Shown here piece after piece: positions 1 to 64,000 of a DNA stretch of 64,000 bases. Made by a program: the position numbers and the translations under genes. Numbering within the stretch: the stretch's first letter is position 1; the number at the start of each line of letters is the position of its first letter. The notes beneath the pieces are model-generated. The model had not been told where the DNA came from. It ran no database searches and saw nothing but the letters and a program-made list of their open reading frames with translations. This stretch comes from Dialister succinatiphilus YIT 11850 (GTDB lineage: Bacteria; Bacillota; Negativicutes; Veillonellales; Dialisteraceae), in the NCBI RefSeq assembly GCF_000242435.1, contig NZ_JH591189.1:133370-197369 (forward strand), given 5' to 3'.

Positions 1-365
1 AGGGGGGCGAGCGCAGCGAGCCAGTCAGCAGAATGCGTATCAAGCTATATGACCCATAACGACAATCCCGTAACGCTGACTTTATAAGCATTGCCCGCAG
101 GGCAATCCGCAACCCTCGGCCCGAAGGGCCGTCAAACTTAAGAACCTTCTGGCCAAAGGCCGGTCAATCCTAAGAACCTCTTTCCCTGCCCCCTGAGCGA
201 AGCGAACCACAACCCTTCTACACAACCTGCGGCGCCAGCCGCGCCCCTTTTTTATAACTTGCGGCGGAGCCGCCACCACAACCCTCGGCCTGAAAGGCCG
301 TCAACCCTAAGAACCTTACGAACCCTCGGGGCAAAGCCCCGTCAACCCTCACACCGAAGGTGTGC
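1..365. repeat. Hairpin-repeat array, copy A (cut by the window start)
   Basis: This GC-rich non-coding stretch repeats a unit of the form AACCCTC, a 5-7 bp stem, a GAA-like loop, the complementary stem, then GTCAA and often TTAAGAACC. Stems differ from unit to unit (GGCCC/GGGCC, GGGGC/GCCCC, ACACC/GGTGT) yet each pairs with itself. The beginning matches two further copies in the window: a GAGCGCAGCGAGCC motif and a CCCGTAACGCTGACTTTATA motif. Apparent open frames here are products of the repeat and not genes. Confidence 0.8.
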
Positions 366-393
366 TATAATAAAAATCAAATCAGTTGATTAG
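366..393 (+). promoter_or_regulatory. -10 box and small inverted repeat before the CpXC gene
   Basis: TATAAT lies at 366-371 immediately after the last hairpin unit of copy A. The sequence AATCAA-ATCAG-TTGATT forms a 6-bp inverted repeat just downstream and could be an operator. No good -35 box is visible at the right distance. Confidence 0.45.
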
Positions 394-402
394 GAGGCTG
401 TC

Positions 403-1044
403 ATGTCACAGAGTGCAATGCAGGAAATCACCTGCCCCAAGTGCGGGAAGAAACATTCCTTTCAGGTTTGGGACAGTATCAATACCCTTGAATTTCCGGA
501 AATGAAAGAGAAGGTCAGGAACGACGAAGCTTTCCGCTACCGCTGCCCCGACTGCGGTGCCACGGCTCTTTTGAATTACAATTTCCTTTATCACCAGCAG
601 GAGGACAAAATCCTTATTTTTGTGGATGCCGACGGTTCTTCCTATGGGGATATGGAAAAGATTCTGAAGCAGAGAGGTAATGCGTTTGACGGGTACCGGA
701 AGCGCATCGTCCTTTCCTATAACGATTTCAAGGAAAAACTCCTGATTTTCGATGCAGGGCTGGATGACCGGATTGTGGAAATCATTAAGTCTTCCATTTG
801 GGACAATGTGGAGGAACGGTACAAGGATAAGCACATTGATGAAATCTACTTTGCCACCAACGAAGACGGGGAGAATGGATTCCTTTTCCGGAAAGAAGGT
901 CACATGGTGGCGTCCATGGAATTTGACAAGGCTCTTTACAATGCCATCAAAGAAGCGGCCCTTTCCCGTATCGATGCCATTTCCAGAGATGATCTCATTA
1001 TCGACAGAAATTGGGCCAAAACCATTGTAGCCCGTCTGGGATAA
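403..1044 (+). CDS. CpXC domain protein (zinc-ribbon type)
   Basis: The 213-residue product has two CPxCG motifs near its N-terminus, CPKCG at about residues 11-15 and CPDCG at about 49-53. This is the arrangement that defines the CpXC family, where the paired cysteines are expected to bind a metal. The rest is mixed and acidic, with no signal peptide or membrane segment, so it is probably cytoplasmic. AGGAGG lies nine bases before the ATG. The gene stands alone between a repeat array and a strong terminator. Its role is unknown; the family is common in Firmicutes without an assigned function. Confidence 0.8.
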   Translation: MSQSAMQEITCPKCGKKHSFQVWDSINTLEFPEMKEKVRNDEAFRYRCPDCGATALLNYNFLYHQQEDKILIFVDADGSSYGDMEKILKQRGNAFDGYRKRIVLSYNDFKEKLLIFDAGLDDRIVEIIKSSIWDNVEERYKDKHIDEIYFATNEDGENGFLFRKEGHMVASMEFDKALYNAIKEAALSRIDAISRDDLIIDRNWAKTIVARLG

Positions 1045-1061
1045 AACAGGGAAAAATAAAA

Positions 1062-1105
1062 AGAGGCTGTGAAGAAATGATTCCCATTTTTTCACAGCCT
1101 TTTTG
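1062..1105 (+). terminator. Rho-independent terminator after the CpXC gene
   Basis: AGGCTGTGAA pairs with TTCACAGCCT around a 17-nt loop and is followed by TTTTTG. A hairpin of very similar sequence (CTGTGA...CCACAG) recurs at 26021-26058. Confidence 0.85.
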
Positions 1106-1199
1106 CGTGGCAATTTCTGTGTGCAGGGGGAAAATGCCTGCAGGATGACCGGAAAGGGAGTGCAAAGCCGCCGAAGGCGTGTCCAAAGGCGTCATCCGA

Positions 1200-1400
1200 C
1201 ATCGTCATCTCGAGCGGGGCTGCGTGCCGGTATGGGTGGTAAAGACTTTAGGCAATATGAAGCTCTGAGTCGAGAGATCTCCTGCCCCAATGCTTCATGA
1301 ACCATGGTGGAGTGAGATTTCTCCACTCCGCTTCGCTTCGGTCGAAATGACGATAGGGGTGCCCGTCGCCACCGTCATCTCGAGCGGAGGATTTATGAGA
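1200..1400. repeat. Dispersed intergenic repeat (STEAKRSGEIS type)
   Basis: The stretch holds two copies of CGTCATCTCGAGCG (1203-1216 and 1374-1387) around a segment that reads on the minus strand as VISTEAKRSGEIS. That peptide is a familiar false translation of a palindromic intergenic repeat found in many bacterial genomes. No ribosome binding site or conserved protein supports a gene. The wider gap 1106-1510 holds nothing else that I recognise. Confidence 0.55.
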
Positions 1401-1510
1401 AGATTGTCTCGCGGTGTTTTATTCTGCCCCCTGAATAGGGGTGGCAAGGGAACACGATTCGTAAGGAAGCGAAGCGACCTGAGAATCGTGTGACACGCTT
1501 TCCCGTGGAG

Positions 1511-1806
1511 AAGTCCGGCGCAGCCGGATAGGGGGAGGCGAGCGCAGCGAGCCAATCCGCAGAATGTTTTTCATGCCATATGACACAGAAAGTAAATCCC
1601 GTAACGCTGGCTTTATACTCATCGCCCGATAGGGCGATACCACAACCCTCGGCCCGAAGGGCCGTCAAACTTAAGAACCCTTGGGCCCGAAAGGGCCCAT
1701 CAATCCTAAGAACCTTTTTCCGCAACCCTTCTACACAACCCGCCGCCGACAGGCGGCCACAACCCTCGGGGCGAAGCCCCGTCAACCCTCGCGCCAGAGG
1801 CGCGTC
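1511..1806. repeat. Hairpin-repeat array, copy B
   Basis: This copy opens with AAGTCCGGCGCAGCCGGATA and the GAGCGCAGCGAGCC motif. It continues through CCCGTAACGCTGGCTTTATA and then runs as successive hairpin units with stems GGCCC/GGGCC, GGGCCC/GGGCCC, CCGCC/GGCGG, GGGGC/GCCCC and GCGCC/GGCGC. The order matches copy A and copy C closely. It ends against the promoter of the TetR gene. Confidence 0.8.
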
Positions 1807-1812
1807 CCGTGA

Positions 1813-1875
1813 TTGACATCCCCTGCCGGTATCCCCTATAATAGCTACAGTACTAAAAAAACCAAATCAGTACTG
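1813..1875 (+). promoter_or_regulatory. Promoter and candidate operator of the efflux operon
   Basis: TTGACA at 1813-1818 and TATAAT at 1837-1842 are 18 bp apart, a near-consensus sigma-A promoter. Just downstream, CAGTACT (1848-1854) and AGTACTG (1869-1875) form a perfect inverted repeat that also overlaps the ribosome binding site. This is the expected position for an autoregulatory TetR operator, although binding is inferred. Confidence 0.7.
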
Positions 1876-1884
1876 GGAGGAAAA

Positions 1885-2487
1885 ATGAAAGACAGGCTTG
1901 TGCAGGCGACGCTGGAAGAAATGAAATCGCGATCGCTGAAGTTTACCATGGATGATCTGGCAAGGAAACTCCATGTCAGCAAAAGTTCCATTTATAAGAT
2001 GGTGGAGTCCAAGGAGGATCTGGTGCGTCTGGTGATGCACTGGGCCATGGAACGGTTTGACCGGAAAGCGGAGACTCTGCTTCATGGAGAGGGGCCGGTG
2101 AACCGACGGCTCATGGCATTCTGCGGCCTTTTCTTTGATACCTTCTGGTACCTGCCGGATGCGGTGAATGAGGATCTGGAATCCAGGTATGAGGATATCT
2201 GGAAGGAATGGGAGAGCTACCGGGAGTCGAAGTTTGATGATATGGTGGCACTTCTGAAGGAAGGCGTGGATAAAGGGGAGTACCGGAAGGTGAATCTTCC
2301 GGTGGTACGGCAGTGTGTATTCTACGCGGCCCAGGGTCTCACGGATCCTGCCTTCCTTCGTGAAATGAATATGACCGGCAAAGATGTGCTGGAGATTCTG
2401 GAAGATATTATGCTGAAGGGTTTGGAAAAGCAGGAGCATGGACAAAGTCCGGCAGCACCTGCGAAAGAGGGGGAGAAGTCGAGATGA
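1885..2487 (+). CDS. TetR/AcrR-family transcriptional regulator
   Basis: The 200-residue protein begins with a TetR-type helix-turn-helix: residues 18-45 contain FTMDDLARKLHVSKSSIYK followed by VESKEDLV. An all-helical ligand-binding part follows. I chose the ATG at 1885, after GGGAGG, because the longer frame would start inside the -35 box. The stop overlaps the start of the RND adaptor gene (ATGA), so this is the first gene of a three-gene efflux operon and probably its repressor, acting on the inverted repeat upstream. The ligand is unknown. Confidence 0.9.
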   Translation: MKDRLVQATLEEMKSRSLKFTMDDLARKLHVSKSSIYKMVESKEDLVRLVMHWAMERFDRKAETLLHGEGPVNRRLMAFCGLFFDTFWYLPDAVNEDLESRYEDIWKEWESYRESKFDDMVALLKEGVDKGEYRKVNLPVVRQCVFYAAQGLTDPAFLREMNMTGKDVLEILEDIMLKGLEKQEHGQSPAAPAKEGEKSR

Positions 2488-3548
2488 GGAACTGGAAGAA
2501 ATGGGTGTGCCTCGCGGCAGCGGGTATGGCATTTTTCATGGCTGGCTGCGGTAAAGAAGCCGCCGTATCTACGGAAGCGCCGCTGGTGAAGACGGTGGTG
2601 GCAGGAGAAGCAGCCAAAGGGGAAAAGACAAGTTTCTCCGGTACGGTGCATGGGTATTTCGAATCTCCTCTGGCTTTCCAGACAGGAGGACGCATTATGG
2701 CCCGGTATGTGGACCAGGGCCAGCGGGTGAGCGCCGGTGAAGCGCTGATGAAGGTGGATTCCAAGGATGCCGAAGAGCAGGTGGCTTCCGCCCAAAGTGC
2801 GGTCATTGCGTCCCGGGCCAAGGCGGACCTGGCCTATTCTACGCTGGCTCGCTATGAAAAGCTTCACGCTGCCAATGCCATTTCCGATCTGAATATGGAT
2901 CAGGTGAGGAACCAGGCCCAGCTGGCCCAGGCGGAGCTGGATTCTTCGGAGGCCACCCTTTCCCGGGCAGAGAATAATCTGGGCTTTACCCTGCTCACGG
3001 CAGACCGGGACGGAGTCATCGGTTCTACTCTCTATGAGGTGGGGCAGGTGGTGGCTGCCGGTACGCCGGTGGTGACCATTATTGATGATTCCAGACTGGA
3101 TGTGCATATTTCCCTGACAGAAAAGCAGTACCGCTCCTATGGTGTAGGTACGCCGGCTACCGTGACCTTCTGGGCCCTGCCCGGTGTGACGGTAGAAGGG
3201 ACGGTGCGTGATGTGGCAGCCGCTCCCAATTCCCAGACCGGCACCTACGATGCCAAGGTGACCCTGGTGGATCCGCCGGACACCGTGGCTGTAGGCATGA
3301 CGGCAGAAGTGAAATTCGGCAGTCAGAAGGACAGTCAGGGATTCATGATACCGCTGTCGGCCATGGCTTCCCAGAAAGAGAATCCGTCCGTGTGGATCGT
3401 AAAGGACGGCAAAGTCCATCTGGTGCCGGTAACGGTGGGGCGGTATGGGGATGATACCGTGGAAATTACCGGCGGCCTTTCCCGGGGAGACCGTATCGTT
3501 TCCGCCGGCGCTTCCAAGCTGTCGGAAGGTGAAGAGGTGAGGACATGA
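2484..3548 (+). CDS. RND efflux periplasmic adaptor (membrane fusion lipoprotein)
   Basis: This 354-residue HlyD/AcrA-type adaptor links an inner-membrane RND pump to an outer-membrane channel. It has a lipoprotein signal with lipobox MAGC (Cys at about 22). A split lipoyl-like domain follows (GGRIMARYVDQGQRV, then DGVIGSTLYEVGQVV near 175-190), with a helical hairpin between the halves. A beta-barrel and a membrane-proximal domain make up the C-terminus. It overlaps its neighbours by 4 bp on both sides. No TolC-like outer-membrane factor is encoded here, so the pump probably borrows one from elsewhere. Confidence 0.92.
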   Translation: MRNWKKWVCLAAAGMAFFMAGCGKEAAVSTEAPLVKTVVAGEAAKGEKTSFSGTVHGYFESPLAFQTGGRIMARYVDQGQRVSAGEALMKVDSKDAEEQVASAQSAVIASRAKADLAYSTLARYEKLHAANAISDLNMDQVRNQAQLAQAELDSSEATLSRAENNLGFTLLTADRDGVIGSTLYEVGQVVAAGTPVVTIIDDSRLDVHISLTEKQYRSYGVGTPATVTFWALPGVTVEGTVRDVAAAPNSQTGTYDAKVTLVDPPDTVAVGMTAEVKFGSQKDSQGFMIPLSAMASQKENPSVWIVKDGKVHLVPVTVGRYGDDTVEITGGLSRGDRIVSAGASKLSEGEEVRT

Positions 3549-6500
3549 AAAGGCTGAATCTGGCGGAATGGGCCATCCGCCATAGACAGATTATTTATTT
3601 CTTCATCATTTCCATTATCATTGGCGGTGTATTTTCCTATTTCCGGCTGGGACGCAGTGAAGATCCGAATTTCACAATCCGTGAAATGGTGGTGGCCGCT
3701 GCCTGGCCGGGGGCTACGGCAGAGCAGATTACAGACCAGGTCACCTATCCCCTGGAGCAGAAGCTCCAGGACACCAAGGGCCTGGACTATATCAAGTCCT
3801 TCACCCATGACGGGAAGACGGTTATTTATGTGGACTTGAAGGATGAAGTGCCTGCATCGGAAGTGAAGCAGCGCTGGCACGATGTGCGAAACGCCATAAC
3901 CGATGTGTGGGGCGATATGCCTGCCGGCGTTATAGGGCCGGTGATTAACGACCGCTTCGATGATGTGTACGGCTCTATTTACGCTTTGACCGGCGATGAT
4001 TACAGCTATGAGGAAAAGCGCAGGTATGCGGAAAATATCCGCCGGCAGCTGGTGCTGGTGCCGGACGTGCAGCAGGTGAAGCTCCTGGGCGTACAGGAGC
4101 AGATGATTTATGTGGAAATGGACCAGAACAAGCTGGCCTCTTTCGGACTGAATCCTTCTGATATTTACAAGGTGCTGCAGCAGCAGTCCGCCATGATGCC
4201 TGCCGGTACCATCCATACGGATACACGAAATGTGGCTATCCGGGTGGAAGGTCTTCTGGGGACTACGGCAGCTCTGGAAAATATTCCCATCCATGTGGGT
4301 GAGCGCAGTTTCCATCTAGGCGATGTGGCCAAAGTGACCCAGACCTATACGGACCCGGAAACGTCCCTCATGTATTTCAACGGCAAACCGGCCATCGGCA
4401 TTGCCGTGGCCATGGCTGACGGCGGCAATAACCTGACCCTGGGCAAGAACCTGGAGGCTGCCGTAAACAGAATGAAAGGGGACCTTCCGGCAGGCATGGA
4501 AGTGAGCCTAGTGGCTGACCAGCCGAAGGTAGTCAACAATTCCATTGCCGAATTTACGGAAGCCCTGATTGAAGCCCTCATCATCGTAATGGCGGTGAGC
4601 TTCCTGTCCCTGGGCCTTCGGAGCGGCATGGTACTGGCCATGTGCGTGCCGGTGGTGGTGTGCGCCTCTTTCCTCTTCATGAAATGGCGGGGCATTGACC
4701 TTCATATCGTGTCTCTGGGCTCCCTCATCGTGTCCCTGGGCCTTCTTGTGGATGATGCCATCATCGTGATTGAAATGATGCAGGTGAAACTGGAGCATGG
4801 ATGCAGCCGCATGGAGTCAGCCGAAGGCGCCTACAAGGCCTGTGCCGCCCCCATGCTGGCAGGCACCCTGATTACCGCAGCCGGCTTCATTCCCGTGGGC
4901 CTGGCCGTGGGGCAGGTGACAGAATATACCAATTCCCTTTTCTGGGTCATCAGTTCCACCCTGGTACTTTCCTGGATTGCTTCCATTTTTGTCAGTCCTG
5001 TTTTGGGATACCAGTTCATTAAACTGGGAAAACCGAATCCCATCAAGGTGAAAGTGCAGGAAAAGGCTTACAGTGCCTTCCGCAAAGCGGTGAAATGTTT
5101 CATTCATTACAGAAAAACGGCCATTGTGGGCGTGGAAGGCCTTTTCATCTTCTCTCTCCTCACACTGCCCCTGGTGAATCGGGAATTCTTCCCGCCTTCC
5201 GTTCGTCCGGAAATCATTCTGGACGTGAACCTGCCTTCCGGTGCCTCCATTAAAGACACAAAGAAAGTGATGAGCGCCGTGGCAGACAGCCTGTACGGTG
5301 ACAAACGGGTGTCCTCCTTCTCCACCTACATCGGAGATACAGCGCCCCGTTTCATCCTTCTTTTCAGCCCCCAGGCAGCAGAAGACGACCATGGGCAGAT
5401 GATTATCGTAGCCAAAGATACCACCTCCAGGGACAGCCTCCAGAAAGATGTGCAGAAATTCTTGGCCGACAGATATCCGGAAGTGCGGGCCCATACCCGC
5501 TTCATCCAGACCGGGCCGCTGGAAGAATATCCGGTAATGCTCCGACTCCGGGGGCCTGACGCCGGAAAGACGGCAGCCCTGGCAGAAGAGGCACTGGCCC
5601 TGATGAAGCAGAACCCCCACGTCACCAATGCGTCCCTGGACTGGCCGCAGCAGACACCTACGGTTCATCTGAAAATCAACCAGGACAAAGTACGGGAACT
5701 GGGCATCGACAACTATGCCGTTTCCCAGGACCTCTATGTGAAACTGTCGGGTTACAAAGTGGCTGAATCCTACCAGGGCGACCAGCTGGTGCCCATTTCC
5801 TTCCGCCTGGAAGGGGATAACGCCGCCCGTTTGGGAAGCCTTTCCTCCCTGCCGGTATATGTAGGAAACGGGCGCTACGTGCCGCTGGGTGAATTCGCCG
5901 ATATTTCCTACCAGAACGAAACAAGCACCATCTGGCGCAGAAATATTGAACCCTGCATCACCCTCCGCAGTGATATTACCGGTGATGCTACCTCAGATAC
6001 CGTGGCCTCCTCTGTCTATGACAAGACACTGAAAGATTTCAGAAATAACCTGCCCGAAGGGTACACCCTTGAAAAAGGCGGCACCCTGGAACGAAGCGAC
6101 ATTTCCATGGGACAGATCATGGCTACCGTGCCGATTATGATATTCATCATCCTCATGATCCTCATGTTCGAGCTGAAAGACCTGCGCCTTATGATTATTG
6201 CCGCCATCTCCGCTCCCCTGGGCATGATCGGCTGCATCCTCACCCTGGTGGTCACCCAGAAGCCCATGGGCTTCGTAGCTATCATCGGCATGCTGGCCAT
6301 CGGGGGCATGGTGGTGCGAAACAGCATCATCCTGCTGGACCAGATCCGTCAGCACCTGGAAGACGGCATGACTCCCTATCACGCAGTGGTAGAATCGGCG
6401 GTCCTCCGTTTCCGCCCCATCATGCTGACCTCCTTTGCTGAAGTACTGGGCATGATTCCCCTGCTCCCGAACCCCTTCTGGAGCCCCATGTCCGCAGCCT

Positions 6501-6688
6501 TCATAGGCGGCCTCTCCGTGGCCACCCCCCTGGGCCTTCTCTTCGTCCCCGCCCTCTACTCCTTCTGGTATAAAGTGAAAGAACCGGAAGATATAGTGGA
6601 AGAATTTGAAGAACGGGCCGAAGAAAAGAGAGAAAGGAAAGCGGAGAAAGAGAAAGATAAAGAAACCCGGAAAAAGGCAAAGAAATAA
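3545..6688 (+). CDS. RND multidrug efflux permease (AcrB/HAE family)
   Basis: The 1047-residue product has the normal RND length and layout: one N-terminal transmembrane helix (IIYFFIISIIIGGVF), two large periplasmic loops and two clusters of membrane helices. The proton-relay signature LLVDDAIIVIE is present around residues 400-410, as expected for a drug/proton antiporter. The C-terminus is a charged Lys/Glu tail. It is the last gene of the TetR-adaptor-permease operon and is followed at once by a terminator. Substrates cannot be predicted from sequence alone. Confidence 0.95.
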   Translation: MKRLNLAEWAIRHRQIIYFFIISIIIGGVFSYFRLGRSEDPNFTIREMVVAAAWPGATAEQITDQVTYPLEQKLQDTKGLDYIKSFTHDGKTVIYVDLKDEVPASEVKQRWHDVRNAITDVWGDMPAGVIGPVINDRFDDVYGSIYALTGDDYSYEEKRRYAENIRRQLVLVPDVQQVKLLGVQEQMIYVEMDQNKLASFGLNPSDIYKVLQQQSAMMPAGTIHTDTRNVAIRVEGLLGTTAALENIPIHVGERSFHLGDVAKVTQTYTDPETSLMYFNGKPAIGIAVAMADGGNNLTLGKNLEAAVNRMKGDLPAGMEVSLVADQPKVVNNSIAEFTEALIEALIIVMAVSFLSLGLRSGMVLAMCVPVVVCASFLFMKWRGIDLHIVSLGSLIVSLGLLVDDAIIVIEMMQVKLEHGCSRMESAEGAYKACAAPMLAGTLITAAGFIPVGLAVGQVTEYTNSLFWVISSTLVLSWIASIFVSPVLGYQFIKLGKPNPIKVKVQEKAYSAFRKAVKCFIHYRKTAIVGVEGLFIFSLLTLPLVNREFFPPSVRPEIILDVNLPSGASIKDTKKVMSAVADSLYGDKRVSSFSTYIGDTAPRFILLFSPQAAEDDHGQMIIVAKDTTSRDSLQKDVQKFLADRYPEVRAHTRFIQTGPLEEYPVMLRLRGPDAGKTAALAEEALALMKQNPHVTNASLDWPQQTPTVHLKINQDKVRELGIDNYAVSQDLYVKLSGYKVAESYQGDQLVPISFRLEGDNAARLGSLSSLPVYVGNGRYVPLGEFADISYQNETSTIWRRNIEPCITLRSDITGDATSDTVASSVYDKTLKDFRNNLPEGYTLEKGGTLERSDISMGQIMATVPIMIFIILMILMFELKDLRLMIIAAISAPLGMIGCILTLVVTQKPMGFVAIIGMLAIGGMVVRNSIILLDQIRQHLEDGMTPYHAVVESAVLRFRPIMLTSFAEVLGMIPLLPNPFWSPMSAAFIGGLSVATPLGLLFVPALYSFWYKVKEPEDIVEEFEERAEEKRERKAEKEKDKETRKKAKK

Positions 6689-6691
6689 AAA

Positions 6692-6722
6692 AGAATCCAT
6701 CCCGAAAGGGGTGGATTTTTTT
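6692..6722 (+). terminator. Terminator of the efflux operon
   Basis: AATCCATCCC-GAAA-GGGGTGGATT is a 10-bp stem with one mismatch, directly followed by seven T residues, four bases after the permease stop codon. Confidence 0.9.
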
Positions 6723-6734
6723 GATGGGCAGGCC

Positions 6735-6920
6735 CTTTGGGGGCTTGAGGGTTCAAAAGGACACGCCCTGTCGGGCGTGAGGGTTCTAAAGTTTGACGGG
6801 GCTATCGCCCCGAAGGTTCTTAGGTTTGACGCGCCTCCGGCGCGAGGGTTATGGTAGGCGCCTCTAATTTATAGATGGCGCCCTCTTATAATAAAACCTT
6901 GACAACCGCCCTGGCGGGCG
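6735..6920 (-). repeat. Hairpin-repeat array in reverse orientation
   Basis: The same unit seen in copies A to C appears here as its reverse complement. GAGGGTT and GTTTGACG or GGTTCTTAGG flank stems such as ACGCCC/GGGCGT, GGGGC/GCCCC and GCGCC/GGCGC. It lies directly behind the efflux operon terminator. No gene is supported in it. Confidence 0.7.
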
Positions 6921-7054
6921 AGGGAGATTCCCCCTTTGGTGGCTGGCGCCACCACCTTGCCCCCGCTTCGTGGTGGGACTATGGGTACTTAGCTATGGAG
7001 CCATGTCTCTGCAGGAAAACATAGAGCAGTTTATTCTGTCCCCCGGATGGGGGA

Positions 7055-7345
7055 AAGTCCGGCGTAGCCGGATAAGGGGGAGCCGCGTAGCGGCTAATCA
7101 CCAGAATGCTTGCTATGCTATATGACGCAGAAAGCTAATCCCGTAACGCCGACTTTATACTCATCGCCCAAGGGGCGATACCACAACCCTCGGCCCGAAG
7201 GGCCGTCAAACTTACGAACCCTCCGGCCGTTAGGCCGGTCCATCTTAAGAACCCTTTTCCTCAACCCTTTTCCACAACCCGCCGCCGACAGGCGGCCACA
7301 ACCCTCGGGCTGGAAGCCCGTCAACCTACCCCTCTGAACCCTCTG
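7055..7345. repeat. Hairpin-repeat array, copy C
   Basis: This is a third full copy. It has AAGTCCGGCGTAGCCGGATA, a changed arm (AGCCGCGTAGCGGCT instead of GCGAGCGCAGCGAGC), then CCCGTAACGCCGACTTTATA, then hairpin units with stems GGCCC/GGGCC, CCGGCC/GGCCGG, CCGCC/GGCGG and GGGC/GCCC. The array decays into repeated CTCTGAACC pieces up to about 7360. Confidence 0.8.
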
Positions 7346-7557
7346 AACCTTTTGAACCCTTCGTATCCCACCGGAATGGAGTTCCGCAGAGCAGTGAGGA
7401 TAGCTCTATAAACTCATTGCCCGCAGGGGAATACAATAAAAAAGGCAGTCAAAATGACGGTTTTGAAAGTTCATTCATGGAATGAACTTTTAAAATCAAG
7501 TATACAAAAAAAGATAAAAGGCCGGTTACTGCCATGAAAATAATCTGTAAAAAATAT

Positions 7558-7668
7558 TTGCAAAGTCTTCCGCCCTATGCTACAATAGTCCTGCTGGGAT
7601 GGCCCGGCTTTTTTAAATGCCAGGTTTGCAAATTTCTGTTGACTTGTGCATTGTGCTTGTGATATACT
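7558..7668 (+). promoter_or_regulatory. Two promoters upstream of rpmG
   Basis: P1: TTGCAA (7558-7563), 17 bp, TACAAT (7581-7586). P2: TTGACT (7639-7644), 18 bp, TATACT (7663-7668). Both point into the rpmG-secE-nusG cluster; P2 is closer and stronger. A perfect AAAGTTCATT/AATGAACTTT hairpin at about 7467-7491 lies upstream with no gene attached. Confidence 0.65.
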
Positions 7669-7722
7669 AATCAAGCATGTTAATTGGCCGCGGGCCGAGA
7701 AAGATTGAGTGAGGTGTAAAGA

Positions 7723-7872
7723 ATGCGTGAAGGAATTACTCTTGCATGCACAGAATGCAAGCGCCGCAATTATCGTACAAACAAGAATAAAAAGAATACG
7801 ACCGAACGTATCGAAATGATGAAGTATTGCAAATGGTGCCACAAACACACTCTGCATAAAGAAACCAAATAA
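7723..7872 (+). CDS. rpmG: 50S ribosomal protein L33
   Basis: The product is a 49-residue L33 protein of the large ribosomal subunit. It carries the cysteine-containing form with a zinc-ribbon pattern: ACTEC near residue 9 and CKWC near residue 36. The start is the ATG preceded by GAGGTG. Position before secE and nusG is the standard bacterial order. It was found by reading the sequence directly because it is short, and the start coordinate could be off by one base. Confidence 0.93.
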
Positions 7873-7901
7873 TTTTGAGTGATTGAAACTGGGGTGTGAG
7901 C

Positions 7902-8141
7902 ATGGCCAAGGCGAAGCGTAAGACACAGGCAGCGAAAGCACAGGAAGCTAATGCTTCATGGACCAGGTTTTTCAAGGAAACCAAGATGGAAATGAAAAAG
8001 GTCATCTGGCCTGAAAAGCGCCAGATGGTCCAGTACACCATTGCCGTCATCGTGTCCGTGATTTTGGTTTCATTCCTGATCGTTGCAGTAGACTTCGTAT
8101 TCAGTGGCCTCTCCAAATTGTTAGTACACGCTGTGGGCTGA
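7902..8141 (+). CDS. secE: Preprotein translocase subunit SecE
   Basis: This 79-residue single-pass membrane protein of the SecYEG translocon has the short Gram-positive-type form. A basic N-terminus precedes the SecE signature (FKETKMEMKKVIWP), then one transmembrane helix (AVIVSVILVSFLIVAVDFVF). The ATG at 7902 follows GGGGTGTG at good spacing; a GTG six bases earlier is less likely. It sits 30 bp after rpmG and 13 bp before nusG, presumably co-transcribed. Confidence 0.95.
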   Translation: MAKAKRKTQAAKAQEANASWTRFFKETKMEMKKVIWPEKRQMVQYTIAVIVSVILVSFLIVAVDFVFSGLSKLLVHAVG

Positions 8142-8154
8142 AAGGAGAGAGACT

Positions 8155-8778
8155 ATGTCGGATATGGAAGTTGAAAACAAGAATGTAAAAGCAGAAAATC
8201 AGGCTGAAGTCAGTGCTCCGACCGAAATTGGCGAACCTACTGAAGGGGCCAAGAAAGATATCCGCTGGTATGTCATTCATACCTATTCCGGATATGAAAA
8301 CAAGGTCAAAGATACGCTGACAAGGAAAGTTCATTCCATGGGAATGGACGATACCATCCGTGAAATTCTGCTCCCACTGGAAGAAGAGGAAGAAGAAAAA
8401 GACGGGAAGGTAAAACTTGTCTCCCGTAAAGTATTCCCCGGCTATCTCCTCATCCGGATGGAAGTGAATGACAGGAGCTGGTACGTGGTCAGAAATACGC
8501 CCGGTGTTACCGGTTTCGTAGGAACCACCACCAAGCCGATTCCTCTTTCCGATGAAGAAGCTGAAAAAATCATTCATGGCGGCACCAAAGCAGCAAAGAA
8601 TGAAATCAATGTAAAACCGGGTGACCGGATTCGCATAACAAAAGGCGTGTTCGAAGATCGGACCGCCGTGGTTCTGGAAGTTTCCGATGACAAGACCAAA
8701 ATCAAGGCTGACATCAGCAACTTCGGTACCACTACTACGATAGAGCTGGAAGCCGGTTCTTTTGAACCTCTTCCTTAA
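8155..8778 (+). CDS. nusG: Transcription termination/antitermination factor NusG
   Basis: The 207-residue protein binds RNA polymerase and modulates pausing and termination. An acidic N-terminal extension of about 35 residues precedes the NGN domain (WYVIHTYSGYENKV). The KOW motif (VKPGDRIRITKGVFEDRTAVV) is near the C-terminus. The start follows AGGAGAG. It is the normal neighbour of secE and of the L11 operon. Confidence 0.97.
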   Translation: MSDMEVENKNVKAENQAEVSAPTEIGEPTEGAKKDIRWYVIHTYSGYENKVKDTLTRKVHSMGMDDTIREILLPLEEEEEEKDGKVKLVSRKVFPGYLLIRMEVNDRSWYVVRNTPGVTGFVGTTTKPIPLSDEEAEKIIHGGTKAAKNEINVKPGDRIRITKGVFEDRTAVVLEVSDDKTKIKADISNFGTTTTIELEAGSFEPLP

Positions 8779-8788
8779 ATATACTCTT

Positions 8789-8854
8789 GTGAGACTGTCT
8801 TGAACTAGGCTCGTCTCACTGTGGGAGGGCCCGTTACAGCCCGAAATTACCACA
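8789..8854 (+). promoter_or_regulatory. rplK leader with hairpin and possible L1 site
   Basis: GTGAGAC (8789-8795) pairs with GTCTCAC (8813-8819). Next comes GTGGGAGGG...CC...ACCACA (8821-8854), which resembles the motif repeated before rplA. L1 is known to repress the L11-L1 operon by binding leader mRNA, so these are candidate L1 targets; this is inference. Confidence 0.5.
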
Positions 8855-8883
8855 TTCCCAATACGGATAGGAGGTGTAACATT

Positions 8884-9309
8884 ATGGCAAAGAAAGTTTC
8901 TAAAGTTGTAAAACTGCAGGTTGCTGCAGGCAAAGCTACCCCGGCACCGCCAGTAGGCCCGGCCCTCGGCCAGGCAGGCGTTAACATCATGGCCTTCGTT
9001 AAAGACTTCAACGATCGCACTGCTAAGCAGGTAGGCCTGATTATCCCTGTAGAAATTACCGTTTATGAAGATAGGAGCTTTACATTCATTTGTAAGACTC
9101 CGCCGGCAGCTGTTCTTCTGAAGAAGGCTGCAGGTATTGAAAAAGCTTCCGGTGAACCGAACAAGAAAAAAGCTGGCAAGGTCACCAAAGCCCAGGTCAA
9201 GGAAATCGCTGAAACAAAGATGCCTGACCTGAACGCTAACGACGTAGAAGCAGCAATGCGTCTCGTTGAAGGCACAGCCCGTTCCATGGGCATCGAAGTA
9301 GTAGACTAA
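8884..9309 (+). CDS. rplK: 50S ribosomal protein L11
   Basis: The 141-residue protein of the GTPase-associated centre has full family length. Its N-terminus carries the proline-rich linker [18 protein letters not shown], and its C-terminus holds the 23S rRNA-binding domain. The ATG at 8884 follows AGGAGGTG; a longer frame starting at a GTG further upstream would include leader sequence. It is the first gene of the rplK-rplA pair. Confidence 0.98.
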
Positions 9310-9322
9310 GACTGACCCGTTC

Positions 9323-9350
9323 GTGGCAGGGTAAATCCCCAATGACCACA
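9323..9350 (+). promoter_or_regulatory. L1-binding-like motif before rplA
   Basis: GTGGCAGGGTAAATCCCC followed by GACCACA repeats the pattern of the rplK leader (GTGG, GGG...CCC, ACCACA) and can fold as a small hairpin next to the rplA ribosome binding site. A regulatory role for L1 is inferred. Confidence 0.4.
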
Positions 9351-9362
9351 TAGGAGGAAACA

Positions 9363-10067
9363 ATGGCAAAACTGACAAAGAAACAGAAGGCAGCTGCAGC
9401 CATCGTTGACAGTCATAAGTTCTATGACCTCGACGAAGCTGTAAAGCTGGTCAAAGAAGCAGCATCCGCAAAATTCGATGAAACCATCGAAGCTGCTTTC
9501 AATCTCAATATCAACCCGAAATACGCTGATCAGCAGCTCCGCGGCGCTACCGTACTCCCCGCAGGCACCGGCAAAACCAAGAAAGTCCTGGTTTTCGCCA
9601 AAGACCACAAGGAAGACGAAGCCAAGGCAGCAGGCGCTGATTACGTAGGCGGAAAAGAACTGGCCGATAAGATTATGCAGGGCTGGATGGACTTTGACGT
9701 CGTAGTGGCTACCCCGGACATGATGGCTGTAGTTGGCCGTCTGGGCCGTATCCTCGGACCGAAAGGCCTCATGCCAAACCCGAAGGTTGGCACCGTAACC
9801 ATGGATGTTACCAAAGCTGTCAACGAAATCAAAGGCGGCAAGGTTCAGTACCGTACCGACAAAGCAGGCAATGTACAGGTTATCATCGGCAAAGCATCCT
9901 TTGACGAAGACAAACTGAAACAGAACCTCCTGGCTATCTTCAACACCATTCAGAAAGCACGTCCTGCTTCTGTGAAAGGTGTATACATGAAGAGCCTGAC
10001 CATCAGCTCTACCATGGGACCTGGTATCCATCTGGATATCTCCAGCGTAGCAGCACCAAAAGCTTAA
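9363..10067 (+). CDS. rplA: 50S ribosomal protein L1
   Basis: The 234-residue protein is full length for the L1 stalk. It carries the L1 signature region ([22 protein letters not shown]) at about residues 122-143. In bacteria it also acts as translational repressor of its own operon. AGGAGG lies seven bases before the ATG. It is followed by the L10 leader. Confidence 0.98.
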
Positions 10068-10079
10068 TAAGCCTATTTA

Positions 10080-10190
10080 CACTTAGCTTAAGACCGGCGG
10101 TAAATCATTTTAAAGGGCCAAAGCCCGCCTCCCGAGGCTGAGTACTGGAAAGCCAGTACACGACCTCGCAGGCTCTGCGGGGTCGTTTTA
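10080..10190 (+). ncRNA. Ribosomal protein L10 leader
   Basis: The gap between rplA and rplJ holds a structured leader: GGGC...GCCC, CCTCCCGAGGCTGAGTACTGG with AGCCAGTA pairing, then ACGACC-TCGCAG/CTGCGG-GGTCGT (10160-10186) followed by TTTTA, a terminator-like hairpin. The sequence and position fit the L10 leader, where L10(L12)4 binds to control rplJL expression. Confidence 0.8.
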
Positions 10191-10233
10191 GCTAACGTGA
10201 TAAATATAAACCAATAGCAGAGGAGGTGTACTC

Positions 10234-10782
10234 ATGAGCGAAGAAAAGTACGAAGTAAGAATTCGTCCCGAAAAGGAAGCTGTTGTTGCAGAAATGAAAG
10301 ACAGACTCTCCTCCCAGGGCGTTGTTCTTCTCACATTCAACAAACTGACAGTGAAAGACGCAACACTGCTGCGTCGTAAATTCCTGGCTCACGGCGTTGA
10401 ATACAAAGTTATTAAAAACACACTGACTCGTATTGCAGCTGACGAACTTGGTCTTGAAGGCCTTGACGATCTGCTCCAGGGTCCGAACGGACTTGCAACC
10501 TGCAAGGACGATCCCGTAGCACCGGCAGCAGCTCTGAAAGAATTCCTGAAGGAAACCAAGAGCGAAGCAATCACAGTTAAAGCAGGTGTACTCGATGGCA
10601 AAGTCATCGACAAGGACGCTGTCAAAGCACTGGCAGATCTGCCAAGCAGAGAACAGCTCCTCGGAATGGTGGCAGCAACCCTGCTGGCTCCTATTTCCGG
10701 ACTGGCCCGTGCCCTCAACGGCAACATCCAGAACCTCGCATATGCTCTCGAAGCTGTGCGTAAACAGAAAGAATCTGCGTAA
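10234..10782 (+). CDS. rplJ: 50S ribosomal protein L10
   Basis: The 182-residue L10 forms the base of the ribosomal stalk and binds L7/L12 dimers through its C-terminal helix. The N-terminal domain ([15 protein letters not shown]) and the helical C-terminus ([21 protein letters not shown]) are both present. AGGAGGTG precedes the ATG. It is co-transcribed with rplL, 38 bp downstream. Confidence 0.98.
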
Positions 10783-10820
10783 TCGATACGCATAAAAATC
10801 ATTCCATGGAGGAAACAAAA

Positions 10821-11192
10821 ATGACAAACGAAGAAATCCTTGAAGCCATTAGCAATATGTCCGTTCTCGAACTCTCTGAACTGGTAAAAGCAATTGAAGA
10901 CAAATTCGGCGTATCCGCTGCAGCTCCTGTAGCAGTAGCAGCAGCTCCGGCAGCTGGCGCAGCTGCAGCAGCTGAAGAAAAGACCGAATTCGACGTAGTT
11001 CTCAAAGAAATCGGCGAAAAGAAGATCCAGGTTATCAAAGCCGTTCGTGAAATCACCGGCCTTGGCCTGAAAGACGCTAAAGCTCTCGTTGATGGCGCTC
11101 CGAAAGAAGTTAAAACCGGCGTAGCTAAAGCTGAAGCTGAAGAAATGAAGAAGAAACTGGAAGACGCTGGCGCAACTGTAGAACTGAAATAA
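10821..11192 (+). CDS. rplL: 50S ribosomal protein L7/L12
   Basis: The 123-residue stalk protein recruits translation factors. It has an N-terminal dimerisation domain, an alanine-rich hinge (about residues 35-55) and the conserved C-terminal domain ([29 protein letters not shown]). The ATG at 10821 follows GGAGG; the frame could be extended upstream but that would place the ribosome binding site inside the gene. It is followed by a terminator and then by mobile DNA instead of rpoB. Confidence 0.98.
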
Positions 11193-11217
11193 TTGCGGCT
11201 ATTCCAAAAAGCAAGAT

Positions 11218-11252
11218 TAAATGGGGCTCTTAAGAGGGCTCCATTTTTTTTC
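11218..11252 (+). terminator. Terminator after rplL
   Basis: ATGGGGCTC-TTAA-GAGGGCTCCAT forms a GC-rich stem, followed by eight T residues. Confidence 0.88.
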
Positions 11253-11300
11253 GATAAAAATTCGATCAATTTTATTAGTCTTGAATTTTATCAAAATAGT

Positions 11301-11350
11301 AAAAATGCAGGATAATGAGTAAGTATACAGACTCACTATCCTGCATTTTT
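11301..11350. terminator. Long bidirectional hairpin at the element boundary
   Basis: AAAAATGCAGGATAATGAGT (11301-11320) pairs with ACTCACTATCCTGCATTTTT (11331-11350) with one mismatch around a 10-nt loop. The A and T runs make it usable from both strands. It separates rplL from the convergent regulator gene. Confidence 0.75.
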
Positions 11351-12110
11351 AATTTCTGTTATTAATTTGTACTTCTATATTGTTATCGTTAAGATATTTT
11401 AGAAAGTCCCATCTTTCATCTAAAACCGACTGGTTTAGCGTATTTGCCTGCTCTTCGCCATTTTGTGGAAACAGTGCATTCTCAAGTTTCGAAAATGCTG
11501 GTAAATAGTCTGGGTGTCTTGTAATCGTTTCTGACTTTAAAGTGATTTCACCATTTACGACTTGAAGTAGGTGATTTAATTGTTGGAGAATTTTACTGTT
11601 ATAGTGCTCTACATAAAATTTAATCATGTAATACGATAAGAAATTTAATAAAAATAACAATACAAATCGATCAGCTAAGCAAAGCTTTCTTTGGATTACA
11701 ATATTTGGAAATACAGTTCTTTTTAATGAATCAATTATATACTCAGGTCTATCGAATGAGTGAACGATGTTCTTTGGGGATACATCAGGCATATCAAAAG
11801 TTGACGTTTTAATTATAAAGCGGTCAGCCTGTTGAGCTTCAGCGCATTGAATAGTCTCATTTGTATAAGGAAATTTGCTATAACCAAGCATCCAATCAAT
11901 AGATATTCCAAACACTTGTTGAAGATTTATTAATGCTTGGTATGATGGTTTATTTTGCATTGGAAATTTTTCGAAAAACGTTAAGTTTCCTTTACTCTTA
12001 TAATTCAATAAAGAACTAAGTTCACGAAATGAGAGCTGATAGAAATTTCTGAGTAAGTACATTTTCTTTGAAAAATTGTAATCACTGAATTCATATGAAT
12101 ATTCGGGCAT
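11349..12110 (-). CDS. Putative XRE-like regulator of the mobile element
   Basis: The 253-residue product starts with a region that can fold as a Cro/CI-type helix-turn-helix (about residues 15-75: YLLRNFYQLSFRELSSLL, then ALINLQQVFGISIDWMLGYS). The IDWMLG ending is typical of XRE domains. The remaining 175 residues are unfamiliar. I chose the ATG at 12110, preceded by GAGGA; a longer frame starts in the upstream region. It is transcribed away from the excisionase gene, as phage-type repressors usually are, so it may control excision. The family assignment is tentative. Confidence 0.6.
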   Translation of the reverse strand: MPEYSYEFSDYNFSKKMYLLRNFYQLSFRELSSLLNYKSKGNLTFFEKFPMQNKPSYQALINLQQVFGISIDWMLGYSKFPYTNETIQCAEAQQADRFIIKTSTFDMPDVSPKNIVHSFDRPEYIIDSLKRTVFPNIVIQRKLCLADRFVLLFLLNFLSYYMIKFYVEHYNSKILQQLNHLLQVVNGEITLKSETITRHPDYLPAFSKLENALFPQNGEEQANTLNQSVLDERWDFLKYLNDNNIEVQINNRN

Positions 12111-12320
12111 ATTAAAATCCTCACATATCAAAAGAAACACTTGCAAAAAAAACACAAAGCGAATAAAATAAAGACATGAAACGTACAGTTTTAAAAAACC
12201 ATGCTTTTTGAAACTATCTAAACAAAAACATTTATTGCAAAGAAGTTATTTGATAATTCGTAGATGTATGGAAGGTATTAAAAGTTAGAATATGCCAGTA
12301 GATGTGAATTGCTGAACGTT

Positions 12321-12349
12321 TTGATATTAAGTATTTTGTTTACTATTAG
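12321..12349 (+). promoter_or_regulatory. Promoter of the excisionase-integrase genes
   Basis: TTGATA (12321-12326), 17 bp, TATTAG (12344-12349), then AAAGGAGAT before the start codon. The 250-bp AT-rich gap between the divergent genes probably holds operators, but I see no clear repeat. Confidence 0.5.
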
Positions 12350-12364
12350 AAAGGAGATACCAAA

Positions 12365-12556
12365 ATGATTGATTGTAGAGAATGGAAACAGGTAGAAATG
12401 CTCAATGCAAAGGATGTTGCAACGATTTTGAATATTCCGGTATCAAGGGCATATACAATCATCCGTGAGATGAACAAAGATCTTAAAGCCCATGGTAAAC
12501 TGGTTCTTCGAGGACGTGTGAATAGAGCTTATTTTGAATCTAAGGTTCTCCCCTAA
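12365..12556 (+). CDS. Excisionase-like small DNA-binding protein
   Basis: The 63-residue basic protein has a winged-helix excisionase pattern: LNAKDVATILNIPVSRAYTIIREMN, then GRVNRAYFESKV. Such proteins direct integrase toward excision. AAAGGAG precedes the ATG. The integrase gene starts 40 bp downstream on the same strand. Function is inferred from size, fold pattern and position. Confidence 0.75.
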   Translation: MIDCREWKQVEMLNAKDVATILNIPVSRAYTIIREMNKDLKAHGKLVLRGRVNRAYFESKVLP

Positions 12557-12596
12557 CAATTACATTACTATTTTATTATAGCAAAGGAGAATACAA

Positions 12597-13685
12597 ATGC
12601 CTATCTACAAATCTAACACCAAGCATAAAGGTAGAGTTTACCGAGTTCAAGTGCACGGAAAAATAGCACCAGGGAAATATTTAATCAAACGTGGTACTGC
12701 TCGGACTATGACCGAAGCCAAGAAAATGGAGGCTGACTTATTGTCGCAATTTGCTATTACCGCAAGTATGATGACAGTGTCAGAAGGAATTCAGAGATAT
12801 TTAGAAGATCTCTGCCTTCGAGTTAAGTTGACTACTTATGTGTCTGCCGAAGCAGTGTTGCGAAAGCAGATTGAACCGTTTATTGGAACATATAAAATAA
12901 CTGAAGTAACACCTCAGATAATTAGATTGCAGCTTCAGAATCACTGGCTTACCCAAGGTTATAAACCAGCCTATATTTCTCTTTTAAACTCAAGAGCCTC
13001 AGCACTCTTTAATTACTTTATGCGGTTTTACAACCTTCACGGAAACCCTGTTAAGTCTGCTGGTCATGTAGGTACTAGAAATTCGAAAGAAATGAGTTTT
13101 TGGACACTTGATGAGTTTAATGACTTTTGTAAGGGGCTGAATCCTAAGGATGATATATCGTATTATGTCTTATTCCAATTGCTCTATTATACCGGCATGC
13201 GTATTGGAGAAGCATTTGCTTTAGTGCCAGACGACATTGATTTTAATAGTCATCTAATTCATATTACCAAAACTTATGTACGGTTAAAAGGGCAAGACAT
13301 TATTCAACCCCCTAAAACAAGGCAGTCTATTCGAGATATTAGTATTCCGGAGTTTTTGACTCGGATGTTGGCAGGATACATCAAACGATTACCGGATGAA
13401 AAAACGAGATTGTTTTTCAATATTTCAAAGTATAGTCTTTGGCGTAAAATGAGGTCTGTTTGTAAAAAGACAGGAGTGAAGCTTATTCGGGTTCATTCAA
13501 TTCGCCATTCCGCAGTAGCATTCCTGATTGATCAAGGTGTTCCAATTCTTGAAATTTCAAAACGCTGTGGTCATCGATCACCCGACATAACATGGCGGGT
13601 TTATAGTCACTTGTATCCCAATAGGGAACAGTCAATTGCAAAACTATTAGATAAAGTTCATGAATCTGCACATGAAAACAATTGA
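12597..13685 (+). CDS. int: Tyrosine site-specific integrase
   Basis: This 362-residue phage/ICE-type integrase has an N-terminal arm-binding region (VYRVQVHGKIAPGKY, GTARTMTEAKK), a core-binding helical domain and a C-terminal catalytic domain. The active-site set is visible: Arg in TGMRIGEAF, the HxxR box HSIRHSAVAF, a second His in CGHRSPDITW and the nucleophile in VYSHLYP. AAAGGAG precedes the ATG. It should catalyse insertion and excision of the element. Confidence 0.93.
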   Translation: MPIYKSNTKHKGRVYRVQVHGKIAPGKYLIKRGTARTMTEAKKMEADLLSQFAITASMMTVSEGIQRYLEDLCLRVKLTTYVSAEAVLRKQIEPFIGTYKITEVTPQIIRLQLQNHWLTQGYKPAYISLLNSRASALFNYFMRFYNLHGNPVKSAGHVGTRNSKEMSFWTLDEFNDFCKGLNPKDDISYYVLFQLLYYTGMRIGEAFALVPDDIDFNSHLIHITKTYVRLKGQDIIQPPKTRQSIRDISIPEFLTRMLAGYIKRLPDEKTRLFFNISKYSLWRKMRSVCKKTGVKLIRVHSIRHSAVAFLIDQGVPILEISKRCGHRSPDITWRVYSHLYPNREQSIAKLLDKVHESAHENN

Positions 13686-13816
13686 AAAAAGAACCGGGAC
13701 AACGGTTCTTTCTTCAATGGTCATATTCCACTATCTATTAATATCTTACTATGAAAATCTGCGTAATGCAAGGAATGTGGCCTCATGTTGTATTAAAAAT
13801 TTTAGGAGGCTTTTTT

Positions 13817-14368
13817 ATGTACAGAAATAAAAAGAAAAAAAATCCAGGACTTGAAAAATGGCAATCGCGTAGACCGAATGATCAGTGGATTCAGGTCTCT
13901 TATGGTTTATTAGACAGTGATGCATGTAAAGCATTGACCAAGAAACAATTGAATCTCTATTTCTTCGCGCAAAGATTGAGATTTAAAGCTCTGGTCGCTG
14001 CTTTAAGAAAGAATGAATCGCCCATCACTCCAACTACTAGATGGAGTGATTATGATAAGGTTACGGATGATACGACATATATTACATTTCAGACAGCAGT
14101 TAAGGGAGGGGTGTATCCCAAATATGATGAACGAACATTTTATAGTGATCGCAAAACATTAATTATTCTTGGATTTCTCGATATTGTCGTTGATGGAAAG
14201 ACAGTAGCTCCTAAAATAGCAAGTGTATATCGGATGTCTAGCCGCTGGCAAACGATAAATGCCGATGATATTGCTCGACTGAAAGCAGCAAAGGTAATTG
14301 GTAGCAGCGCGAAAACTACGGAACAAGATAAGATTATCCGGAGTATTTATCAGAAGACAGATGAATAA
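13817..14368 (+). CDS. Unknown protein of the mobile element, possibly replication-related
   Basis: The 183-residue basic product is preceded by AGGAGG at good spacing; in-frame codons further upstream lack a site. I do not recognise the family with confidence. The pattern WIQVSYGLLDSD...LTKKQLNLYFFAQ followed by RTFYSDRKTLIILGFLDIV looks like a winged-helix arrangement seen in replication initiators of small elements. The long inverted repeat just downstream would suit an origin. Both points are suggestive only. Confidence 0.6.
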   Translation: MYRNKKKKNPGLEKWQSRRPNDQWIQVSYGLLDSDACKALTKKQLNLYFFAQRLRFKALVAALRKNESPITPTTRWSDYDKVTDDTTYITFQTAVKGGVYPKYDERTFYSDRKTLIILGFLDIVVDGKTVAPKIASVYRMSSRWQTINADDIARLKAAKVIGSSAKTTEQDKIIRSIYQKTDE

Positions 14369-14400
14369 GAAGTCTTTAATATTGAAATGCATATTTTTCT

Positions 14401-14450
14401 GTACCGGGTAAAATTTACTAGCCTAGTTACACGTAAATTTTATCCGGTAC
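14401..14450. repeat. 18-bp-arm inverted repeat, possible origin or terminator
   Basis: GTACCGGGTAAAATTTAC (14401-14418) and GTAAATTTTATCCGGTAC (14433-14450) are inverted with one mismatch around 14 nt. There is no T run, so it is not a standard terminator. The rest of the 400-bp gap 14369-14764 is AT-rich and shows nothing else clear. Confidence 0.7.
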
Positions 14451-14764
14451 GAAAATAGTGAAAATTTCTGTATTATTCGGTAGTTACTGCAGATGTATCA
14501 TATTGGTATTGCTCATGTGATTGAAAATCTGTAGACTGGTATTTTTTCAATGCTCGAATTAGGATAAAGTTCCGATATTATCGAGATCTTTGCGATTCAA
14601 GCTCAAAAAAAGTGTACATGTATTTTTCCCCCGCCATATATATATTTACCAAGCAATACGGGATATTTAGCTATAAACGAGTACTTTAATTTATTTACTA
14701 ACTTAATTACGTTTGGATATTTGGCACTAGATAGAATGTCGATTTGAAGGAAAGGATGATTATT

Positions 14765-15463
14765 ATGTCGAATTTGGAAGAATTTATCAAAAAATTTTCA
14801 TATGAGTTTACATTTCAGGATGTTTATGTGACCAGATTTAAACAGAATGGAGATTGGATAGAAACTAAAATGTTTAGCCTCTTCCGAAATAAAAATGGCC
14901 ATTTGGAGTATATTAAGATTAATCATGGCACTCGTGAGACGCTTGAAACATATCTCAGGGGAAAAGCTTTTCAGCATTTTGATAATGAAACAATAGTAAT
15001 ATCTCCGTTGGCTATTACAAGAAAAGGTTGCAAATATGCAGATGATCATTCTCCTGCTGCAGTCGTCATTTATTACAACTATAAGTTGGGTAATTCAAAG
15101 AAAGAAAACATTAAGTTAATGGAAAAAGTACTCAATGTATTTGTGGAAAACGTTGAAAATGCAAGGGATGAAGAAATGCATGCGTACAAATCTTTGAAAA
15201 TGAAGATTAGCTTCCAAGTCAAGTGGATTAGGGTCTTAGTGAAGTCTATGACTTCTTATTTGGCAGATAATGAAAGAGTTCATAACAAGGCGTGGCTGGA
15301 AGCTGTGAATTCTTTAGACGATTTGATAAAAAGTAAGAGGGATGATCTGGATGAAGACCAACATAACCTTGTAAAATGGAACGTATATGCTCCATATCTC
15401 CCGGAATGGTGGTCAAATAAATATCCCCATTTTGATGAACAGCTATTTGATGAACGGTTATAA
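14765..15463 (+). CDS. Hypothetical protein of the mobile element
   Basis: The 232-residue product is not recognised. It is charged and rich in Lys and aromatic residues, has no signal peptide or membrane helix, and ends in a Trp-rich stretch (YLPEWWSNKYPHFD). The start at 14765 has GAAAGG nine bases upstream; an ATG three codons earlier is also possible. It lies between a candidate origin and the mobilization genes, same strand, so it may be an accessory of transfer or maintenance. Confidence 0.65.
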   Translation: MSNLEEFIKKFSYEFTFQDVYVTRFKQNGDWIETKMFSLFRNKNGHLEYIKINHGTRETLETYLRGKAFQHFDNETIVISPLAITRKGCKYADDHSPAAVVIYYNYKLGNSKKENIKLMEKVLNVFVENVENARDEEMHAYKSLKMKISFQVKWIRVLVKSMTSYLADNERVHNKAWLEAVNSLDDLIKSKRDDLDEDQHNLVKWNVYAPYLPEWWSNKYPHFDEQLFDERL

Positions 15464-15497
15464 AAGTGATTTATTTAGCGACGAGGTGAAATGTATT

Positions 15498-15998
15498 ATG
15501 GCGAGTCATGCAGAGAATATCAGACGTCTGCAAAAGAAGATTGACAAAATTGGTGAGCAGCGAAAGGATTATCAAGACAAGTTGGATAGAAGTGTTGCGC
15601 AGGCAAAAGCAATACAGAAAGAACTGGATAAAGAAAGGAGGAGGCAGCATTTTCAACGTTTAATCGAAGGCGGATTGGAAATTGAAAGAATTATGAAAAA
15701 AGAGGATCCGAATTTCAAACTGGATTCGGGCAGCGCGATATATGCCTTGAATCCTTTAACGATGGAAGTGGGGAAAATGGTGCTAGATAGTTTTGGCGCA
15801 GATTTAGATGACGTTGGAAATGGCTTTTTCCAAGACTTTTTTTTGAAATACATAGCTCCCGCCTATTATTCGAATGGAGAGCCGCTGTCAAAATCACCGG
15901 GAATGAAGTATACAACAAATCGAAAATGGCTGTGGCAGAAATACCTTGAGGTGGTGGAGGATCCTGATCAAAGATTCCAGGTGATTCAAAACCAGTGA
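15498..15998 (+). CDS. Coiled-coil protein upstream of the relaxase
   Basis: The first 50 of its 166 residues form a strong coiled coil (NIRRLQKKIDKIGEQRKDY, then KAIQKELDKERRRQ). A compact C-terminal part follows. The start at 15498 has GAGGTGAAA upstream; the longer frame overlaps the preceding gene. Genes in this position often encode MobC-like accessory proteins that help the relaxase nick oriT. That role is inferred from place and coiled coil, not from a recognised domain. Confidence 0.6.
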   Translation: MASHAENIRRLQKKIDKIGEQRKDYQDKLDRSVAQAKAIQKELDKERRRQHFQRLIEGGLEIERIMKKEDPNFKLDSGSAIYALNPLTMEVGKMVLDSFGADLDDVGNGFFQDFFLKYIAPAYYSNGEPLSKSPGMKYTTNRKWLWQKYLEVVEDPDQRFQVIQNQ

Positions 15999-16054
15999 TT
16001 TTGGTTAGATAGACATTGCCAGACAGATGTACCTGGAGAGAGAAAAGCTGGGAA

Positions 16055-16105
16055 TGCGCGCTTAGGCAACTCGTTCCGAGTTGCACGCGCGCCCTCCGGG
16101 GGTTT
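16055..16105 (+). other. Candidate oriT of the MobQ/RSF1010 type
   Basis: GCAACTCG (16066-16073), TTC, CGAGTTGC (16077-16084) is a perfect inverted repeat. It is followed after three bases by GCGCGCCCT (16087-16095), close to the GTGCGCCCT nick region of RSF1010-like origins, which has the same hairpin-then-nick order. It lies 75 bp before the relaxase gene. Confidence 0.65.
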
Positions 16106-16174
16106 GATTCATCAAAAATGAAATCATCTATCGAATGATATGTTAAAAACGACAATCTATTGGAGGCTATCAAA

Positions 16175-17380
16175 ATGGCGATTTATCACTTTTCCCTCAA
16201 AGTAGTGAAGGCCCATGCCGATTTGAAATTTGATTACATTGCTCGACAAGGGAAGTATTCAAACGGCAGGAAAGCTGAGGAATTGGTAACTTCATGGTCG
16301 GGAAATTTGCCATCCTGGGCTTCAAGTGCAAGGCAATTCTGGAAAACTATAGAGACTCATGAAAAGCCTGGGCAAAGTCGTGGAAGAACGATTGAATTGG
16401 CGCTTCCGAATGAATTGACCAATGAACAGCAGCTTCTATATACGAAGAAGTGGTGCGACGATAATCTAAAAGACCATGCGTATTCGGCTGCCATTCATCA
16501 AAAAAACAATAACCCCCATGTTCATATATTTTTTTGCGAGCGTAAGATTGACCGAAATAAACCGGAACCGGATGCTGAGCACTATTGTAAGCAACGGTCC
16601 GGATATTCAAAGGATAGGATGATTACAGGATCCAATCGAAAGGCATGGCTGATTGATAAACGTAAAAGTTGGGAGATAGCTACCAATAAGGCACTGGAGT
16701 TGGCTGGACAAAATGCGAGAGTCGATTCCCGTTCGTTAAAAGACCAGGGCAGTAATCGACTTCCCCAAATCAAGGTGGGGTATAAAGATTATATCAAACT
16801 TAATCGCACCGGCATGAAAGGAACGCGTTATGAACGCAATGAGAGAATCAAGCAATATAATCAATTGCTTGATTTAAGTGATGGGTATTTGAAGGAGTGC
16901 CAAAAGTTGGATGCTGAGTTTGAAGAGACTGCTCAACAGCTGGAAACTGAAAAGACGTTATTGAAACTAGAGCAGATTGATAGGGCGGCCAGACATGATG
17001 ATGAATCAGTAGGTGCAGATCTGAATCAAAGTTCTAACGGGATGGCAGTTCCTAAGATGGTAGATAACAATACTGCTGATCAATTGAAGGAAGAAAGAAC
17101 AATGCAGATTGAAAATGACGATAACAATAAAATAACTCGTATCTCCTGGGGCATTAATATTCGAACCAGACCGAGGTGCGTTTTTTTACAGTTTGCTGAT
17201 GGTAAGGAAAAAGTTTTTACATATTCAAACTATGAGCAGTTGTTGAGTCAGTATACAAAGGAAATCCAGCATTATTATGAACAGCATCCGGAAATACCTT
17301 TTGAAAAAAGAGTGACATCCAATAGCCTTCAAAAGGAAATGGGAAAATTCCAGCAGAAATCCATTGGGCGTCAAAGGTAG
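16175..17380 (+). CDS. MobA/MobL-family relaxase
   Basis: This 401-residue protein is a DNA-nicking relaxase that would start conjugative mobilization at oriT. The N-terminal HUH domain has Tyr candidates at 21 and 28 (FDYIARQGKY), the RTIELALPNEL motif at 71-81, His108, and the metal-binding HVH pair at 115-117 (NNPHVHIFF). The family marker RVDSRSLKDQG follows near residue 190. The C-terminal 150 residues are coiled and poorly conserved, with no primase domain. The ATG at 16175 follows TGGAGG; an ATG overlapping that site is less likely. Confidence 0.92.
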   Translation: MAIYHFSLKVVKAHADLKFDYIARQGKYSNGRKAEELVTSWSGNLPSWASSARQFWKTIETHEKPGQSRGRTIELALPNELTNEQQLLYTKKWCDDNLKDHAYSAAIHQKNNNPHVHIFFCERKIDRNKPEPDAEHYCKQRSGYSKDRMITGSNRKAWLIDKRKSWEIATNKALELAGQNARVDSRSLKDQGSNRLPQIKVGYKDYIKLNRTGMKGTRYERNERIKQYNQLLDLSDGYLKECQKLDAEFEETAQQLETEKTLLKLEQIDRAARHDDESVGADLNQSSNGMAVPKMVDNNTADQLKEERTMQIENDDNNKITRISWGINIRTRPRCVFLQFADGKEKVFTYSNYEQLLSQYTKEIQHYYEQHPEIPFEKRVTSNSLQKEMGKFQQKSIGRQR

Positions 17381-17442
17381 TATGTAATGGTTAATGGTTG
17401 GATTCAAGAGCTAAAAATATAGCTATTCTATTTGTTGGAACT

Positions 17443-17486
17443 TAAACAGTCACATGGAAACACATAGTTTCTGTGTGGCTGTTTTT
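17443..17486 (+). terminator. Terminator after the relaxase gene
   Basis: AACAGTCACA and TGTGTGGCTGTT form a stem with one G-U pair around an inner GAAAC/GTTTC hairpin, then a T-rich tail. Confidence 0.7.
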
Positions 17487-17544
17487 ATTACAATGATTCA
17501 TAGCGGGCAACATGATTTATACGAATTAAGAACAGGGGTATACT

Positions 17545-17895
17545 ATGAATTTAATCGGCGATACAATATAGTTGTGTGGTGAATTTAGAAATGTGATTCT
17601 GCTGAGAGAAAATTTTTTACCCTGCGGATGCATGCTGAGAGAAGGAGCCCAAAAGGCTAAAGAGAACTTTCTGTTCGAAGGAACCAATTGCACAGGTGAC
17701 TTCTGAAAAACTTACCTCCAGAAGTAAATCCGGAGTGAGAGGTGTTTCCTGGCATAAGGAAAAGCAGAAGTGGATGGCAGTGCCTTTATCTGCGTCCAGG
17801 GGAGGACACATGAGCTTTGGTTGTTTGTGAATATACAGGATGCCATAAAGGCCATAAAAGCTGCTGAAGAGAAATGTGTGAAGCCTTATTGTTGA
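17545..17895 (+). pseudogene. Decayed HNH/AP2-domain endonuclease-like gene
   Basis: The pieces of one protein are spread over two frames. From ATG at 17545 the frame reads MNLIGDTI, a TAG stop, then LCGEFRNVILLRENF, PCGCM and KAKENFLFEGTN, the order of the cysteine-rich part of AP2-linked HNH proteins. After a one-base loss it continues as QVTSEKLTSRSKSGVRGVSW and HKEKQKWMA, the start of an AP2 DNA-binding domain. It then ends with DAIKAIKAAEEK in a further displaced segment. Such genes are common selfish passengers of mobile elements. This one is broken by a nonsense codon and at least one frameshift. Confidence 0.65.
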
Positions 17896-17915
17896 GGAGT
17901 GGAAAAATAAAAAAT

Positions 17916-17950
17916 GGCCTGCAGAAAAACAGCCTTTACAGGCCTTTTTA
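17916..17950 (+). terminator. Terminator after the AP2 remnant
   Basis: GGCCTG and CAGGCC enclose an 17-nt loop and are followed by TTTTTATT. Confidence 0.75.
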
Positions 17951-18157
17951 TTATCTAAGTTTGGGCCGGCAGTCTACGCATTAGAGACCTCAGTGGTATA
18001 GAGATGGCTTAGTTGAGATGAAATATAGTAAAAAGGAAGATATTTTTTAAAAGGACATAGATTGTCGCTTTGCTTTGCTATAATACAGATGAGCGATAAT
18101 TCTAAATGAGGACTGCATCATCTATAGAAGAAATTTCGGATTGAGGGAGGTATGAAA

Positions 18158-18793
18158 ATGAAAAAGTTTTTATGTGCTCTTCTTATTGCTGGTTCGCTTA
18201 GTGCATTTCCATCCTATGCAGCGGTAAGCAGCGGACAGGAGTCTGATACAAATTGGGAAGTCACATATCCTATAGTTTCTATCGAAGGCAATGCGGATGC
18301 CCAGAATTCTATCAATGCAGACCTTAATGATTATTTAGAGCAGCTGCGGATGGACTTCCAGAATGGTAAATATTACATCTGTAAAGAGTATTATACTGTC
18401 CATTATGAGGATAATGACGTTCTTTCCATTTCCTTGTATCAACTTCGCCTGCCATACGGTGCCTGTGGTAATCATTCTAAAAGCCTTGACCTCGTTTATG
18501 ATAAAAATACAGGGGAGAGAATCCCTCTGGATAATTATGTTCATGTTACTCCTTCCGATTTGGAGCAATATAGGTGGGGACACAGTTATGACCAAAAAGG
18601 CAATAAGCTAAAATCTGAAAACATGTGGAAATCCCCTTTAAAAGAAGTTCCGACTAATTATTTTTTGACTGGTGGCGGAGTAGTATGTGTGGTGTTCAAG
18701 CCGTATGAACTAACTGCTGGTGCTTTTGGAAGCTGTTACATTGAACTTAAGCCGGATTATATTGAATATTTGAATAGAAAGAATCAGTGGTAA
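18158..18793 (+). CDS. Secreted protein, RsiV/DUF3298-like
   Basis: The 211-residue product has a clear Sec signal (MKKFLCALLIAGSLSAFPSYA, cleavage after AYA or AAV). The mature part has the pattern YPIVSIEGNADAQNSINADLNDYL and later FKPYELTAGAFGSCYIELK. Both fit the RsiV-like DUF3298 family of exported proteins, which includes lysozyme-sensing anti-sigma factor ectodomains, here without a membrane anchor. I chose the second ATG because GGAGG is seven bases away. It is the first of several small exported proteins in 18-21.5 kb. Function unknown. Confidence 0.7.
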   Translation: MKKFLCALLIAGSLSAFPSYAAVSSGQESDTNWEVTYPIVSIEGNADAQNSINADLNDYLEQLRMDFQNGKYYICKEYYTVHYEDNDVLSISLYQLRLPYGACGNHSKSLDLVYDKNTGERIPLDNYVHVTPSDLEQYRWGHSYDQKGNKLKSENMWKSPLKEVPTNYFLTGGGVVCVVFKPYELTAGAFGSCYIELKPDYIEYLNRKNQW

Positions 18794-18857
18794 TGCTGAA
18801 AATAATGGCCAGGCTTGCTGGGATATTAAGTATGGGAAACAATTAGTAAGGCTATCA

Positions 18858-19022
18858 ATGTTTGAAGTTAGCAAAGAAATGCTCAAAGGCATTTATCAGG
18901 CGTATTCTTTACGGTATACAGACGATAACAATAACAATCACTGTGACCTCGTAGACAGAAACAAAAAGGTACGCCTGGAACCAAATAGCATCATACCTGT
19001 TTTTATAGAGGCAACAAGTTAA
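18858..19022 (+). pseudogene. Short remnant reading frame (54 codons)
   Basis: A frame from ATG at 18858 reads MFEVSKEMLKGIYQAYSL and ends FIEATS. The frame stays open upstream to about 18795 without a start codon or ribosome binding site, which suggests the tail of a larger gene whose front is lost. I recognise no family. Confidence 0.3.
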
Positions 19023-19088
19023 TCGGTGGCAATTTAGAAGGAAGAAAATTTTAAGCAGTTAGAAACAATCAGGTGGGAGGTATAAATT

Positions 19089-19805
19089 ATGAAAAAGTTA
19101 CTCATTGCAACTCTCCTTGCTTCAGCATTATCAGCGGGTTCTGCTTTTGCGGCTGTTCCGGGTCTCTCCTTGAACAAGGCAAAGCCAGTCAGCTTCCAGG
19201 ACGTAACTCCGCAGACTTATTCTGAATATTGGGAAGAAGGAAAATCCTTTAAATCCAACGGGAATCAGGAAGCCCCTGATTTGTTCAGTAGACAGTGGCG
19301 CAAAGCATCTACCAACTCTATTTCCTTAGTCACTCCTAGAATGATTGTCAGTTACATTTCTTTTACCGGTGAAAAGAGACTGCTGGATGTTCCGGCAGAT
19401 TTTGAATCCATCATGGAAAAATATAACGACTTGGTTTATGTAGCCACATGGACTGATTTCTCCAGAGAAGGTGGCAGCGTCCTGTTTGGCGGTGGTGCTA
19501 TTGCTCCCCAATTGCCTACACAAAGACTAGTCATAGACAAAGATGGCACAATTATCCGCCCTGTACCGATGCCAAAAGAAATTGAGAATTTGATGCCGCA
19601 TAGCTTCGGCCTCGTTTACTATGCTTTCCCACGTAGTGTGATTCTGAATGTGCCATATACGATTCGCTGGGTAAACGGATACGGGAATATCCTCAACATG
19701 GACGCAACAGATAAGTTAATAAGGAGCCTGGCTGATGATGAGTTCCATTTCTATAACTCCAATAAAGGAATAGAAAGCGGATATATCATTGATGATGAGG
19801 AGTAA
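19089..19805 (+). CDS. Secreted hypothetical protein
   Basis: The 238-residue product has a textbook signal peptide (MKKLLIATLLASALSAGSA, cleavage near AFA-AVP). The mature part is not recognised; it has no Cys and no obvious catalytic motif, and ends in an acidic DDEE. GGGAGG lies nine bases before the ATG. It is flanked by other small exported or hypothetical genes on the same strand, each with its own ribosome binding site and spacing of 90-350 bp, so they are probably separate transcription units. Confidence 0.75.
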   Translation: MKKLLIATLLASALSAGSAFAAVPGLSLNKAKPVSFQDVTPQTYSEYWEEGKSFKSNGNQEAPDLFSRQWRKASTNSISLVTPRMIVSYISFTGEKRLLDVPADFESIMEKYNDLVYVATWTDFSREGGSVLFGGGAIAPQLPTQRLVIDKDGTIIRPVPMPKEIENLMPHSFGLVYYAFPRSVILNVPYTIRWVNGYGNILNMDATDKLIRSLADDEFHFYNSNKGIESGYIIDDEE

Positions 19806-19894
19806 TCCAATATAGGTGTGATTCCTGCAGTATCTCTATTGTATATGACAAAGGGTGCAGCAGAGATATGAAGAGAAGGTAAGGAGGCTTAATC

Positions 19895-20308
19895 ATGGGT
19901 TTATTTGATTCGGTTAAAGGGAGCAACACTTCATCTGAAGGCATGCGTCCAAGCCCGGTACGTGAGTTTCTTGGGCAGGAGTTATATGCTATTGATTGCC
20001 GTGGCGCTAATCTTTATGTACATGAGAATGCAGTTGTGATCGATAAGACCGGAGGCGGATTATGGAATTTGGGAGATAACAATTTCAAAGTTATCCCCTT
20101 CAAATCCATAATAGCCATACAGGCTAAGTTGAAGTCTACCGTTCTTAATGGGTATATTGAATTTGAAACCGCCAACAGTCCACTGAGTATTGGCAGTGAT
20201 AAAGCTGAGCGTACTAGCGAAAATAGTGTTATTTTAAGTGGTACTGAAGAGAGATATCAGCAGGCTAAAGAGGCGCTTCAATATATCTTCGACCATATTT
20301 GTAAGTAA
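19895..20308 (+). CDS. Cytoplasmic hypothetical protein, possible PH-like/DUF4429 fold
   Basis: The 137-residue product has no signal peptide. The stretch LYVHENAVVIDK, then KVIPFKSIIAIQAK and YIEFET, follows the beta-strand pattern of bacterial PH-like or DUF4429 domains, which end in a helix as here (EERYQQAKEALQYIFDHI). It lacks the usual C-terminal SHOCT helix pair. AAGGAGG precedes the ATG. The domain call is by pattern only. Confidence 0.6.
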   Translation: MGLFDSVKGSNTSSEGMRPSPVREFLGQELYAIDCRGANLYVHENAVVIDKTGGGLWNLGDNNFKVIPFKSIIAIQAKLKSTVLNGYIEFETANSPLSIGSDKAERTSENSVILSGTEERYQQAKEALQYIFDHICK

Positions 20309-20492
20309 CTTGAAATAGAAGCGGTCTGTAATGCGTATAGGTGGCAGTTTAAATAACTGAATACGTCTGTAGACAGTTTAAGGCAGCAGCGGGAGTTATT
20401 GGTGGTAAAATAAAAAGAGTCACATCTGAGACGGCTTTAACGTGAGAAATCGAAGAGAAATTTATTGTAGAAGCATTCATATGCCGTTATTT

Positions 20493-20523
20493 GGCAATCG
20501 TTGAATACGGTTGCCTTTTCTTT
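20493..20523 (+). terminator. Hairpin terminator in the 20.3-20.65 kb gap
   Basis: GGCAATCG and CGGTTGCC pair (one G-U) around seven bases, then TTTTCTTTC. The rest of the gap 20309-20667 shows nothing else I can name. Confidence 0.65.
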
Positions 20524-20667
20524 CAGTTGCTTATGATGTTCTGTACCATGTATTATATGGTATGGTATTAGTGCATTTTAACACCTTCAAATCATAGGAT
20601 TGCCATGTGATTGGCTTTGTGCAGATAGAATCGTTGCTGAATAGTTGAAGAGTTATTGGAGTATTGT

Positions 20668-20904
20668 ATGACCTATCAAGATGTAAAGAATATAGCTGGT
20701 GAACTCGGCTGGACTGTCAGTTTAGATGATGGACGATTTCATTTCTGCTTTTGCAGGGAAAAGGATTATTCCTTCGCTATTCTGGCAGACTCAGATGTGG
20801 AGCTGATAAGCAAGGTTCGGCTTTTGGCTTATAATTACGCTGAGAATCATCCATTTAAAGAAAAGTTAGATGAATTGGCTGGGCGCTTGATGAAAGAAAT
20901 ATGA
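20668..20904 (+). CDS. Small hypothetical protein
   Basis: This 78-residue product is preceded by TTGGAG; an in-frame TTG four codons earlier would overlap that site. Residues run MTYQDVKNIAGELGWTVSL, then two beta-like stretches and a C-terminal helix (FKEKLDELAGRLMKEI). It is not recognised. It stands 25 bp before the next gene and may be co-transcribed with it. Confidence 0.55.
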   Translation: MTYQDVKNIAGELGWTVSLDDGRFHFCFCREKDYSFAILADSDVELISKVRLLAYNYAENHPFKEKLDELAGRLMKEI

Positions 20905-20929
20905 TGGGAAAGGGAGTTATGGAGTTATT

Positions 20930-21487
20930 ATGTTGAAGAAAATGCTGGCATTTTTATTTGCGTTTGCAGTAGCAGGTGCTTGTCACTCCTATGCAGAAGA
21001 TTGGCAGTATCTCGGTGAATTCACACTGCCATTAGATTATAACTATGCAAGAGACCCGTTAATTCTTAATCATCTGGGAATAATGAAGTCATCATATGGA
21101 AGTTATAGGTATTTTAAGGTGTATTACTGTCATAGCCATGCAGGAGATCAAGGCCAGTCTAATGAATATGTGACTTGGGGGAGTTTTGAGATAAAAGGGA
21201 AAGTTGTACCCTTAGATTCCAAAACCTTTAAAACTGAAGAAAGAACCGGCCTATATAATTCATATGTTATCTCCGATGTGGTTATTAGGAATAAAGGGGT
21301 ATTTAGTGTTATTCCTCAGTCCTTGGCAGCATATGATTCTAGTAATGGAGCAGTATTATTCCAGGAAAGTGGAGAGCTTCCACTGGAATCTTTATATTCA
21401 GGTTCTGCGGCAGAATATATGATAAACCTTTCTGGTCCACATCCCACGTATGAGGGTGCTGTTATGGGCATTAGATCGAAGTATTAA
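20930..21487 (+). CDS. Secreted hypothetical protein
   Basis: The 185-residue product has a signal peptide (MLKKMLAFLFAFAVAGACHS, cleavage probably at SYA-ED). A beta-rich mature region follows that resembles short exported proteins of Negativicutes by overall style, but no named family. The cysteine at 18 could suggest a lipobox (VAGAC), though the following residues fit signal peptidase I better. It is probably transcribed with the 78-residue gene upstream. Function unknown. Confidence 0.65.
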   Translation: MLKKMLAFLFAFAVAGACHSYAEDWQYLGEFTLPLDYNYARDPLILNHLGIMKSSYGSYRYFKVYYCHSHAGDQGQSNEYVTWGSFEIKGKVVPLDSKTFKTEERTGLYNSYVISDVVIRNKGVFSVIPQSLAAYDSSNGAVLFQESGELPLESLYSGSAAEYMINLSGPHPTYEGAVMGIRSKY

Positions 21488-21561
21488 TATCAGTCATGAC
21501 GGCAGATTTTTAGGTTAAATATTGGGAGAGAAAAAGCTTCTTCCACTCTCTTGGAATCTTG

Positions 21562-21606
21562 AAAGGCTCATTTTGAATCCACTAAAGTGAATAAAAATGA
21601 GCCTTT
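21562..21606 (+). terminator. Strong hairpin after the secreted protein gene
   Basis: AAAGGCTCATTTT and AAAATGAGCCTTT form a 13-bp perfect stem around about 19 bases. The T run after it is weak, so it may act in the minus direction as well or as an RNA end. Confidence 0.6.
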
Positions 21607-21657
21607 GGGAATTTTAAATACTAATAATATTAATCGGTGATCATAGGTATTTATGAT

Positions 21658-21742
21658 AAATTGTCACAACTTGTTACATTTTATCACAAATTGTGACATA
21701 TCGACACAAAAAAGGCATGAGCTATTTGCTCCTGCACTTTTC
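21658..21742. repeat. 10-bp-periodic array with hairpin, copy 1
   Basis: Five successive 10-mers, AAATTGTCAC, AACTTGTTAC, ATTTTATCAC, AAATTGTGAC and ATATCGACAC, are followed at once by AAAAAAGGCATGA...CTCCTGCACTTTT, an imperfect hairpin. The same composite occurs at 23888-23983. Confidence 0.7.
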
Positions 21743-21900
21743 AGAATCTTATATTTTACTTCCTATTGGATAACTTATCCTGATATACTATGAAATAGCT
21801 GTTTGATGAAAAAGGAAACGCTGTACTTACGGCAGGTTCCATGTACGGTTTTGATTTGAGCTGATTTTTATTCTGGGGGAAAAAAGGGAGGGAAAATAGT

Positions 21901-22098
21901 ATGGTAAAAAGAAAAGCTGAAAACAAAAAGAAAGAGACTAAATATAAGCGTAGGACTAAAGAGGGGAAAAGAGAAAAACCAAATAAGACTACTAAAGCTG
22001 CAATCAAAGAAGGCAATCGGATTGCTACGAACAAAGAAATCAAAGGATCCCACAGTTTGGATGAGCTAAAGAAGGATCTGGGCTTGGAGGTAGATTGA
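21901..22098 (+). CDS. Small basic protein, antitoxin-like tail
   Basis: The 65-residue product has a lysine/arginine-rich first half (MVKRKAENKKKETKYKRR) and an acidic end, SLDELKKDLGLEVD, that resembles C-terminal ends of RelB/ParD-type antitoxins. There is no partner toxin beside it on the same strand. GGGAGGG lies nine bases before the ATG. It may be a genuine small gene or a low-complexity artefact; I favour a real gene because of the ribosome binding site. Confidence 0.45.
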   Translation: MVKRKAENKKKETKYKRRTKEGKREKPNKTTKAAIKEGNRIATNKEIKGSHSLDELKKDLGLEVD

Positions 22099-22126
22099 AG
22101 TAGGGAATTAGAGATTGGATAAAATA

Positions 22127-22161
22127 ATTAGTTCCGATAACGCCGATTTATCGGAACTAAT
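22127..22161. repeat. 13-bp perfect inverted repeat
   Basis: ATTAGTTCCGATA and TATCGGAACTAAT surround nine bases. No T run follows. It lies between a plus-strand small gene and the convergent hipA-like gene; it could be a terminator core or a protein site. Confidence 0.6.
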
Positions 22162-22309
22162 ACGGTATTTCAATACAGAAAAGTGAATAAATCCATCAGA
22201 AATAAGGCTTTTCTTGCCAGTAAATATTCATGAAAAAAATTGACTCTACTCATTTTTCCGTTTATGCAATAATTGCACACTGAACAATATTATAGATGTT
22301 TAATTTTTA

Positions 22310-22334
22310 AGCTGGTGCTCCGCCAGCTTTTTTT
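22310..22334 (+). terminator. Terminator between convergent genes
   Basis: AGCTGG-TGCTCCG-CCAGCT followed by seven T residues, ending four bases before the hipA-like stop codon. Confidence 0.8.
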
Positions 22335-22337
22335 CGG

Positions 22338-23465
22338 TTACGAAAGGGCCTTTTCCGAATTATTCTTCACCGCCAATACCATGTCAGCTATTTTCACAGC
22401 TCTTTCATTATCAAGATATGTGCTTTTACCCATTTCAGTTATTATAGTTTCTCGAACAAAATCATCGTCCAGCTTTTTAAGCCAATCTATTTGTTGGCCG
22501 GTTTTCTTTAACTGTTTTTCTTGCTTCTGAGCAAATGGCAGTGCTGGCTGCTTGTACTGATTTATCTGGGTAATATGTTTATCAAACCATAGGGAATTAC
22601 CATTGTCAAAAAGAGGAGCTAAGCCTGTGAACTCCAATGTGTCCACATTACGAATAAAGCCAAAATTACCATAATGGCGATCTTTGTTTTTGATAAGATA
22701 GTCAAACTGCAACATTGTATCTATTTCTTTTTTTGCCACAGGAATTTCTAGGGCTTCCATACATCTCATGAAATGATTGTAAGGTTCCTCATTTTCTTCA
22801 TTTTTTACGACGTTCAGAATTTCATATGCCGGTATGTATTCGGTAGTTCCGTTTACAAAAGTTGGGCATTTAGACCAGGGAGTTCCATCAATCATGTTCA
22901 GTGAATATTTTACATGTGGAATTCCTGCCTTCGTTAACAGCTTATCTGCAATGACTTCATTAATTGGCTGTTGATATAATGGTCCTTTTCCAGCCTTCAG
23001 CAATACCCTTTCTTCGTTTTCTATGGTCCAGTACTTAGCGAGATCTCCATTGGAGCTATAATCAGGTCCTGGTTCTTCGGATTCAAAGCTCATTTCAAGA
23101 GGTTTCCCAGTGAAATCATTTTGAAAGAAATTTATTCTTTCCCAGTTAAACTGTCCCCCTTCGGGTTTAAACCAATACTGATCTGAAAGATTCAGCCCAA
23201 GGCTTTTCAAAGACATCTCCTGTATAGGATCTCCTTGAAATCTTTTGAGGAAAGTTTCTAAGCCTTCACGAGTCTTGGGTACATTCCGGTAACGCATCCA
23301 TTGTTCCACAGATTCTTCCAGTGAATCATTTTCATCTTTATAAATGACTGACAATGGCAGCCTTTCCGAACTTTCAATTTGGATAATTTTTCTTACTCTT
23401 CCATATTTTTCATTGATATCCAGCATCATCACTGGTTCATTCTTTTGCATAAGGGTGTAAATCAT
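22338..23465 (-). CDS. HipA-family serine/threonine kinase, putative toxin
   Basis: The 375-residue product matches the HipA-like kinase fold. The nucleotide-binding Lys157 lies in VLLKAGKG, and a Glu at about 170 lies in INEVIADKLL. The catalytic loop is KDRHYGN (Asp262, Asn267), and the metal-binding motif is FDNGN (Asp287). The N-terminal 120 residues (YRNVPKTREGLE, SDQYWFKPEG) are typical of the single-protein HipA relatives of Firmicutes. The ATG at 23465 overlaps the stop of an HTH frame (ATGA), the usual antitoxin-toxin coupling. HipA proteins phosphorylate translation factors and cause growth arrest; the target here is unknown. Confidence 0.85.
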   Translation of the reverse strand: MIYTLMQKNEPVMMLDINEKYGRVRKIIQIESSERLPLSVIYKDENDSLEESVEQWMRYRNVPKTREGLETFLKRFQGDPIQEMSLKSLGLNLSDQYWFKPEGGQFNWERINFFQNDFTGKPLEMSFESEEPGPDYSSNGDLAKYWTIENEERVLLKAGKGPLYQQPINEVIADKLLTKAGIPHVKYSLNMIDGTPWSKCPTFVNGTTEYIPAYEILNVVKNEENEEPYNHFMRCMEALEIPVAKKEIDTMLQFDYLIKNKDRHYGNFGFIRNVDTLEFTGLAPLFDNGNSLWFDKHITQINQYKQPALPFAQKQEKQLKKTGQQIDWLKKLDDDFVRETIITEMGKSTYLDNERAVKIADMVLAVKNNSEKALS

Positions 23466-23689
23466 AGGCGGTTTCTTCTTTTTAGCTCCGCTTCTATATT
23501 TTTTGTCCAATTAATTTCGCTAAAATCCACTCCCAGAAGCTTACTGATTTTGTACGCCTGGGTTAAATCGAACTCATATGAGCGGTTTTCGCAATAAATG
23601 TATTCATTCGGCTCCATGTTCAGCAGTAGAGCCATATCATCAATAGTCTGCCCTTTGGCTTCACGGAGTTGTTTCAGAATCTAGGTCAT
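23462..23689 (-). pseudogene. HTH antitoxin-like frame with amber codon at position 3
   Basis: Read from ATG at 23689 the frame is Met-Thr-stop(TAG)-Ile-Leu-Lys-Gln-Leu-Arg. It then continues without interruption for 72 codons as an XRE/HipB-like helix-turn-helix protein (REAKGQTIDDMALLLNMEPN, then YKISKLLGVDFSEINW). Its stop overlaps the kinase start. Either a recent nonsense mutation has removed the antitoxin, or translation begins at ATT, CTG or the internal ATG at codon 19. No clear ribosome binding site precedes the ATG. Without it the kinase would be uncontrolled, so a rescue mechanism or an inactive pair is possible. Confidence 0.6.
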
Positions 23690-23887
23690 GCTTATCTACC
23701 TACGCTTTCAGATTCTTTAGGTAATTACAGGAGAATATATCAGAGTGGATATCTATAAGATTATCGTTTTTAGCATTCAAATCAGATACGATGCAAGGAA
23801 GATGTTTGTCATGCTGGTGGAGGTCCGCCATCAAAGATTTCCCAGTGTATATCTTCACTCTACTATAGCTCTCGTATTGAATGACGT

Positions 23888-23983
23888 CAAATTGTGCCAG
23901 TTTGTGCCAATTTATCACAATTTATCACAATTTGTGACAAATTATCACTCAAAAAGGCAGGAACGTTTTGCTCCTGCCTTTTT
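23888..23983. repeat. 10-bp-periodic array with hairpin, copy 2
   Basis: Six degenerate 10-mers follow each other: AAATTGTGCC, GTTTGTGCC (one base shifted), AATTTATCAC, AATTTATCAC, AATTTGTGAC, AAATTATCAC. Next comes AAAAAGGCAG...CTGCCTTTTT (23951-23983), a good hairpin terminator. The composite matches copy 1 at 21658. Open frames across it on both strands are artefacts of the repeat. Confidence 0.75.
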
Positions 23984-24055
23984 AGATTCCGTAATTTAAA
24001 TAAAAAATCTGAAGCCAGTCTATATGCATCTATTACTGAGTCGTGTAGATTTGTA

Positions 24056-24577
24056 TTATTTGGAATTAACATAACCGAATTTTTCCAGCGTTTTCTTTGC
24101 TTTTGGCGGCAAGGCTTCCATTTTTGTAGTTAGGGCATAAGCGAGGATGGTATCTTTCAATTCCTTGAGAATGTCGTTATAGATTTGGTCATCCACTGCG
24201 TGCTCCCGGGCGGTTTGGAGAATATTTTCCAGGATATTTTTAGGAAGGGAAGCGGTCAAGTTTAAGGTAGGAATCCGAATCATAATATCTGTATCTGACT
24301 GATTCACAATTTCTAAATCCCTATCCTTTAGTGCCTTTTGAATGGTGAGAAGCCAGTCATCTTTAGAAACTGTTTTTGCATGGCCCAAAAGAGTATCAAC
24401 TGTTATTCCAAGTTTATCAGCCATTTTGATTAACATGTTGAATTTGGGCTCACTGCCTTTAGTTTCGTAATTCCGGTACTGTGTGATTGAGATGCCCAAG
24501 TCTTCGGCAAAGGCTTTGGCCGATCTGTAGCCGGCTTGAATTCGGTATTTTCTCAGGTTTTCACCAAAGGCAGACAT
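24056..24577 (-). CDS. XRE-family transcriptional regulator
   Basis: The 173-residue protein has an N-terminal Cro/CI helix-turn-helix: FGENLRKYRIQAGYRSAKAF, then AEDLGISITQYRNYETKGSEP and MADKLGITVDTLLG. A helical C-terminal part of about 100 residues follows, unlike any domain I know. I chose the ATG beginning MSAFGEN; an ATG five codons upstream is possible. It is divergent from another small HTH gene, and TATTCTAA motifs fill the gap between them, so mutual regulation is likely. Confidence 0.8.
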   Translation of the reverse strand: MSAFGENLRKYRIQAGYRSAKAFAEDLGISITQYRNYETKGSEPKFNMLIKMADKLGITVDTLLGHAKTVSKDDWLLTIQKALKDRDLEIVNQSDTDIMIRIPTLNLTASLPKNILENILQTAREHAVDDQIYNDILKELKDTILAYALTTKMEALPPKAKKTLEKFGYVNSK

Positions 24578-24671
24578 AATCGAAGACCTCATTTTCTGAA
24601 ACTATTCATGGTAGATGTAGAAATACACCATAATACTTATGGAATACATCTTTATGATAGCAGGAATATAG

Positions 24672-24783
24672 TTAGAATACAAATTTCTACGCAAATTTGA
24701 TCCTCAATATGATATTTATTTTTTCAAAGTATTCTAAAATACTTATTTTTTCAATTGACTTATTCTAAAAATGGTAGTAATAT
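24672..24783 (+). promoter_or_regulatory. Promoter with three TATTCTAA operator-like sites
   Basis: TTGACT (24755-24760), 17 bp, TAATAT (24778-24783) forms a promoter for the plus-strand gene. TTAGAATA (24672-24679), TATTCTAA (24730-24737) and TATTCTAA (24761-24768, inside the spacer) repeat one 8-mer in both orientations. Confidence 0.6.
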
Positions 24784-24823
24784 AGAGAAAATGATTCCAA
24801 AAGTGTTAAAAGAGGTGAAGAAA

Positions 24824-25057
24824 ATGAAGAAAATGAAGAAAAAGAATCAAGTTATTGTGAATGTTGAGGCTCTAAACGGACTTCTCAACCAGAGGTTTTT
24901 CAATTATGCAGATTTGTCGGAAAAATCCGGAATTAACTATAATACCCTGATTCGTATTAAAAGAACTGGGCATAGCTCTGTCAGGACAGTCAGAGTCTTA
25001 TCCAAGGCACTCAAAGTATCACCACACTCTATTGCAGAAATCAAATCTGAGGGATAA
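24824..25057 (+). CDS. Small XRE-type DNA-binding protein
   Basis: The 77-residue product is nearly all one helix-turn-helix domain (NYADLSEKSGINYNTLIRIKR, written in two parts: NYADLSEKSG and INYNTLIRIKR), ending VSPHSIAEIKSEG. The ATG at 24824 follows AGAGGTG; the longer frame would begin inside the promoter. A Lys/Met-rich start (MKKMKKKNQ) precedes the domain. The next gene begins 30 bp later. It is probably the partner regulator of the divergent XRE gene. Confidence 0.75.
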   Translation: MKKMKKKNQVIVNVEALNGLLNQRFFNYADLSEKSGINYNTLIRIKRTGHSSVRTVRVLSKALKVSPHSIAEIKSEG

Positions 25058-25087
25058 ATGGCCTGCGCGAGGCATAAGGAGGAAGCA

Positions 25088-25912
25088 ATGATGGCAAATG
25101 TAAAGGTGATGTTTAAAGAAGTTTCAGGATTCGGTATTATCAAGGCATTTCAGAATTTTCCGAAAAAGCAGGTCGATGTTGAGGAAATCAAGGACTCTAT
25201 TAAGAAAGATATCTTCAAAGGGAATTATGTGAATCTTTTTAACGATAATTCGCTCAATATCGCCATGCTGGTAAAACCTGGTTTGGGACTGGGAATTATA
25301 TCTTATAAAGAAAATGAAGTGGAGATTCCCATTCTGAGCAATTCCCTGCTTTCGATTGTGAAAATTGGCGTTGGTTCCGGGTTTCAGACAAGTACGAGCT
25401 TTTACGAAATGTATTTTGTGGATACTATTGATGCGCAGGTAGAATCCGATAGAAATGAAGTAATAGCAGAAAAAAAGCCTGCGGAAGCATTACTTGATCC
25501 ATCTGTTCCGCGGGTAACAGAAGAAATACTGTATAAAGGAGGTAAGCTTTCCGATTCGGGAAACAGGTATGGCCGCTATGTGACACCAGAGGGTCAGAAC
25601 TATATACTCATTGAAAAAATTCATCGGCACAGTAAATTTAATAGGGCTCGTGCTGTCCGGATTGGAGACCCAATTAAGCTTGATGTACATAAACGCTATG
25701 TGATTCCTGCCTTTATGATCATTTGGAACGGCCCCTGCAAAGATAGATATGGTAATTTCTTCATGCCTGACGACATTGTGGAATCAACACTTGTTCATGC
25801 AGCACAGACGAGAGGTATGTTTAGCAAGGAAGCTCATACAGAAAGTACTGCCAGCGAAAACACAAAGTTGGTACCTGCAGCAGAGCAAGAAATTAAAGGG
25901 ATAATTGAATAG
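25088..25912 (+). CDS. Hypothetical protein downstream of XRE regulator
   Basis: The 274-residue product starts MMANVKVMFKEVSGFG after AAGGAGG; the second Met is an equally good start. No signal peptide or membrane helix is present. A linker around 125-145 (AEKKPAEALLDPSVP) divides it into two parts; the second contains repeated aromatic and Gly residues (SGNRYGRYVTPEGQNYILIE). I do not recognise it. Co-transcription with the small HTH gene is likely from the 30-bp spacing. Confidence 0.65.
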   Translation: MMANVKVMFKEVSGFGIIKAFQNFPKKQVDVEEIKDSIKKDIFKGNYVNLFNDNSLNIAMLVKPGLGLGIISYKENEVEIPILSNSLLSIVKIGVGSGFQTSTSFYEMYFVDTIDAQVESDRNEVIAEKKPAEALLDPSVPRVTEEILYKGGKLSDSGNRYGRYVTPEGQNYILIEKIHRHSKFNRARAVRIGDPIKLDVHKRYVIPAFMIIWNGPCKDRYGNFFMPDDIVESTLVHAAQTRGMFSKEAHTESTASENTKLVPAAEQEIKGIIE

Positions 25913-26020
25913 GCGTTTTATATATCGGTAATGATTGGCGCCGATAGTGATTCAGAGAGTAGTAAAAGTCGGCGTGGGCCTAACACCTACCGGTTAGTTT
26001 TGACGCTAGAGAAAAAGAGA

Positions 26021-26058
26021 CTGTGAGAAGATGATTGAACATTTTCCACAGCCCTTTT
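26021..26058 (+). terminator. Terminator of the 24.8-25.9 kb operon
   Basis: CTGTGAGAAG and TTTTCCACAG pair imperfectly, followed by CCCTTTTTATTTT. The sequence resembles the terminator after the CpXC gene. Confidence 0.6.
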
Positions 26059-26117
26059 TATTTTGCGCTATTTTTATTTTTTAGCATGTTGACGTAATCC
26101 AACATTTTAGACAAACA

Positions 26118-26639
26118 TCAAGCTTTTATTAACCATCTACTTTGCATATCTTTGATGAATTCTCTTAGCACTGATACCATACCCACATAACTTTCTTTAA
26201 TATCTTCACCATCTTGATGGAGGGACCGATCAAGGTCTTTACTAAATTCATCACTTTGTATGTATATGAAATCCCAATCTACTTTTTCGAGATCAATCTC
26301 ATTGTCACTTAAGGTTTCTGATCTTTCTGTTACATAATCTTCTACGTCAAATTCATTTCCGATTTCTTCGATTTGTTTTGCTATGTCCTCGAATACCGCT
26401 TTTTTAGATTGGTTAAGATTAACCTGAACTGTAAAATAAATTTTATAATCGTCAGAAGAGATAAGATCACAGACTGTATCATATTTCGTAAAATTACAAT
26501 CAATTTTGCAATCAATGTCCGGGCTGTCAAAATCTCCTACATGTGATGGGGCTACGCTTACAAAGTCTCCCCAGAGACTTTTCAGTGTTTCTTTAATTTC
26601 TCTTTGCTTGTCTTGATTAATAGTCAACCAGTATATCAT
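26118..26639 (-). CDS. Hypothetical acidic protein
   Basis: The 173-residue product has no signal peptide or membrane helix. It is rich in Asp and Glu (DFDSPDIDCKIDC, SETLSDNEIDLEKVDWDF) and starts MIYWLTINQDKQREIKETL. AGAGGAGGAG lies before the ATG. It is alone on the minus strand between two plus-strand genes. I recognise no family; the acidity might suit a small immunity or inhibitor protein, but nothing else supports that. Confidence 0.6.
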   Translation of the reverse strand: MIYWLTINQDKQREIKETLKSLWGDFVSVAPSHVGDFDSPDIDCKIDCNFTKYDTVCDLISSDDYKIYFTVQVNLNQSKKAVFEDIAKQIEEIGNEFDVEDYVTERSETLSDNEIDLEKVDWDFIYIQSDEFSKDLDRSLHQDGEDIKESYVGMVSVLREFIKDMQSRWLIKA

Positions 26640-27123
26640 GATTCTCCTCCTCTAAGATTAATTGACTCTGCCTTACGTTTCTGATCATTGTGGATATTCG
26701 TTCATTTATAATTTTATATTTTATATATATTATCACATATCTTGCTAATATATACAATTTTTTGTTTTTCATTACATTCACCTTTTTCATTTATTTCTCC
26801 CCTTAATGAATACAAGTTTTATCAGCGCATCGGTTTTTGTATTAACATGTATGGAGGCAAGAAGATTGACAATAGTTATCGGTGTTTTTACAGGATTTAA
26901 TATGGGGGAATGGCTCCATATTACTTGTTGAAACATAAATATGGTATTTGATATATCGATTTGGCATTATAAAATGGTTATTTAATATTAAGTTTGCATC
27001 TACGCTTCAATTGTACAAATATGCGCTATAATAATTTTAAACAAAGTATTTTGGGATAGCATTTGGGGATATGGCATATTGAGGAAATAAATTCTTTAAT
27101 TTAATGAGTAAGGAGTGAGGGCA
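26640..27123. other. AT-rich gene-free stretch
   Basis: About 480 bp of low-GC DNA with runs such as TTTATATATATTATC. I see no coding frame, RNA gene or convincing promoter pair apart from AT-rich -10-like boxes. Confidence 0.6.
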
Positions 27124-28260
27124 TTGATATTAATGGAAAAATTAGTGGAAGGAACCATTCTTTATATCTATGGTTTGGATGAAAGAAAAAATTATGGTTG
27201 GAGTGAAAGGCAAAAAGGTAAAGTTGGAGTTGTGATGAGAAGTGATGATAAATTTAAGTATTATACAATTTTTTCATTACCTGAAAATGTATGCCTTCAA
27301 GATAAAGTCCTTTTCTCTGTTGTACAAAGCAGATACGGTCATATGTATGCTAAGTTCCTCATGCCAGGGGGAAATGAGCCGGACACAGCAATGCGTCGTA
27401 ATGAGCCGGACACAGTAGCGCGTCGTAATGAGCCGGACACAGTAGTGCGTCGTAATGAGCCGGACACAGTAGTGCGTCGTAATGAGCCGGACACAGTAGT
27501 GCGTCGTAATGGGCCGGACACAGTAGTGCGTCGTAATGAGCCGGACACAGCAGTGCGTCGTAATGAGCCGGACACAGCAGCGCGTTGTAATGGGCCGGAC
27601 ACAGCAGTGTTCCGTAATGGACCGGATGCGCCAGCATCTCGTGATGATCCTCATATAGTAAGAGAAAAGCAGGATATAAAGAACAGAATAATAGCAAGAA
27701 AATATGGAAAAGAATTCCTAGATAAAATTGCGCCTATAATAAATTGCAAACTTAAAGAAACGCCGAAAACATATGAAGAAATTAATCGAAACAGGCATAT
27801 AAAAGCGATTGAGCTGATTGATGAGACTGATGAGCATGATAAATGCTATGCTGCTTTGATACCCCAAAGAACTCCTTTTTTTACATCCATATTTATAAAA
27901 AATCCGAAGAGTAAGACATGTTACGACCCATCGTATACGATTACACTTGGATTAGAAGATTATAATTACCTAAAAGGGAAGTATTTAGATAGAGGAGAAA
28001 AATGCCTTATCTATTTTTGGGTCCATTGGAATAAGAAGAAATCAGAACGCGTCACATTTCAAGGTGAAAAGATTGAGGTAACTCCTTTTGAAGGTGTATG
28101 GGTGGCAGATTTTGCTAAAATAGTAGCTTACATAAAGAAATATAATCTTCCATTGAAAAAGTATACAAATTCCAAGACTGTTGGTGACAATGTAATATCG
28201 AATTATATTTTTGATTTAAGAGATCCAGAGATTTTTACGCAGCTCTTATGGAAACGTTGA
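27124..28260 (+). CDS. Protein with nonapeptide tandem repeat
   Basis: The 378-residue product has three parts. Residues 1-80 look like an OB/cold-shock-like fold (VEGTILYIYG, YGWSERQKGKVG, LQDKVLFSV). Residues about 84-173 are ten 9-residue repeats of the type NEPDTVVRR. The last 200 residues are an unrecognised domain (KTCYDPSYTITLGLEDY, YFWVHWNKKK). I chose TTG at 27124, eight bases after AAGGAG; ATG at 27133 is 17 bases away and GTG at 27115 overlaps the site. A terminator follows. No family is recognised; the fold of the first part is a pattern match only. Confidence 0.65.
   Translation: MILMEKLVEGTILYIYGLDERKNYGWSERQKGKVGVVMRSDDKFKYYTIFSLPENVCLQDKVLFSVVQSRYGHMYAKFLMPGGNEPDTAMRRNEPDTVARRNEPDTVVRRNEPDTVVRRNEPDTVVRRNGPDTVVRRNEPDTAVRRNEPDTAARCNGPDTAVFRNGPDAPASRDDPHIVREKQDIKNRIIARKYGKEFLDKIAPIINCKLKETPKTYEEINRNRHIKAIELIDETDEHDKCYAALIPQRTPFFTSIFIKNPKSKTCYDPSYTITLGLEDYNYLKGKYLDRGEKCLIYFWVHWNKKKSERVTFQGEKIEVTPFEGVWVADFAKIVAYIKKYNLPLKKYTNSKTVGDNVISNYIFDLRDPEIFTQLLWKR
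27373..27642 (+). repeat. 27-bp tandem repeat, ten units, inside a gene
   Basis: The unit is AATGAGCCGGACACAGTAG followed by TGCGTCGT. Units 3-5 are identical; units 1, 2 and 6-8 differ by one to three bases and units 9-10 have decayed. Because 27 is a multiple of 3, the copy number can change without a frameshift, and all three minus-strand frames also stay open. Confidence 0.97.
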
Positions 28261-28298
28261 TTTGATTCAACTCCTGTGTAAGACTTACCATTGGCATA

Positions 28299-28336
28299 AA
28301 GGCGGTGAGAAGGAAATTCCTCCTCACTGCCTTTTT
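28299..28336 (+). terminator. Terminator before the recombinase operon
   Basis: AAAGGCGGTGAGAAGGAA and TTCCTCCTCACTGCCTTTTT form a long near-perfect stem-loop with a T tail. Confidence 0.85.
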
Positions 28337-28360
28337 ACGTGACCACAGCTATCTTTTCCC

Positions 28361-28389
28361 TTTACTTGATGATTCGGGATGTCTATAAT
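28361..28389 (+). promoter_or_regulatory. Promoter of the recombinase operon
   Basis: TTTACT (28361-28366), 17 bp, TATAAT (28384-28389), about 50 bp before the first gene. Confidence 0.65.
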
Positions 28390-28441
28390 ATGTACAGTAA
28401 GTACTTATCATACGTAGACTACCTAAACTACTGAAAATAAA

Positions 28442-29560
28442 ATGATTATACAGAAGATTATCACACCACGGAATGAAACAAGATATCTGCTCTTAGACGA
28501 TGATTATCAAATTGTGGAGCCGGTACATCGGTATTTGAAATACATGGACTCTCTGGGGCGGAGCATTTTCACTCTTCGCACATACTGCTATGGGTTGAAG
28601 ATTTATTTTGAATTTCTGGATGCCCAGGGATATAACTATCTGACACTGCTGGGAAAGGGGAAAAAGGTATCGCTGCTGACGGATTTCATCGGATTTTTAA
28701 AGCAGTGGAAGTATAAGGATGTACCTTCCGTCAGGGTGGCAAGAAGCCCCAGAACGATTAACAATATTATGGCCGCTGTCTTGGGGTTCTATCATTTTCT
28801 GGAGATGAACAATGAAATCCCTGAAACAGGATTCTTTTCCGGGAATAAAGTCCGCAGCGGCTATAAATCCATGCTTTCGGAAATGTACATGAGCCAGCGG
28901 GTCCGGGCATCTTATTTCCATTTGAAGGAGGATGATCGGAAAATAGAGACTTGCAGCCGACAGCAGGTGATGCAGCTTATTGAAGCATGCCATTACATGA
29001 GAGATCAGCTCCTGATTATGTGCATGTTTGAGGGCGGGCTTCGGCTGGGCGAAGCGCTGAATCTGTGGGTACAGGATTTCAAGGTTTGGAATAACCAGCT
29101 TGTCCTGCGTCAGCATGAGGGAAATCCCTATGCCCGGATTAAGAATCACAGTGAGGCTACATTGGATATGCCTCCTTACGTGATGAAGTTTTTCTGCAAG
29201 TATATTGTGGACGAGTATCCGGAGGGCGATTATAAGTATGTGTTTCTCAACTATAAAGGGATTCATCGGGGACAGCCATTGAGTGAAGATACGGTTGAAA
29301 AGAAATTTGAGCAGCTTTCGAAAAAATGTGGATTCAAGGTTCATCCCCATATGCTTCGTCATTCCCATGCCACAGAGCTGATAGAAGTAGGGAATTGGGA
29401 TGTGCTGGATGTGCAGACCAGGCTTAGGCATAAGCATGTACAGACTACCATTGACAGCTATGTCAAAATCTCGGATGAATACAAAAAGAAGAAGTATGCA
29501 GAATTCCAGAAATGCCTGAAGAAAAGCCAGGGGAGTGATAAAGGGGATGATCAGTCATGA
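28442..29560 (+). CDS. TnpA-like tyrosine recombinase (A)
   Basis: The 372-residue phage-integrase-fold recombinase has an N-terminal SAM-like core-binding domain (about 25-140) and a catalytic domain. Active-site residues are all visible: Arg in GLRLGEAL, HxxR in HMLRHSHA, His in RLRHKHVQTT and Tyr in IDSYVKIS. The length matches Tn554 TnpA. No good ribosome binding site precedes the ATG, unlike the later genes of the operon. Its stop overlaps the next start by 4 bp. It probably performs strand exchange together with the longer recombinases. Confidence 0.9.
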   Translation: MIIQKIITPRNETRYLLLDDDYQIVEPVHRYLKYMDSLGRSIFTLRTYCYGLKIYFEFLDAQGYNYLTLLGKGKKVSLLTDFIGFLKQWKYKDVPSVRVARSPRTINNIMAAVLGFYHFLEMNNEIPETGFFSGNKVRSGYKSMLSEMYMSQRVRASYFHLKEDDRKIETCSRQQVMQLIEACHYMRDQLLIMCMFEGGLRLGEALNLWVQDFKVWNNQLVLRQHEGNPYARIKNHSEATLDMPPYVMKFFCKYIVDEYPEGDYKYVFLNYKGIHRGQPLSEDTVEKKFEQLSKKCGFKVHPHMLRHSHATELIEVGNWDVLDVQTRLRHKHVQTTIDSYVKISDEYKKKKYAEFQKCLKKSQGSDKGDDQS

Positions 29561-31359
29561 CATGGGAGGAAGTACAGAGGTATTACCGGAAACATCCGGA
29601 ATTACAGGGCCCTTATTTTAATGCAGCTTCTGTTGTTTCTACATCCTATCCGGAGACGGAATGGATTTTCACAAAGGACTACTATATAGACTTCTCTGCT
29701 ATTCATGGTACGAGAGCAGAAATGGAAATGAAGCTGGTCTTGCTTTATCTGATTTTAAATCGGAAATTACTGCTGCAAACCATTATTGTCTATTATATTG
29801 AAGTCTATCCCTGCATGATAGATTTTCTTGCCCATGGATTATCACAGCCAATCAGGGAATTCAGCTTTGTTAAAGTCTTAAAAGGCTTTGATTCCGACAT
29901 ACGGAAATACTTTGCTCAGGATCATAAATTTACTATGTCAAGAATTAAATATGCTTCTTTGCTTCCTCGAAAGATCAAGAATCTTTTGGAGCGGATGGCA
30001 TATACTTCAGAAGAGGATTATTTCCAAAGGGATTCATGGTCTATTTATGATTTTCACATGGAAAAGGACCGCATTAATCCCACTAATAGTATGTACCGCT
30101 TCTATTTTTACGATATCTATAATGAAAATAACCGATATATCCTGAAAAAGATGGTTGACTGGATGATAAAGAAAAGCCATATTTCATTCAGTACCATGTA
30201 CGCCCGCTATAGTCATATAAAAGAGTTTCTGAAACACTTTCAGAAAAGACGTGTCCAGTCCCTGACCACGGAAGATTTGACTGCTTATATGGCAGAGCTT
30301 TCTGATACATCAAGGCAGATAACCACGTATAATGTCAAAATATGCAGCTTGGAATTTTTTTATAAATTAGGGAAAAAGCTGGGCTTCTGGGACACGATTC
30401 CCTTAAATTTTCATGCCTATAGGAAGCGGTATTCCTATGTCTGCGATTATCATACGATTGGTGGAGTATCCGATTATGTCAAACGGCAGCTCTTTTCAAA
30501 AATGAAAGAGATGCCCCGAGATCTGGCTATGATTCTACTCATTATGTACGAAACAGGTATGCGAATCAGTGAAGTTTGCCGGCTTACATTGGATAGCCTG
30601 CAGGATTTTCATGGCAGGTACTATTTAGTTTACTGGCAGCTAAAGATGAAAAAAGAAGTGGAGCAGCCGATTCCTTACGGTCTGTATCTTAAAATGAAAG
30701 ATTATAAAGAAGAGCTGCTGACAGAGTATCCGGGAGAAATTTACTTTTTTACATCCGGATTCTGTACTCCTGCGAAAACACTTGCTGTTTCTGTTCGAAT
30801 GAATAAGTTTATCAGCCTGGCAGGCATTATGGAGAAAGATGGCACACCATATCACTTTAAAGCCCATGAATTCCGTCATGATTTTGCACTCCGGCTTGTA
30901 AATAACAGGATACCTTTTCTGGAAATCCAAAAACTCCTTCATCATAGTTCACCGGAAATGTCAATGATCTATGCAAAGGTGTCTGAGCAGGAGAGAAAGG
31001 AAAGGTATAACCGGTTCTGCGATAGCACCGGTCATATTTCCTCAAAACTGAATGAAAAGGAAATGGCTGTTCATGATGACGTAGCTTGGATGCATTACAT
31101 GCTTGGTCAGATTCTGCCTAACGGATACTGCTCCTACCCTGCAAAGCTTGGCGTATGTCCACATGCCAATCGATGCCTTTTCTGCGATCAGTTTAAGACG
31201 ACGTCGGAATTCCTTCCTGTGCTGAAAAGGCAGCTTCTTAAGGTCAACTGTCTGATGGACCGGGCAGGGCATGGTGAAAATGAAGAATACAGAAAAACGC
31301 TGGAAAAGGTTCACCAAAAGCTGCAGCTCATTATTTCGTCCCTGGAGGCGTCAGAATGA
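29557..31359 (+). CDS. Long tyrosine recombinase B (TnpB-like, first of pair 1)
   Basis: The 600-residue product has an N-terminal half of about 300 residues, a catalytic domain, and a C-terminal tail with a four-cysteine cluster (NGYCSYPAK, then VCPHANRCLFC). Catalytic residues are intact: Arg in TGMRISEVC, HxxR in HEFRHDFAL, His in LLHHSSPEM and Tyr in MIYAKVS. It overlaps A and C by 4 bp. Recombinase D is its paralogue: both have the DYYIDF/YYYVDF motif and EMKLV near the start and the same cysteine tail. Confidence 0.88.
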   Translation: MTWEEVQRYYRKHPELQGPYFNAASVVSTSYPETEWIFTKDYYIDFSAIHGTRAEMEMKLVLLYLILNRKLLLQTIIVYYIEVYPCMIDFLAHGLSQPIREFSFVKVLKGFDSDIRKYFAQDHKFTMSRIKYASLLPRKIKNLLERMAYTSEEDYFQRDSWSIYDFHMEKDRINPTNSMYRFYFYDIYNENNRYILKKMVDWMIKKSHISFSTMYARYSHIKEFLKHFQKRRVQSLTTEDLTAYMAELSDTSRQITTYNVKICSLEFFYKLGKKLGFWDTIPLNFHAYRKRYSYVCDYHTIGGVSDYVKRQLFSKMKEMPRDLAMILLIMYETGMRISEVCRLTLDSLQDFHGRYYLVYWQLKMKKEVEQPIPYGLYLKMKDYKEELLTEYPGEIYFFTSGFCTPAKTLAVSVRMNKFISLAGIMEKDGTPYHFKAHEFRHDFALRLVNNRIPFLEIQKLLHHSSPEMSMIYAKVSEQERKERYNRFCDSTGHISSKLNEKEMAVHDDVAWMHYMLGQILPNGYCSYPAKLGVCPHANRCLFCDQFKTTSEFLPVLKRQLLKVNCLMDRAGHGENEEYRKTLEKVHQKLQLIISSLEASE

Positions 31360-33182
31360 CAGTAATTACAAAGGAAAATATCAATTCACCTAAAACAGAC
31401 GAAGAAAGAATGCGTGAAGATCGGTGGAACTTTCTGGAATTTGATTATATTCCGGATACCATGAAACCCTTATCTCAGGTCTCCGGTTACTGGGTGGTTG
31501 ACTTCTCCTGTATTGCTGATACCGGTATTCGAGAAGAGCTGAAGACCTACTATGCCCATGTCATAAATGACCGTACCAGAAATCCACAAACGCTGGCGAA
31601 CACATTATTTTATATACATTGGGTTTTGCAGTTTCTTTCAGGCCTGGAGCTAAAAAAATCGCTGCTGAATTATCCTTTGGATCGGCTGCAGGAAAAATAT
31701 ATCCGGTTCCTTAAAGATCATGGTAAGGTGACTAAATCAAGAATTCGACAGATTCATGGAACACAGGTTGTTCATACCTATGTGGAGTACAGCAGTCTGG
31801 GATTGGAACTGAAAGCTGTCTACAATTATTTGAGTAGAAAACAGCTTGCGGGCATGTCACTTTCAGAAAAGGATGTGTGGGACTTGAGGGAGCTTCCCTT
31901 TAAGGTGGAAGGCATCTCTTCAAGACCCCGGTTTATGTTGAATTTTGAGCATATCAGCCAGCTTCCTATCAGAAAGGTTTTTAAGAGGTATGTATATGAA
32001 AGATTGAAAACGAGGAAACTGTCCACTGTTTTCTGTGATTTCAAGGCAGTAAATCTATTTTCTGATTTTCTTATGAAGTATTATCCTGACCTGCAGCACC
32101 TGAGAGAGGTGGATAGAAATATTATCACCCACTATTTTTCTTACATAGATTCGAAAAATTTTGCTACCACCACCAGCAAATCAAGAAAAAGCCTGCTGAA
32201 ACAGTTTTTGGAATTATCTTACTTCATGGGCATAGAGGATGTTCCTCAGCAGGAGCTTATATTCAGGGATGATTTCAGGAAAGCAGTAAAGCTGATTCCG
32301 AAAACCATCCCTAATGAGGTTCTATGGCAGCTGAATCGTGAGCTCCCGCACCTGCCCTATCAGCTGCAGACCATGATTTTGCTTTTAGAAAATGTAGGCA
32401 TGCGAGTCAACGAGCTCTGTCAGCTTTCCATCGACTGTCTAAAAAGGGATTATGATGGTTTCTATTTTATTGAGTACTACCAGGGAAAAACGCGCTGCTA
32501 TAACCGGGTACCAGTTTCTGATGCCATTGCCGATCGATTACAGAAACAGAGGGGAGAGACATTGGAACGATTTCCCCTTACAAGACTCATGTTTACTATT
32601 AATGGAAAAACACCGTATCCCCAGGAAAGCTTATCCAACCATTTGAATCAACTGTCCTACAAGTATCATATTATGGATGAAAATGGAAAATCTTTTCATT
32701 TCCGGCTCCATCAGTTCAGGCATACCGTAGCCATGCAGTACGCCCAGGCAGGGATGACACCTTATATGATTTCCTGTATGCTGGGACACAAATCTATTAA
32801 ATCCATCATGTCCTATGTGGAACTTAATGACCTTATGGCAGACAAGAAGCTGGAAGTATTCTGGAATAAAGAGGAAAACTACCTGGCAAAGATACTCTCC
32901 CCGTCAGATGGGAATGAGGAGGACCAGGCGGTAAGGCTGACGAATGGGTACTGCATGAATGCAGGAGACATTTGTGAAGACGCCGTTATCTGTTATAACT
33001 GCAGTATGTTTTCTGCTGATCATACGGATAAAAAATTACTTCAGGACTATGCGTCGGCTCTTCGAAATAAAATTCCGGAGCTGGAGATGAAAGGTATGGA
33101 AAGAGAAGGTCAGGTATATAAGAAACTCCTGGCAGAGCTGGAAAAGGTATTGCGTATGCCAAAAGAAATGGATGATCTATGA
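31356..33182 (+). CDS. Long tyrosine recombinase C (second of pair 1)
   Basis: The 608-residue product belongs to a different subtype from B. It starts with DEERMREDRWNFLEFDY and has SRPRFMLNFEHISQLPIRK near the middle. Catalytic residues: Arg in VGMRVNELC, HxxR in HQFRHTVAM, His in MLGHKSIKS and Tyr in IMSYVEL. The tail has its own four-cysteine cluster (NGYCMNAGD, ICEDAVICYNC). Overlaps are 4 bp on each side. Recombinase E is its paralogue. Confidence 0.88.
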   Translation: MTVITKENINSPKTDEERMREDRWNFLEFDYIPDTMKPLSQVSGYWVVDFSCIADTGIREELKTYYAHVINDRTRNPQTLANTLFYIHWVLQFLSGLELKKSLLNYPLDRLQEKYIRFLKDHGKVTKSRIRQIHGTQVVHTYVEYSSLGLELKAVYNYLSRKQLAGMSLSEKDVWDLRELPFKVEGISSRPRFMLNFEHISQLPIRKVFKRYVYERLKTRKLSTVFCDFKAVNLFSDFLMKYYPDLQHLREVDRNIITHYFSYIDSKNFATTTSKSRKSLLKQFLELSYFMGIEDVPQQELIFRDDFRKAVKLIPKTIPNEVLWQLNRELPHLPYQLQTMILLLENVGMRVNELCQLSIDCLKRDYDGFYFIEYYQGKTRCYNRVPVSDAIADRLQKQRGETLERFPLTRLMFTINGKTPYPQESLSNHLNQLSYKYHIMDENGKSFHFRLHQFRHTVAMQYAQAGMTPYMISCMLGHKSIKSIMSYVELNDLMADKKLEVFWNKEENYLAKILSPSDGNEEDQAVRLTNGYCMNAGDICEDAVICYNCSMFSADHTDKKLLQDYASALRNKIPELEMKGMEREGQVYKKLLAELEKVLRMPKEMDDL

Positions 33183-34972
33183 TGACAGGCAGGGAAGTTG
33201 AGTCGTATTTTGAGAGGCACCGGGAATGGCAGAGCATGACGTGGGACCTATCAGAGTTAATAAAAAAAGTGTACGGAAAAAATTCCATCAGAGTCAGAAT
33301 CAGCCGATACTACTATGTGGACTTCACGCCACTGGCAGGCAGACCCATATGCCGGGAAATGAAGCTGGTGATATTATATTTTCTGTTGAATCTTCATTAT
33401 AAAAGGCTTTTGCCCCTCATTGACTTTCTTAAGGCAGTATCTCTCTTTATTCATTATGCACGTGACGTTAAGCCAATCAATTCCCTGGGTGACCTGACTA
33501 TGGAGGGGATAGAGGCTTTTAAAAACTATTTGTCCCTGATAGTTGGAAAAACACCTGTGATCAGTAGTTTTCTGCGTAATGTCAGATGCACGTGGCATGA
33601 TGAATTCCATGCAGCTGCCTGGTATGAGCGGGATACTTGGGATTTAAGAAAAGTACATATGGATCCTTCGCGAATCAATATATCAGTACCAAATAGCAGA
33701 ATTAATTTTTTTGATATAGAGAATCCGGACAATAAGAAGCTTTTTAAGACTTATATGCTGCATCTGATTGAAGACCGGAACATCTGTCACACATCCATTT
33801 GTACGAGATCCTACTCACTGAGAGCTTTTTTGAGAAGATGTCCCTGCTCTTTGAAGGAGATAGACTCTGGCAAATTAAAAGAACTGCTTATGCAGCAGAA
33901 AGAATTTTACCGGAGCCAGGAAAAGTATAATAATATGATCTACATTCTGGAAGATTTCTATCGCTTCTGCAATCTTGAGCATCTATTGCCGGACATCAAA
34001 ATTAATTTCAGGGATTTCAGGGAACCCAGACGAATAAATATGCAGTTCAAAAGGCTGTCTCCCAGGGTAAAAAAGCAGATATTTGCTCACCTGCATGAAC
34101 TGAGGCCTGATGTTGCCATGATATTTCTGACTGTTTACTGTACAGGTCTGTATCTGTCAGAGGTATGCCAGCTGAAAACAGACTGTCTGCTTAAACAGGA
34201 AGGGGTTTGTTACATCCGCGTCTGGAAGCTCCATGCGCAGAATGCGGTCAACCAGCCTATTCCACAGACACTTTTTGATTACCTCTCTTACTATAGAGAT
34301 CGGGTACTGAAGCAGAATCCGGGCGATTGGCTATTTCCAGGAATTAAGCGCAAATTCATCAGCTCAGCCTCAGTAGAAGAAGAGATGCGCCGCTTCATTC
34401 TGAACCATCATATTACGGATGAGCAGGGAAACCTCATAAAATTTCGATTCCACTCTCTTAAGCATGACTTGGCTTATCGCATGCTTGATGATGACCTTTC
34501 ACTGCTGACAGTACAGAATCTGCTGCATGCAGACACAATAGAATCAGCGCTGCTGTACTCTACGAATCATGAAAAAGAAAAAAGAGACAAATATTTCCAT
34601 TTTCTGGAAAAGACCGGCAAAACAAAAGTATTGGCAGATGGAGAGGAAGACCGGCAAATTCTTTGGATACGAGAAAGAATGGCCCAGATACTTCCTAATG
34701 GATACTGCTCCTATCCCGTCAAGCTGGGCCTTTGTCCCCATGCGAATCATTGCCTTTTCTGTGATAATTTCCATACTACAAAGGACTTTCTGCCTGTATT
34801 TTACAGGCAGTCGGCAAAACTGGCACTCTTTCTCCATACTCTGGAGAAAAGCGGACAGGATAAACGGTATGAAGCCGCTTTGAAAGTAAAAAAACGGATT
34901 GATTACCTGATTCAAGAGCTGGAGGCGGATCATGATGAAGCAAGCAGTGAAGATCAAAGAAACGCTCAGTGA
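33179..34972 (+). CDS. Long tyrosine recombinase D, catalytic arginines lost
   Basis: The 597-residue paralogue of B keeps the N-terminal motif YYYVDF, the His (LLHAD) and the Tyr nucleophile (about 460, LLYSTN), and the cysteine tail (NGYCSYPVK, LCPHANHCLFC). However, the first catalytic arginine is replaced: TGLYLSEVC has Tyr325 where B has Arg. In the HxxR box HSLKHD has Lys428 instead of Arg. Two lost arginines should abolish cleavage, so D may be structural, DNA-binding or regulatory. The frame is otherwise intact with tight gene overlaps, which argues against simple decay. Confidence 0.85.
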   Translation: MMTGREVESYFERHREWQSMTWDLSELIKKVYGKNSIRVRISRYYYVDFTPLAGRPICREMKLVILYFLLNLHYKRLLPLIDFLKAVSLFIHYARDVKPINSLGDLTMEGIEAFKNYLSLIVGKTPVISSFLRNVRCTWHDEFHAAAWYERDTWDLRKVHMDPSRINISVPNSRINFFDIENPDNKKLFKTYMLHLIEDRNICHTSICTRSYSLRAFLRRCPCSLKEIDSGKLKELLMQQKEFYRSQEKYNNMIYILEDFYRFCNLEHLLPDIKINFRDFREPRRINMQFKRLSPRVKKQIFAHLHELRPDVAMIFLTVYCTGLYLSEVCQLKTDCLLKQEGVCYIRVWKLHAQNAVNQPIPQTLFDYLSYYRDRVLKQNPGDWLFPGIKRKFISSASVEEEMRRFILNHHITDEQGNLIKFRFHSLKHDLAYRMLDDDLSLLTVQNLLHADTIESALLYSTNHEKEKRDKYFHFLEKTGKTKVLADGEEDRQILWIRERMAQILPNGYCSYPVKLGLCPHANHCLFCDNFHTTKDFLPVFYRQSAKLALFLHTLEKSGQDKRYEAALKVKKRIDYLIQELEADHDEASSEDQRNAQ

Positions 34973-36761
34973 TGAAAGTCGTATGGAAGAAGACTGCTGG
35001 AATATCTGTTCATTTGACTTTGCTAAAAGCTGCAAGGGTAAAAGGCTCCCGAGAACCATAAAACGTGGTATTCTTGACTTTGGAAAAATAGGCAGTATAA
35101 CTATGCGGGAAGAACTGAAAAGTTTTTATCGTCAGATTATTCTGACCAGGAGACGGAGCGCGCGAACCTTTATCTGCAGCTTGAAGGTATGTCATTATAT
35201 GATAGATTTCCTGAGCTCACTGCCGGGAAATAAGTCAACCTTGGACTATGAGGAAGATGATCTTTACAAAAAATATAAAAAGTTTCTGAAGGCTAAGAAT
35301 GAGGCTTGTATACTCAGGGACCATGCCGTAAGGAAAGAACAGAAATACCATGTGTATCTGGAGGATAGTTGTCCGGTATTGGAAATCAAATCATTCTATC
35401 AGTTCCTGTTGGATCAGAAAAATAAAGATATTCCGGAAACGGATAAGGATATATGGGATGTAAAAAGGCTCCCTTTCCAGGTTACAGTGCAGTCATCCAG
35501 GCCCAGGTATATACTGAACTTTACGGGTATCACCCAGCTGCCCATACGGAAAATCTTTAAAAAATATATTCTTCAAAGGTTGAAGCTGCGAAAGCTTTCA
35601 ACAGTGATGGATGATATGAAAGCAATGAACCTTTTTTCCGATTTTCTGCGCAGGTACTATCCGGATGTCAAGGAACTCCCACAGCTGACACGACCCGTTG
35701 TACTGGACTATTTCCGGTACATTGACAGCAGACATTATGTGTACACCACTGCAAAATCGAGAAAGGGATGTCTGAAAACCTTTTTTGAAAATGTCATATA
35801 CCTTGACCTGGCTGAAATACCAACAAATCTGATTCTGCGAAAAGATTACAGGCAGCAAATCCACATTGTACCTCGGGTGATTCCCCAGTCAGTCATGGAT
35901 CAGCTGCAGGAAGCAATACCCAAACTTCCCCAGCCGGTTCAGAATATTGTTATTCTTATAGCCAAAATAGGGATGAGGATCAATGAAGCATGCAGGCTGA
36001 GCATCCGCTGTTTGAAAAAGGACAGCGAAGGGGGATACTACATAGAGTATTACCAGTACAAGACAGAACACTACAATCGGATACCTATCTCTGATTCCAT
36101 GGCAGAGCTCATCAAGGAACAGCAGACGGAAACTAAAAAACGGGATCCCCATGCAGCTTTCCTTTTTACCATACAGAGTGGGCGGGGGAAAAATCATCTC
36201 TATCCCCAGGAATCGGTATCCCGCATGCTGAACATCCTGGCAGTCAAGGAAAAAATCACAGGACCCGATGGGAAAATCTTCCGATTTCAGAGCCATCAAT
36301 TCAGGCACACCGTAGCCACAGACTATGCAAGGCAAGGATTCAGTCCTCTTATGATCCAGTCACTCTTAGGTCATAGAAGTCCGAAATCCATTATGCCCTA
36401 TGTGGAATACAGCAGGGATATGGAAAAAGAAAAACTACGCGCCTTTTTTGAAAAAGAGGGGAAAAGACTCTCTGCCGCAGTCAATGGGCCGCAGGGGAAG
36501 GATCGTTATGTGCCGCTGGTGAATGGATATTGCACCGACAGCAGCGATTTATGTGAAGATGCATGGATCTGCTACTCCTGCAGTATGTTCTCCATGGATG
36601 CAGCGGACAAGGCCCTGATGAGACAGTACCTGGTCAGAGTCCGGCAGAAAGCCGAAGACATGGAAATGAAAGGTTTTGTACGGGAAAGCCAGTTATATAG
36701 AAATCTGGAAAGAAATATTATACAAGCAATGGAGGAATCGGATCATGACAGATCGCAGTAA
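34932..36761 (+). CDS. Long tyrosine recombinase E (paralogue of C)
   Basis: The 609-residue product has Arg in IGMRINEAC, HxxR in HQFRHTVAT, His in LLGHRSPKS and Tyr in IMPYVEY, so it looks active. The start mirrors C (DESRMEEDCWNICSFDF), the middle has SSRPRYILNFTGITQLPIRK, and the tail has NGYCTDSSD with LCEDAWICYSC. The start at 34932 has GGAGG six bases upstream and overlaps D by 41 bp. Its 3' end overlaps the TnpC-like gene by 17 bp. Confidence 0.88.
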   Translation: MMKQAVKIKETLSDESRMEEDCWNICSFDFAKSCKGKRLPRTIKRGILDFGKIGSITMREELKSFYRQIILTRRRSARTFICSLKVCHYMIDFLSSLPGNKSTLDYEEDDLYKKYKKFLKAKNEACILRDHAVRKEQKYHVYLEDSCPVLEIKSFYQFLLDQKNKDIPETDKDIWDVKRLPFQVTVQSSRPRYILNFTGITQLPIRKIFKKYILQRLKLRKLSTVMDDMKAMNLFSDFLRRYYPDVKELPQLTRPVVLDYFRYIDSRHYVYTTAKSRKGCLKTFFENVIYLDLAEIPTNLILRKDYRQQIHIVPRVIPQSVMDQLQEAIPKLPQPVQNIVILIAKIGMRINEACRLSIRCLKKDSEGGYYIEYYQYKTEHYNRIPISDSMAELIKEQQTETKKRDPHAAFLFTIQSGRGKNHLYPQESVSRMLNILAVKEKITGPDGKIFRFQSHQFRHTVATDYARQGFSPLMIQSLLGHRSPKSIMPYVEYSRDMEKEKLRAFFEKEGKRLSAAVNGPQGKDRYVPLVNGYCTDSSDLCEDAWICYSCSMFSMDAADKALMRQYLVRVRQKAEDMEMKGFVRESQLYRNLERNIIQAMEESDHDRSQ

Positions 36762-37143
36762 AGCAATGGTAGAATTCTCAAAAAACCGATCAGAGCAGAA
36801 AATCGAGTATGTGAAATCGGTAATCAGCCAAATGGAGATGGAGCACAAAAAAATATCCGTTTATAGTGTGCAGAAAGCTTCGGGAGTATCCAAAACCTTT
36901 ATCTATGCTCACAGTGAATTGATTGATCTGATCCGGAATCTTAAAGGCGAAAAGAAACCGGATATTTCTGCAGAAGCCGCCGACACAGTGATAGCCGCGC
37001 TGAAAGTGGAAATCGAAGAGCTTAAAAAGGAAAATAAGATGCTGAAACAGGACCGCCTGTGGAAAGAAAAGTATCTCAGTGCCAAAGAAGAAAATGAACT
37101 GCTGAAAAAACGCATTGAAAAGCTGGAGGGACAGCTTTACTAA
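36745..37143 (+). CDS. TnpC-like accessory protein
   Basis: The 132-residue protein has an N-terminal helix-turn-helix-like region (ISVYSVQKASGVSKTFIYAH) and a C-terminal coiled coil (ALKVEIEELKKENKMLKQDR, then KEENELLKKRIEKLEGQL). Size, place and architecture match TnpC of Tn554-like elements, which modulates transposition. GGAGG lies nine bases before the ATG, which sits inside the end of recombinase E. It ends the operon; a terminator follows 50 bp later. Confidence 0.8.
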   Translation: MTDRSKAMVEFSKNRSEQKIEYVKSVISQMEMEHKKISVYSVQKASGVSKTFIYAHSELIDLIRNLKGEKKPDISAEAADTVIAALKVEIEELKKENKMLKQDRLWKEKYLSAKEENELLKKRIEKLEGQLY

Positions 37144-37195
37144 GTGCCATGCAATCTTTAAGCAGGAGTGGGGCAGTAAAAAACTGCCTGGAATG

Positions 37196-37237
37196 AAGTG
37201 GATAGACATGGCGGCGGACATGTTCATCCACTTTTTT
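37196..37237 (+). terminator. Terminator of the recombinase operon
   Basis: AAGTGGATAGACATG and CATGTTCATCCACTT pair with two mismatches, followed by TTTT. Confidence 0.8.
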
Positions 37238-37362
37238 CATCTTCATTCTTGCCACCTTTATTTTGTATTTTGCATTTCCTTCGGGGGGGAAAATAAGATA
37301 TAATTAAAGTAGTTTGTCTCATTTGACAAATGTTACACTTTGTGCATGTCATAAGCATATAC

Positions 37363-37391
37363 TTGTATTTTATGAGTTTTTTTACTATAAT
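37363..37391 (+). promoter_or_regulatory. Promoter of the helicase-methylase operon
   Basis: TTGTAT (37363-37368), 17 bp, TATAAT (37386-37391), 85 bp before the helicase start. The gap also holds TTGACA at 37323 without a matching -10. Confidence 0.6.
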
Positions 37392-37476
37392 AAACGATTT
37401 GCTTCAAATAAGACTTCATTATATAAGTTGAATTCGGAATCCTGAGAAATCAAATGAATGGCAGGTGTGGCTGGCT

Positions 37477-40400
37477 ATGAGTAAATTGGAAGACGTGACT
37501 GTCGGAAGTACAGTAAAAGGGATAGTAGACAGTGACATTGTTTCCGTTGTGGCAGTTCAATGGTATGGAAGCAATGTGCTGGAAGTCACCTACAAGGACT
37601 CCAAAGGCGTGCTTGGAAATCAGCTCCTTTATCGGGAAAACGAGCCCCAACTTTCCGTATCATTCAGACACCTGGCATGGAGTTTCGATGCAGACCCGGA
37701 CCAGATGAAACTGGCATCAGAAGCCTATCGAATCAGCCTTGCCCATTTATTTGACCCCTATCTAGCGGTTCATACATCCTCCGTGGAGCCGCTTCCTCAT
37801 CAGATTTCGGCGGTGTATAAGGAAATGCTGCCACGGGTGCCCCTGCGCTACATCCTGGCCGATGACCCGGGAGCAGGGAAGACCATTATGACCGGCCTGT
37901 ATATCAAGGAACTGATTGCCCGGGGTGATCTGAAGCGCTGCATGATCGTGACTCCCGGAAACCTGGTGGAACAGTGGCAGGATGAGCTGTATTCCAAATT
38001 CCATTTGAAGTTTGATATTCTCACCAATGACCGGATTGAATCAGCAGTGAGCGGCAATATTTTTAATGAAGTAAACTTTATCATCTGCCGGTTGGATAAG
38101 TTGGCACGAAATGAAGATTTACAGGCCAAATTGAAGCATACAGACTGGGATCTTGTGGTTATCGATGAAGCCCATAAACTCTCTGCCACCGTGTGGGGCG
38201 GAGAGGTCAAGTATACGAAGCGGTTCCAGCTGGGAAAGCTCCTTTCCCAGGTAGCCCGCAATTTCCTGTTACTTACCGCTACTCCCCACAATGGAAAAGA
38301 AGTGGACTTTGAACTCTTCCTGTCCCTGGTGGATGCGGACCGCTTTGGCGTGAGACGTATCAAGAGCCAGCACTCCATCGACGTCAGCGATGTGATGCGG
38401 CGCCTGGTGAAAGAAGAGCTGTTGAAATTTGATGGTACCCCCCTGTTCCCTGAACGGAGAGCCTATACGGTGAACTATTCCCTTTCTCCCATGGAAGCAA
38501 AGCTTTACCAGGAAGTAACGGAATATGTACAGGAAGAATTCAACCGTGCCGATCAGCTGCAGAATGACCGCAAAGCTGCCGTAGGCTTTGCATTGACCAT
38601 CCTGCAGAGAAGACTGGCCTCCTCACCGGAAGCCATTTATCAATCCCTCCGGCGCAGAAGAGAGCGCCTGGAACATCGCCTGGAAGAGGAAAAACTGGGC
38701 AGGCGGGCAGAAGAATACAGAAATCCCGATTGGGAAGAAGAGGATGAAGACGATCTGCCTTCCATAGAGCAGGAACAGATGGAAGAGCAGGTGGTGGATC
38801 ACGCCTCTGCTGCGGCCACCATGACAGAACTGCAGGCTGAAATCCGTATCCTGAAAAGGCTGGAAGAAATGGCCAATGACGTCCGTTTAAGCGGCGTAGA
38901 CCGCAAGTGGGATGAATTGTCCAATCTCCTGCAGGATAAGACATTCATGGTAGGAAAAGATGGTGAGCGGGAAAAGCTGATCATCTTTACAGAGCATAAG
39001 GACACACTCCGTTACCTGGCGGAGAAGATCCGCTCCCTCTTAGGTGATGATGAGGCAGTGGTGACCATCCATGGCGGCATGCTTCGCGGCGACAGGCGCA
39101 AGGTGGAAGAACAGTTTAAACAGGATAAAGAAGTCCGTATCCTGGTGGCCACCGATGCGGCCGGTGAAGGCATCAACCTCCAGCGGGCACACCTGATGAT
39201 CAACTATGACCTGCCCTGGAATCCCAACCGTTTGGAGCAGCGCTTTGGCCGTATCCACAGAATCGGACAGACCGAGGTCTGCCATCTGTGGAATCTGGTG
39301 GCTTCCGAAACAAGGGAAGGCTATGTCTTCCAGCGGCTCTTCAGCAAGCTGGAAGAAGAAAGACAGGCCATGGGCGGGAAAGTCTTTGACATCCTTGGAA
39401 AAATGACCTTTGATAATAAGCCGCTGAAGGACCTTTTGATCGAAGCCATCCGGTATGGCAATGATCCCCAGGTACGGGCAAGGCTGACACAGGTGGTGGA
39501 TGCTTCCGTGAATCCTGAGGTATTCCGGAAAATGCTTCAGGACCAGGCATTGACCGATGATGTCATGGACGTTCACACGGTGAATGTGATCAAGGAAGAC
39601 ATGGAAAGGATGGAAGCCCATAAGCTGCAGCCCCATTTCATTGAAGCTTTCTTCCTGGAGGCTTTTAAGAGGCTGGGAGGGCGGATGGTCAGAAGAGAAA
39701 AAGGCAGATATCAGGTGACCTTTGTTCCCCAGGCCGTGCGGAACAGGGATATGCAGATCGGCCTGGGAATCCCTGTGCTGAAGAGCTACGAAAGAGTCTG
39801 CTTTGATAAAGAAGACTGCATCATTCCGGGGCGTCCCATGGCAGAACTTCTCTGCCCCGGTCATCCCCTCCTGGAAGCAGTGATAGATATCATTTGTGAA
39901 AAAAGCAGGGATGTGATGAAGCGAGGCGCCGTCTTTATCGATGACCAGGATTATGGCACCGAAGCAAGGCTTCTTTTCTATGTGGAAGATGCCATACAGG
40001 ATGGTGTCCTTTTGAAAAATGGACAGCGCCGGACCATATCCAAGCACATACACTTTGTGGAAATGAAGGAAAACGGATCCGCCATCAATGCAGGCTATGC
40101 ACCCTACCTGGATTACCGGGCACCGGATGAACAGGAGAAGAAGGCTGTCGGTGAATGGATGGAAACACAGGAATGGCTCTGCCATGATGTGCAGAATGCA
40201 GCCAAAGGCTACGCCATAGAGCACCTGATTCCCCGGCACATGGAAGAAGTGAAGCATCGGAAATTAGCCATGCTGGATAAGACGGAAAAGGCTGTGAAAC
40301 AGAGGCTGACCGAAGAAATCCAGTACTGGGATAACCAGGCAGTAAATTTGAGGGAACAGGAAGCAGCAGGGAAAACGAATGCCCGGCTGAATTCCATGCA

Positions 40401-40980
40401 GGCTGCCCAAAGAGCCGATGATTCGGCCAGCCGTCTGCAGAAACGATTGGAAGAAATCAGTAAAGAACGGAGCATTTCCCCCCTGCCTCCCATTATTACA
40501 GGGGGTGCACTGATTATTCCTAAAGGGCTGATTCACCGGCTCATGGCAGACCCGCTGCCTTCCATGGGACAGGGAGATCGGCAAAGCGTGGAATATGCAG
40601 CCATGAACAGGGTGATGGAAATCGAAAAAGAACTGGGCTATCAGCCGGAAGATGTGAGCGCCCAGAAATGCGGCTACGATGTGGAATCCAGAGTGCCTGA
40701 ATCCATGCGTGCCGCTTCCGGTGACTGCGCTTTGCGGTTCATCGAGGTGAAAGGTCGGCAGAAGGGGGCAGAAACTGTGACTGTCAGCAAGAATGAAATC
40801 CTCACAGCCCTGAACCGGCCGGAGGAATTCATCCTGGCCCTGGTGGAAGTGGATGGGGAAAATACCCATACCCTGTACTTAAAAAAGCCCTTTAGAAATC
40901 CACCGGATTTTACCGCCACCAGTATCAACTTTAATATCCGGGACTTGGTGAAAGAATCGGAAATCCTTTTGGAAAAGTGA
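37477..40980 (+). CDS. SNF2-family helicase with C-terminal DUF3883/nuclease-like domain
   Basis: This 1167-residue superfamily 2 DNA translocase, similar in architecture to the DrmD/BrxHII type helicases of defence systems, shows Walker A DDPGAGKT (Lys135) and DEAH at 230-233. Motif III is LLLTATPHNG, with TEHKDTLRYL and the helicase C motifs ATDAAGEGIN and RFGRIHRIGQ further on. A long coiled region follows. Near the end, RFIEVKGRQKG (Glu1090, Lys1092) and later LYLKKPF fit a DUF3883 or PD-(D/E)XK-like domain. It is the first gene of a four-gene operon and is coupled to the methylase gene. Confidence 0.9.
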   Translation: MSKLEDVTVGSTVKGIVDSDIVSVVAVQWYGSNVLEVTYKDSKGVLGNQLLYRENEPQLSVSFRHLAWSFDADPDQMKLASEAYRISLAHLFDPYLAVHTSSVEPLPHQISAVYKEMLPRVPLRYILADDPGAGKTIMTGLYIKELIARGDLKRCMIVTPGNLVEQWQDELYSKFHLKFDILTNDRIESAVSGNIFNEVNFIICRLDKLARNEDLQAKLKHTDWDLVVIDEAHKLSATVWGGEVKYTKRFQLGKLLSQVARNFLLLTATPHNGKEVDFELFLSLVDADRFGVRRIKSQHSIDVSDVMRRLVKEELLKFDGTPLFPERRAYTVNYSLSPMEAKLYQEVTEYVQEEFNRADQLQNDRKAAVGFALTILQRRLASSPEAIYQSLRRRRERLEHRLEEEKLGRRAEEYRNPDWEEEDEDDLPSIEQEQMEEQVVDHASAAATMTELQAEIRILKRLEEMANDVRLSGVDRKWDELSNLLQDKTFMVGKDGEREKLIIFTEHKDTLRYLAEKIRSLLGDDEAVVTIHGGMLRGDRRKVEEQFKQDKEVRILVATDAAGEGINLQRAHLMINYDLPWNPNRLEQRFGRIHRIGQTEVCHLWNLVASETREGYVFQRLFSKLEEERQAMGGKVFDILGKMTFDNKPLKDLLIEAIRYGNDPQVRARLTQVVDASVNPEVFRKMLQDQALTDDVMDVHTVNVIKEDMERMEAHKLQPHFIEAFFLEAFKRLGGRMVRREKGRYQVTFVPQAVRNRDMQIGLGIPVLKSYERVCFDKEDCIIPGRPMAELLCPGHPLLEAVIDIICEKSRDVMKRGAVFIDDQDYGTEARLLFYVEDAIQDGVLLKNGQRRTISKHIHFVEMKENGSAINAGYAPYLDYRAPDEQEKKAVGEWMETQEWLCHDVQNAAKGYAIEHLIPRHMEEVKHRKLAMLDKTEKAVKQRLTEEIQYWDNQAVNLREQEAAGKTNARLNSMQAAQRADDSASRLQKRLEEISKERSISPLPPIITGGALIIPKGLIHRLMADPLPSMGQGDRQSVEYAAMNRVMEIEKELGYQPEDVSAQKCGYDVESRVPESMRAASGDCALRFIEVKGRQKGAETVTVSKNEILTALNRPEEFILALVEVDGENTHTLYLKKPFRNPPDFTATSINFNIRDLVKESEILLEK

Positions 40981-40991
40981 GGAATTTTGGA

Positions 40992-43739
40992 ATGAAGAAA
41001 CTCATTGAAGTGGCACTGCCGCTGGATAAAATCAACGAAGCTTGCGCCAGGGAGAAATCTATCCGCCATGGGCATCCATCGACCCTTCATTTGTGGTGGG
41101 CACGCCGGCCATTGGCCGCTGCCAGAGCGGTCATCTGGGCCAGCCTCGTAGATGCGCCTTCCTCCCATCCCGAACTTTTCCCTACGGAAGAAGCGCAGAC
41201 GAAAGAAAGACAGCGCCTCTTTGGCATTTTGGAGAAACTGGTGGTATGGGAAAATTCCAATAACCAGGAGGTCCTGGATGAAGCCAAGGCGGAAATCCTG
41301 AAGTATAACAATGGAGAATTCCCTACGCTGCTGGATCCCTTCGCCGGCGGCGGTGCTATTCCCCTAGAAGCCCAGCGGCTGGGACTCAAAGCCATTGCCC
41401 ATGACCTGAATCCTGTAGCCGTCATGATCAATAAGGCCATGATTGAAATTCCGCCCCGCTTTGCAGGAAAACCGCCTGTAAGCCCTGATGATGGACGTCG
41501 CATTAATGAATGGCATGGGGCACAGGGACTTGCAGAGGATGTACGGTACTATGGGGAATGGATGAAAAAAGAAGCTTTTAAGCGAATCGGTCATCTCTAT
41601 CCGAAAGTACAGCTGCCAAAGGAAGAAGGTGGTGGTGAAGCTACAGTAATCGCTTGGTTATGGGCACGAACTATTAAATGCCCTAATCCTGCATGCGGTT
41701 GCCATATGCCATTGTTTAAATCAAATATAATTGCTAAAAATAAAGCTTATGTGAAGGTAGAAAGAGACGAAAACGGATACCCGGTTTTTAGGGTAATCAA
41801 CGCGAAGGACCCCATAGAGGAAGGAACGGTTAATAGAAAAGGAGCTCATTGCATTTACTGCAATACGCCTGTTAGTTTCTCATATATTCGTGAACAGGGG
41901 AAAGCAAATAATTTAGGGGTTCAACTAATGGCAGTGGTTGCTAAAGGTAAGAAGGGGAGGATTTATTTAACACCTGATGAATACCAGAAGAGAACTGCTT
42001 ATTCTTGTGATCGTCCAGATATTGATCTTGGGAAAATAGCAAATTATCCAGGTTATTTGAATACGCCTGCATATGGGCTAGAGAATTTTCAGGACTTATT
42101 TACTGCGCGGCAGTTGACAATTTTTACAGAATTAGAAAAGAATATAGAAAATTTAGGAGACCGCATTGAAAAAGCAGCTATTATTGCAGGATTAAAAAAT
42201 GACCATGTTAGTTTAAGCAATGGAGGCTGCGGCGCAAAAGCGTATTCTGAAGCAATTAAAGTGTATCTTGCTTTTCTTATAGACAAATTGGCAGATTATA
42301 ATTCGGCTGTATGTTCTTGGAATGCTGTTGGACAAAAAATTCGCAATACATTCGGATTAACGGGGATGTCGATGACATGGGATTATGCTGAAGCAAATCC
42401 TTTTTCTGGAGCGTCTGGTTCATTTGATAATATGCTAGAGTGGGTTGTAAAAAGTATACGCAATTTGCCAACTAAAAATGCTGGAAATGTTGAGCAGGTT
42501 GACGCACAAATTGATTCAGGATTGAGAAATGTAGTTATTTCAACAGATCCTCCTTACTATAGCAATGTTCCATATGCAGATTTTGCCGATTTTTTCTATG
42601 GATGGATGAGAAGAAATCTTCAATCTGTTTATCCTAATTTATTTAAAACAATTCAAACCCCTAAAAATGAAGAGCTAGTGGCAGATCCTTATAGGCAAGG
42701 GAATAAATTAAAAGCAGCAGAATATTTCGAAAATGGGATGTTCCTCGCGTGTAAACAAATGTATAAATATTCGAAAGATGATGTTCCAGTAACTATTTAT
42801 TATGCATTTAAAGAAAGTACCATAACAATTAGCCAACAAAAACAATTTGTTTCATCAACGGGCTGGGAAACTATGCTTTCAGCATTAATACGTTCAGGAT
42901 TTAGAATAACTGGGACGTGGCCAATTAGAACCGAGAGATCAGGTAGGACCCGTAGTATGAATTCAAATGCTTTGGCGTCATCGATAGTACTTGTCTGCCG
43001 CAAACGTTCGGAAGATGCGCCGCAGACAACTCGCCGTCATTTTATAGCAGAGCTTCGGAGAGAACTACAGTCAGCATTAAAAAAGCTGCAGCAGAGCAAT
43101 ATTGCTCCTGTAGACTTAGCCCAGGCATCCATCGGTCCCGGCATGGGGGTATTCTCCAAGTACAGCCGGGTGCTGGAGGCAGATGGCTCGGAAATGAGTA
43201 TACGGAGCGCCCTGCAGGTCATCAATGAGCAGGTAGATGCTTATTTTAATGAACAGGTAGGGAGTTTGGATGCGGAAAGCCGCTTCTGCGTGGACTTGTA
43301 TATGCAGGCCCAATATGAAGATATCCCCTACGGCGAAGCGGAAATCCTGGCCAATGCCAAGGGGGCGCTCATTCCTAAGATGGTAGACAGCAAGGTGCTC
43401 TACGCCAAGGCCGGCAAGGTGCACCTGGTGAGGCGGGAAGAGCTGCCGCCTAAAGTAGACTCTGATGAATCCAACGTCTGGCGGCTCACCCAGCAGCTTA
43501 CCGGTGCCATGGCAAAGGGGGGCATAGAAGAATGTGCCAAACAGGTAGCATCCCTTTATGGGGTCAATGTGGAATATGCAAAGGATTTGGCATATCGCCT
43601 GTATACGGTGGCTGAGCAGAAAGGATGGACTGCGGAAGCTTTCGCCTATAACGCATTGATCGTTTCCTGGATGGATATCCAGAGCCGGGCTGCGGAGCTG
43701 CAGTCGAGACAGATGGTAGAAACAAGTCTGTTTGAATAA
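40992..43739 (+). CDS. DUF1156-type adenine-specific DNA methylase homologue
   Basis: The 915-residue product starts with the DUF1156 pattern (KSIRHGHPSTLHLWWARRPL). It has SAM-binding motif I as LLDPFAGGGAIPLEA and catalytic motif IV as STDPPYYSN (Asp519-Pro-Pro-Tyr). Zinc-ribbon cysteines (CPNPACGC, CIYC) lie between. It should methylate adenine in DNA. The ATG at 40992 has GAGG nine bases upstream; a GTG overlapping the helicase stop is the alternative. The stretch 41.6-43.05 kb is far more AT-rich than both ends of the gene, as if the centre had been replaced by recombination. Confidence 0.88.
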   Translation: MKKLIEVALPLDKINEACAREKSIRHGHPSTLHLWWARRPLAAARAVIWASLVDAPSSHPELFPTEEAQTKERQRLFGILEKLVVWENSNNQEVLDEAKAEILKYNNGEFPTLLDPFAGGGAIPLEAQRLGLKAIAHDLNPVAVMINKAMIEIPPRFAGKPPVSPDDGRRINEWHGAQGLAEDVRYYGEWMKKEAFKRIGHLYPKVQLPKEEGGGEATVIAWLWARTIKCPNPACGCHMPLFKSNIIAKNKAYVKVERDENGYPVFRVINAKDPIEEGTVNRKGAHCIYCNTPVSFSYIREQGKANNLGVQLMAVVAKGKKGRIYLTPDEYQKRTAYSCDRPDIDLGKIANYPGYLNTPAYGLENFQDLFTARQLTIFTELEKNIENLGDRIEKAAIIAGLKNDHVSLSNGGCGAKAYSEAIKVYLAFLIDKLADYNSAVCSWNAVGQKIRNTFGLTGMSMTWDYAEANPFSGASGSFDNMLEWVVKSIRNLPTKNAGNVEQVDAQIDSGLRNVVISTDPPYYSNVPYADFADFFYGWMRRNLQSVYPNLFKTIQTPKNEELVADPYRQGNKLKAAEYFENGMFLACKQMYKYSKDDVPVTIYYAFKESTITISQQKQFVSSTGWETMLSALIRSGFRITGTWPIRTERSGRTRSMNSNALASSIVLVCRKRSEDAPQTTRRHFIAELRRELQSALKKLQQSNIAPVDLAQASIGPGMGVFSKYSRVLEADGSEMSIRSALQVINEQVDAYFNEQVGSLDAESRFCVDLYMQAQYEDIPYGEAEILANAKGALIPKMVDSKVLYAKAGKVHLVRREELPPKVDSDESNVWRLTQQLTGAMAKGGIEECAKQVASLYGVNVEYAKDLAYRLYTVAEQKGWTAEAFAYNALIVSWMDIQSRAAELQSRQMVETSLFE

Positions 43740-43775
43740 TCGGCAGTTTCCATGAGCAGTAGAAGGGAGCTTGAA

Positions 43776-46154
43776 ATGAAAAAAGTCATTGAGACCACGA
43801 TTCCTCTTCAAGAGCTGAATCGTTCTGCCATGACGGAAAAGACGAAAAAAAATCATCCCAGAAACATGCATCCCTGGTGGAAGCGGAGCCCTGTGTATTC
43901 CAGTGCCGCTCTTCTGGCCGCTCTTTTATGGGACGCACCTTCTGACGAGGAGAGAATAGAAGCAGTGCAGCAGGACCTGATCCACCTGGCCTGGGGAAAA
44001 GATTACGACTTCTGGCCGGAAAATGAGGTAATGTATTCCGATAGAGAACATGCGGATGGATTTAGGGATGGAAGATATTGCCATGATGAATTCGATGAGA
44101 AAATTCTGGATAAGTGGTATCCGGGCGACACATATCGGGACTCCTGGGAATGGGGAGGCATTCAACCCACGCTGATTCATGAGGAGAGACCCATCATCTG
44201 TGATCCCTTTTGTGGATATGGCGGCCTGGAGCTGGCGGCTGACAAACTGGCACTCTCTGTGAAGGCTGGCGACCTGAATCCTGTGGCCGCACTTCTTACC
44301 AGAGCAGTTCTGGAACTCCCTCGATTCTGTGCAGACTGGGATCCCATCAATCCTGGGATCCAGTCCGATTTTGAAGCAATCATCGGAGATGCAGGTGATG
44401 ATCTCCTTTACTATGGAGAACGGCTGAAAGAGAAAGTTTACAAAAAAATGGCGTCCTTCTATCCGGACATTGCATTGCCTGATGGAACAAAGGCCCCTGC
44501 CTACGCCTATGTGTGGGTAAGGACTATGAAATGCCCCAACCCTGCCTGCGGATACGAAATGCCCATGGCCGGCAGTTTTATCCTTTCGGAGCAGAAGGGA
44601 AAAGAATTCTGGGCAGAGCCGGTCTGGGAAGAGGGAAAGCTTCATTTCCATGTGCATCGGGGACTGTGCCCGGAGGATAAGAAAACCAATAAGCATGGAA
44701 GCCGGGGCGCCCGCTTTATCTGCCCCCACTGCGGTGCTATTACAACGGATCAAAGTGTAATAGAAGCAGGGCAGAAGGGGCAGCTTCATTACCGGATGAT
44801 GGCGGTGGCGGCAGAAACCAAAGAAAGCCGTATCTTTGTAGAACCCGATGAGGCGCAGCTTCGTGCAGCCAAAGCGAGAAAGACAAAGGATGTGCCGGAA
44901 GGCCGGATTCCCGATAATTCCCGCTGGTTTTCCACACCCCGTTTTGGAATGAAAAACTTCTCCGATCTTTATCTTCCCCGTCAGATGTATCTTTTGGAAT
45001 CCATGTGCAGCCTGCTTCCTGATGTAATCAGGGAAATTCAGAAGGATGTTGACCATGCTTTGGGAAATACAACTCCTGATACCCGCTCATTGGAAGAGGG
45101 GGGGACAGGTTCTACCGCTTACAGCCAGGCATTGGGTGTGTATCTGGGACTTGCCATCAGCTATTTGTCGGATTATCAGTCCACCTGCTGCTCCTGGGAC
45201 CATCGGAAAGGATATTTACGTTCTTCCATTACGAGGAATGCACTTCCCATGACATGGGTCATAGGGGAGGGGAATCCTTTTTCCACGGTTTCGGGTAATT
45301 TTGATTCTCTTGTGAAAAAAATCGCTCCGGGCTTTTATTACAGCTTTGTGGGAATAAGAGTGAAGGAGGGAGATACGTGTAAGACGTTATATCCCAATAA
45401 GATTGAAGTGAAGCAGGTAAATGCGCTGCAGATTTCATTTCCCAAGGACTCTGTCCTTTTTACGGAACTTCCCTACTATGATCATATAGGATATGCCGAT
45501 TTATCGGATTACTACTATATTTGGCTGAGGAAATGCCTGAAGGATATCTATCCGGAGCTGTTTTCGGAAAAGGAGACGCCAAAGGATGAACTTTCTTCTA
45601 TTCCGGAACATTATGGCGGAAACAGGGAAAAAGCCCTGGCAGCCTATCGTAATGGATTAACGCAGCTTTTCACCCATTTCTATCCGTCTGCCTCTACAGA
45701 GTATCCATCCCTTGTCTTCTTCGAGTACCAGGAGGACGAAGAGGCGCCTAATGCTGAGAATAAGAAAGCAGGGCTTTCTCCTTTTGGTTATCTGCTGAAA
45801 AGCATAATGAACAGCGGATTTATGATTACTGCCCTGTGGCCCATTCGGACGGCCAGGGCAGGAGTGGCAGGCAAATCCATACGGACTGCTGTGGTTTTCC
45901 GTAAGGGCGGGGAAAAGAGACCGGCCGCTTCGAAGAGAGATTTCATCGCGGCACTAAAAAGAGAATTACCTGACATTTTGGGTAAAGCTTATGAAGGAAC
46001 GGATGATGAAAAGGATCGGTATATTGTGGGACTGGGTATGGGCCTCCAGATTTTTACAAGCTTCCGGTCTGTGCTCAATGCAGATGGAAGCACTATGACA
46101 CTGGAAGAGGCGCTGCCCATTCTGAGGCAGACAATTGACAGGAGGGAATCATGA
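43776..46154 (+). CDS. Second DUF1156 methylase homologue with degenerate motif IV
   Basis: The 792-residue paralogue of the preceding gene starts MKKVIETTIPLQELNRSA, with HPWWKRSPVYSS replacing HLWWARRPLAA. Motif I is kept (CDPFCGYGGLELAA, then GDLNPVAALL), as are the zinc-ribbon cysteines (CPNPACGY, CPHCG). Motif IV reads TELPYYDH (Glu564-Leu-Pro-Tyr) instead of DPPY, so the catalytic aspartate is gone. It may be a non-catalytic partner for specificity. The ATG at 43776 follows AAGGGAG. The stop overlaps the next start (ATGA). Confidence 0.85.
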   Translation: MKKVIETTIPLQELNRSAMTEKTKKNHPRNMHPWWKRSPVYSSAALLAALLWDAPSDEERIEAVQQDLIHLAWGKDYDFWPENEVMYSDREHADGFRDGRYCHDEFDEKILDKWYPGDTYRDSWEWGGIQPTLIHEERPIICDPFCGYGGLELAADKLALSVKAGDLNPVAALLTRAVLELPRFCADWDPINPGIQSDFEAIIGDAGDDLLYYGERLKEKVYKKMASFYPDIALPDGTKAPAYAYVWVRTMKCPNPACGYEMPMAGSFILSEQKGKEFWAEPVWEEGKLHFHVHRGLCPEDKKTNKHGSRGARFICPHCGAITTDQSVIEAGQKGQLHYRMMAVAAETKESRIFVEPDEAQLRAAKARKTKDVPEGRIPDNSRWFSTPRFGMKNFSDLYLPRQMYLLESMCSLLPDVIREIQKDVDHALGNTTPDTRSLEEGGTGSTAYSQALGVYLGLAISYLSDYQSTCCSWDHRKGYLRSSITRNALPMTWVIGEGNPFSTVSGNFDSLVKKIAPGFYYSFVGIRVKEGDTCKTLYPNKIEVKQVNALQISFPKDSVLFTELPYYDHIGYADLSDYYYIWLRKCLKDIYPELFSEKETPKDELSSIPEHYGGNREKALAAYRNGLTQLFTHFYPSASTEYPSLVFFEYQEDEEAPNAENKKAGLSPFGYLLKSIMNSGFMITALWPIRTARAGVAGKSIRTAVVFRKGGEKRPAASKRDFIAALKRELPDILGKAYEGTDDEKDRYIVGLGMGLQIFTSFRSVLNADGSTMTLEEALPILRQTIDRRES

Positions 46155-49100
46155 TGCCGGAGAAAAGTAATTATGATATGGTGCAGGAGGGATTTAATAT
46201 TCTTCTGCCCATGCTTTCCGGATATGTATGTGCGGAAATGCACAGGATCTATGGAAATCAGTGGTGGATGGAAGTGCGGGAAGCACTGACAGACACCGAT
46301 CATCATGAGGCGGATGTACCGGTGGACGGTACCTATGCTATGCTGCAGGACTCCCTGGATATGTCCAACTGCCTTCGTCTCATCAACCGTCGGTGGAGAT
46401 ACGTATTCAGTCAGAAAATGTCCCTCAGCCACAGAAACTGGGCCTCTGAGCTGCAGGGGGTGCGAAATAAGGTGGCTCATCGGGGCTCCGGCGATTTATC
46501 CCAGGGAGATGCGGAACGGGCGCTGGACACCATGGCTCGCTTGTGTGAAAGCATCGACGCGGAAGCGACAGAACAAATCCGTGCTTTGTACCGCCAGCTT
46601 AGGTATGGCTCAAAGGAAGGAACTACCGGCGTTACGGAAAATACGACACCGGTGGATCAGCTGAAGGCAAAAAATAAGGATAACATTGCCGATGTAGTCA
46701 AGTACAAGGTCATAGATAATCTGCCAAGCTGGCGGGATGTGATGGAACCCCATCCCGATGTGGCGGAAGGCAGGTATCGGGCAGCGGAATTTGCGGCAGA
46801 CCTGGCCCAGGTGGCCAGAGGCGAGGGTGCCTACGAATACAGGGATCCGGTGGAGTTCTTTAATCGTACCTATGTGACAGAAGGCATGAAGACACTTCTG
46901 GTGCAGTCTCTGGAAAGGGTGTCCGGTAAGGGCGGAGAACCGGTAATCCAGCTTAAAACAGCCTTTGGCGGCGGCAAGACCCACAGTATGCTGGCCCTTT
47001 ATCATATGCTTCGCGGTAAAACGACCATCGATTCCATTCCCGTGGTGAAACCGGCACTGGAAAAAGCAGGGCTTACAGCACTGCCGAAGGCCAATGTAGC
47101 TGTATTGGTCGGAACGGCACTGGATCCATCAAAACGGAAAAATCCGGCCACACTTCCCGGTTATACAGTGAGCACCATCTGGGGCGAAATGGCCTTCCAG
47201 CTGGTGACCTCTGCAGGGAAACCGGAGCTCTATGGGAAGTACATCCGTGATGCAGACCGTAAGGGAACTTCGCCGGGCTCTGAAAATCTGAAAAATCTTT
47301 TCAATGAGTGCGGCCCCTGCCTCATACTGATGGACGAACTGGTGGCCTATGGAAAGAAACTGTATGGGAAGGATGACCTGCCGGCGGGTACCTATGATAA
47401 CTTTATTACCTTTATCCAGGAAGTAACGGAGGCGGCAAGAGCCAGCGCAAACAGTCTGGTGGTGGCATCTATTCCGGAGTCCGATATTGAAATCGGTGGC
47501 GCAGCAGGGCAGAAGGTATTGGAGACCATCCAGCATACCTTCGGCAGAATGGAAGCCATCTGGAAACCGGTAGCTGCCAGCGAAGGCTTTGAAGTGGTAC
47601 GGCGCAGACTTTTCCTGCGCTGCAAGGATGATGCAGCCAGGGAAAAGGTGTGTGAAGTCTTCAGTCAGATGTACAGAGATCATCCCGACGAATTTCCTGT
47701 GGAGGCCAGGGAGCTGGACTATAAAAATCGTCTGATTTCCAGCTATCCTATCCATCCGGAGGTTTTTGACAGGCTTTATGAAGACTGGGCTACTTTGGAA
47801 GATTTCCAGCGTACCAGAGGTGTGCTGCGCCTCATGGCGGCGGTGATTCATGCACTGTGGATGGCCAATGATGAAAGCCCCATGATCATGCCGGGCTCCC
47901 TGCCCTTGGATACATCGGGCGTGCGGGAGGAGCTGCTGCGCTACTTGCCGGAGACATGGAGCAGTATTGTAGATAAGGAAGTGGATGGAAAAGAGTCCGT
48001 TCCCTACGAAAAAGAAAAGTCCAATCCTCATTACGCACAGCGTATGGCCTGCCGGCGGGTGGCAAGAACCATCATGCTGGGCAGTGCGCCCGGAACGGCA
48101 GCCATGAGAAATCAGGGCATCCGGGGAATCGAGATTTCCGGAATCATGCTGGGAACCGTGCAGCCAGGAGAAAATCCGGCACTCTTTAAGGATGCGCTGA
48201 ATACACTCCACGGATCGCTGGTGTATCTGTATACCAGTCCCAACGGCAGCCGTTACTGGTATGATACGAAGCCTACGCTGAAGAAGACAGCCGAAGACAG
48301 GGCTTCCCAGTTCTCTTCCGCCAATGTGGAGGAAGAACTGGAAAGAAGACTGAGAAAGGTCCGCAAAGAACCTCCCTTTGGAGGCATCCACATCTGCCCC
48401 GATTCTTCCAATGATGTGCCCGATGAGCAGCGGGTGCGTCTGGTCATCCTGAAGCCGGCGGATACGTACAAGCAGACTGATTCCAGGGCTATGAAAATGG
48501 CGGAGGATATTTTAAATAACCGCGGCACATCACCTCGTATGTATAAGAATATGCTTGTCTTCATGGCACCGGATGCCAATAAGCTGGGCGCCCTGGTGCA
48601 GGAAACAAGACGGTATCTGGCGTGGAGCTCTATCGATAAGGAAAAGGAAGAGCTCAATCTGGATGGAAACCAGAGACGGGAGACTGAAAACAATTTAAAG
48701 CGCAGCAGCCAGACAGTGGACATGCGTCTTAAGGAACTATACTGCCATCTGCTGGTGCCATCCATCGATGAATATGGCGATATGAAGAAAGTTTTATGGG
48801 ATCCAATCAATGTGGGTGGCGGCACTGATACGATTCCCACCAAAGCAAGCCGGAGCTTGGAGGGAGCGGAGCAGCTCATCATCAAATGGGCACCGACGCT
48901 TTTGAAAATGACACTGGACGATATGCTGTGGAAGGACGTCAATCATATTTCCATCAAAAGATTATGGGATTATCTAAGCACCTACCTCTACCTGCCAAGA
49001 CTTTCCGAATTCAACGTTTTGGAAGGAGCTATCCGCGACGGACTGGAATCCAAGGAATTCTTCGCCCTGGCAGCCGATTTCGATGGAACGCGCTATGTGG

Positions 49101-49558
49101 ACCTGAAACTGGGGCAGCCGGCCTTCAGTCTTCATGACTCGGACCTTCTGGTCAAGGTGGATGTGGCAAAGAAGCAGCTGGAAGAGGACAGGAAAAGGAA
49201 AGAAGAAAACCATCCAAAGAATGTGGAAACGGATCCGGAACCGAATATCAACGGTTATCCTTCCTCTTCCATTGAAAGCAATTCCCACAGTGATTCCACA
49301 GTGTCTGATTCCCAGAAAAAGGCCAGAAATACCCATTTCTTCATGTCGGCCAATCTGGATTCCCTCCGGGCTATTCGGGATATGGGTACATACCTGAAAG
49401 AGGTCATCAACCACCTGGAAGAAGTAGATGGAGCGAAGGTGACTATCACCCTTGATGTGCAGATGGAAGCGCCGAACGGAACACCCGATGATACGGTGCG
49501 GACTGTGAGTGAGAACTGCAGAACACTGAAGGTAAAAGAATTTGGATTTGATGATTAA
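46151..49558 (+). CDS. DUF499-type ATPase with N-terminal HEPN-like region
   Basis: The 1135-residue P-loop protein has Walker A AFGGGKTHS (Lys276) and Walker B ILMDELVAYG (Asp395, Glu396), typical of the DUF499 family of defence-associated ATPases. The first 120 residues (VCAEMHRIYGNQWW, ELQGVRNKVAHRG) resemble the Swt1-type HEPN region often fused there; RNKVAH contains the RxxxxH-like motif of HEPN domains. A helical and charged C-terminus follows, with a serine-rich linker near 1030. It overlaps the methylase gene by 4 bp and ends the operon. Confidence 0.85.
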   Translation: MMPEKSNYDMVQEGFNILLPMLSGYVCAEMHRIYGNQWWMEVREALTDTDHHEADVPVDGTYAMLQDSLDMSNCLRLINRRWRYVFSQKMSLSHRNWASELQGVRNKVAHRGSGDLSQGDAERALDTMARLCESIDAEATEQIRALYRQLRYGSKEGTTGVTENTTPVDQLKAKNKDNIADVVKYKVIDNLPSWRDVMEPHPDVAEGRYRAAEFAADLAQVARGEGAYEYRDPVEFFNRTYVTEGMKTLLVQSLERVSGKGGEPVIQLKTAFGGGKTHSMLALYHMLRGKTTIDSIPVVKPALEKAGLTALPKANVAVLVGTALDPSKRKNPATLPGYTVSTIWGEMAFQLVTSAGKPELYGKYIRDADRKGTSPGSENLKNLFNECGPCLILMDELVAYGKKLYGKDDLPAGTYDNFITFIQEVTEAARASANSLVVASIPESDIEIGGAAGQKVLETIQHTFGRMEAIWKPVAASEGFEVVRRRLFLRCKDDAAREKVCEVFSQMYRDHPDEFPVEARELDYKNRLISSYPIHPEVFDRLYEDWATLEDFQRTRGVLRLMAAVIHALWMANDESPMIMPGSLPLDTSGVREELLRYLPETWSSIVDKEVDGKESVPYEKEKSNPHYAQRMACRRVARTIMLGSAPGTAAMRNQGIRGIEISGIMLGTVQPGENPALFKDALNTLHGSLVYLYTSPNGSRYWYDTKPTLKKTAEDRASQFSSANVEEELERRLRKVRKEPPFGGIHICPDSSNDVPDEQRVRLVILKPADTYKQTDSRAMKMAEDILNNRGTSPRMYKNMLVFMAPDANKLGALVQETRRYLAWSSIDKEKEELNLDGNQRRETENNLKRSSQTVDMRLKELYCHLLVPSIDEYGDMKKVLWDPINVGGGTDTIPTKASRSLEGAEQLIIKWAPTLLKMTLDDMLWKDVNHISIKRLWDYLSTYLYLPRLSEFNVLEGAIRDGLESKEFFALAADFDGTRYVDLKLGQPAFSLHDSDLLVKVDVAKKQLEEDRKRKEENHPKNVETDPEPNINGYPSSSIESNSHSDSTVSDSQKKARNTHFFMSANLDSLRAIRDMGTYLKEVINHLEEVDGAKVTITLDVQMEAPNGTPDDTVRTVSENCRTLKVKEFGFDD

Positions 49559-49643
49559 GATCTCACAACATTCAATTCATTATTTGGAGTCAGCTGACGC
49601 AGCGTCAGTCAGGTAGTCCTTTTGAGGCCTGGATGGCCCACAC

Positions 49644-49707
49644 AAAAATAGCCTGATGATGTCAATGCCGGTCTTTAGGGACCCGTTTACATCATCAGGC
49701 TATTTTT
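49644..49707. terminator. Bidirectional terminator after the defence-like operon
   Basis: AAAAATAGCCTGATGATGT and ACATCATCAGGCTATTTTT are perfect 19-bp arms around 26 bases. The remaining gap 49559-49889 shows only AT-rich -10-like boxes such as TATAAT at about 49855. Confidence 0.9.
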
Positions 49708-49889
49708 GTACCCTAAATCAGGCCTTAAAAGACCTTCTGTACCGGTCAGTGCCGTCAATCCTCCCAATGCATCGAATGTCCTATAAGCGAGACTCCAGAT
49801 AAAGGGCAATCCACCATATAAAGGATAAGATGAAAGGGTACAATAAAAGATATGATATAATCAAAATAAAAAAGACAGGAGATGAGATA

Positions 49890-50579
49890 ATGGATCTTTA
49901 TGAAGAGGCTGTAGCCACAGAGTATATGACTCTGATTCAGGCATTAAAGTGTCTTCCTGGAGTCATGCCTAACAAATCAAAAGAAATTATGAGTCCTGAT
50001 TACAGTGGAGTTGAGTATTCGCGATACAAAATAGGTAAAACAGAGTTAACAGAAGCGGATTATAATGAATTATGGATTGAAATACCATCCCCATATGGAA
50101 AAACAATCAGAACCAGCCCCCAGGGGGCCAGGATACTCTTAAAACTGTACTATAACGGAGATTTAATATTAAAAAAAGGAGAGAAGATTTCCAAAGAGAC
50201 AGGATTACAGGAATATATTGAAAAAGGAAAGTACTTTGCTCAAAAAGCGGAGCAGCTTAGACGTGATGATGAGCATAGGGCGTATCTTTTGGAAAATCCG
50301 GAAAAAATTAAGGAATCTGACTTTTCATATGGTCTGTTAGATAAATTATTTTGGAAAAAGTTTGGTGCCATACGCGGTGCAGAATCACTGGTCTTAGATG
50401 GGATTGAGGTAACTAAATATGTTTCCGTGTATAAAAGTAATTCAGGCAAAAGCCAGGATTCAGAAGTAGTTTTCAGTTGGGTAGATTCCAATGGCGAGAA
50501 GCAAGTACTCAAAAAGGCAAGCAGCTTCAAGGAAAATCGTCGAAATGACCCTGATAGGGATTGGGGATTGCCGGATTAA
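49890..50579 (+). CDS. Hypothetical protein between defence modules
   Basis: The 229-residue product starts MDLYEEAVATEYMTLIQALK with AGGAG eight bases upstream; a longer frame lacks a site. It is charged and soluble, with an internal lysine-rich stretch (LKLYYNGDLILKKGEKI) and an Asp/Arg-rich end (NDPDRDWGLPD). The first part (LIQALKCLPGVMPNKSKEI) is helical. I recognise no family. Its place between a methylase-helicase operon and nuclease-helicase genes suggests a defence accessory or a regulator. Confidence 0.6.
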   Translation: MDLYEEAVATEYMTLIQALKCLPGVMPNKSKEIMSPDYSGVEYSRYKIGKTELTEADYNELWIEIPSPYGKTIRTSPQGARILLKLYYNGDLILKKGEKISKETGLQEYIEKGKYFAQKAEQLRRDDEHRAYLLENPEKIKESDFSYGLLDKLFWKKFGAIRGAESLVLDGIEVTKYVSVYKSNSGKSQDSEVVFSWVDSNGEKQVLKKASSFKENRRNDPDRDWGLPD

Positions 50580-50596
50580 TCTTTTATATCATATAA

Positions 50597-50622
50597 AAAA
50601 GCTCCCGGAGGGGAGCTTTTTG
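50597..50622. terminator. Terminator between convergent genes
   Basis: AAAAAAGCTCCC-GGAG-GGGAGCTTTTT, a perfect stem with A and T runs, usable from both sides. Confidence 0.9.
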
Positions 50623-50630
50623 TGTCAGGA

Positions 50631-52502
50631 TTACTTGAGACGGCTTTCAACATATTTCCTGGTGTCTTCATCCAGGAAATAAACATAGCAGCCTTTCATG
50701 CCGCGGGTGAAGAGGACGCGGTATGTATTTTTGATCATCTGGAGGAAAGATTCTCCAGCCCGGCCAACGGTTCTATCTTTAGTGTTTTCCGGATGACCAA
50801 TCCACTGCTGGCTGGAAATATCATAGACCATGTCTTTTCCTACAATGACACCTGCATAGTCGAATTCAAATCCCTGGGCGGAGTAGATGCAACCAATCTG
50901 AGAGAAGCCGTGGGGGTCCGAAGCCCAGAGGTCGGAACTGGGAATACCTTTGCTTTTCAGTACGCTGGCAGAAAGTTTAGGGTTTGCGTTCCATGGCCGC
51001 CTGTAGGAGCCGATGACTACGTCTTTGTGAAGGTTTCCATCAGGATCCAGTGGAATCGTCCAGTCCCAACAGAATCCGGCTACCATTCTTGCTGTATAGC
51101 CTTCCTGTACTTTTTCTTTCAGCATGTCTTCCACTTCCTGGGGAGTATCCATAATGCGGAAGTCAAAGCTTTCTTCATGGCTGTCCCAGATGGCGTTGGC
51201 TGTCTTCTTGATATCAAGTACATTGTCAATCCATTTGACGAAGGAGTCGGACCCGAGGCAGCGGAACTCTGTTCTTAAAATATAGCGGGCTACCCGGCAT
51301 TCCATATTTTCAGCGTGCTGCTCAATGTAGGCGGCTGATCCGATTTCACCGGGGCGCACGACCTGACGATCATCAATGAAGAAGACTGTCACCAGTCCGG
51401 CAGAAAGAAGCTCGTCAATCTGCTCTCTGCTGGTGCGGGGCTGGAACCGGTTGTTACTGGATTTGCGGATGCGGTGGGCTTCATCACAGATGATGACGGG
51501 AACCTGGTTGGGCTGGGCCCACATGTAGTTATTGAAGTATTTGAACTGACGGGCGTATGCGGCACCTACTTTGGCACGAAGGGTGCTGGTAAAGGCGCGG
51601 GATCCGGTGGCATAGTGAGTTTCTATGTTCTTCAGAGACAGGTCTGCAAGAAGGTTCAGTGCAATTACAGATTTCCCGGTTCCCGGACCGCCGCGGACAA
51701 GGATGCAGTATTTCTGACCGCTCTGTAACGCATGGCGCACTTTGGACATAATCTTGTCGTAAACCAGTTTCTGTTCATCCAAAAGTATATAGTCCTTGTT
51801 TCCCTTGATCATGTTCCCTACATGGTCCATCAGCTTTTTACTCACGTGGGCAGGGCTTCTGGCGATGCGGTCTGCAATGGGGAGCCCCTGGCCTTCTGAA
51901 AGGCGGGAGGTGAGGAATTTTTCAAAGTCCTGCTCCCTGTCAATGGTATAGGCAGGGTATTTTTCCAGGATATGGTCGAATTTGGAATCGGTCAATGCAT
52001 CATGAGGCTTGATATGGTAATTATGAAGATAGGCGCATGCAGACAGGGTGACAGGATCCTCCTGAGTGAAAGCGGTGTTCACATCGTTAAGGTAGGAAAC
52101 GTACTGGCCCACCTGGACAGAGGGATGGAGGACTTCTTTATAGCCATCTGCAAAGCGGGTGAAAACTTCTCCGTCACCATCTATTTCTGAACAGTCAGAC
52201 CACTGTTTGAGCTCGATGATGACAGCATTGTCCTCATGACGGCTGTTCTTCCCTGCAATGAGGCAGTCCAGCCGTTTGGAGGCCAGGGGCATCTGGTATT
52301 CCAGAAGAATCCCATGGTCATAGAGTCCCAGCTTATCAAAGACATTGGCCAGTTCCCGAAGAGAGTTTTCCCAGGATTGGTATTCACCCTTACTGGGCTG
52401 TTCCTGAAAGGCTTTGTAATAGCTTAATGCCAGTTTAGATGCAATGGTACCATGCAGTCCTTCCCAAATGAATGCTTTTGATGGACCTTCATAGAGCTTC
52501 AT
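50631..52502 (-). CDS. DUF2075 helicase with N-terminal nuclease-like domain (2)
   Basis: The 623-residue product has an N-terminal PD-(D/E)XK-like core: Asp79 in RLDCLIAG, then IIELKQW with Glu97 and Lys99. A P-loop follows at 271-278 (GGPGTGKS), with Walker B VIICDEAHR and later motifs FFIDDRQVV, RTEFRC and YSAQGFEFDY. This is the DUF2075/Schlafen-like helicase arrangement. The upstream minus-strand gene is a paralogue with the same order of domains, 11 bp away, so both are one operon. GGAGG precedes the ATG. Likely cleaves or unwinds nucleic acid in defence. Confidence 0.88.
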   Translation of the reverse strand: MKLYEGPSKAFIWEGLHGTIASKLALSYYKAFQEQPSKGEYQSWENSLRELANVFDKLGLYDHGILLEYQMPLASKRLDCLIAGKNSRHEDNAVIIELKQWSDCSEIDGDGEVFTRFADGYKEVLHPSVQVGQYVSYLNDVNTAFTQEDPVTLSACAYLHNYHIKPHDALTDSKFDHILEKYPAYTIDREQDFEKFLTSRLSEGQGLPIADRIARSPAHVSKKLMDHVGNMIKGNKDYILLDEQKLVYDKIMSKVRHALQSGQKYCILVRGGPGTGKSVIALNLLADLSLKNIETHYATGSRAFTSTLRAKVGAAYARQFKYFNNYMWAQPNQVPVIICDEAHRIRKSSNNRFQPRTSREQIDELLSAGLVTVFFIDDRQVVRPGEIGSAAYIEQHAENMECRVARYILRTEFRCLGSDSFVKWIDNVLDIKKTANAIWDSHEESFDFRIMDTPQEVEDMLKEKVQEGYTARMVAGFCWDWTIPLDPDGNLHKDVVIGSYRRPWNANPKLSASVLKSKGIPSSDLWASDPHGFSQIGCIYSAQGFEFDYAGVIVGKDMVYDISSQQWIGHPENTKDRTVGRAGESFLQMIKNTYRVLFTRGMKGCYVYFLDEDTRKYVESRLK

Positions 52503-52513
52503 ATGAGCGCCTC

Positions 52514-54397
52514 CTAGTTATTACTTTCGCTCTTTCGCGCGATATCCAGTCGTTCTTTGAAATATTTCTGAAGGTTTTTATCCCTACAGAAAATATAACA
52601 CCCCAGGGTACCTCTGGTCAGCAGTACTTTGTAAATATTTTTAATCAGCCGGGTCAGTTCTTCCGGCTTTTCCTTCAAGCCTTTCTTACCGCTGGCATCA
52701 AAGTAGTTTGAAGCGTCTGCTTCAAGTCTACCGGTATCCGGGTCATAGCGAAGGTCGTTACCGATAATGACGCCAATATAGTCTTTTTCCTGGCCCTGAA
52801 TGGTATGAACGCAGCCGATCTGATCCTTTTTATCAGGGTCAATGGCCCAGGTGTACTGGTTCTTATGGCTGTTCCAGGGTTTGGCAAAACTGTATTCCGG
52901 CATGCTGACATCATGAATCTGGGCGTCGCTGTTGCCGTCAGCTATGGAAGTCCAGGGCCATGCAAATCCAGCTACCATGCGGGCATCATATCCTTCTTTA
53001 TTTTTTTCATTGATGGCATCAGCCAGTTCATTGGGGCTGTCGAAGAGACGGACGTCGTAGTTCTTGTTATTCCAGGAGTCAAAGTTAGCGGTTTTCTGAA
53101 TCTGGAGAACATCGTCAATCCAGTTGATGAATCCATCTTCTCCGGAGCAGCGGAATTGAGCACTGAGGTGAACTTTGATGATATCGGAATTTCTATGTCT
53201 TGCCATGGTTTCAATCAGGTCGACTGTACCCTCATCGTCAGGACGGATGCGCTGTGCATCATCGATGAAGAATACATTGACCCTTGAGGCACGTATGATG
53301 TCATCTACCTGGCTGTCACCACGGTACATGAAGGCACCTTTTGCCTTTAATCTGTGCGCTTCGTCTACAATAAGAACATCAAACACTTCAGAATCATCGT
53401 TGTAGAATCCTGCAGATCCGGTAAATATCTTTTTCAGCCGACCTTTCTTTTCGACCTTGTGGGAGGCCAGCTCATCAACCAAAGCTTCTTTGAAAGCGGC
53501 ATTGGGAGCTACGTACATGACGTTCAAACCCTGCTGCATGAGGTGAACAAGGGCATTGACTGCAACGACGGACTTGCCGGTACCGGGGCCGCCATTGACT
53601 ATAATGGTGGTCCTTTTTGTGGCGGTGGTGGCATATTTCATAATCTGGTCGTAGGCAATCTGCTGCTCATTCAGGAGGGTAAATACACGGTTACCCTGGA
53701 ATAACCCGGTTATGTAGTCTACGAACTGCCTTGCCGGTTTAATTTTACCGTTTTCAATCTGGTACAGTATATCCATGCCTTTGCCATGGCCTACGTGCTT
53801 TTTAATAAAGGCTTCCAGTTTTTTTGTGTCGTCCTTGAAAAAAACTGGCGTATCCTGGCAGATAGTGCTGTACTGGTCTGACAGGAGGGGTTCGGGATGA
53901 TTTTCTTTATAGTTGTGAAGATAAGCGCAGGAGAAGGGGATAAGGTCTGTGTTTTCCAAGGCTGTACTCATATCCGTCATATACTGCTTATAGGAATAGG
54001 CCTGATAAGCCGGGTGAGTGGTCTCACGCATACCGCCGCCTAAAAAAGTACGTACCGTATAATTTAACCCCTCTACTGCCTGGGCTGATTCCCACTGCTT
54101 CAGCTCTACAATGATAAAGTTCTTGTTGTTTTCTTCATCGTGGCCACTGATAAGAAAATCGATTCTCTTTCCTGTACCTGGAAGGTTATATTCAAGAAGT
54201 ATCCCGCAGTCATCAGGAACATGGGCACGCCTGACACGGTTATTCATAAAGGATAGGGAATTCTGCCATGAACGCTGTTCATTTGGTGAAACAGTACCAT
54301 GGCGCATGATGCGGAACCGGGCAATCATTTTTTCAACGATTTCATCATTGTCGACATCGTCCATAAATCCACGGGCCGTGTTTTCGTAAATAATCAT
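52514..54397 (-). CDS. DUF2075 helicase with N-terminal nuclease-like domain (1)
   Basis: This 627-residue paralogue of the gene downstream is the first in the operon. It has Asp80 in RIDFLISG and Glu98/Lys100 in IVELKQW as nuclease candidates. The P-loop GGPGTGKS is at 269-276. Walker B is LIVDEAHRL, with FFIDDAQRI, SAQFRC and HTIQGQEKDY further on. The ribosome binding site is AGGAGG. Two related but diverged copies side by side suggest either a heteromeric complex or different specificities. Confidence 0.88.
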   Translation of the reverse strand: MIIYENTARGFMDDVDNDEIVEKMIARFRIMRHGTVSPNEQRSWQNSLSFMNNRVRRAHVPDDCGILLEYNLPGTGKRIDFLISGHDEENNKNFIIVELKQWESAQAVEGLNYTVRTFLGGGMRETTHPAYQAYSYKQYMTDMSTALENTDLIPFSCAYLHNYKENHPEPLLSDQYSTICQDTPVFFKDDTKKLEAFIKKHVGHGKGMDILYQIENGKIKPARQFVDYITGLFQGNRVFTLLNEQQIAYDQIMKYATTATKRTTIIVNGGPGTGKSVVAVNALVHLMQQGLNVMYVAPNAAFKEALVDELASHKVEKKGRLKKIFTGSAGFYNDDSEVFDVLIVDEAHRLKAKGAFMYRGDSQVDDIIRASRVNVFFIDDAQRIRPDDEGTVDLIETMARHRNSDIIKVHLSAQFRCSGEDGFINWIDDVLQIQKTANFDSWNNKNYDVRLFDSPNELADAINEKNKEGYDARMVAGFAWPWTSIADGNSDAQIHDVSMPEYSFAKPWNSHKNQYTWAIDPDKKDQIGCVHTIQGQEKDYIGVIIGNDLRYDPDTGRLEADASNYFDASGKKGLKEKPEELTRLIKNIYKVLLTRGTLGCYIFCRDKNLQKYFKERLDIARKSESNN

Positions 54398-54493
54398 TTG
54401 GTGCCTCCTTAGCCTTAACTTAATTCATATTGTAGCACAATGCTACGTAATGAACAGGTCAACATGGTAGCTTTCATCTATGAATCTGTACTA

Positions 54494-54532
54494 TTCTCTA
54501 CAAAAGAGAATGGTATAATGAAACCAAGGAGG
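54494..54532 (+). promoter_or_regulatory. Promoter region of the MazG-like gene
   Basis: TTCTCT (54494-54499) and AGAGAA (54505-54510) form an inverted repeat directly before TATAAT (54514-54519); AAGGAGG follows at 54526. The inverted repeat occupies the spacer and may be an operator. Confidence 0.5.
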
Positions 54533-54539
54533 AATGACC

Positions 54540-54881
54540 ATGCATAAAGGAATCAGTAGTGAAATGATTAAGCAGGTAATTGCTTTTTCAAAAGACCGGG
54601 ATTGGGAGCAGTTTCATAATCCGAAAGATCTTGCCATTTCGATATCCATCGAGGCAGCAGAACTTCTCGAAAATTTCCAGTGGACTGGCTCTTCTACAGA
54701 AGGTAAAGATTCGAAAAATATGAAAGAAGAACTGGCGGATGTAATGATTTACTGCATTCTCATGGGACATGCCATGAATGTGGATCTGGAATCCATCATC
54801 CGAGAGAAGCTGGTGCAGGATGGGGAAAAATATCCGGTTTCTAAGGCAAAGGGGAATGCTAAAAAATATACGGAATTCTGA
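54540..54881 (+). CDS. MazG-like nucleotide pyrophosphohydrolase
   Basis: The 113-residue all-alpha NTP pyrophosphohydrolase is of the MazG-like (dCTPase/RS21-C6) type. The metal-binding motif EAAELLENFQW (Glu residues about 39-43) and the second motif EELADVMIY are present, so it should hydrolyse (d)NTPs to (d)NMPs and pyrophosphate. I chose the ATG seven bases after AAGGAGG. It is divergent from the DUF2075 operon. Such enzymes occur as housekeeping proteins and also near defence genes. Confidence 0.88.
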   Translation: MHKGISSEMIKQVIAFSKDRDWEQFHNPKDLAISISIEAAELLENFQWTGSSTEGKDSKNMKEELADVMIYCILMGHAMNVDLESIIREKLVQDGEKYPVSKAKGNAKKYTEF

Positions 54882-54927
54882 TGGGATGGTTTCTGTTTCT
54901 TTGTCCCTTTGCTTAGAAAAACAGCGA

Positions 54928-54977
54928 AAAATCGGAGCCCTATGAACTGATTTGTAGTTCCATAAGGCTCCGATTTT
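54928..54977. terminator. Terminator after the MazG-like gene
   Basis: AAAATCGGAGCC...GGCTCCGATTTT with an inner TATGAACT/AGTTCCATA-like pairing. It can serve both strands between convergent genes. Confidence 0.85.
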
Positions 54978-55007
54978 ATGTTTTCAGAAAAGCCAGATAA
55001 TAGTAAT

Positions 55008-55457
55008 TTATTGTGCGGCTTTCTTTTTCATTTGGCTATAGTACTTAGTGCCTTTATCTGAATCATGCATGAGGTTCATTAACTCTTCTGCCCGTTCGTA
55101 AGTGAATCCACAATAGTCTGCGTATTCTACCAATGGATTACCTCGGAGTTCCCGTTTGTGTCTCATATAGGCTCTTCGTTGTTCACGAGACATGTTGGAT
55201 ACTTCTTTTAAGTCCTGCATCCTTCGTGCGTGACGGAAAATCATATATGTTTTCGTCCGTTCTGCTTCTTCAGTGGTCATAAGATTCTGATTAACCAGTT
55301 CCTGCAGATAGTAGCCGATTACTTTGGGGTTATGAGGCTCTGTCCCTTTCAGTTCCAATGGAACGATCAGCGGCTCTGGCATGCGTGCTTCTGAAAGACA
55401 GGGAGAGAGGGCAGTAAAGGCAAGAAATAATGCAATGAGTTGCAGCTTAGAATTCAT
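55008..55457 (-). CDS. Small exported protein coupled to the TonB receptor
   Basis: The 149-residue product has a signal peptide (MNSKLQLIALFLAFTALSPC, cleavage near SEA-RM). The mature part is helical and rich in Arg and Glu (TTEEAERTKTYMIFRHARRM, REQRRAYMRHKRELRG). Its start codon lies inside the last codons of the receptor gene (11-bp overlap), so the two are translated together. The family is unknown to me. A periplasmic helper or a ligand-binding partner of the receptor is possible. Confidence 0.7.
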   Translation of the reverse strand: MNSKLQLIALFLAFTALSPCLSEARMPEPLIVPLELKGTEPHNPKVIGYYLQELVNQNLMTTEEAERTKTYMIFRHARRMQDLKEVSNMSREQRRAYMRHKRELRGNPLVEYADYCGFTYERAEELMNLMHDSDKGTKYYSQMKKKAAQ

Positions 55458-57594
55458 AAGAGAGTTTCACCGTATACGTCCTTCCTGCTCCATAGTAGTA
55501 CCAGGACCAATAGTCTTTATCCAGAAGATTATCAATAGCAAGGCCTATGGTTGCGCCCTTGGCAAATTTATAGTTAGCACCCAGATTTATGGTATAGATG
55601 GCATCGTAGGAGTAGAGATGATGGGGAATGTCACCTTTCTCATTTCTGTCACTGACATACTGTGCTTCGACATAAGCATCCCATAAAGGCTTCTGATAGT
55701 TCAGTCCGGCATGGAAGATGTGCCTTGGGATGCTGTAAATCCGCTCACCTTCGTCATCGGTGGCTCTTTCATAGGCATAGTTGGCATAAGCGGACAAAGA
55801 GTCATTAAACTTCTGGCGGACTTCCATTTCAAACCCTGTTCTCTTTGCTTTTTCTTTATTGATAAAGGTGCTGTATTTTCCAGCACGCTCAGTGGTGATG
55901 AGGTCCTTCGTTTTAGCATGGTAGACATCGAAGTTGATCTGCGTCTTTTTGAAAGACTTCTTGATTCCTGCTTCGATGGTATCTGTCTTCTCCGGCTTTA
56001 ATGATGGATTTCCGATATATCTTCCATCAAAACGGTACAGCTTATATAGTGTAGGTGCATTAAAAGAATGACCGTAGGAAATGTAATAGGTGGTGGAGCT
56101 GTTAGGCAGGTATTCCAAAGAGAATTTGGGGCTGAGTTCATTATATGTCTTTGTATCCCTTGTAATATCTAAATACTGACCGTCCTTAGTGCCTCTGAAG
56201 AATCCACCATATTTTTTATAATGATCCAGGCGAAGTCCTGCATAGGCATTCCAGTTATCATTGAATTTATACTTATCTTGTACAAATACAGAAGAAATTA
56301 AATTCTTACCGCCCTGTGTTACAACGTCTTTTGTGATAGAACCCCAGTTGTGCCAGTGAGCCAGTTTGCTCTGGTTGTAGGTCATGGAGTCCCGCTGAAT
56401 ATCAAAACCACTGACAAGGGTATTTTTACCGATGTCCCAGGTTTTCTGGAAGTCAGCTTTGTAGGATTTATTTGGATAATGATTACGGCTTCCTGGGCCT
56501 TCCCCAGCCAGGTCACTGCCTGTAGAATAACCATCATCTTTGGAATTAACGAGTCCGGCGCTGAAAAGAATCTGGTTGGCGTCATCCTTATAGGTGAAGG
56601 AGTGGATGTCTGTTTTCTTCTTCCCATAATAGTCGGTAAAATCAGCTTCACTGAAGTTATAATATTTGCCGTCAGGAAGAAGGACACTGCCATTAAAAAG
56701 TTCATTCCCATCGGCATCATGGATGTAGGAAACAGGATCTTTGCTGTAATACTTAAAATAGTCATGAGTGTACTGGTACATCATGGATTTTGTATCGCTG
56801 AAATTGTATCTCAGCTTAAAATTATAAGTATTATCTTTGCTGGCGGTGGTTCCTGGATTGCCTAGGATGTAAATGGTATCTCCGGCATGGTTCTTGGATT
56901 CTTCATATCCAGTACCTACTGTACCGGTAGGAGTCTTAGTTGCGCCTTTCTTTGTATAGGAAAGTTTCTTCCTGTATCCATCAGTTCGTCTGTTTTCGTA
57001 TCCGGCAGAGAAAGACCATTTATCTGTCAGTTTTCGTGTGATATTCACGCCTCTGCGCCATGTGTCGTGGGATCCGTACTCCGTGTAAATTTTACCACTG
57101 TTTTTGTCCGGATTTTTGCTGACAATATTAATTACGCCGCCAACAGCCCTACCACCATAGAGAGAAGAGCCGGCACCGCGGACTAACTCGATTTTTGCAA
57201 CATCATCGATTGAAATAGTTGACCAGTTAACACCACCACTGAATCCATTGTTCAATGGCATGCCATCGTACAGGACCAGTATATTGCTCTCTCCAAATCC
57301 ACGAATACTTATTCCACCGGCATTATCTGACATTCCCTGTGGGCGATCACTGTATATACCGGGAAGATAATTGATAGCTTCGGTGATTGTTCGCACGTTC
57401 TTCTGCTTAATCTGGTCTGCAGTGATAACGCTGACGCTGGCGGGTACCTCCGCAGCATTTTCTCTGATTCTGGTGGCTGTGACCACAATAGGGCTTAACT
57501 GATAAACATGCCCACTATCAGCGGCTTCCACTTGCCCTAACCCGGCCAGCATCAATGAGCCCAAAACAAACGTTGATAATAATTTCCTTTGCAT
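55447..57594 (-). CDS. TonB-dependent outer-membrane receptor
   Basis: The 715-residue outer-membrane transporter starts MQRKLLSTFVLGSLMLAGLG (Sec signal, cleavage near VEA-AD). Next come a TonB-box-like segment (SPIVVTATR) and a plug domain (VRTITEAINYLPG, IRGFGESNILVLYDG, VELVRGAGSSLYGG region). A 22-strand-type barrel follows, ending in the aromatic KLSYEF. Siderophore, haem or cobalamin receptors share this layout; the substrate cannot be told. The ATG at 57594 has AAGGGG eight bases upstream. No ABC transporter, TonB or ExbBD gene is near. Confidence 0.93.
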   Translation of the reverse strand: MQRKLLSTFVLGSLMLAGLGQVEAADSGHVYQLSPIVVTATRIRENAAEVPASVSVITADQIKQKNVRTITEAINYLPGIYSDRPQGMSDNAGGISIRGFGESNILVLYDGMPLNNGFSGGVNWSTISIDDVAKIELVRGAGSSLYGGRAVGGVINIVSKNPDKNSGKIYTEYGSHDTWRRGVNITRKLTDKWSFSAGYENRRTDGYRKKLSYTKKGATKTPTGTVGTGYEESKNHAGDTIYILGNPGTTASKDNTYNFKLRYNFSDTKSMMYQYTHDYFKYYSKDPVSYIHDADGNELFNGSVLLPDGKYYNFSEADFTDYYGKKKTDIHSFTYKDDANQILFSAGLVNSKDDGYSTGSDLAGEGPGSRNHYPNKSYKADFQKTWDIGKNTLVSGFDIQRDSMTYNQSKLAHWHNWGSITKDVVTQGGKNLISSVFVQDKYKFNDNWNAYAGLRLDHYKKYGGFFRGTKDGQYLDITRDTKTYNELSPKFSLEYLPNSSTTYYISYGHSFNAPTLYKLYRFDGRYIGNPSLKPEKTDTIEAGIKKSFKKTQINFDVYHAKTKDLITTERAGKYSTFINKEKAKRTGFEMEVRQKFNDSLSAYANYAYERATDDEGERIYSIPRHIFHAGLNYQKPLWDAYVEAQYVSDRNEKGDIPHHLYSYDAIYTINLGANYKFAKGATIGLAIDNLLDKDYWSWYYYGAGRTYTVKLSYEF

Positions 57595-58204
57595 ACATAT
57601 TGCCCCTTTCTTCACTTAAGGTATTCTGAATGCGCAGGTTCTCATTATTATTTTATATGAACTTAATTATACTATATATTGCCATATTATTCATTTATTA
57701 TTGGCAAATAAATAATAAAAATGTGAATATGATTAAGGATTGATTCTGCTGTGGCCGCTCTTATAGCTTGTATAGAGAACATAGCTGCTTTTATTTTGTG
57801 AGTCTGGTGATGTTAAAGTCTCAGAATGAAAAGGAAGATTGTCTTTCTGCAGGTACAACGAAGATCAGGACTCTTATTGGGAACCGTCTTTTGTTGAATT
57901 TAGTATACAATAGGAGAAAAAGGTAATTATTTTTTATACCATGAATTTAATTTCTAGAAAAAGAGGTTACGGCTATCTTGATTCACATGGTTTCTTGTAG
58001 AATTTTATATAGAAAGCATAGGTCTTTTAATCTAGAAAATTCACTGATTTTAGTGTAAAATTCGTTTTTTATATAGCAAAGGCAGAGCTTTATGCAAATC
58101 TTGTATTCGTATCCATTGGGACCAATCATTATAATAAGTATTTAAATAATGTATATTAAACCGATTCATTATGTCTGGAATATGTTTATCGGAGGTATAA
58201 GTTT
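57595..58204. other. Gene-free stretch between receptor and helicase
   Basis: About 610 bp of AT-rich DNA. A TATAAT-like box and AT-rich repeats lie just upstream of the receptor on the minus strand, and TATAAT at about 58133 precedes the helicase gene. I see no clear Fur box or RNA gene. Confidence 0.55.
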
Positions 58205-61200
58205 ATGAGCCAGCAGGGACCAAACAAAGAGCAGCTTGAGGCTATTAATGCTACGGAGGGACCGGTACTAATTATTGCTGGTCCAGGGACAGGTAAAACA
58301 TATACCCTCATAGAGCGTACCATGCATTTGATTAGGGATAAGCATGTTAGGCCGGAAAATATTATGGTGTGTACGTTCACCAATAAAGCGGCGAAGGAAC
58401 TTATTACACGGTTGACCAATCAGCTGACAAAAGACAATATTAACATCAATCTGGATGAAATGTATATAGGCACATTTCATTCCATATGCCTCCGGATTTT
58501 AAAGGAATATGCAGAGGATTCTGATTTGGAAAAGAATTATCTGCTGGATGATGAGTTTATACAAAGCTACATGGTATATTGCCGGCTTTGGGATAAGTTT
58601 CGGGAAATAGAAGGTTTTCCTAAGCTGTTTCCTAAATATTTAAACATTTGGAGGAAACCCATTTGTACATGTCAGAAGATTTGCGGCTATGTCAATGAGC
58701 TGAACGAGGAGCTGGTGGATTCGGATAAGCTGGAGGAATGGGCAGAAGGTAAAACGGCTTCCGGAGCGGGGCGGAAGGGTGAGCATATTCCTGCTAGCAG
58801 GAATACTGATCCAGCTATCATTTTATCCGAAATTATGAGGCAATATAATTCTGTGCTTAAAACCAGAAATATGATTGACTTTTCAAGCATTTTAACGGAA
58901 ACGTACCGTCTGCTGCAGGGGAATCGTTCTATTCTTTCCAAAATTCAGGAAAAAATCCAATATATTATGGTGGATGAGTATCAGGATACGAATTACATCC
59001 AGGAGCGGCTTATTTCACTATTGGCAGGGGCAAGGCAGAATGTGTGCGTGGTGGGGGATGATGACCAGGCTATGTATCGCTTTCGGGGAGCAACGATTGA
59101 AAATATCCTCACATTTCCTGAGCTCTTTTTACCTCGTCCCTGCAAGCAGATAAAGCTGGTAACCAATTACCGGTCTAATGACCAAATTGTAGATTTTTAT
59201 AATTATTGGATGAATGATTATCCTCAAGCTAATGGCATAAAAGCTTTTGCCTGGTCAATGGAGAACAAAAATTTTCGGTATCCTAAGAAGATCGTACCGG
59301 GAAGGGGAGTGAAGACGAAAAGTCCTGCGGTGGTCTCTATTATAAAGAACGACAAAGATAGCTGGGAAAGGAACGTCACAGAATTTATTCTGGACCTGAA
59401 GGAGAGCGGGAAAATATCTGATTATAATCAGGTCGCAATTTTGTCTTCGTCTATTAAGAGGCGTGAATGTGTAGATCTTCAGCAGTATATGGCAAGTCAG
59501 GGGCTCAAGGTGTATGCACCCAGGGCAGGAGAACTTTTTAATAAGGTGGAGGTTCAATGGGTGATTGGCTGCCTGCTGATTATGTTTCCTCAACTGAAGC
59601 TGGTTTTCCAGCAGTATGAGCGTGCAAATTTTTATTTGGACATGAAGAAGTATTATACCGAATGCATTTTAAATCTGAAGAATTGTATCTTTAATGATTC
59701 CCAAAAAAGAGGCAAAAATCTGGATTATTGGGTGCATGATGTACGTAAGAAAATCGGTGCAGCCAAGGGGAAGTTGCACCTTACCTTCTCCGGCTTAGTG
59801 TATGAAATGTTTGCTTTTTGGCCATTTAATGAGATGCTTGCAGTCAATATGGCTGATCCGGACAGCCATTTGCTTAGACAGAGCCGTAATCTGTCACAAC
59901 TGGTGAAAATCATAGAATCCGGTGAATTTATTCATGGTATCAGAAGTCTGGATGCGGGGAAATTAGAATGGAACCTGAGTCAGATGTTTGCCCGCTTCCT
60001 TCGCTCTCATCTAGAAATGAAAGACAATGAGTATGAGGATGAGGTGGAGACGGTACCAGAGGGATACGTGCCTTTTCTTACTATTCATCAGTCTAAGGGA
60101 TTGGAATTTCCGATTGTTATTGTGTTATCCTTGTGGGATTTTCCCTTGGATCAGGTTGATATTGCGAACTATTACGTAAAGGAGTATACAGGCAGGAACA
60201 AATGGGAGCCCTATGAAAGTATCAAATATTTTGACTTTTGGAGAAAATACTATACAGCCTTTTCTAGAGCCCAGGATCTGCTGATTTTATCATGCTGGCG
60301 CAGGGGGGAAATTAAAAGAGAAAGCCCCAGTCCTATATTTGCTTCTCTGCTTGAGACTGTGCCATCTGTTGAGGACACTTCTTTTGATATCAATGAGTTC
60401 CATTTTGAAAAGGTGAAAAAATCCATCCTAAAGGATACGTATTCCTTTACAACAGATGTGTCGCTCTATGATTCCTGCCCCATGAGGTACAAGTTTAATC
60501 GGGAGATGCACTTTTCGTCGCTGTCCAGTGGGGGTATGATTTTTGGTCAGATGGTTCATGAGACCATAGAGGATATTCACAGGGCAGCCATGCGAAAAGA
60601 TTATGCTTCAATTAATGAAGGAAAAATTCAATCCTGGATGCAGGCTAATTATTCTACTCTGGCTAAGAGGGAAGGCATTCATTTTAGTGAATCTATACTT
60701 AATCAAGCTCGGATTCAGATCATGCGCTATGTGCATGAAGTGGAAAAGTCCATTGGATGGGGTGCCATTAAGCAGGCGGAGTATGCTATCGAGATGGTGC
60801 GAAATGATTACATCATTAAGGGCAAAATCGACTTGATTAGTGCAGGAGATGGAAAGTCTGTCGATGGCCGGGCATTTATTGATCTTGTGGATTTTAAGAC
60901 AGGGCGAAAACTTAAGGAAGAAAGTCCAATGCTCAGAAGATATGAAAAACAGCTTCAGGTTTATGCCTATCTGATTGAACAGAAAACGTCCTACACAGTC
61001 AAAAATATGCGCCTTTATTTTATGGGTGAAAATGATTCAACGCCATGGCTTAGCTTTCCTGCAAGGTCTTTAAGTTCCACGGAAGTTGAAAAGACGATGG
61101 AAAGCTTCGATCATACCGTTCATCAAATTATGAGAAATGATTTTGAACATCGGGCGCCCCTTTCCGCTCATGGTAAAATTCCGGAATTCTGTAAGTACTG

Positions 61201-61273
61201 CGAGTTCAGATACTTCTGTGGGAGAAATGGGATGGGTCCTGACGAAGAGCTATGTAAACATGAGACAAGATAG
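58205..61273 (+). CDS. UvrD-like helicase fused to an AddB-type nuclease domain
   Basis: The 1022-residue superfamily 1A helicase has Walker A AGPGTGKT (Lys31), VDEYQDTN, VVGDDDQAMYRFRG, TNYRSN and LTIHQSKGLEF. The last 300 residues form a PD-(D/E)XK nuclease with an iron-sulphur-type cysteine set: DSCPMRY near 758, DLVDFKTGRK as catalytic core, and CKYCEFRYFC at the end. This resembles AddB/Cas4-type nucleases joined to a UvrD helicase. GGAGG precedes the ATG. A second helicase gene follows 97 bp later on the same strand, so they may act together. Confidence 0.9.
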   Translation: MSQQGPNKEQLEAINATEGPVLIIAGPGTGKTYTLIERTMHLIRDKHVRPENIMVCTFTNKAAKELITRLTNQLTKDNININLDEMYIGTFHSICLRILKEYAEDSDLEKNYLLDDEFIQSYMVYCRLWDKFREIEGFPKLFPKYLNIWRKPICTCQKICGYVNELNEELVDSDKLEEWAEGKTASGAGRKGEHIPASRNTDPAIILSEIMRQYNSVLKTRNMIDFSSILTETYRLLQGNRSILSKIQEKIQYIMVDEYQDTNYIQERLISLLAGARQNVCVVGDDDQAMYRFRGATIENILTFPELFLPRPCKQIKLVTNYRSNDQIVDFYNYWMNDYPQANGIKAFAWSMENKNFRYPKKIVPGRGVKTKSPAVVSIIKNDKDSWERNVTEFILDLKESGKISDYNQVAILSSSIKRRECVDLQQYMASQGLKVYAPRAGELFNKVEVQWVIGCLLIMFPQLKLVFQQYERANFYLDMKKYYTECILNLKNCIFNDSQKRGKNLDYWVHDVRKKIGAAKGKLHLTFSGLVYEMFAFWPFNEMLAVNMADPDSHLLRQSRNLSQLVKIIESGEFIHGIRSLDAGKLEWNLSQMFARFLRSHLEMKDNEYEDEVETVPEGYVPFLTIHQSKGLEFPIVIVLSLWDFPLDQVDIANYYVKEYTGRNKWEPYESIKYFDFWRKYYTAFSRAQDLLILSCWRRGEIKRESPSPIFASLLETVPSVEDTSFDINEFHFEKVKKSILKDTYSFTTDVSLYDSCPMRYKFNREMHFSSLSSGGMIFGQMVHETIEDIHRAAMRKDYASINEGKIQSWMQANYSTLAKREGIHFSESILNQARIQIMRYVHEVEKSIGWGAIKQAEYAIEMVRNDYIIKGKIDLISAGDGKSVDGRAFIDLVDFKTGRKLKEESPMLRRYEKQLQVYAYLIEQKTSYTVKNMRLYFMGENDSTPWLSFPARSLSSTEVEKTMESFDHTVHQIMRNDFEHRAPLSAHGKIPEFCKYCEFRYFCGRNGMGPDEELCKHETR

Positions 61274-61320
61274 AATAGGGGAAAACTATTCTCCCCAATT
61301 GGATGTACTTTTTGATAATA

Positions 61321-61356
61321 TGGTGTTATTTGTTGCGATGGTGTTATTTGTTGCGA
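61321..61356 (+). repeat. Perfect 18-bp tandem duplication
   Basis: TGGTGTTATTTGTTGCGA occurs twice in a row in the short gap between the two helicase genes, ending 14 bp before the second start codon and just before its AGGAGAG site. Confidence 0.95.
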
Positions 61357-61370
61357 CAGGAGAGTTTTAA

Positions 61371-64000
61371 ATGAGTAATGGGCATTCAGATATAGAAAAT
61401 GCTATAAGGGCATTGACTTATTGGTATACGATGGAATTCCTTAATCAGGAGCCTCTTCCCGATGCAGAAATAAGCAAAAAAATAAACAATGTTGTACTGA
61501 TTCGGCCAGACGAACAGGCTCCGGGGAAAATAGGCTGGATGGCGCAGGCGCTCAAAGAGAGATATGATGATGGAGCTGTCGAAAGTACGGGAGAACTTTC
61601 CATTTTTGTGGGAAGATTCAGCAGGGATGCCATAATCAAGAAGATCATTCAGCTCCTTGGTCAGCAGGATCCCCGCATTGAAAACGCTGCTGATGCAGAT
61701 ATGGCTTTATTTGCATTGCAGACTAGTGCATCAGGCGTATATAAAGAAGGGTCATTTAAAATATCTCCGCTGTTTTGGGCATTGAAGCAGGTACAGAAGG
61801 ATAAGACACTTTCTGATAAGCCTTTTGATTTGGATGATTACCAAATGGAAATGGAGAAGTGGGATAAAAAAATTCATAAGATTTATAGTGATCTGGATCA
61901 GTGGAAATTTGCGAATGATAAGTATGGGAAAAAATATGCCGGTACGGTGATGGAGGATAAGATTAAATACTTATCTGTCCTTGGTGATTACCTGATGGAT
62001 TGGTACCATCAATTTGTCAAAGATTATGTTACTGAATTATTTAACGAAAAGGAGCTCAGCGTTTTTGACTTCTCACGGACAGTGCCTTTTGTGCTTGTAC
62101 AATGTCCAAATCTGACGATTAAGGCTGGCAATAATAAAAAGAATGAAAAAACTGCTGAACCTATTCGTCTGCAGGGGAGCTTTGTAGTGGATGATCTTTA
62201 CATTGTTCTTCAGGAGATGAAGCAGCACCCGGAGCATTTTACCAACGGGATGGGCAAAGTTATTGTTGATTACATCAATGGTCTTCGCAAGACGGATGAA
62301 AGCTTCAACAGAAGGGTGAATATTATTCCACGACAAGATATGTCCGGTCATGATCGAGAACAATTGCGTCATTTTCTTTTTAGAAGTTTAAGTCCTATGA
62401 GGGCACCCAAGGGAAGGTGGCCTTCGCCGTTTCCGCCGGCACTAATGCAGCAGGTAGCGGTGAATATGGCTTGTGCTATGGTAAACCCTGCCATCATGGG
62501 TACGAGAAAATCATCCTATTTCAATGCGAATGGGCCGATTTTTTCCGTAAATGGTCCACCAGGGACAGGTAAAACTACATTATTGAAGGAAATCATTGTA
62601 AACAATATCGTGGAACGAGCTGATTTGTTATCCAATTATGAAAATCCTGATGATGCATTGATGCTTCAGGAATACAAATATGGGGATGCAGTGGACCCTA
62701 AAACAAGAAAGCCCTGCAAGGGACATCGTTATTCCCCTTATGTACCGGGGTATTTTATGTTTAAAGATGATGTTGTCAATAACTATGGGATGCTGGTATG
62801 CTCTTGCAATAATAAGGCCGTAGAGAATATTACTACGGATATCCCGGTAGACAGTGATGTTTCCAAAAGCATAGAGTCCTTTCTGGATACGATGGTAAAG
62901 GAGGGAGACTGGCTGGATGGAATTTCTGACGAAGAAAAGGAGGGATTGGACACCAAGGATTTTTACTTCACTTCTAAGACAAGAAAATTATTGGCAAATG
63001 ACAAGGCATGGGGGCTTATTGCTGCTCCTATGGGAAAGTCACAGAATATTTCTGCTTTTTTCAAGTATGTGCTTGAAGGTCTTATTTACCAGGAGTATTC
63101 TAAGAAGTCTTTGGAAATCCATAAGAAATTATATGGTAATCTTCGGACTCTTTTCCGAAACCAGTATGATAAGGTCTGTGAAATGCAGAAGAAATTAAGT
63201 ACTTGGCATAGTCATCATATGGATTCTTATTATCTGTGGCGATTACAGGAAAGGCAGAAATATATCTATTATCACTATCACAAATTAGAAAAGAAAAAAA
63301 GCGCAGGGCCTTTAACAGAGCGTGAAACATTACAATGGGACCAGATATGCAATGAAATTCAGAAAAATATGAAAAACATGCAGATCCTATCGGGACGGCT
63401 TTCTGATGAAACAGAAAAAGATATCATGGAGCAGTGTCAACGAGATCAGGAGAGGAAGGCTGACTTTGAAAAATATATCCCTCTTGATCAAGATTTCCTC
63501 TCCAAGCTTTTTAGTGATGATGAAGAATGTGCTACTGCTGCTCATGTATGTGATCCGGGTTTTACCTATGACTATGATCTTGAAAGAAAGAAGCTTTTTT
63601 TGCTGGCTATGATGCTGCAAAAGGAATTTGTCCTTTCATCCAAGAAGGTGAAGTATAATTTACAGAACTTTCAAATGCTTAAGAATGGTAAGATTTCAGG
63701 AATGGAGAAGAAGATTAACTTCACCGATCCGGATAATGAGTATCATGAGGATTATGAACAGGCCATGGGACCAGCACTCCAGACATTGTTTCTTGTCGTA
63801 CCTGTGATTTCAAGTACGTTTGCTTCGGTTAAGCGCTTCCTGGAGGGAGTGGGGCAGGAGAGCATTGGCATGCTTATTGTGGATGAATCAGGCCAGGCTT
63901 CACCTCAACTGGCAATCGGTGCTATGTATCGTTCTCGAAGTGCCATGATTGTTGGCGATCCTAAGCAGGTAGAGCCGGTGGTGACTGATGAGTTGGCTCT
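61371..64000 (+). CDS. SF1/AAA helicase, partial (runs off the window)
   Basis: The frame stays open from ATG at 61371 to the last base, about 876 codons. After a 390-residue N-terminal region of unknown fold it shows Walker A NGPPGTGKTT (codons near 62545) and a long insertion of 440 residues. Walker B follows as LIVDESGQASPQLA, with VGDPKQVEPV near the end. These are motifs of DNA2/UPF1-type SF1B helicases (AAA_11/AAA_12). The C-terminal helicase motifs lie outside. AGGAGAG precedes the start. It follows the UvrD-nuclease gene closely and probably belongs to the same system. Confidence 0.88.
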   Translation, partial: MSNGHSDIENAIRALTYWYTMEFLNQEPLPDAEISKKINNVVLIRPDEQAPGKIGWMAQALKERYDDGAVESTGELSIFVGRFSRDAIIKKIIQLLGQQDPRIENAADADMALFALQTSASGVYKEGSFKISPLFWALKQVQKDKTLSDKPFDLDDYQMEMEKWDKKIHKIYSDLDQWKFANDKYGKKYAGTVMEDKIKYLSVLGDYLMDWYHQFVKDYVTELFNEKELSVFDFSRTVPFVLVQCPNLTIKAGNNKKNEKTAEPIRLQGSFVVDDLYIVLQEMKQHPEHFTNGMGKVIVDYINGLRKTDESFNRRVNIIPRQDMSGHDREQLRHFLFRSLSPMRAPKGRWPSPFPPALMQQVAVNMACAMVNPAIMGTRKSSYFNANGPIFSVNGPPGTGKTTLLKEIIVNNIVERADLLSNYENPDDALMLQEYKYGDAVDPKTRKPCKGHRYSPYVPGYFMFKDDVVNNYGMLVCSCNNKAVENITTDIPVDSDVSKSIESFLDTMVKEGDWLDGISDEEKEGLDTKDFYFTSKTRKLLANDKAWGLIAAPMGKSQNISAFFKYVLEGLIYQEYSKKSLEIHKKLYGNLRTLFRNQYDKVCEMQKKLSTWHSHHMDSYYLWRLQERQKYIYYHYHKLEKKKSAGPLTERETLQWDQICNEIQKNMKNMQILSGRLSDETEKDIMEQCQRDQERKADFEKYIPLDQDFLSKLFSDDEECATAAHVCDPGFTYDYDLERKKLFLLAMMLQKEFVLSSKKVKYNLQNFQMLKNGKISGMEKKINFTDPDNEYHEDYEQAMGPALQTLFLVVPVISSTFASVKRFLEGVGQESIGMLIVDESGQASPQLAIGAMYRSRSAMIVGDPKQVEPVVTDELA

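Follow-up and report, generated by a model that had tools for sequence, protein, structure and literature searches.

A Tn554/GInt-kind recombination module of Dialister succinatiphilus with a probably duplicated recombinase pair and one duplicate that has lost its catalytic pocket

The DNA analyzed here (the window) is a stretch of 64,000 nucleotides from Dialister succinatiphilus YIT 11850, which includes at positions 28442-37143, on the + strand, six tightly packed genes, A-B-C-D-E-T. The reading that we favor, with reasonable but not full confidence, is that these genes are the recombination module of a site-specific integrative element, of the same kind as Tn554 and the GInts, whose probable cargo is a set of Hma defense genes. 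The module would descend from a three-recombinase ancestor, A-B-C-T, in which B and C were copied in tandem as a pair, and the second copy of B, here called D, would have lost its catalytic pocket while still under selection. In that case, the operon shows how, within a mobile element, an enzyme that cuts DNA can give rise to a helper that does not. A recombinase-fold protein with an incomplete active site is also part of GInts and SEs, two families of mobile elements (PMC5385486, PMC10214605). In the Dialister operon an apparently dead protein is found beside its active sister, and three-recombinase relatives stand for the earlier state; the role of the dead subunit becomes a testable question. 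The module is also an example of Tn554/GInt-type machinery that adjoins, and probably moves, an anti-phage system.

The genes of the operon are as follows.
A, 28442-29560, + strand: short tyrosine recombinase, TnpA/GinA-like, 372 aa (Pfam PF00589, E 1e-27)
B, 29557-31359, + strand: long tyrosine recombinase, 600 aa, RHRHY complete, four-Cys C-terminal tail
C, 31356-33182, + strand: long tyrosine recombinase of a second subfamily, 608 aa, RHRHY complete
D, 33179-34972, + strand: duplicate of B, 597 aa, without R-I, hairpin Lys, R-II and box-III His
E, 34932-36761, + strand: duplicate of C, 609 aa, RHRHY complete
T, 36745-37143, + strand: TnpC-type DUF6262 protein, 132 aa (Pfam PF19776, E 1e-13)

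A first-pass annotation made from the sequence alone had placed the same genes, in the order A-B-C-D-E-TnpC, at these positions, and the DUF6262 domain found in T agrees with its naming of the last gene. It had also counted five tyrosine recombinases. This is correct with respect to the fold, since Pfam Phage_integrase was over threshold in all five proteins from A to E (E 8e-14 to 1e-27), as was DUF6262 in T, but it does not extend to catalysis because of the residues missing from D. The catalytic residues of A were present, as judged by eye. In the whole genome, Phage_integrase matches were found at nine loci, including A-E. The overlaps of 4 bp that had been described for the whole operon occur at A/B, B/C and C/D, but D and E overlap by 41 bp and E and T by 17 bp; the starts of E and T are each preceded by a good GGAGG-type ribosome-binding site. 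The C/D junction is an ATGA overlap identical to those at A/B and B/C, and on this ground an assembly chimera was rejected.

A motif scan of ~85,000 species genomes produced 80 loci, nearly all of them with one short and one long recombinase. The scan found an A-B-C-T module in Clostridium sp. UBA10317 (locus L020), and profile searches added two loci with the same order, L110 and L112, which are Clostridia-like as is L020. Locus L022 has a three-recombinase order that belongs to a different lineage. DUF6262 is the last gene in the three-recombinase modules and in the Tn554-type locus L023. A search for other genomes with the six-gene order, proposed in the first-pass annotation, returned none. 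No second five-recombinase module was detected by the motif scan in the ~85,000 species genomes, in plasmids, phages and IMG/VR, in 398 genomes of the phylum (E as query), in 391 genomes of the Clostridia-like class (C/E profile), or in the order sets around two relatives, which consist of largely overlapping genomes. The module was present in 1/61 genomes of the order (D as query) and in 1/300 genomes of the class (C/E profile), in both cases the window's own genome, and the plasmid and phage collections contained Tn554-type relatives only, at <30% identity. The six-gene module, and with it D, was seen in a single genome; five-recombinase modules may occur in further strains or metagenomes. 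A module with four or five tandem tyrosine recombinases was not found described in open-access full text.

The four long proteins were compared by BLASTP. B and D are 30% identical over 616 columns (262 bits) and C and E are 45% identical over 583 columns (492 bits); all cross pairs scored <90 bits, at 20-24% identity, and the matching of B to D and of C to E is not due to chance. The common signature that had been reported for B and D, CPHAN(R/H)CLFC, was confirmed as CPHANRCLFC in B and CPHANHCLFC in D, and the motif set reported for the other pair was likewise found in both proteins (NFEHISQLPIRK and ICEDAVICYNC in C; NFTGITQLPIRK and LCEDAWICYSC in E). At the DNA level, repeats between the two halves of the operon are spaced at 3577, 3579 and 3585 bp, which is one register of ~3.58 kb (3577-3585 bp), and this puts B/D and C/E in a common register. 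The phylogeny that had been suggested as a check was computed with 37 long recombinases (IQ-TREE, LG+C20 mixture). B was the sister of D (100/99) and C the sister of E (100/100). The B+D pair grouped with the B genes of L020, L110 and L112 (100/100), the C+E pair grouped with the C genes of the same loci (100/99), and in a separate tree A was located in the clade of their A genes (100/99). AU tests rejected the topology in which B joins the L020 and L110 B genes without D (p 0.009) as well as those in which C or E joins the three-recombinase modules without its own partner (p 8e-5 each). The trees, the AU tests and the placement of A together indicate that the genes of the module most likely descended together from an A-B-C-T ancestor and that the B-C pair was then duplicated. 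An assembly of the five recombinases by separate insertions of different elements, to which the merely 20-24% identity of the cross pairs could point, is contradicted by the trees: both sister pairs have 100% support and belong to the same clade of three-recombinase modules as A. The genes also overlap and have the common 3.58-kb register, and we regard such an origin as extremely improbable.

The proposal in the first-pass annotation that B-C was duplicated as a unit is supported by the sister pairs, the AU tests and the clade of A. The alternating genes (B-C-B'-C') and the 3.58-kb register found for both pairs make it likely that the two genes were copied in a single joint event, but B and D are separated by a longer path than C and E (2.96 and 1.37, respectively), and a joint duplication is for this reason the simplest reading and not a proven one. 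The path from B to D is about as long as those from B to the B genes of the relatives (2.93-3.04), and B and D are both long branches. These values would be expected if the B/D duplication was older than that of C/E, the module having grown in two steps, or if the B-D grouping was in part a product of long-branch attraction. However, the grouping has support of 100/99 and an AU p of 0.009 under a mixture model chosen to keep such attraction low, one duplication is the easiest way to the alternation B-C-B'-C', and D perhaps evolved fast because it was freed from catalysis. These alternatives are, in our opinion, quite unlikely.

The product of the second B gene differs from all the other long recombinases in its catalytic set, which is Y325-H425-K428-A451-Y460; R-H-R-H-Y is found in 35/36 of the others. 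D has lost R-I (Y325), the hairpin Lys (H352), R-II (K428) and the box-III His (A451), and kept Tyr460, so that the box-II His and the Tyr are the sole remnants of the R-K-H-R-H-Y set. When the 22 columns that are nearly invariant in 35 relatives were inspected, D kept 18, including those of the four tail cysteines, the NG motif, the box-II His and the Tyr, and the four lost were precisely the catalytic ones just named. By simple arithmetic, the chance that 4/4 losses hit the 6 catalytic columns among 22 is 0.002. The gene has no stop or frameshift over 597 codons despite ~70% amino acid divergence from B. Its differences from the L020 B gene at codon positions 1, 2 and 3 (0.54, 0.44 and 0.68) are near those between B and the same gene (0.54, 0.43 and 0.68), and on this basis D looks to be still under selection as a protein. 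The catalytic fold of tyrosine recombinases is present (Pfam E 8e-14). The AlphaFold model has a mean pLDDT of 80.5, with most of the catalytic domain >90, and its best PDB matches by Foldseek were XerH (E 2e-8), Tn1549 Int and lambda Int. D is probably a non-catalytic subunit with a recombinase fold, the loss of activity being deduced from its residues, with the Tyr kept. The "unusually large recombination complex" anticipated in the first-pass annotation then needs qualifying, because one of the added subunits has lost the catalytic pocket.

The main rival to this reading is that D is a redundant duplicate that is becoming a pseudogene, with no role, whose active site was lost since B does the work. 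D is indeed the longer branch of the B/D pair (1.72 vs 1.24), comes from a single genome and no longer has its catalytic residues. Nevertheless, the frame is open over all 597 codons at this level of divergence, with third-position changes dominating, and the pocket residues alone are gone while the structural and cysteine columns are all kept. In addition, the catalytic domain is predicted at high confidence, the gene is translationally coupled to C via the ATGA overlap, and E begins inside it. A decaying D is thus considered unlikely. At the other extreme, D could still be catalytic by means of substitute residues together with Tyr460 and His425, as the nucleophile and the first box-II residue are kept and the change from R to K retains the positive charge. 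However, D has other residues in place of both arginines, the hairpin Lys and the box-III His, and the R225K variant of the Tn1549 integrase is the form that was crystallized with DNA (PDB), presumably to block the reaction; residual catalysis by D is highly improbable. The sole other exception to R-H-R-H-Y among the long recombinases is the C gene of L112, with Gln for the box-III His. This C-type recombinase (L112 7728-9584) has FRAT for FRHT in box II and is perhaps another recombinase in the course of losing its active site.

The operon was compared with the known families of elements that resemble it. In the Tn554 family, the operon encodes a short and a long tyrosine recombinase and then TnpC, and insertion is sequence-specific, into radC in the classic members. 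The operon described here shares with members of this family (e.g., L023, L026 and L039) a short recombinase followed by long recombinase genes with four-Cys tails and by DUF6262/TnpC (both T and the final gene of L023 have PF19776), as well as overlapping genes and short tandem repeats between the promoter and the first gene. It differs in having one short and four long recombinase-fold genes, instead of a single long one, and in that A, B and C belong to a separate clade. The Tn554-type loci L023, L026 and L039 sit in radC; no such site was seen here, and no radC fragment was seen upstream of A. The nearest relatives are the three-recombinase modules L020, L110 and L112, which have the same order without D or E, at identities of 43% for A, 30-36% for B, 34-40% for C/E and 40% for T. 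L020 and L110 have the same promoter and repeat layout as the operon, and the catalytic residues are complete in both of their long recombinases.

GInts are genomic islands with three integrases encoded in ginABCD; they are flanked by imperfect direct repeats of 10-17 nt, have an AT-rich 3' end and excise as circles (PMC5385486). In GinC the first arginine is missing, and its gene is required for both integration and excision (PMC5385486). As in GInts, several recombinases and a small TnpC-like protein are encoded at one end of a cargo-bearing island (a probable one here), and one recombinase-fold subunit, GinC there and D here, has incomplete catalytic residues. By their published description, GInts are set apart by having three recombinases and by the incomplete subunit, which has lost R-I, being the third gene; D is the fourth gene and the sister of the active B. 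In place of three recombinases with ginD at the 5' end, five are found here, for which a three-gene ancestor is proposed. In the strand-biased circularizing elements (SEs), the protein Tfp is without the RHRY motif (PMC10214605). Compared by description, SEs also combine a short and a large active recombinase with a motif-less recombinase-fold protein and a small auxiliary protein, but they have two active recombinases, were reported from Gammaproteobacteria, and have the order IntA-Tfp-IntB-Srap, as opposed to A-B-C-D-E-T with the incomplete protein fourth. Recombinase in trio elements (RITs) consist of three short recombinases (315-410 aa) with terminal inverted repeats (PMC10214605). They resemble the operon in having several adjacent tyrosine recombinase genes and differ from it in that 4/5 of the recombinases here are ~600 aa and a TnpC-type gene is added; no inverted repeats of the RIT type were detected within 25500-58500. 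As D is the sister of an active B within the same operon, in a tree built without GinC or Tfp sequences, it probably arose independently of those two proteins.

A mechanism can be outlined. From an ancestral module with the recombinases A, B and C and a TnpC-type protein, tandem duplication of the B-C pair would have generated A-B-C-B'-C'-T, after which the second B lost its catalytic pocket while selection on its other functions continued. The six proteins, made from one transcript, would assemble on the element ends, where A, B, C and E would supply the cleaving tyrosines. D would use its core-binding domain and its cysteine tail to bind a half-site or partner subunits and would make no cut itself, with the result that only chosen strands are exchanged, as was proposed for GinC and Tfp. 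T would promote integration and set its orientation like TnpC. A hetero-oligomeric complex of this kind, with four active recombinases and a dedicated non-catalytic D evolved in place that dictates from its half-site which strands are exchanged, is possible but on the doubtful side. Were it real, it would contain more distinct recombinase-fold subunits than any mobility machinery that we found described, and it would be a direct record of how dead subunits like GinC and Tfp can arise.

The region upstream of A has two elements that could be related to expression or recombination.
28361-28389, + strand: promoter-like site TTTACT-17-TATAAT, upstream of A
28402-28437, + strand: four 9-bp tandem repeats, TACTTATCA TACGTAGAC TACCTAAAC TACTGAAAA, between the promoter and the start codon

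Equivalent promoter-like sites precede A in L020 and L110, in which similar repeats are found at the same spot; in Tn554-type loci, repeats of the TTAAAG type are located ahead of tnpA. The chance expectation for the 9-bp repeats in the window is 0.02. They are probable operator or recombinase-binding repeats; the window has a single set, before A, and no second one. Directly upstream, at 27115-28260, a 381-aa gene has ~13 in-frame copies of a 27-bp repeat (RRNEPDTVV), an array in which long frames stay open on the opposite strand also. A REP-like short palindromic repeat of ~52 bp (26012-26065) has many copies across the genus. Farther upstream, a separate mobile region of low GC (12597-23507) includes genes for a phage-type integrase (12597-13685) and a MobA/MobL relaxase (16160-17380) and a weak HipA-like gene (22338-23510). 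A TonB-dependent receptor is also encoded in the window, which points to a host that is probably a diderm member of the Bacillota.

An Hma defense system, with HmaA, HmaB and HmaC side by side, begins 321 bp downstream of T, and a second HmaB-like gene lies between HmaB and HmaC.
37465-40980, + strand: HmaA, SNF2-type helicase (PADLOC, 1645 bits)
40977-43739, + strand: HmaB, DUF1156 adenine methylase (PADLOC, 1063 bits)
43752-46154, + strand: second HmaB-like DUF1156 methylase, shorter and diverged (PADLOC, 452 bits)
46151-49558, + strand: HmaC, DUF499 ATPase with a Swt1-like HEPN domain (PADLOC, 1069 bits; Pfam)

Both the mobility of the element and the assignment of its cargo are based on gene order. 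A recombination operon followed by cargo is the order found in Tn554 and GInts, which makes the Hma genes its probable cargo. Downstream of HmaC, next to each other on the - strand (50631-54397), are two genes for Schlafen group-3 helicases that possibly belong to the same defense cargo. No empty site was found when the flanking DNA was compared with the genus and the cargo with the order; the relatives in the genus are without this region. Rfam gave no match at gathering scores. The module could also be a fixed relic that no longer moves, a reading that does not conflict with its origin by duplication. In favor of it, neither ends nor repeats nor an empty site could be delimited, and the module was found in 1/61 genomes of the order. 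On the other hand, the six frames are all open, the promoter and repeats are conserved, and the absence of the module from all sampled relatives suggests acquisition after their divergence. We deem a relic somewhat unlikely.

A repeat of ~240 bp located just after HmaC was considered as the right end of the element and rejected, since it is a dispersed element inserted in methylase genes. This non-coding element (~235 bp, 49583-49817) contains a long hairpin, its terminal inverted repeats, TTATTTGGAGTC and GACTCCAGATAAA, are imperfect, and no fitting Rfam family was found for it. The element is identical over ~220 bp at four places in the genome; besides the copy in the window, these are L137 1594-1868 (- strand), L138 1471-1712 (- strand) and L139 1526-1770 (+ strand). 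Three of the copies each interrupt a different DNA-methyltransferase gene, precisely at the codons for its catalytic (D/N)PPY motif, and GNPPYKG also follows the copy in the window. The element looks like a mobile or intron-like sequence that targets the active-site motif of methylases.
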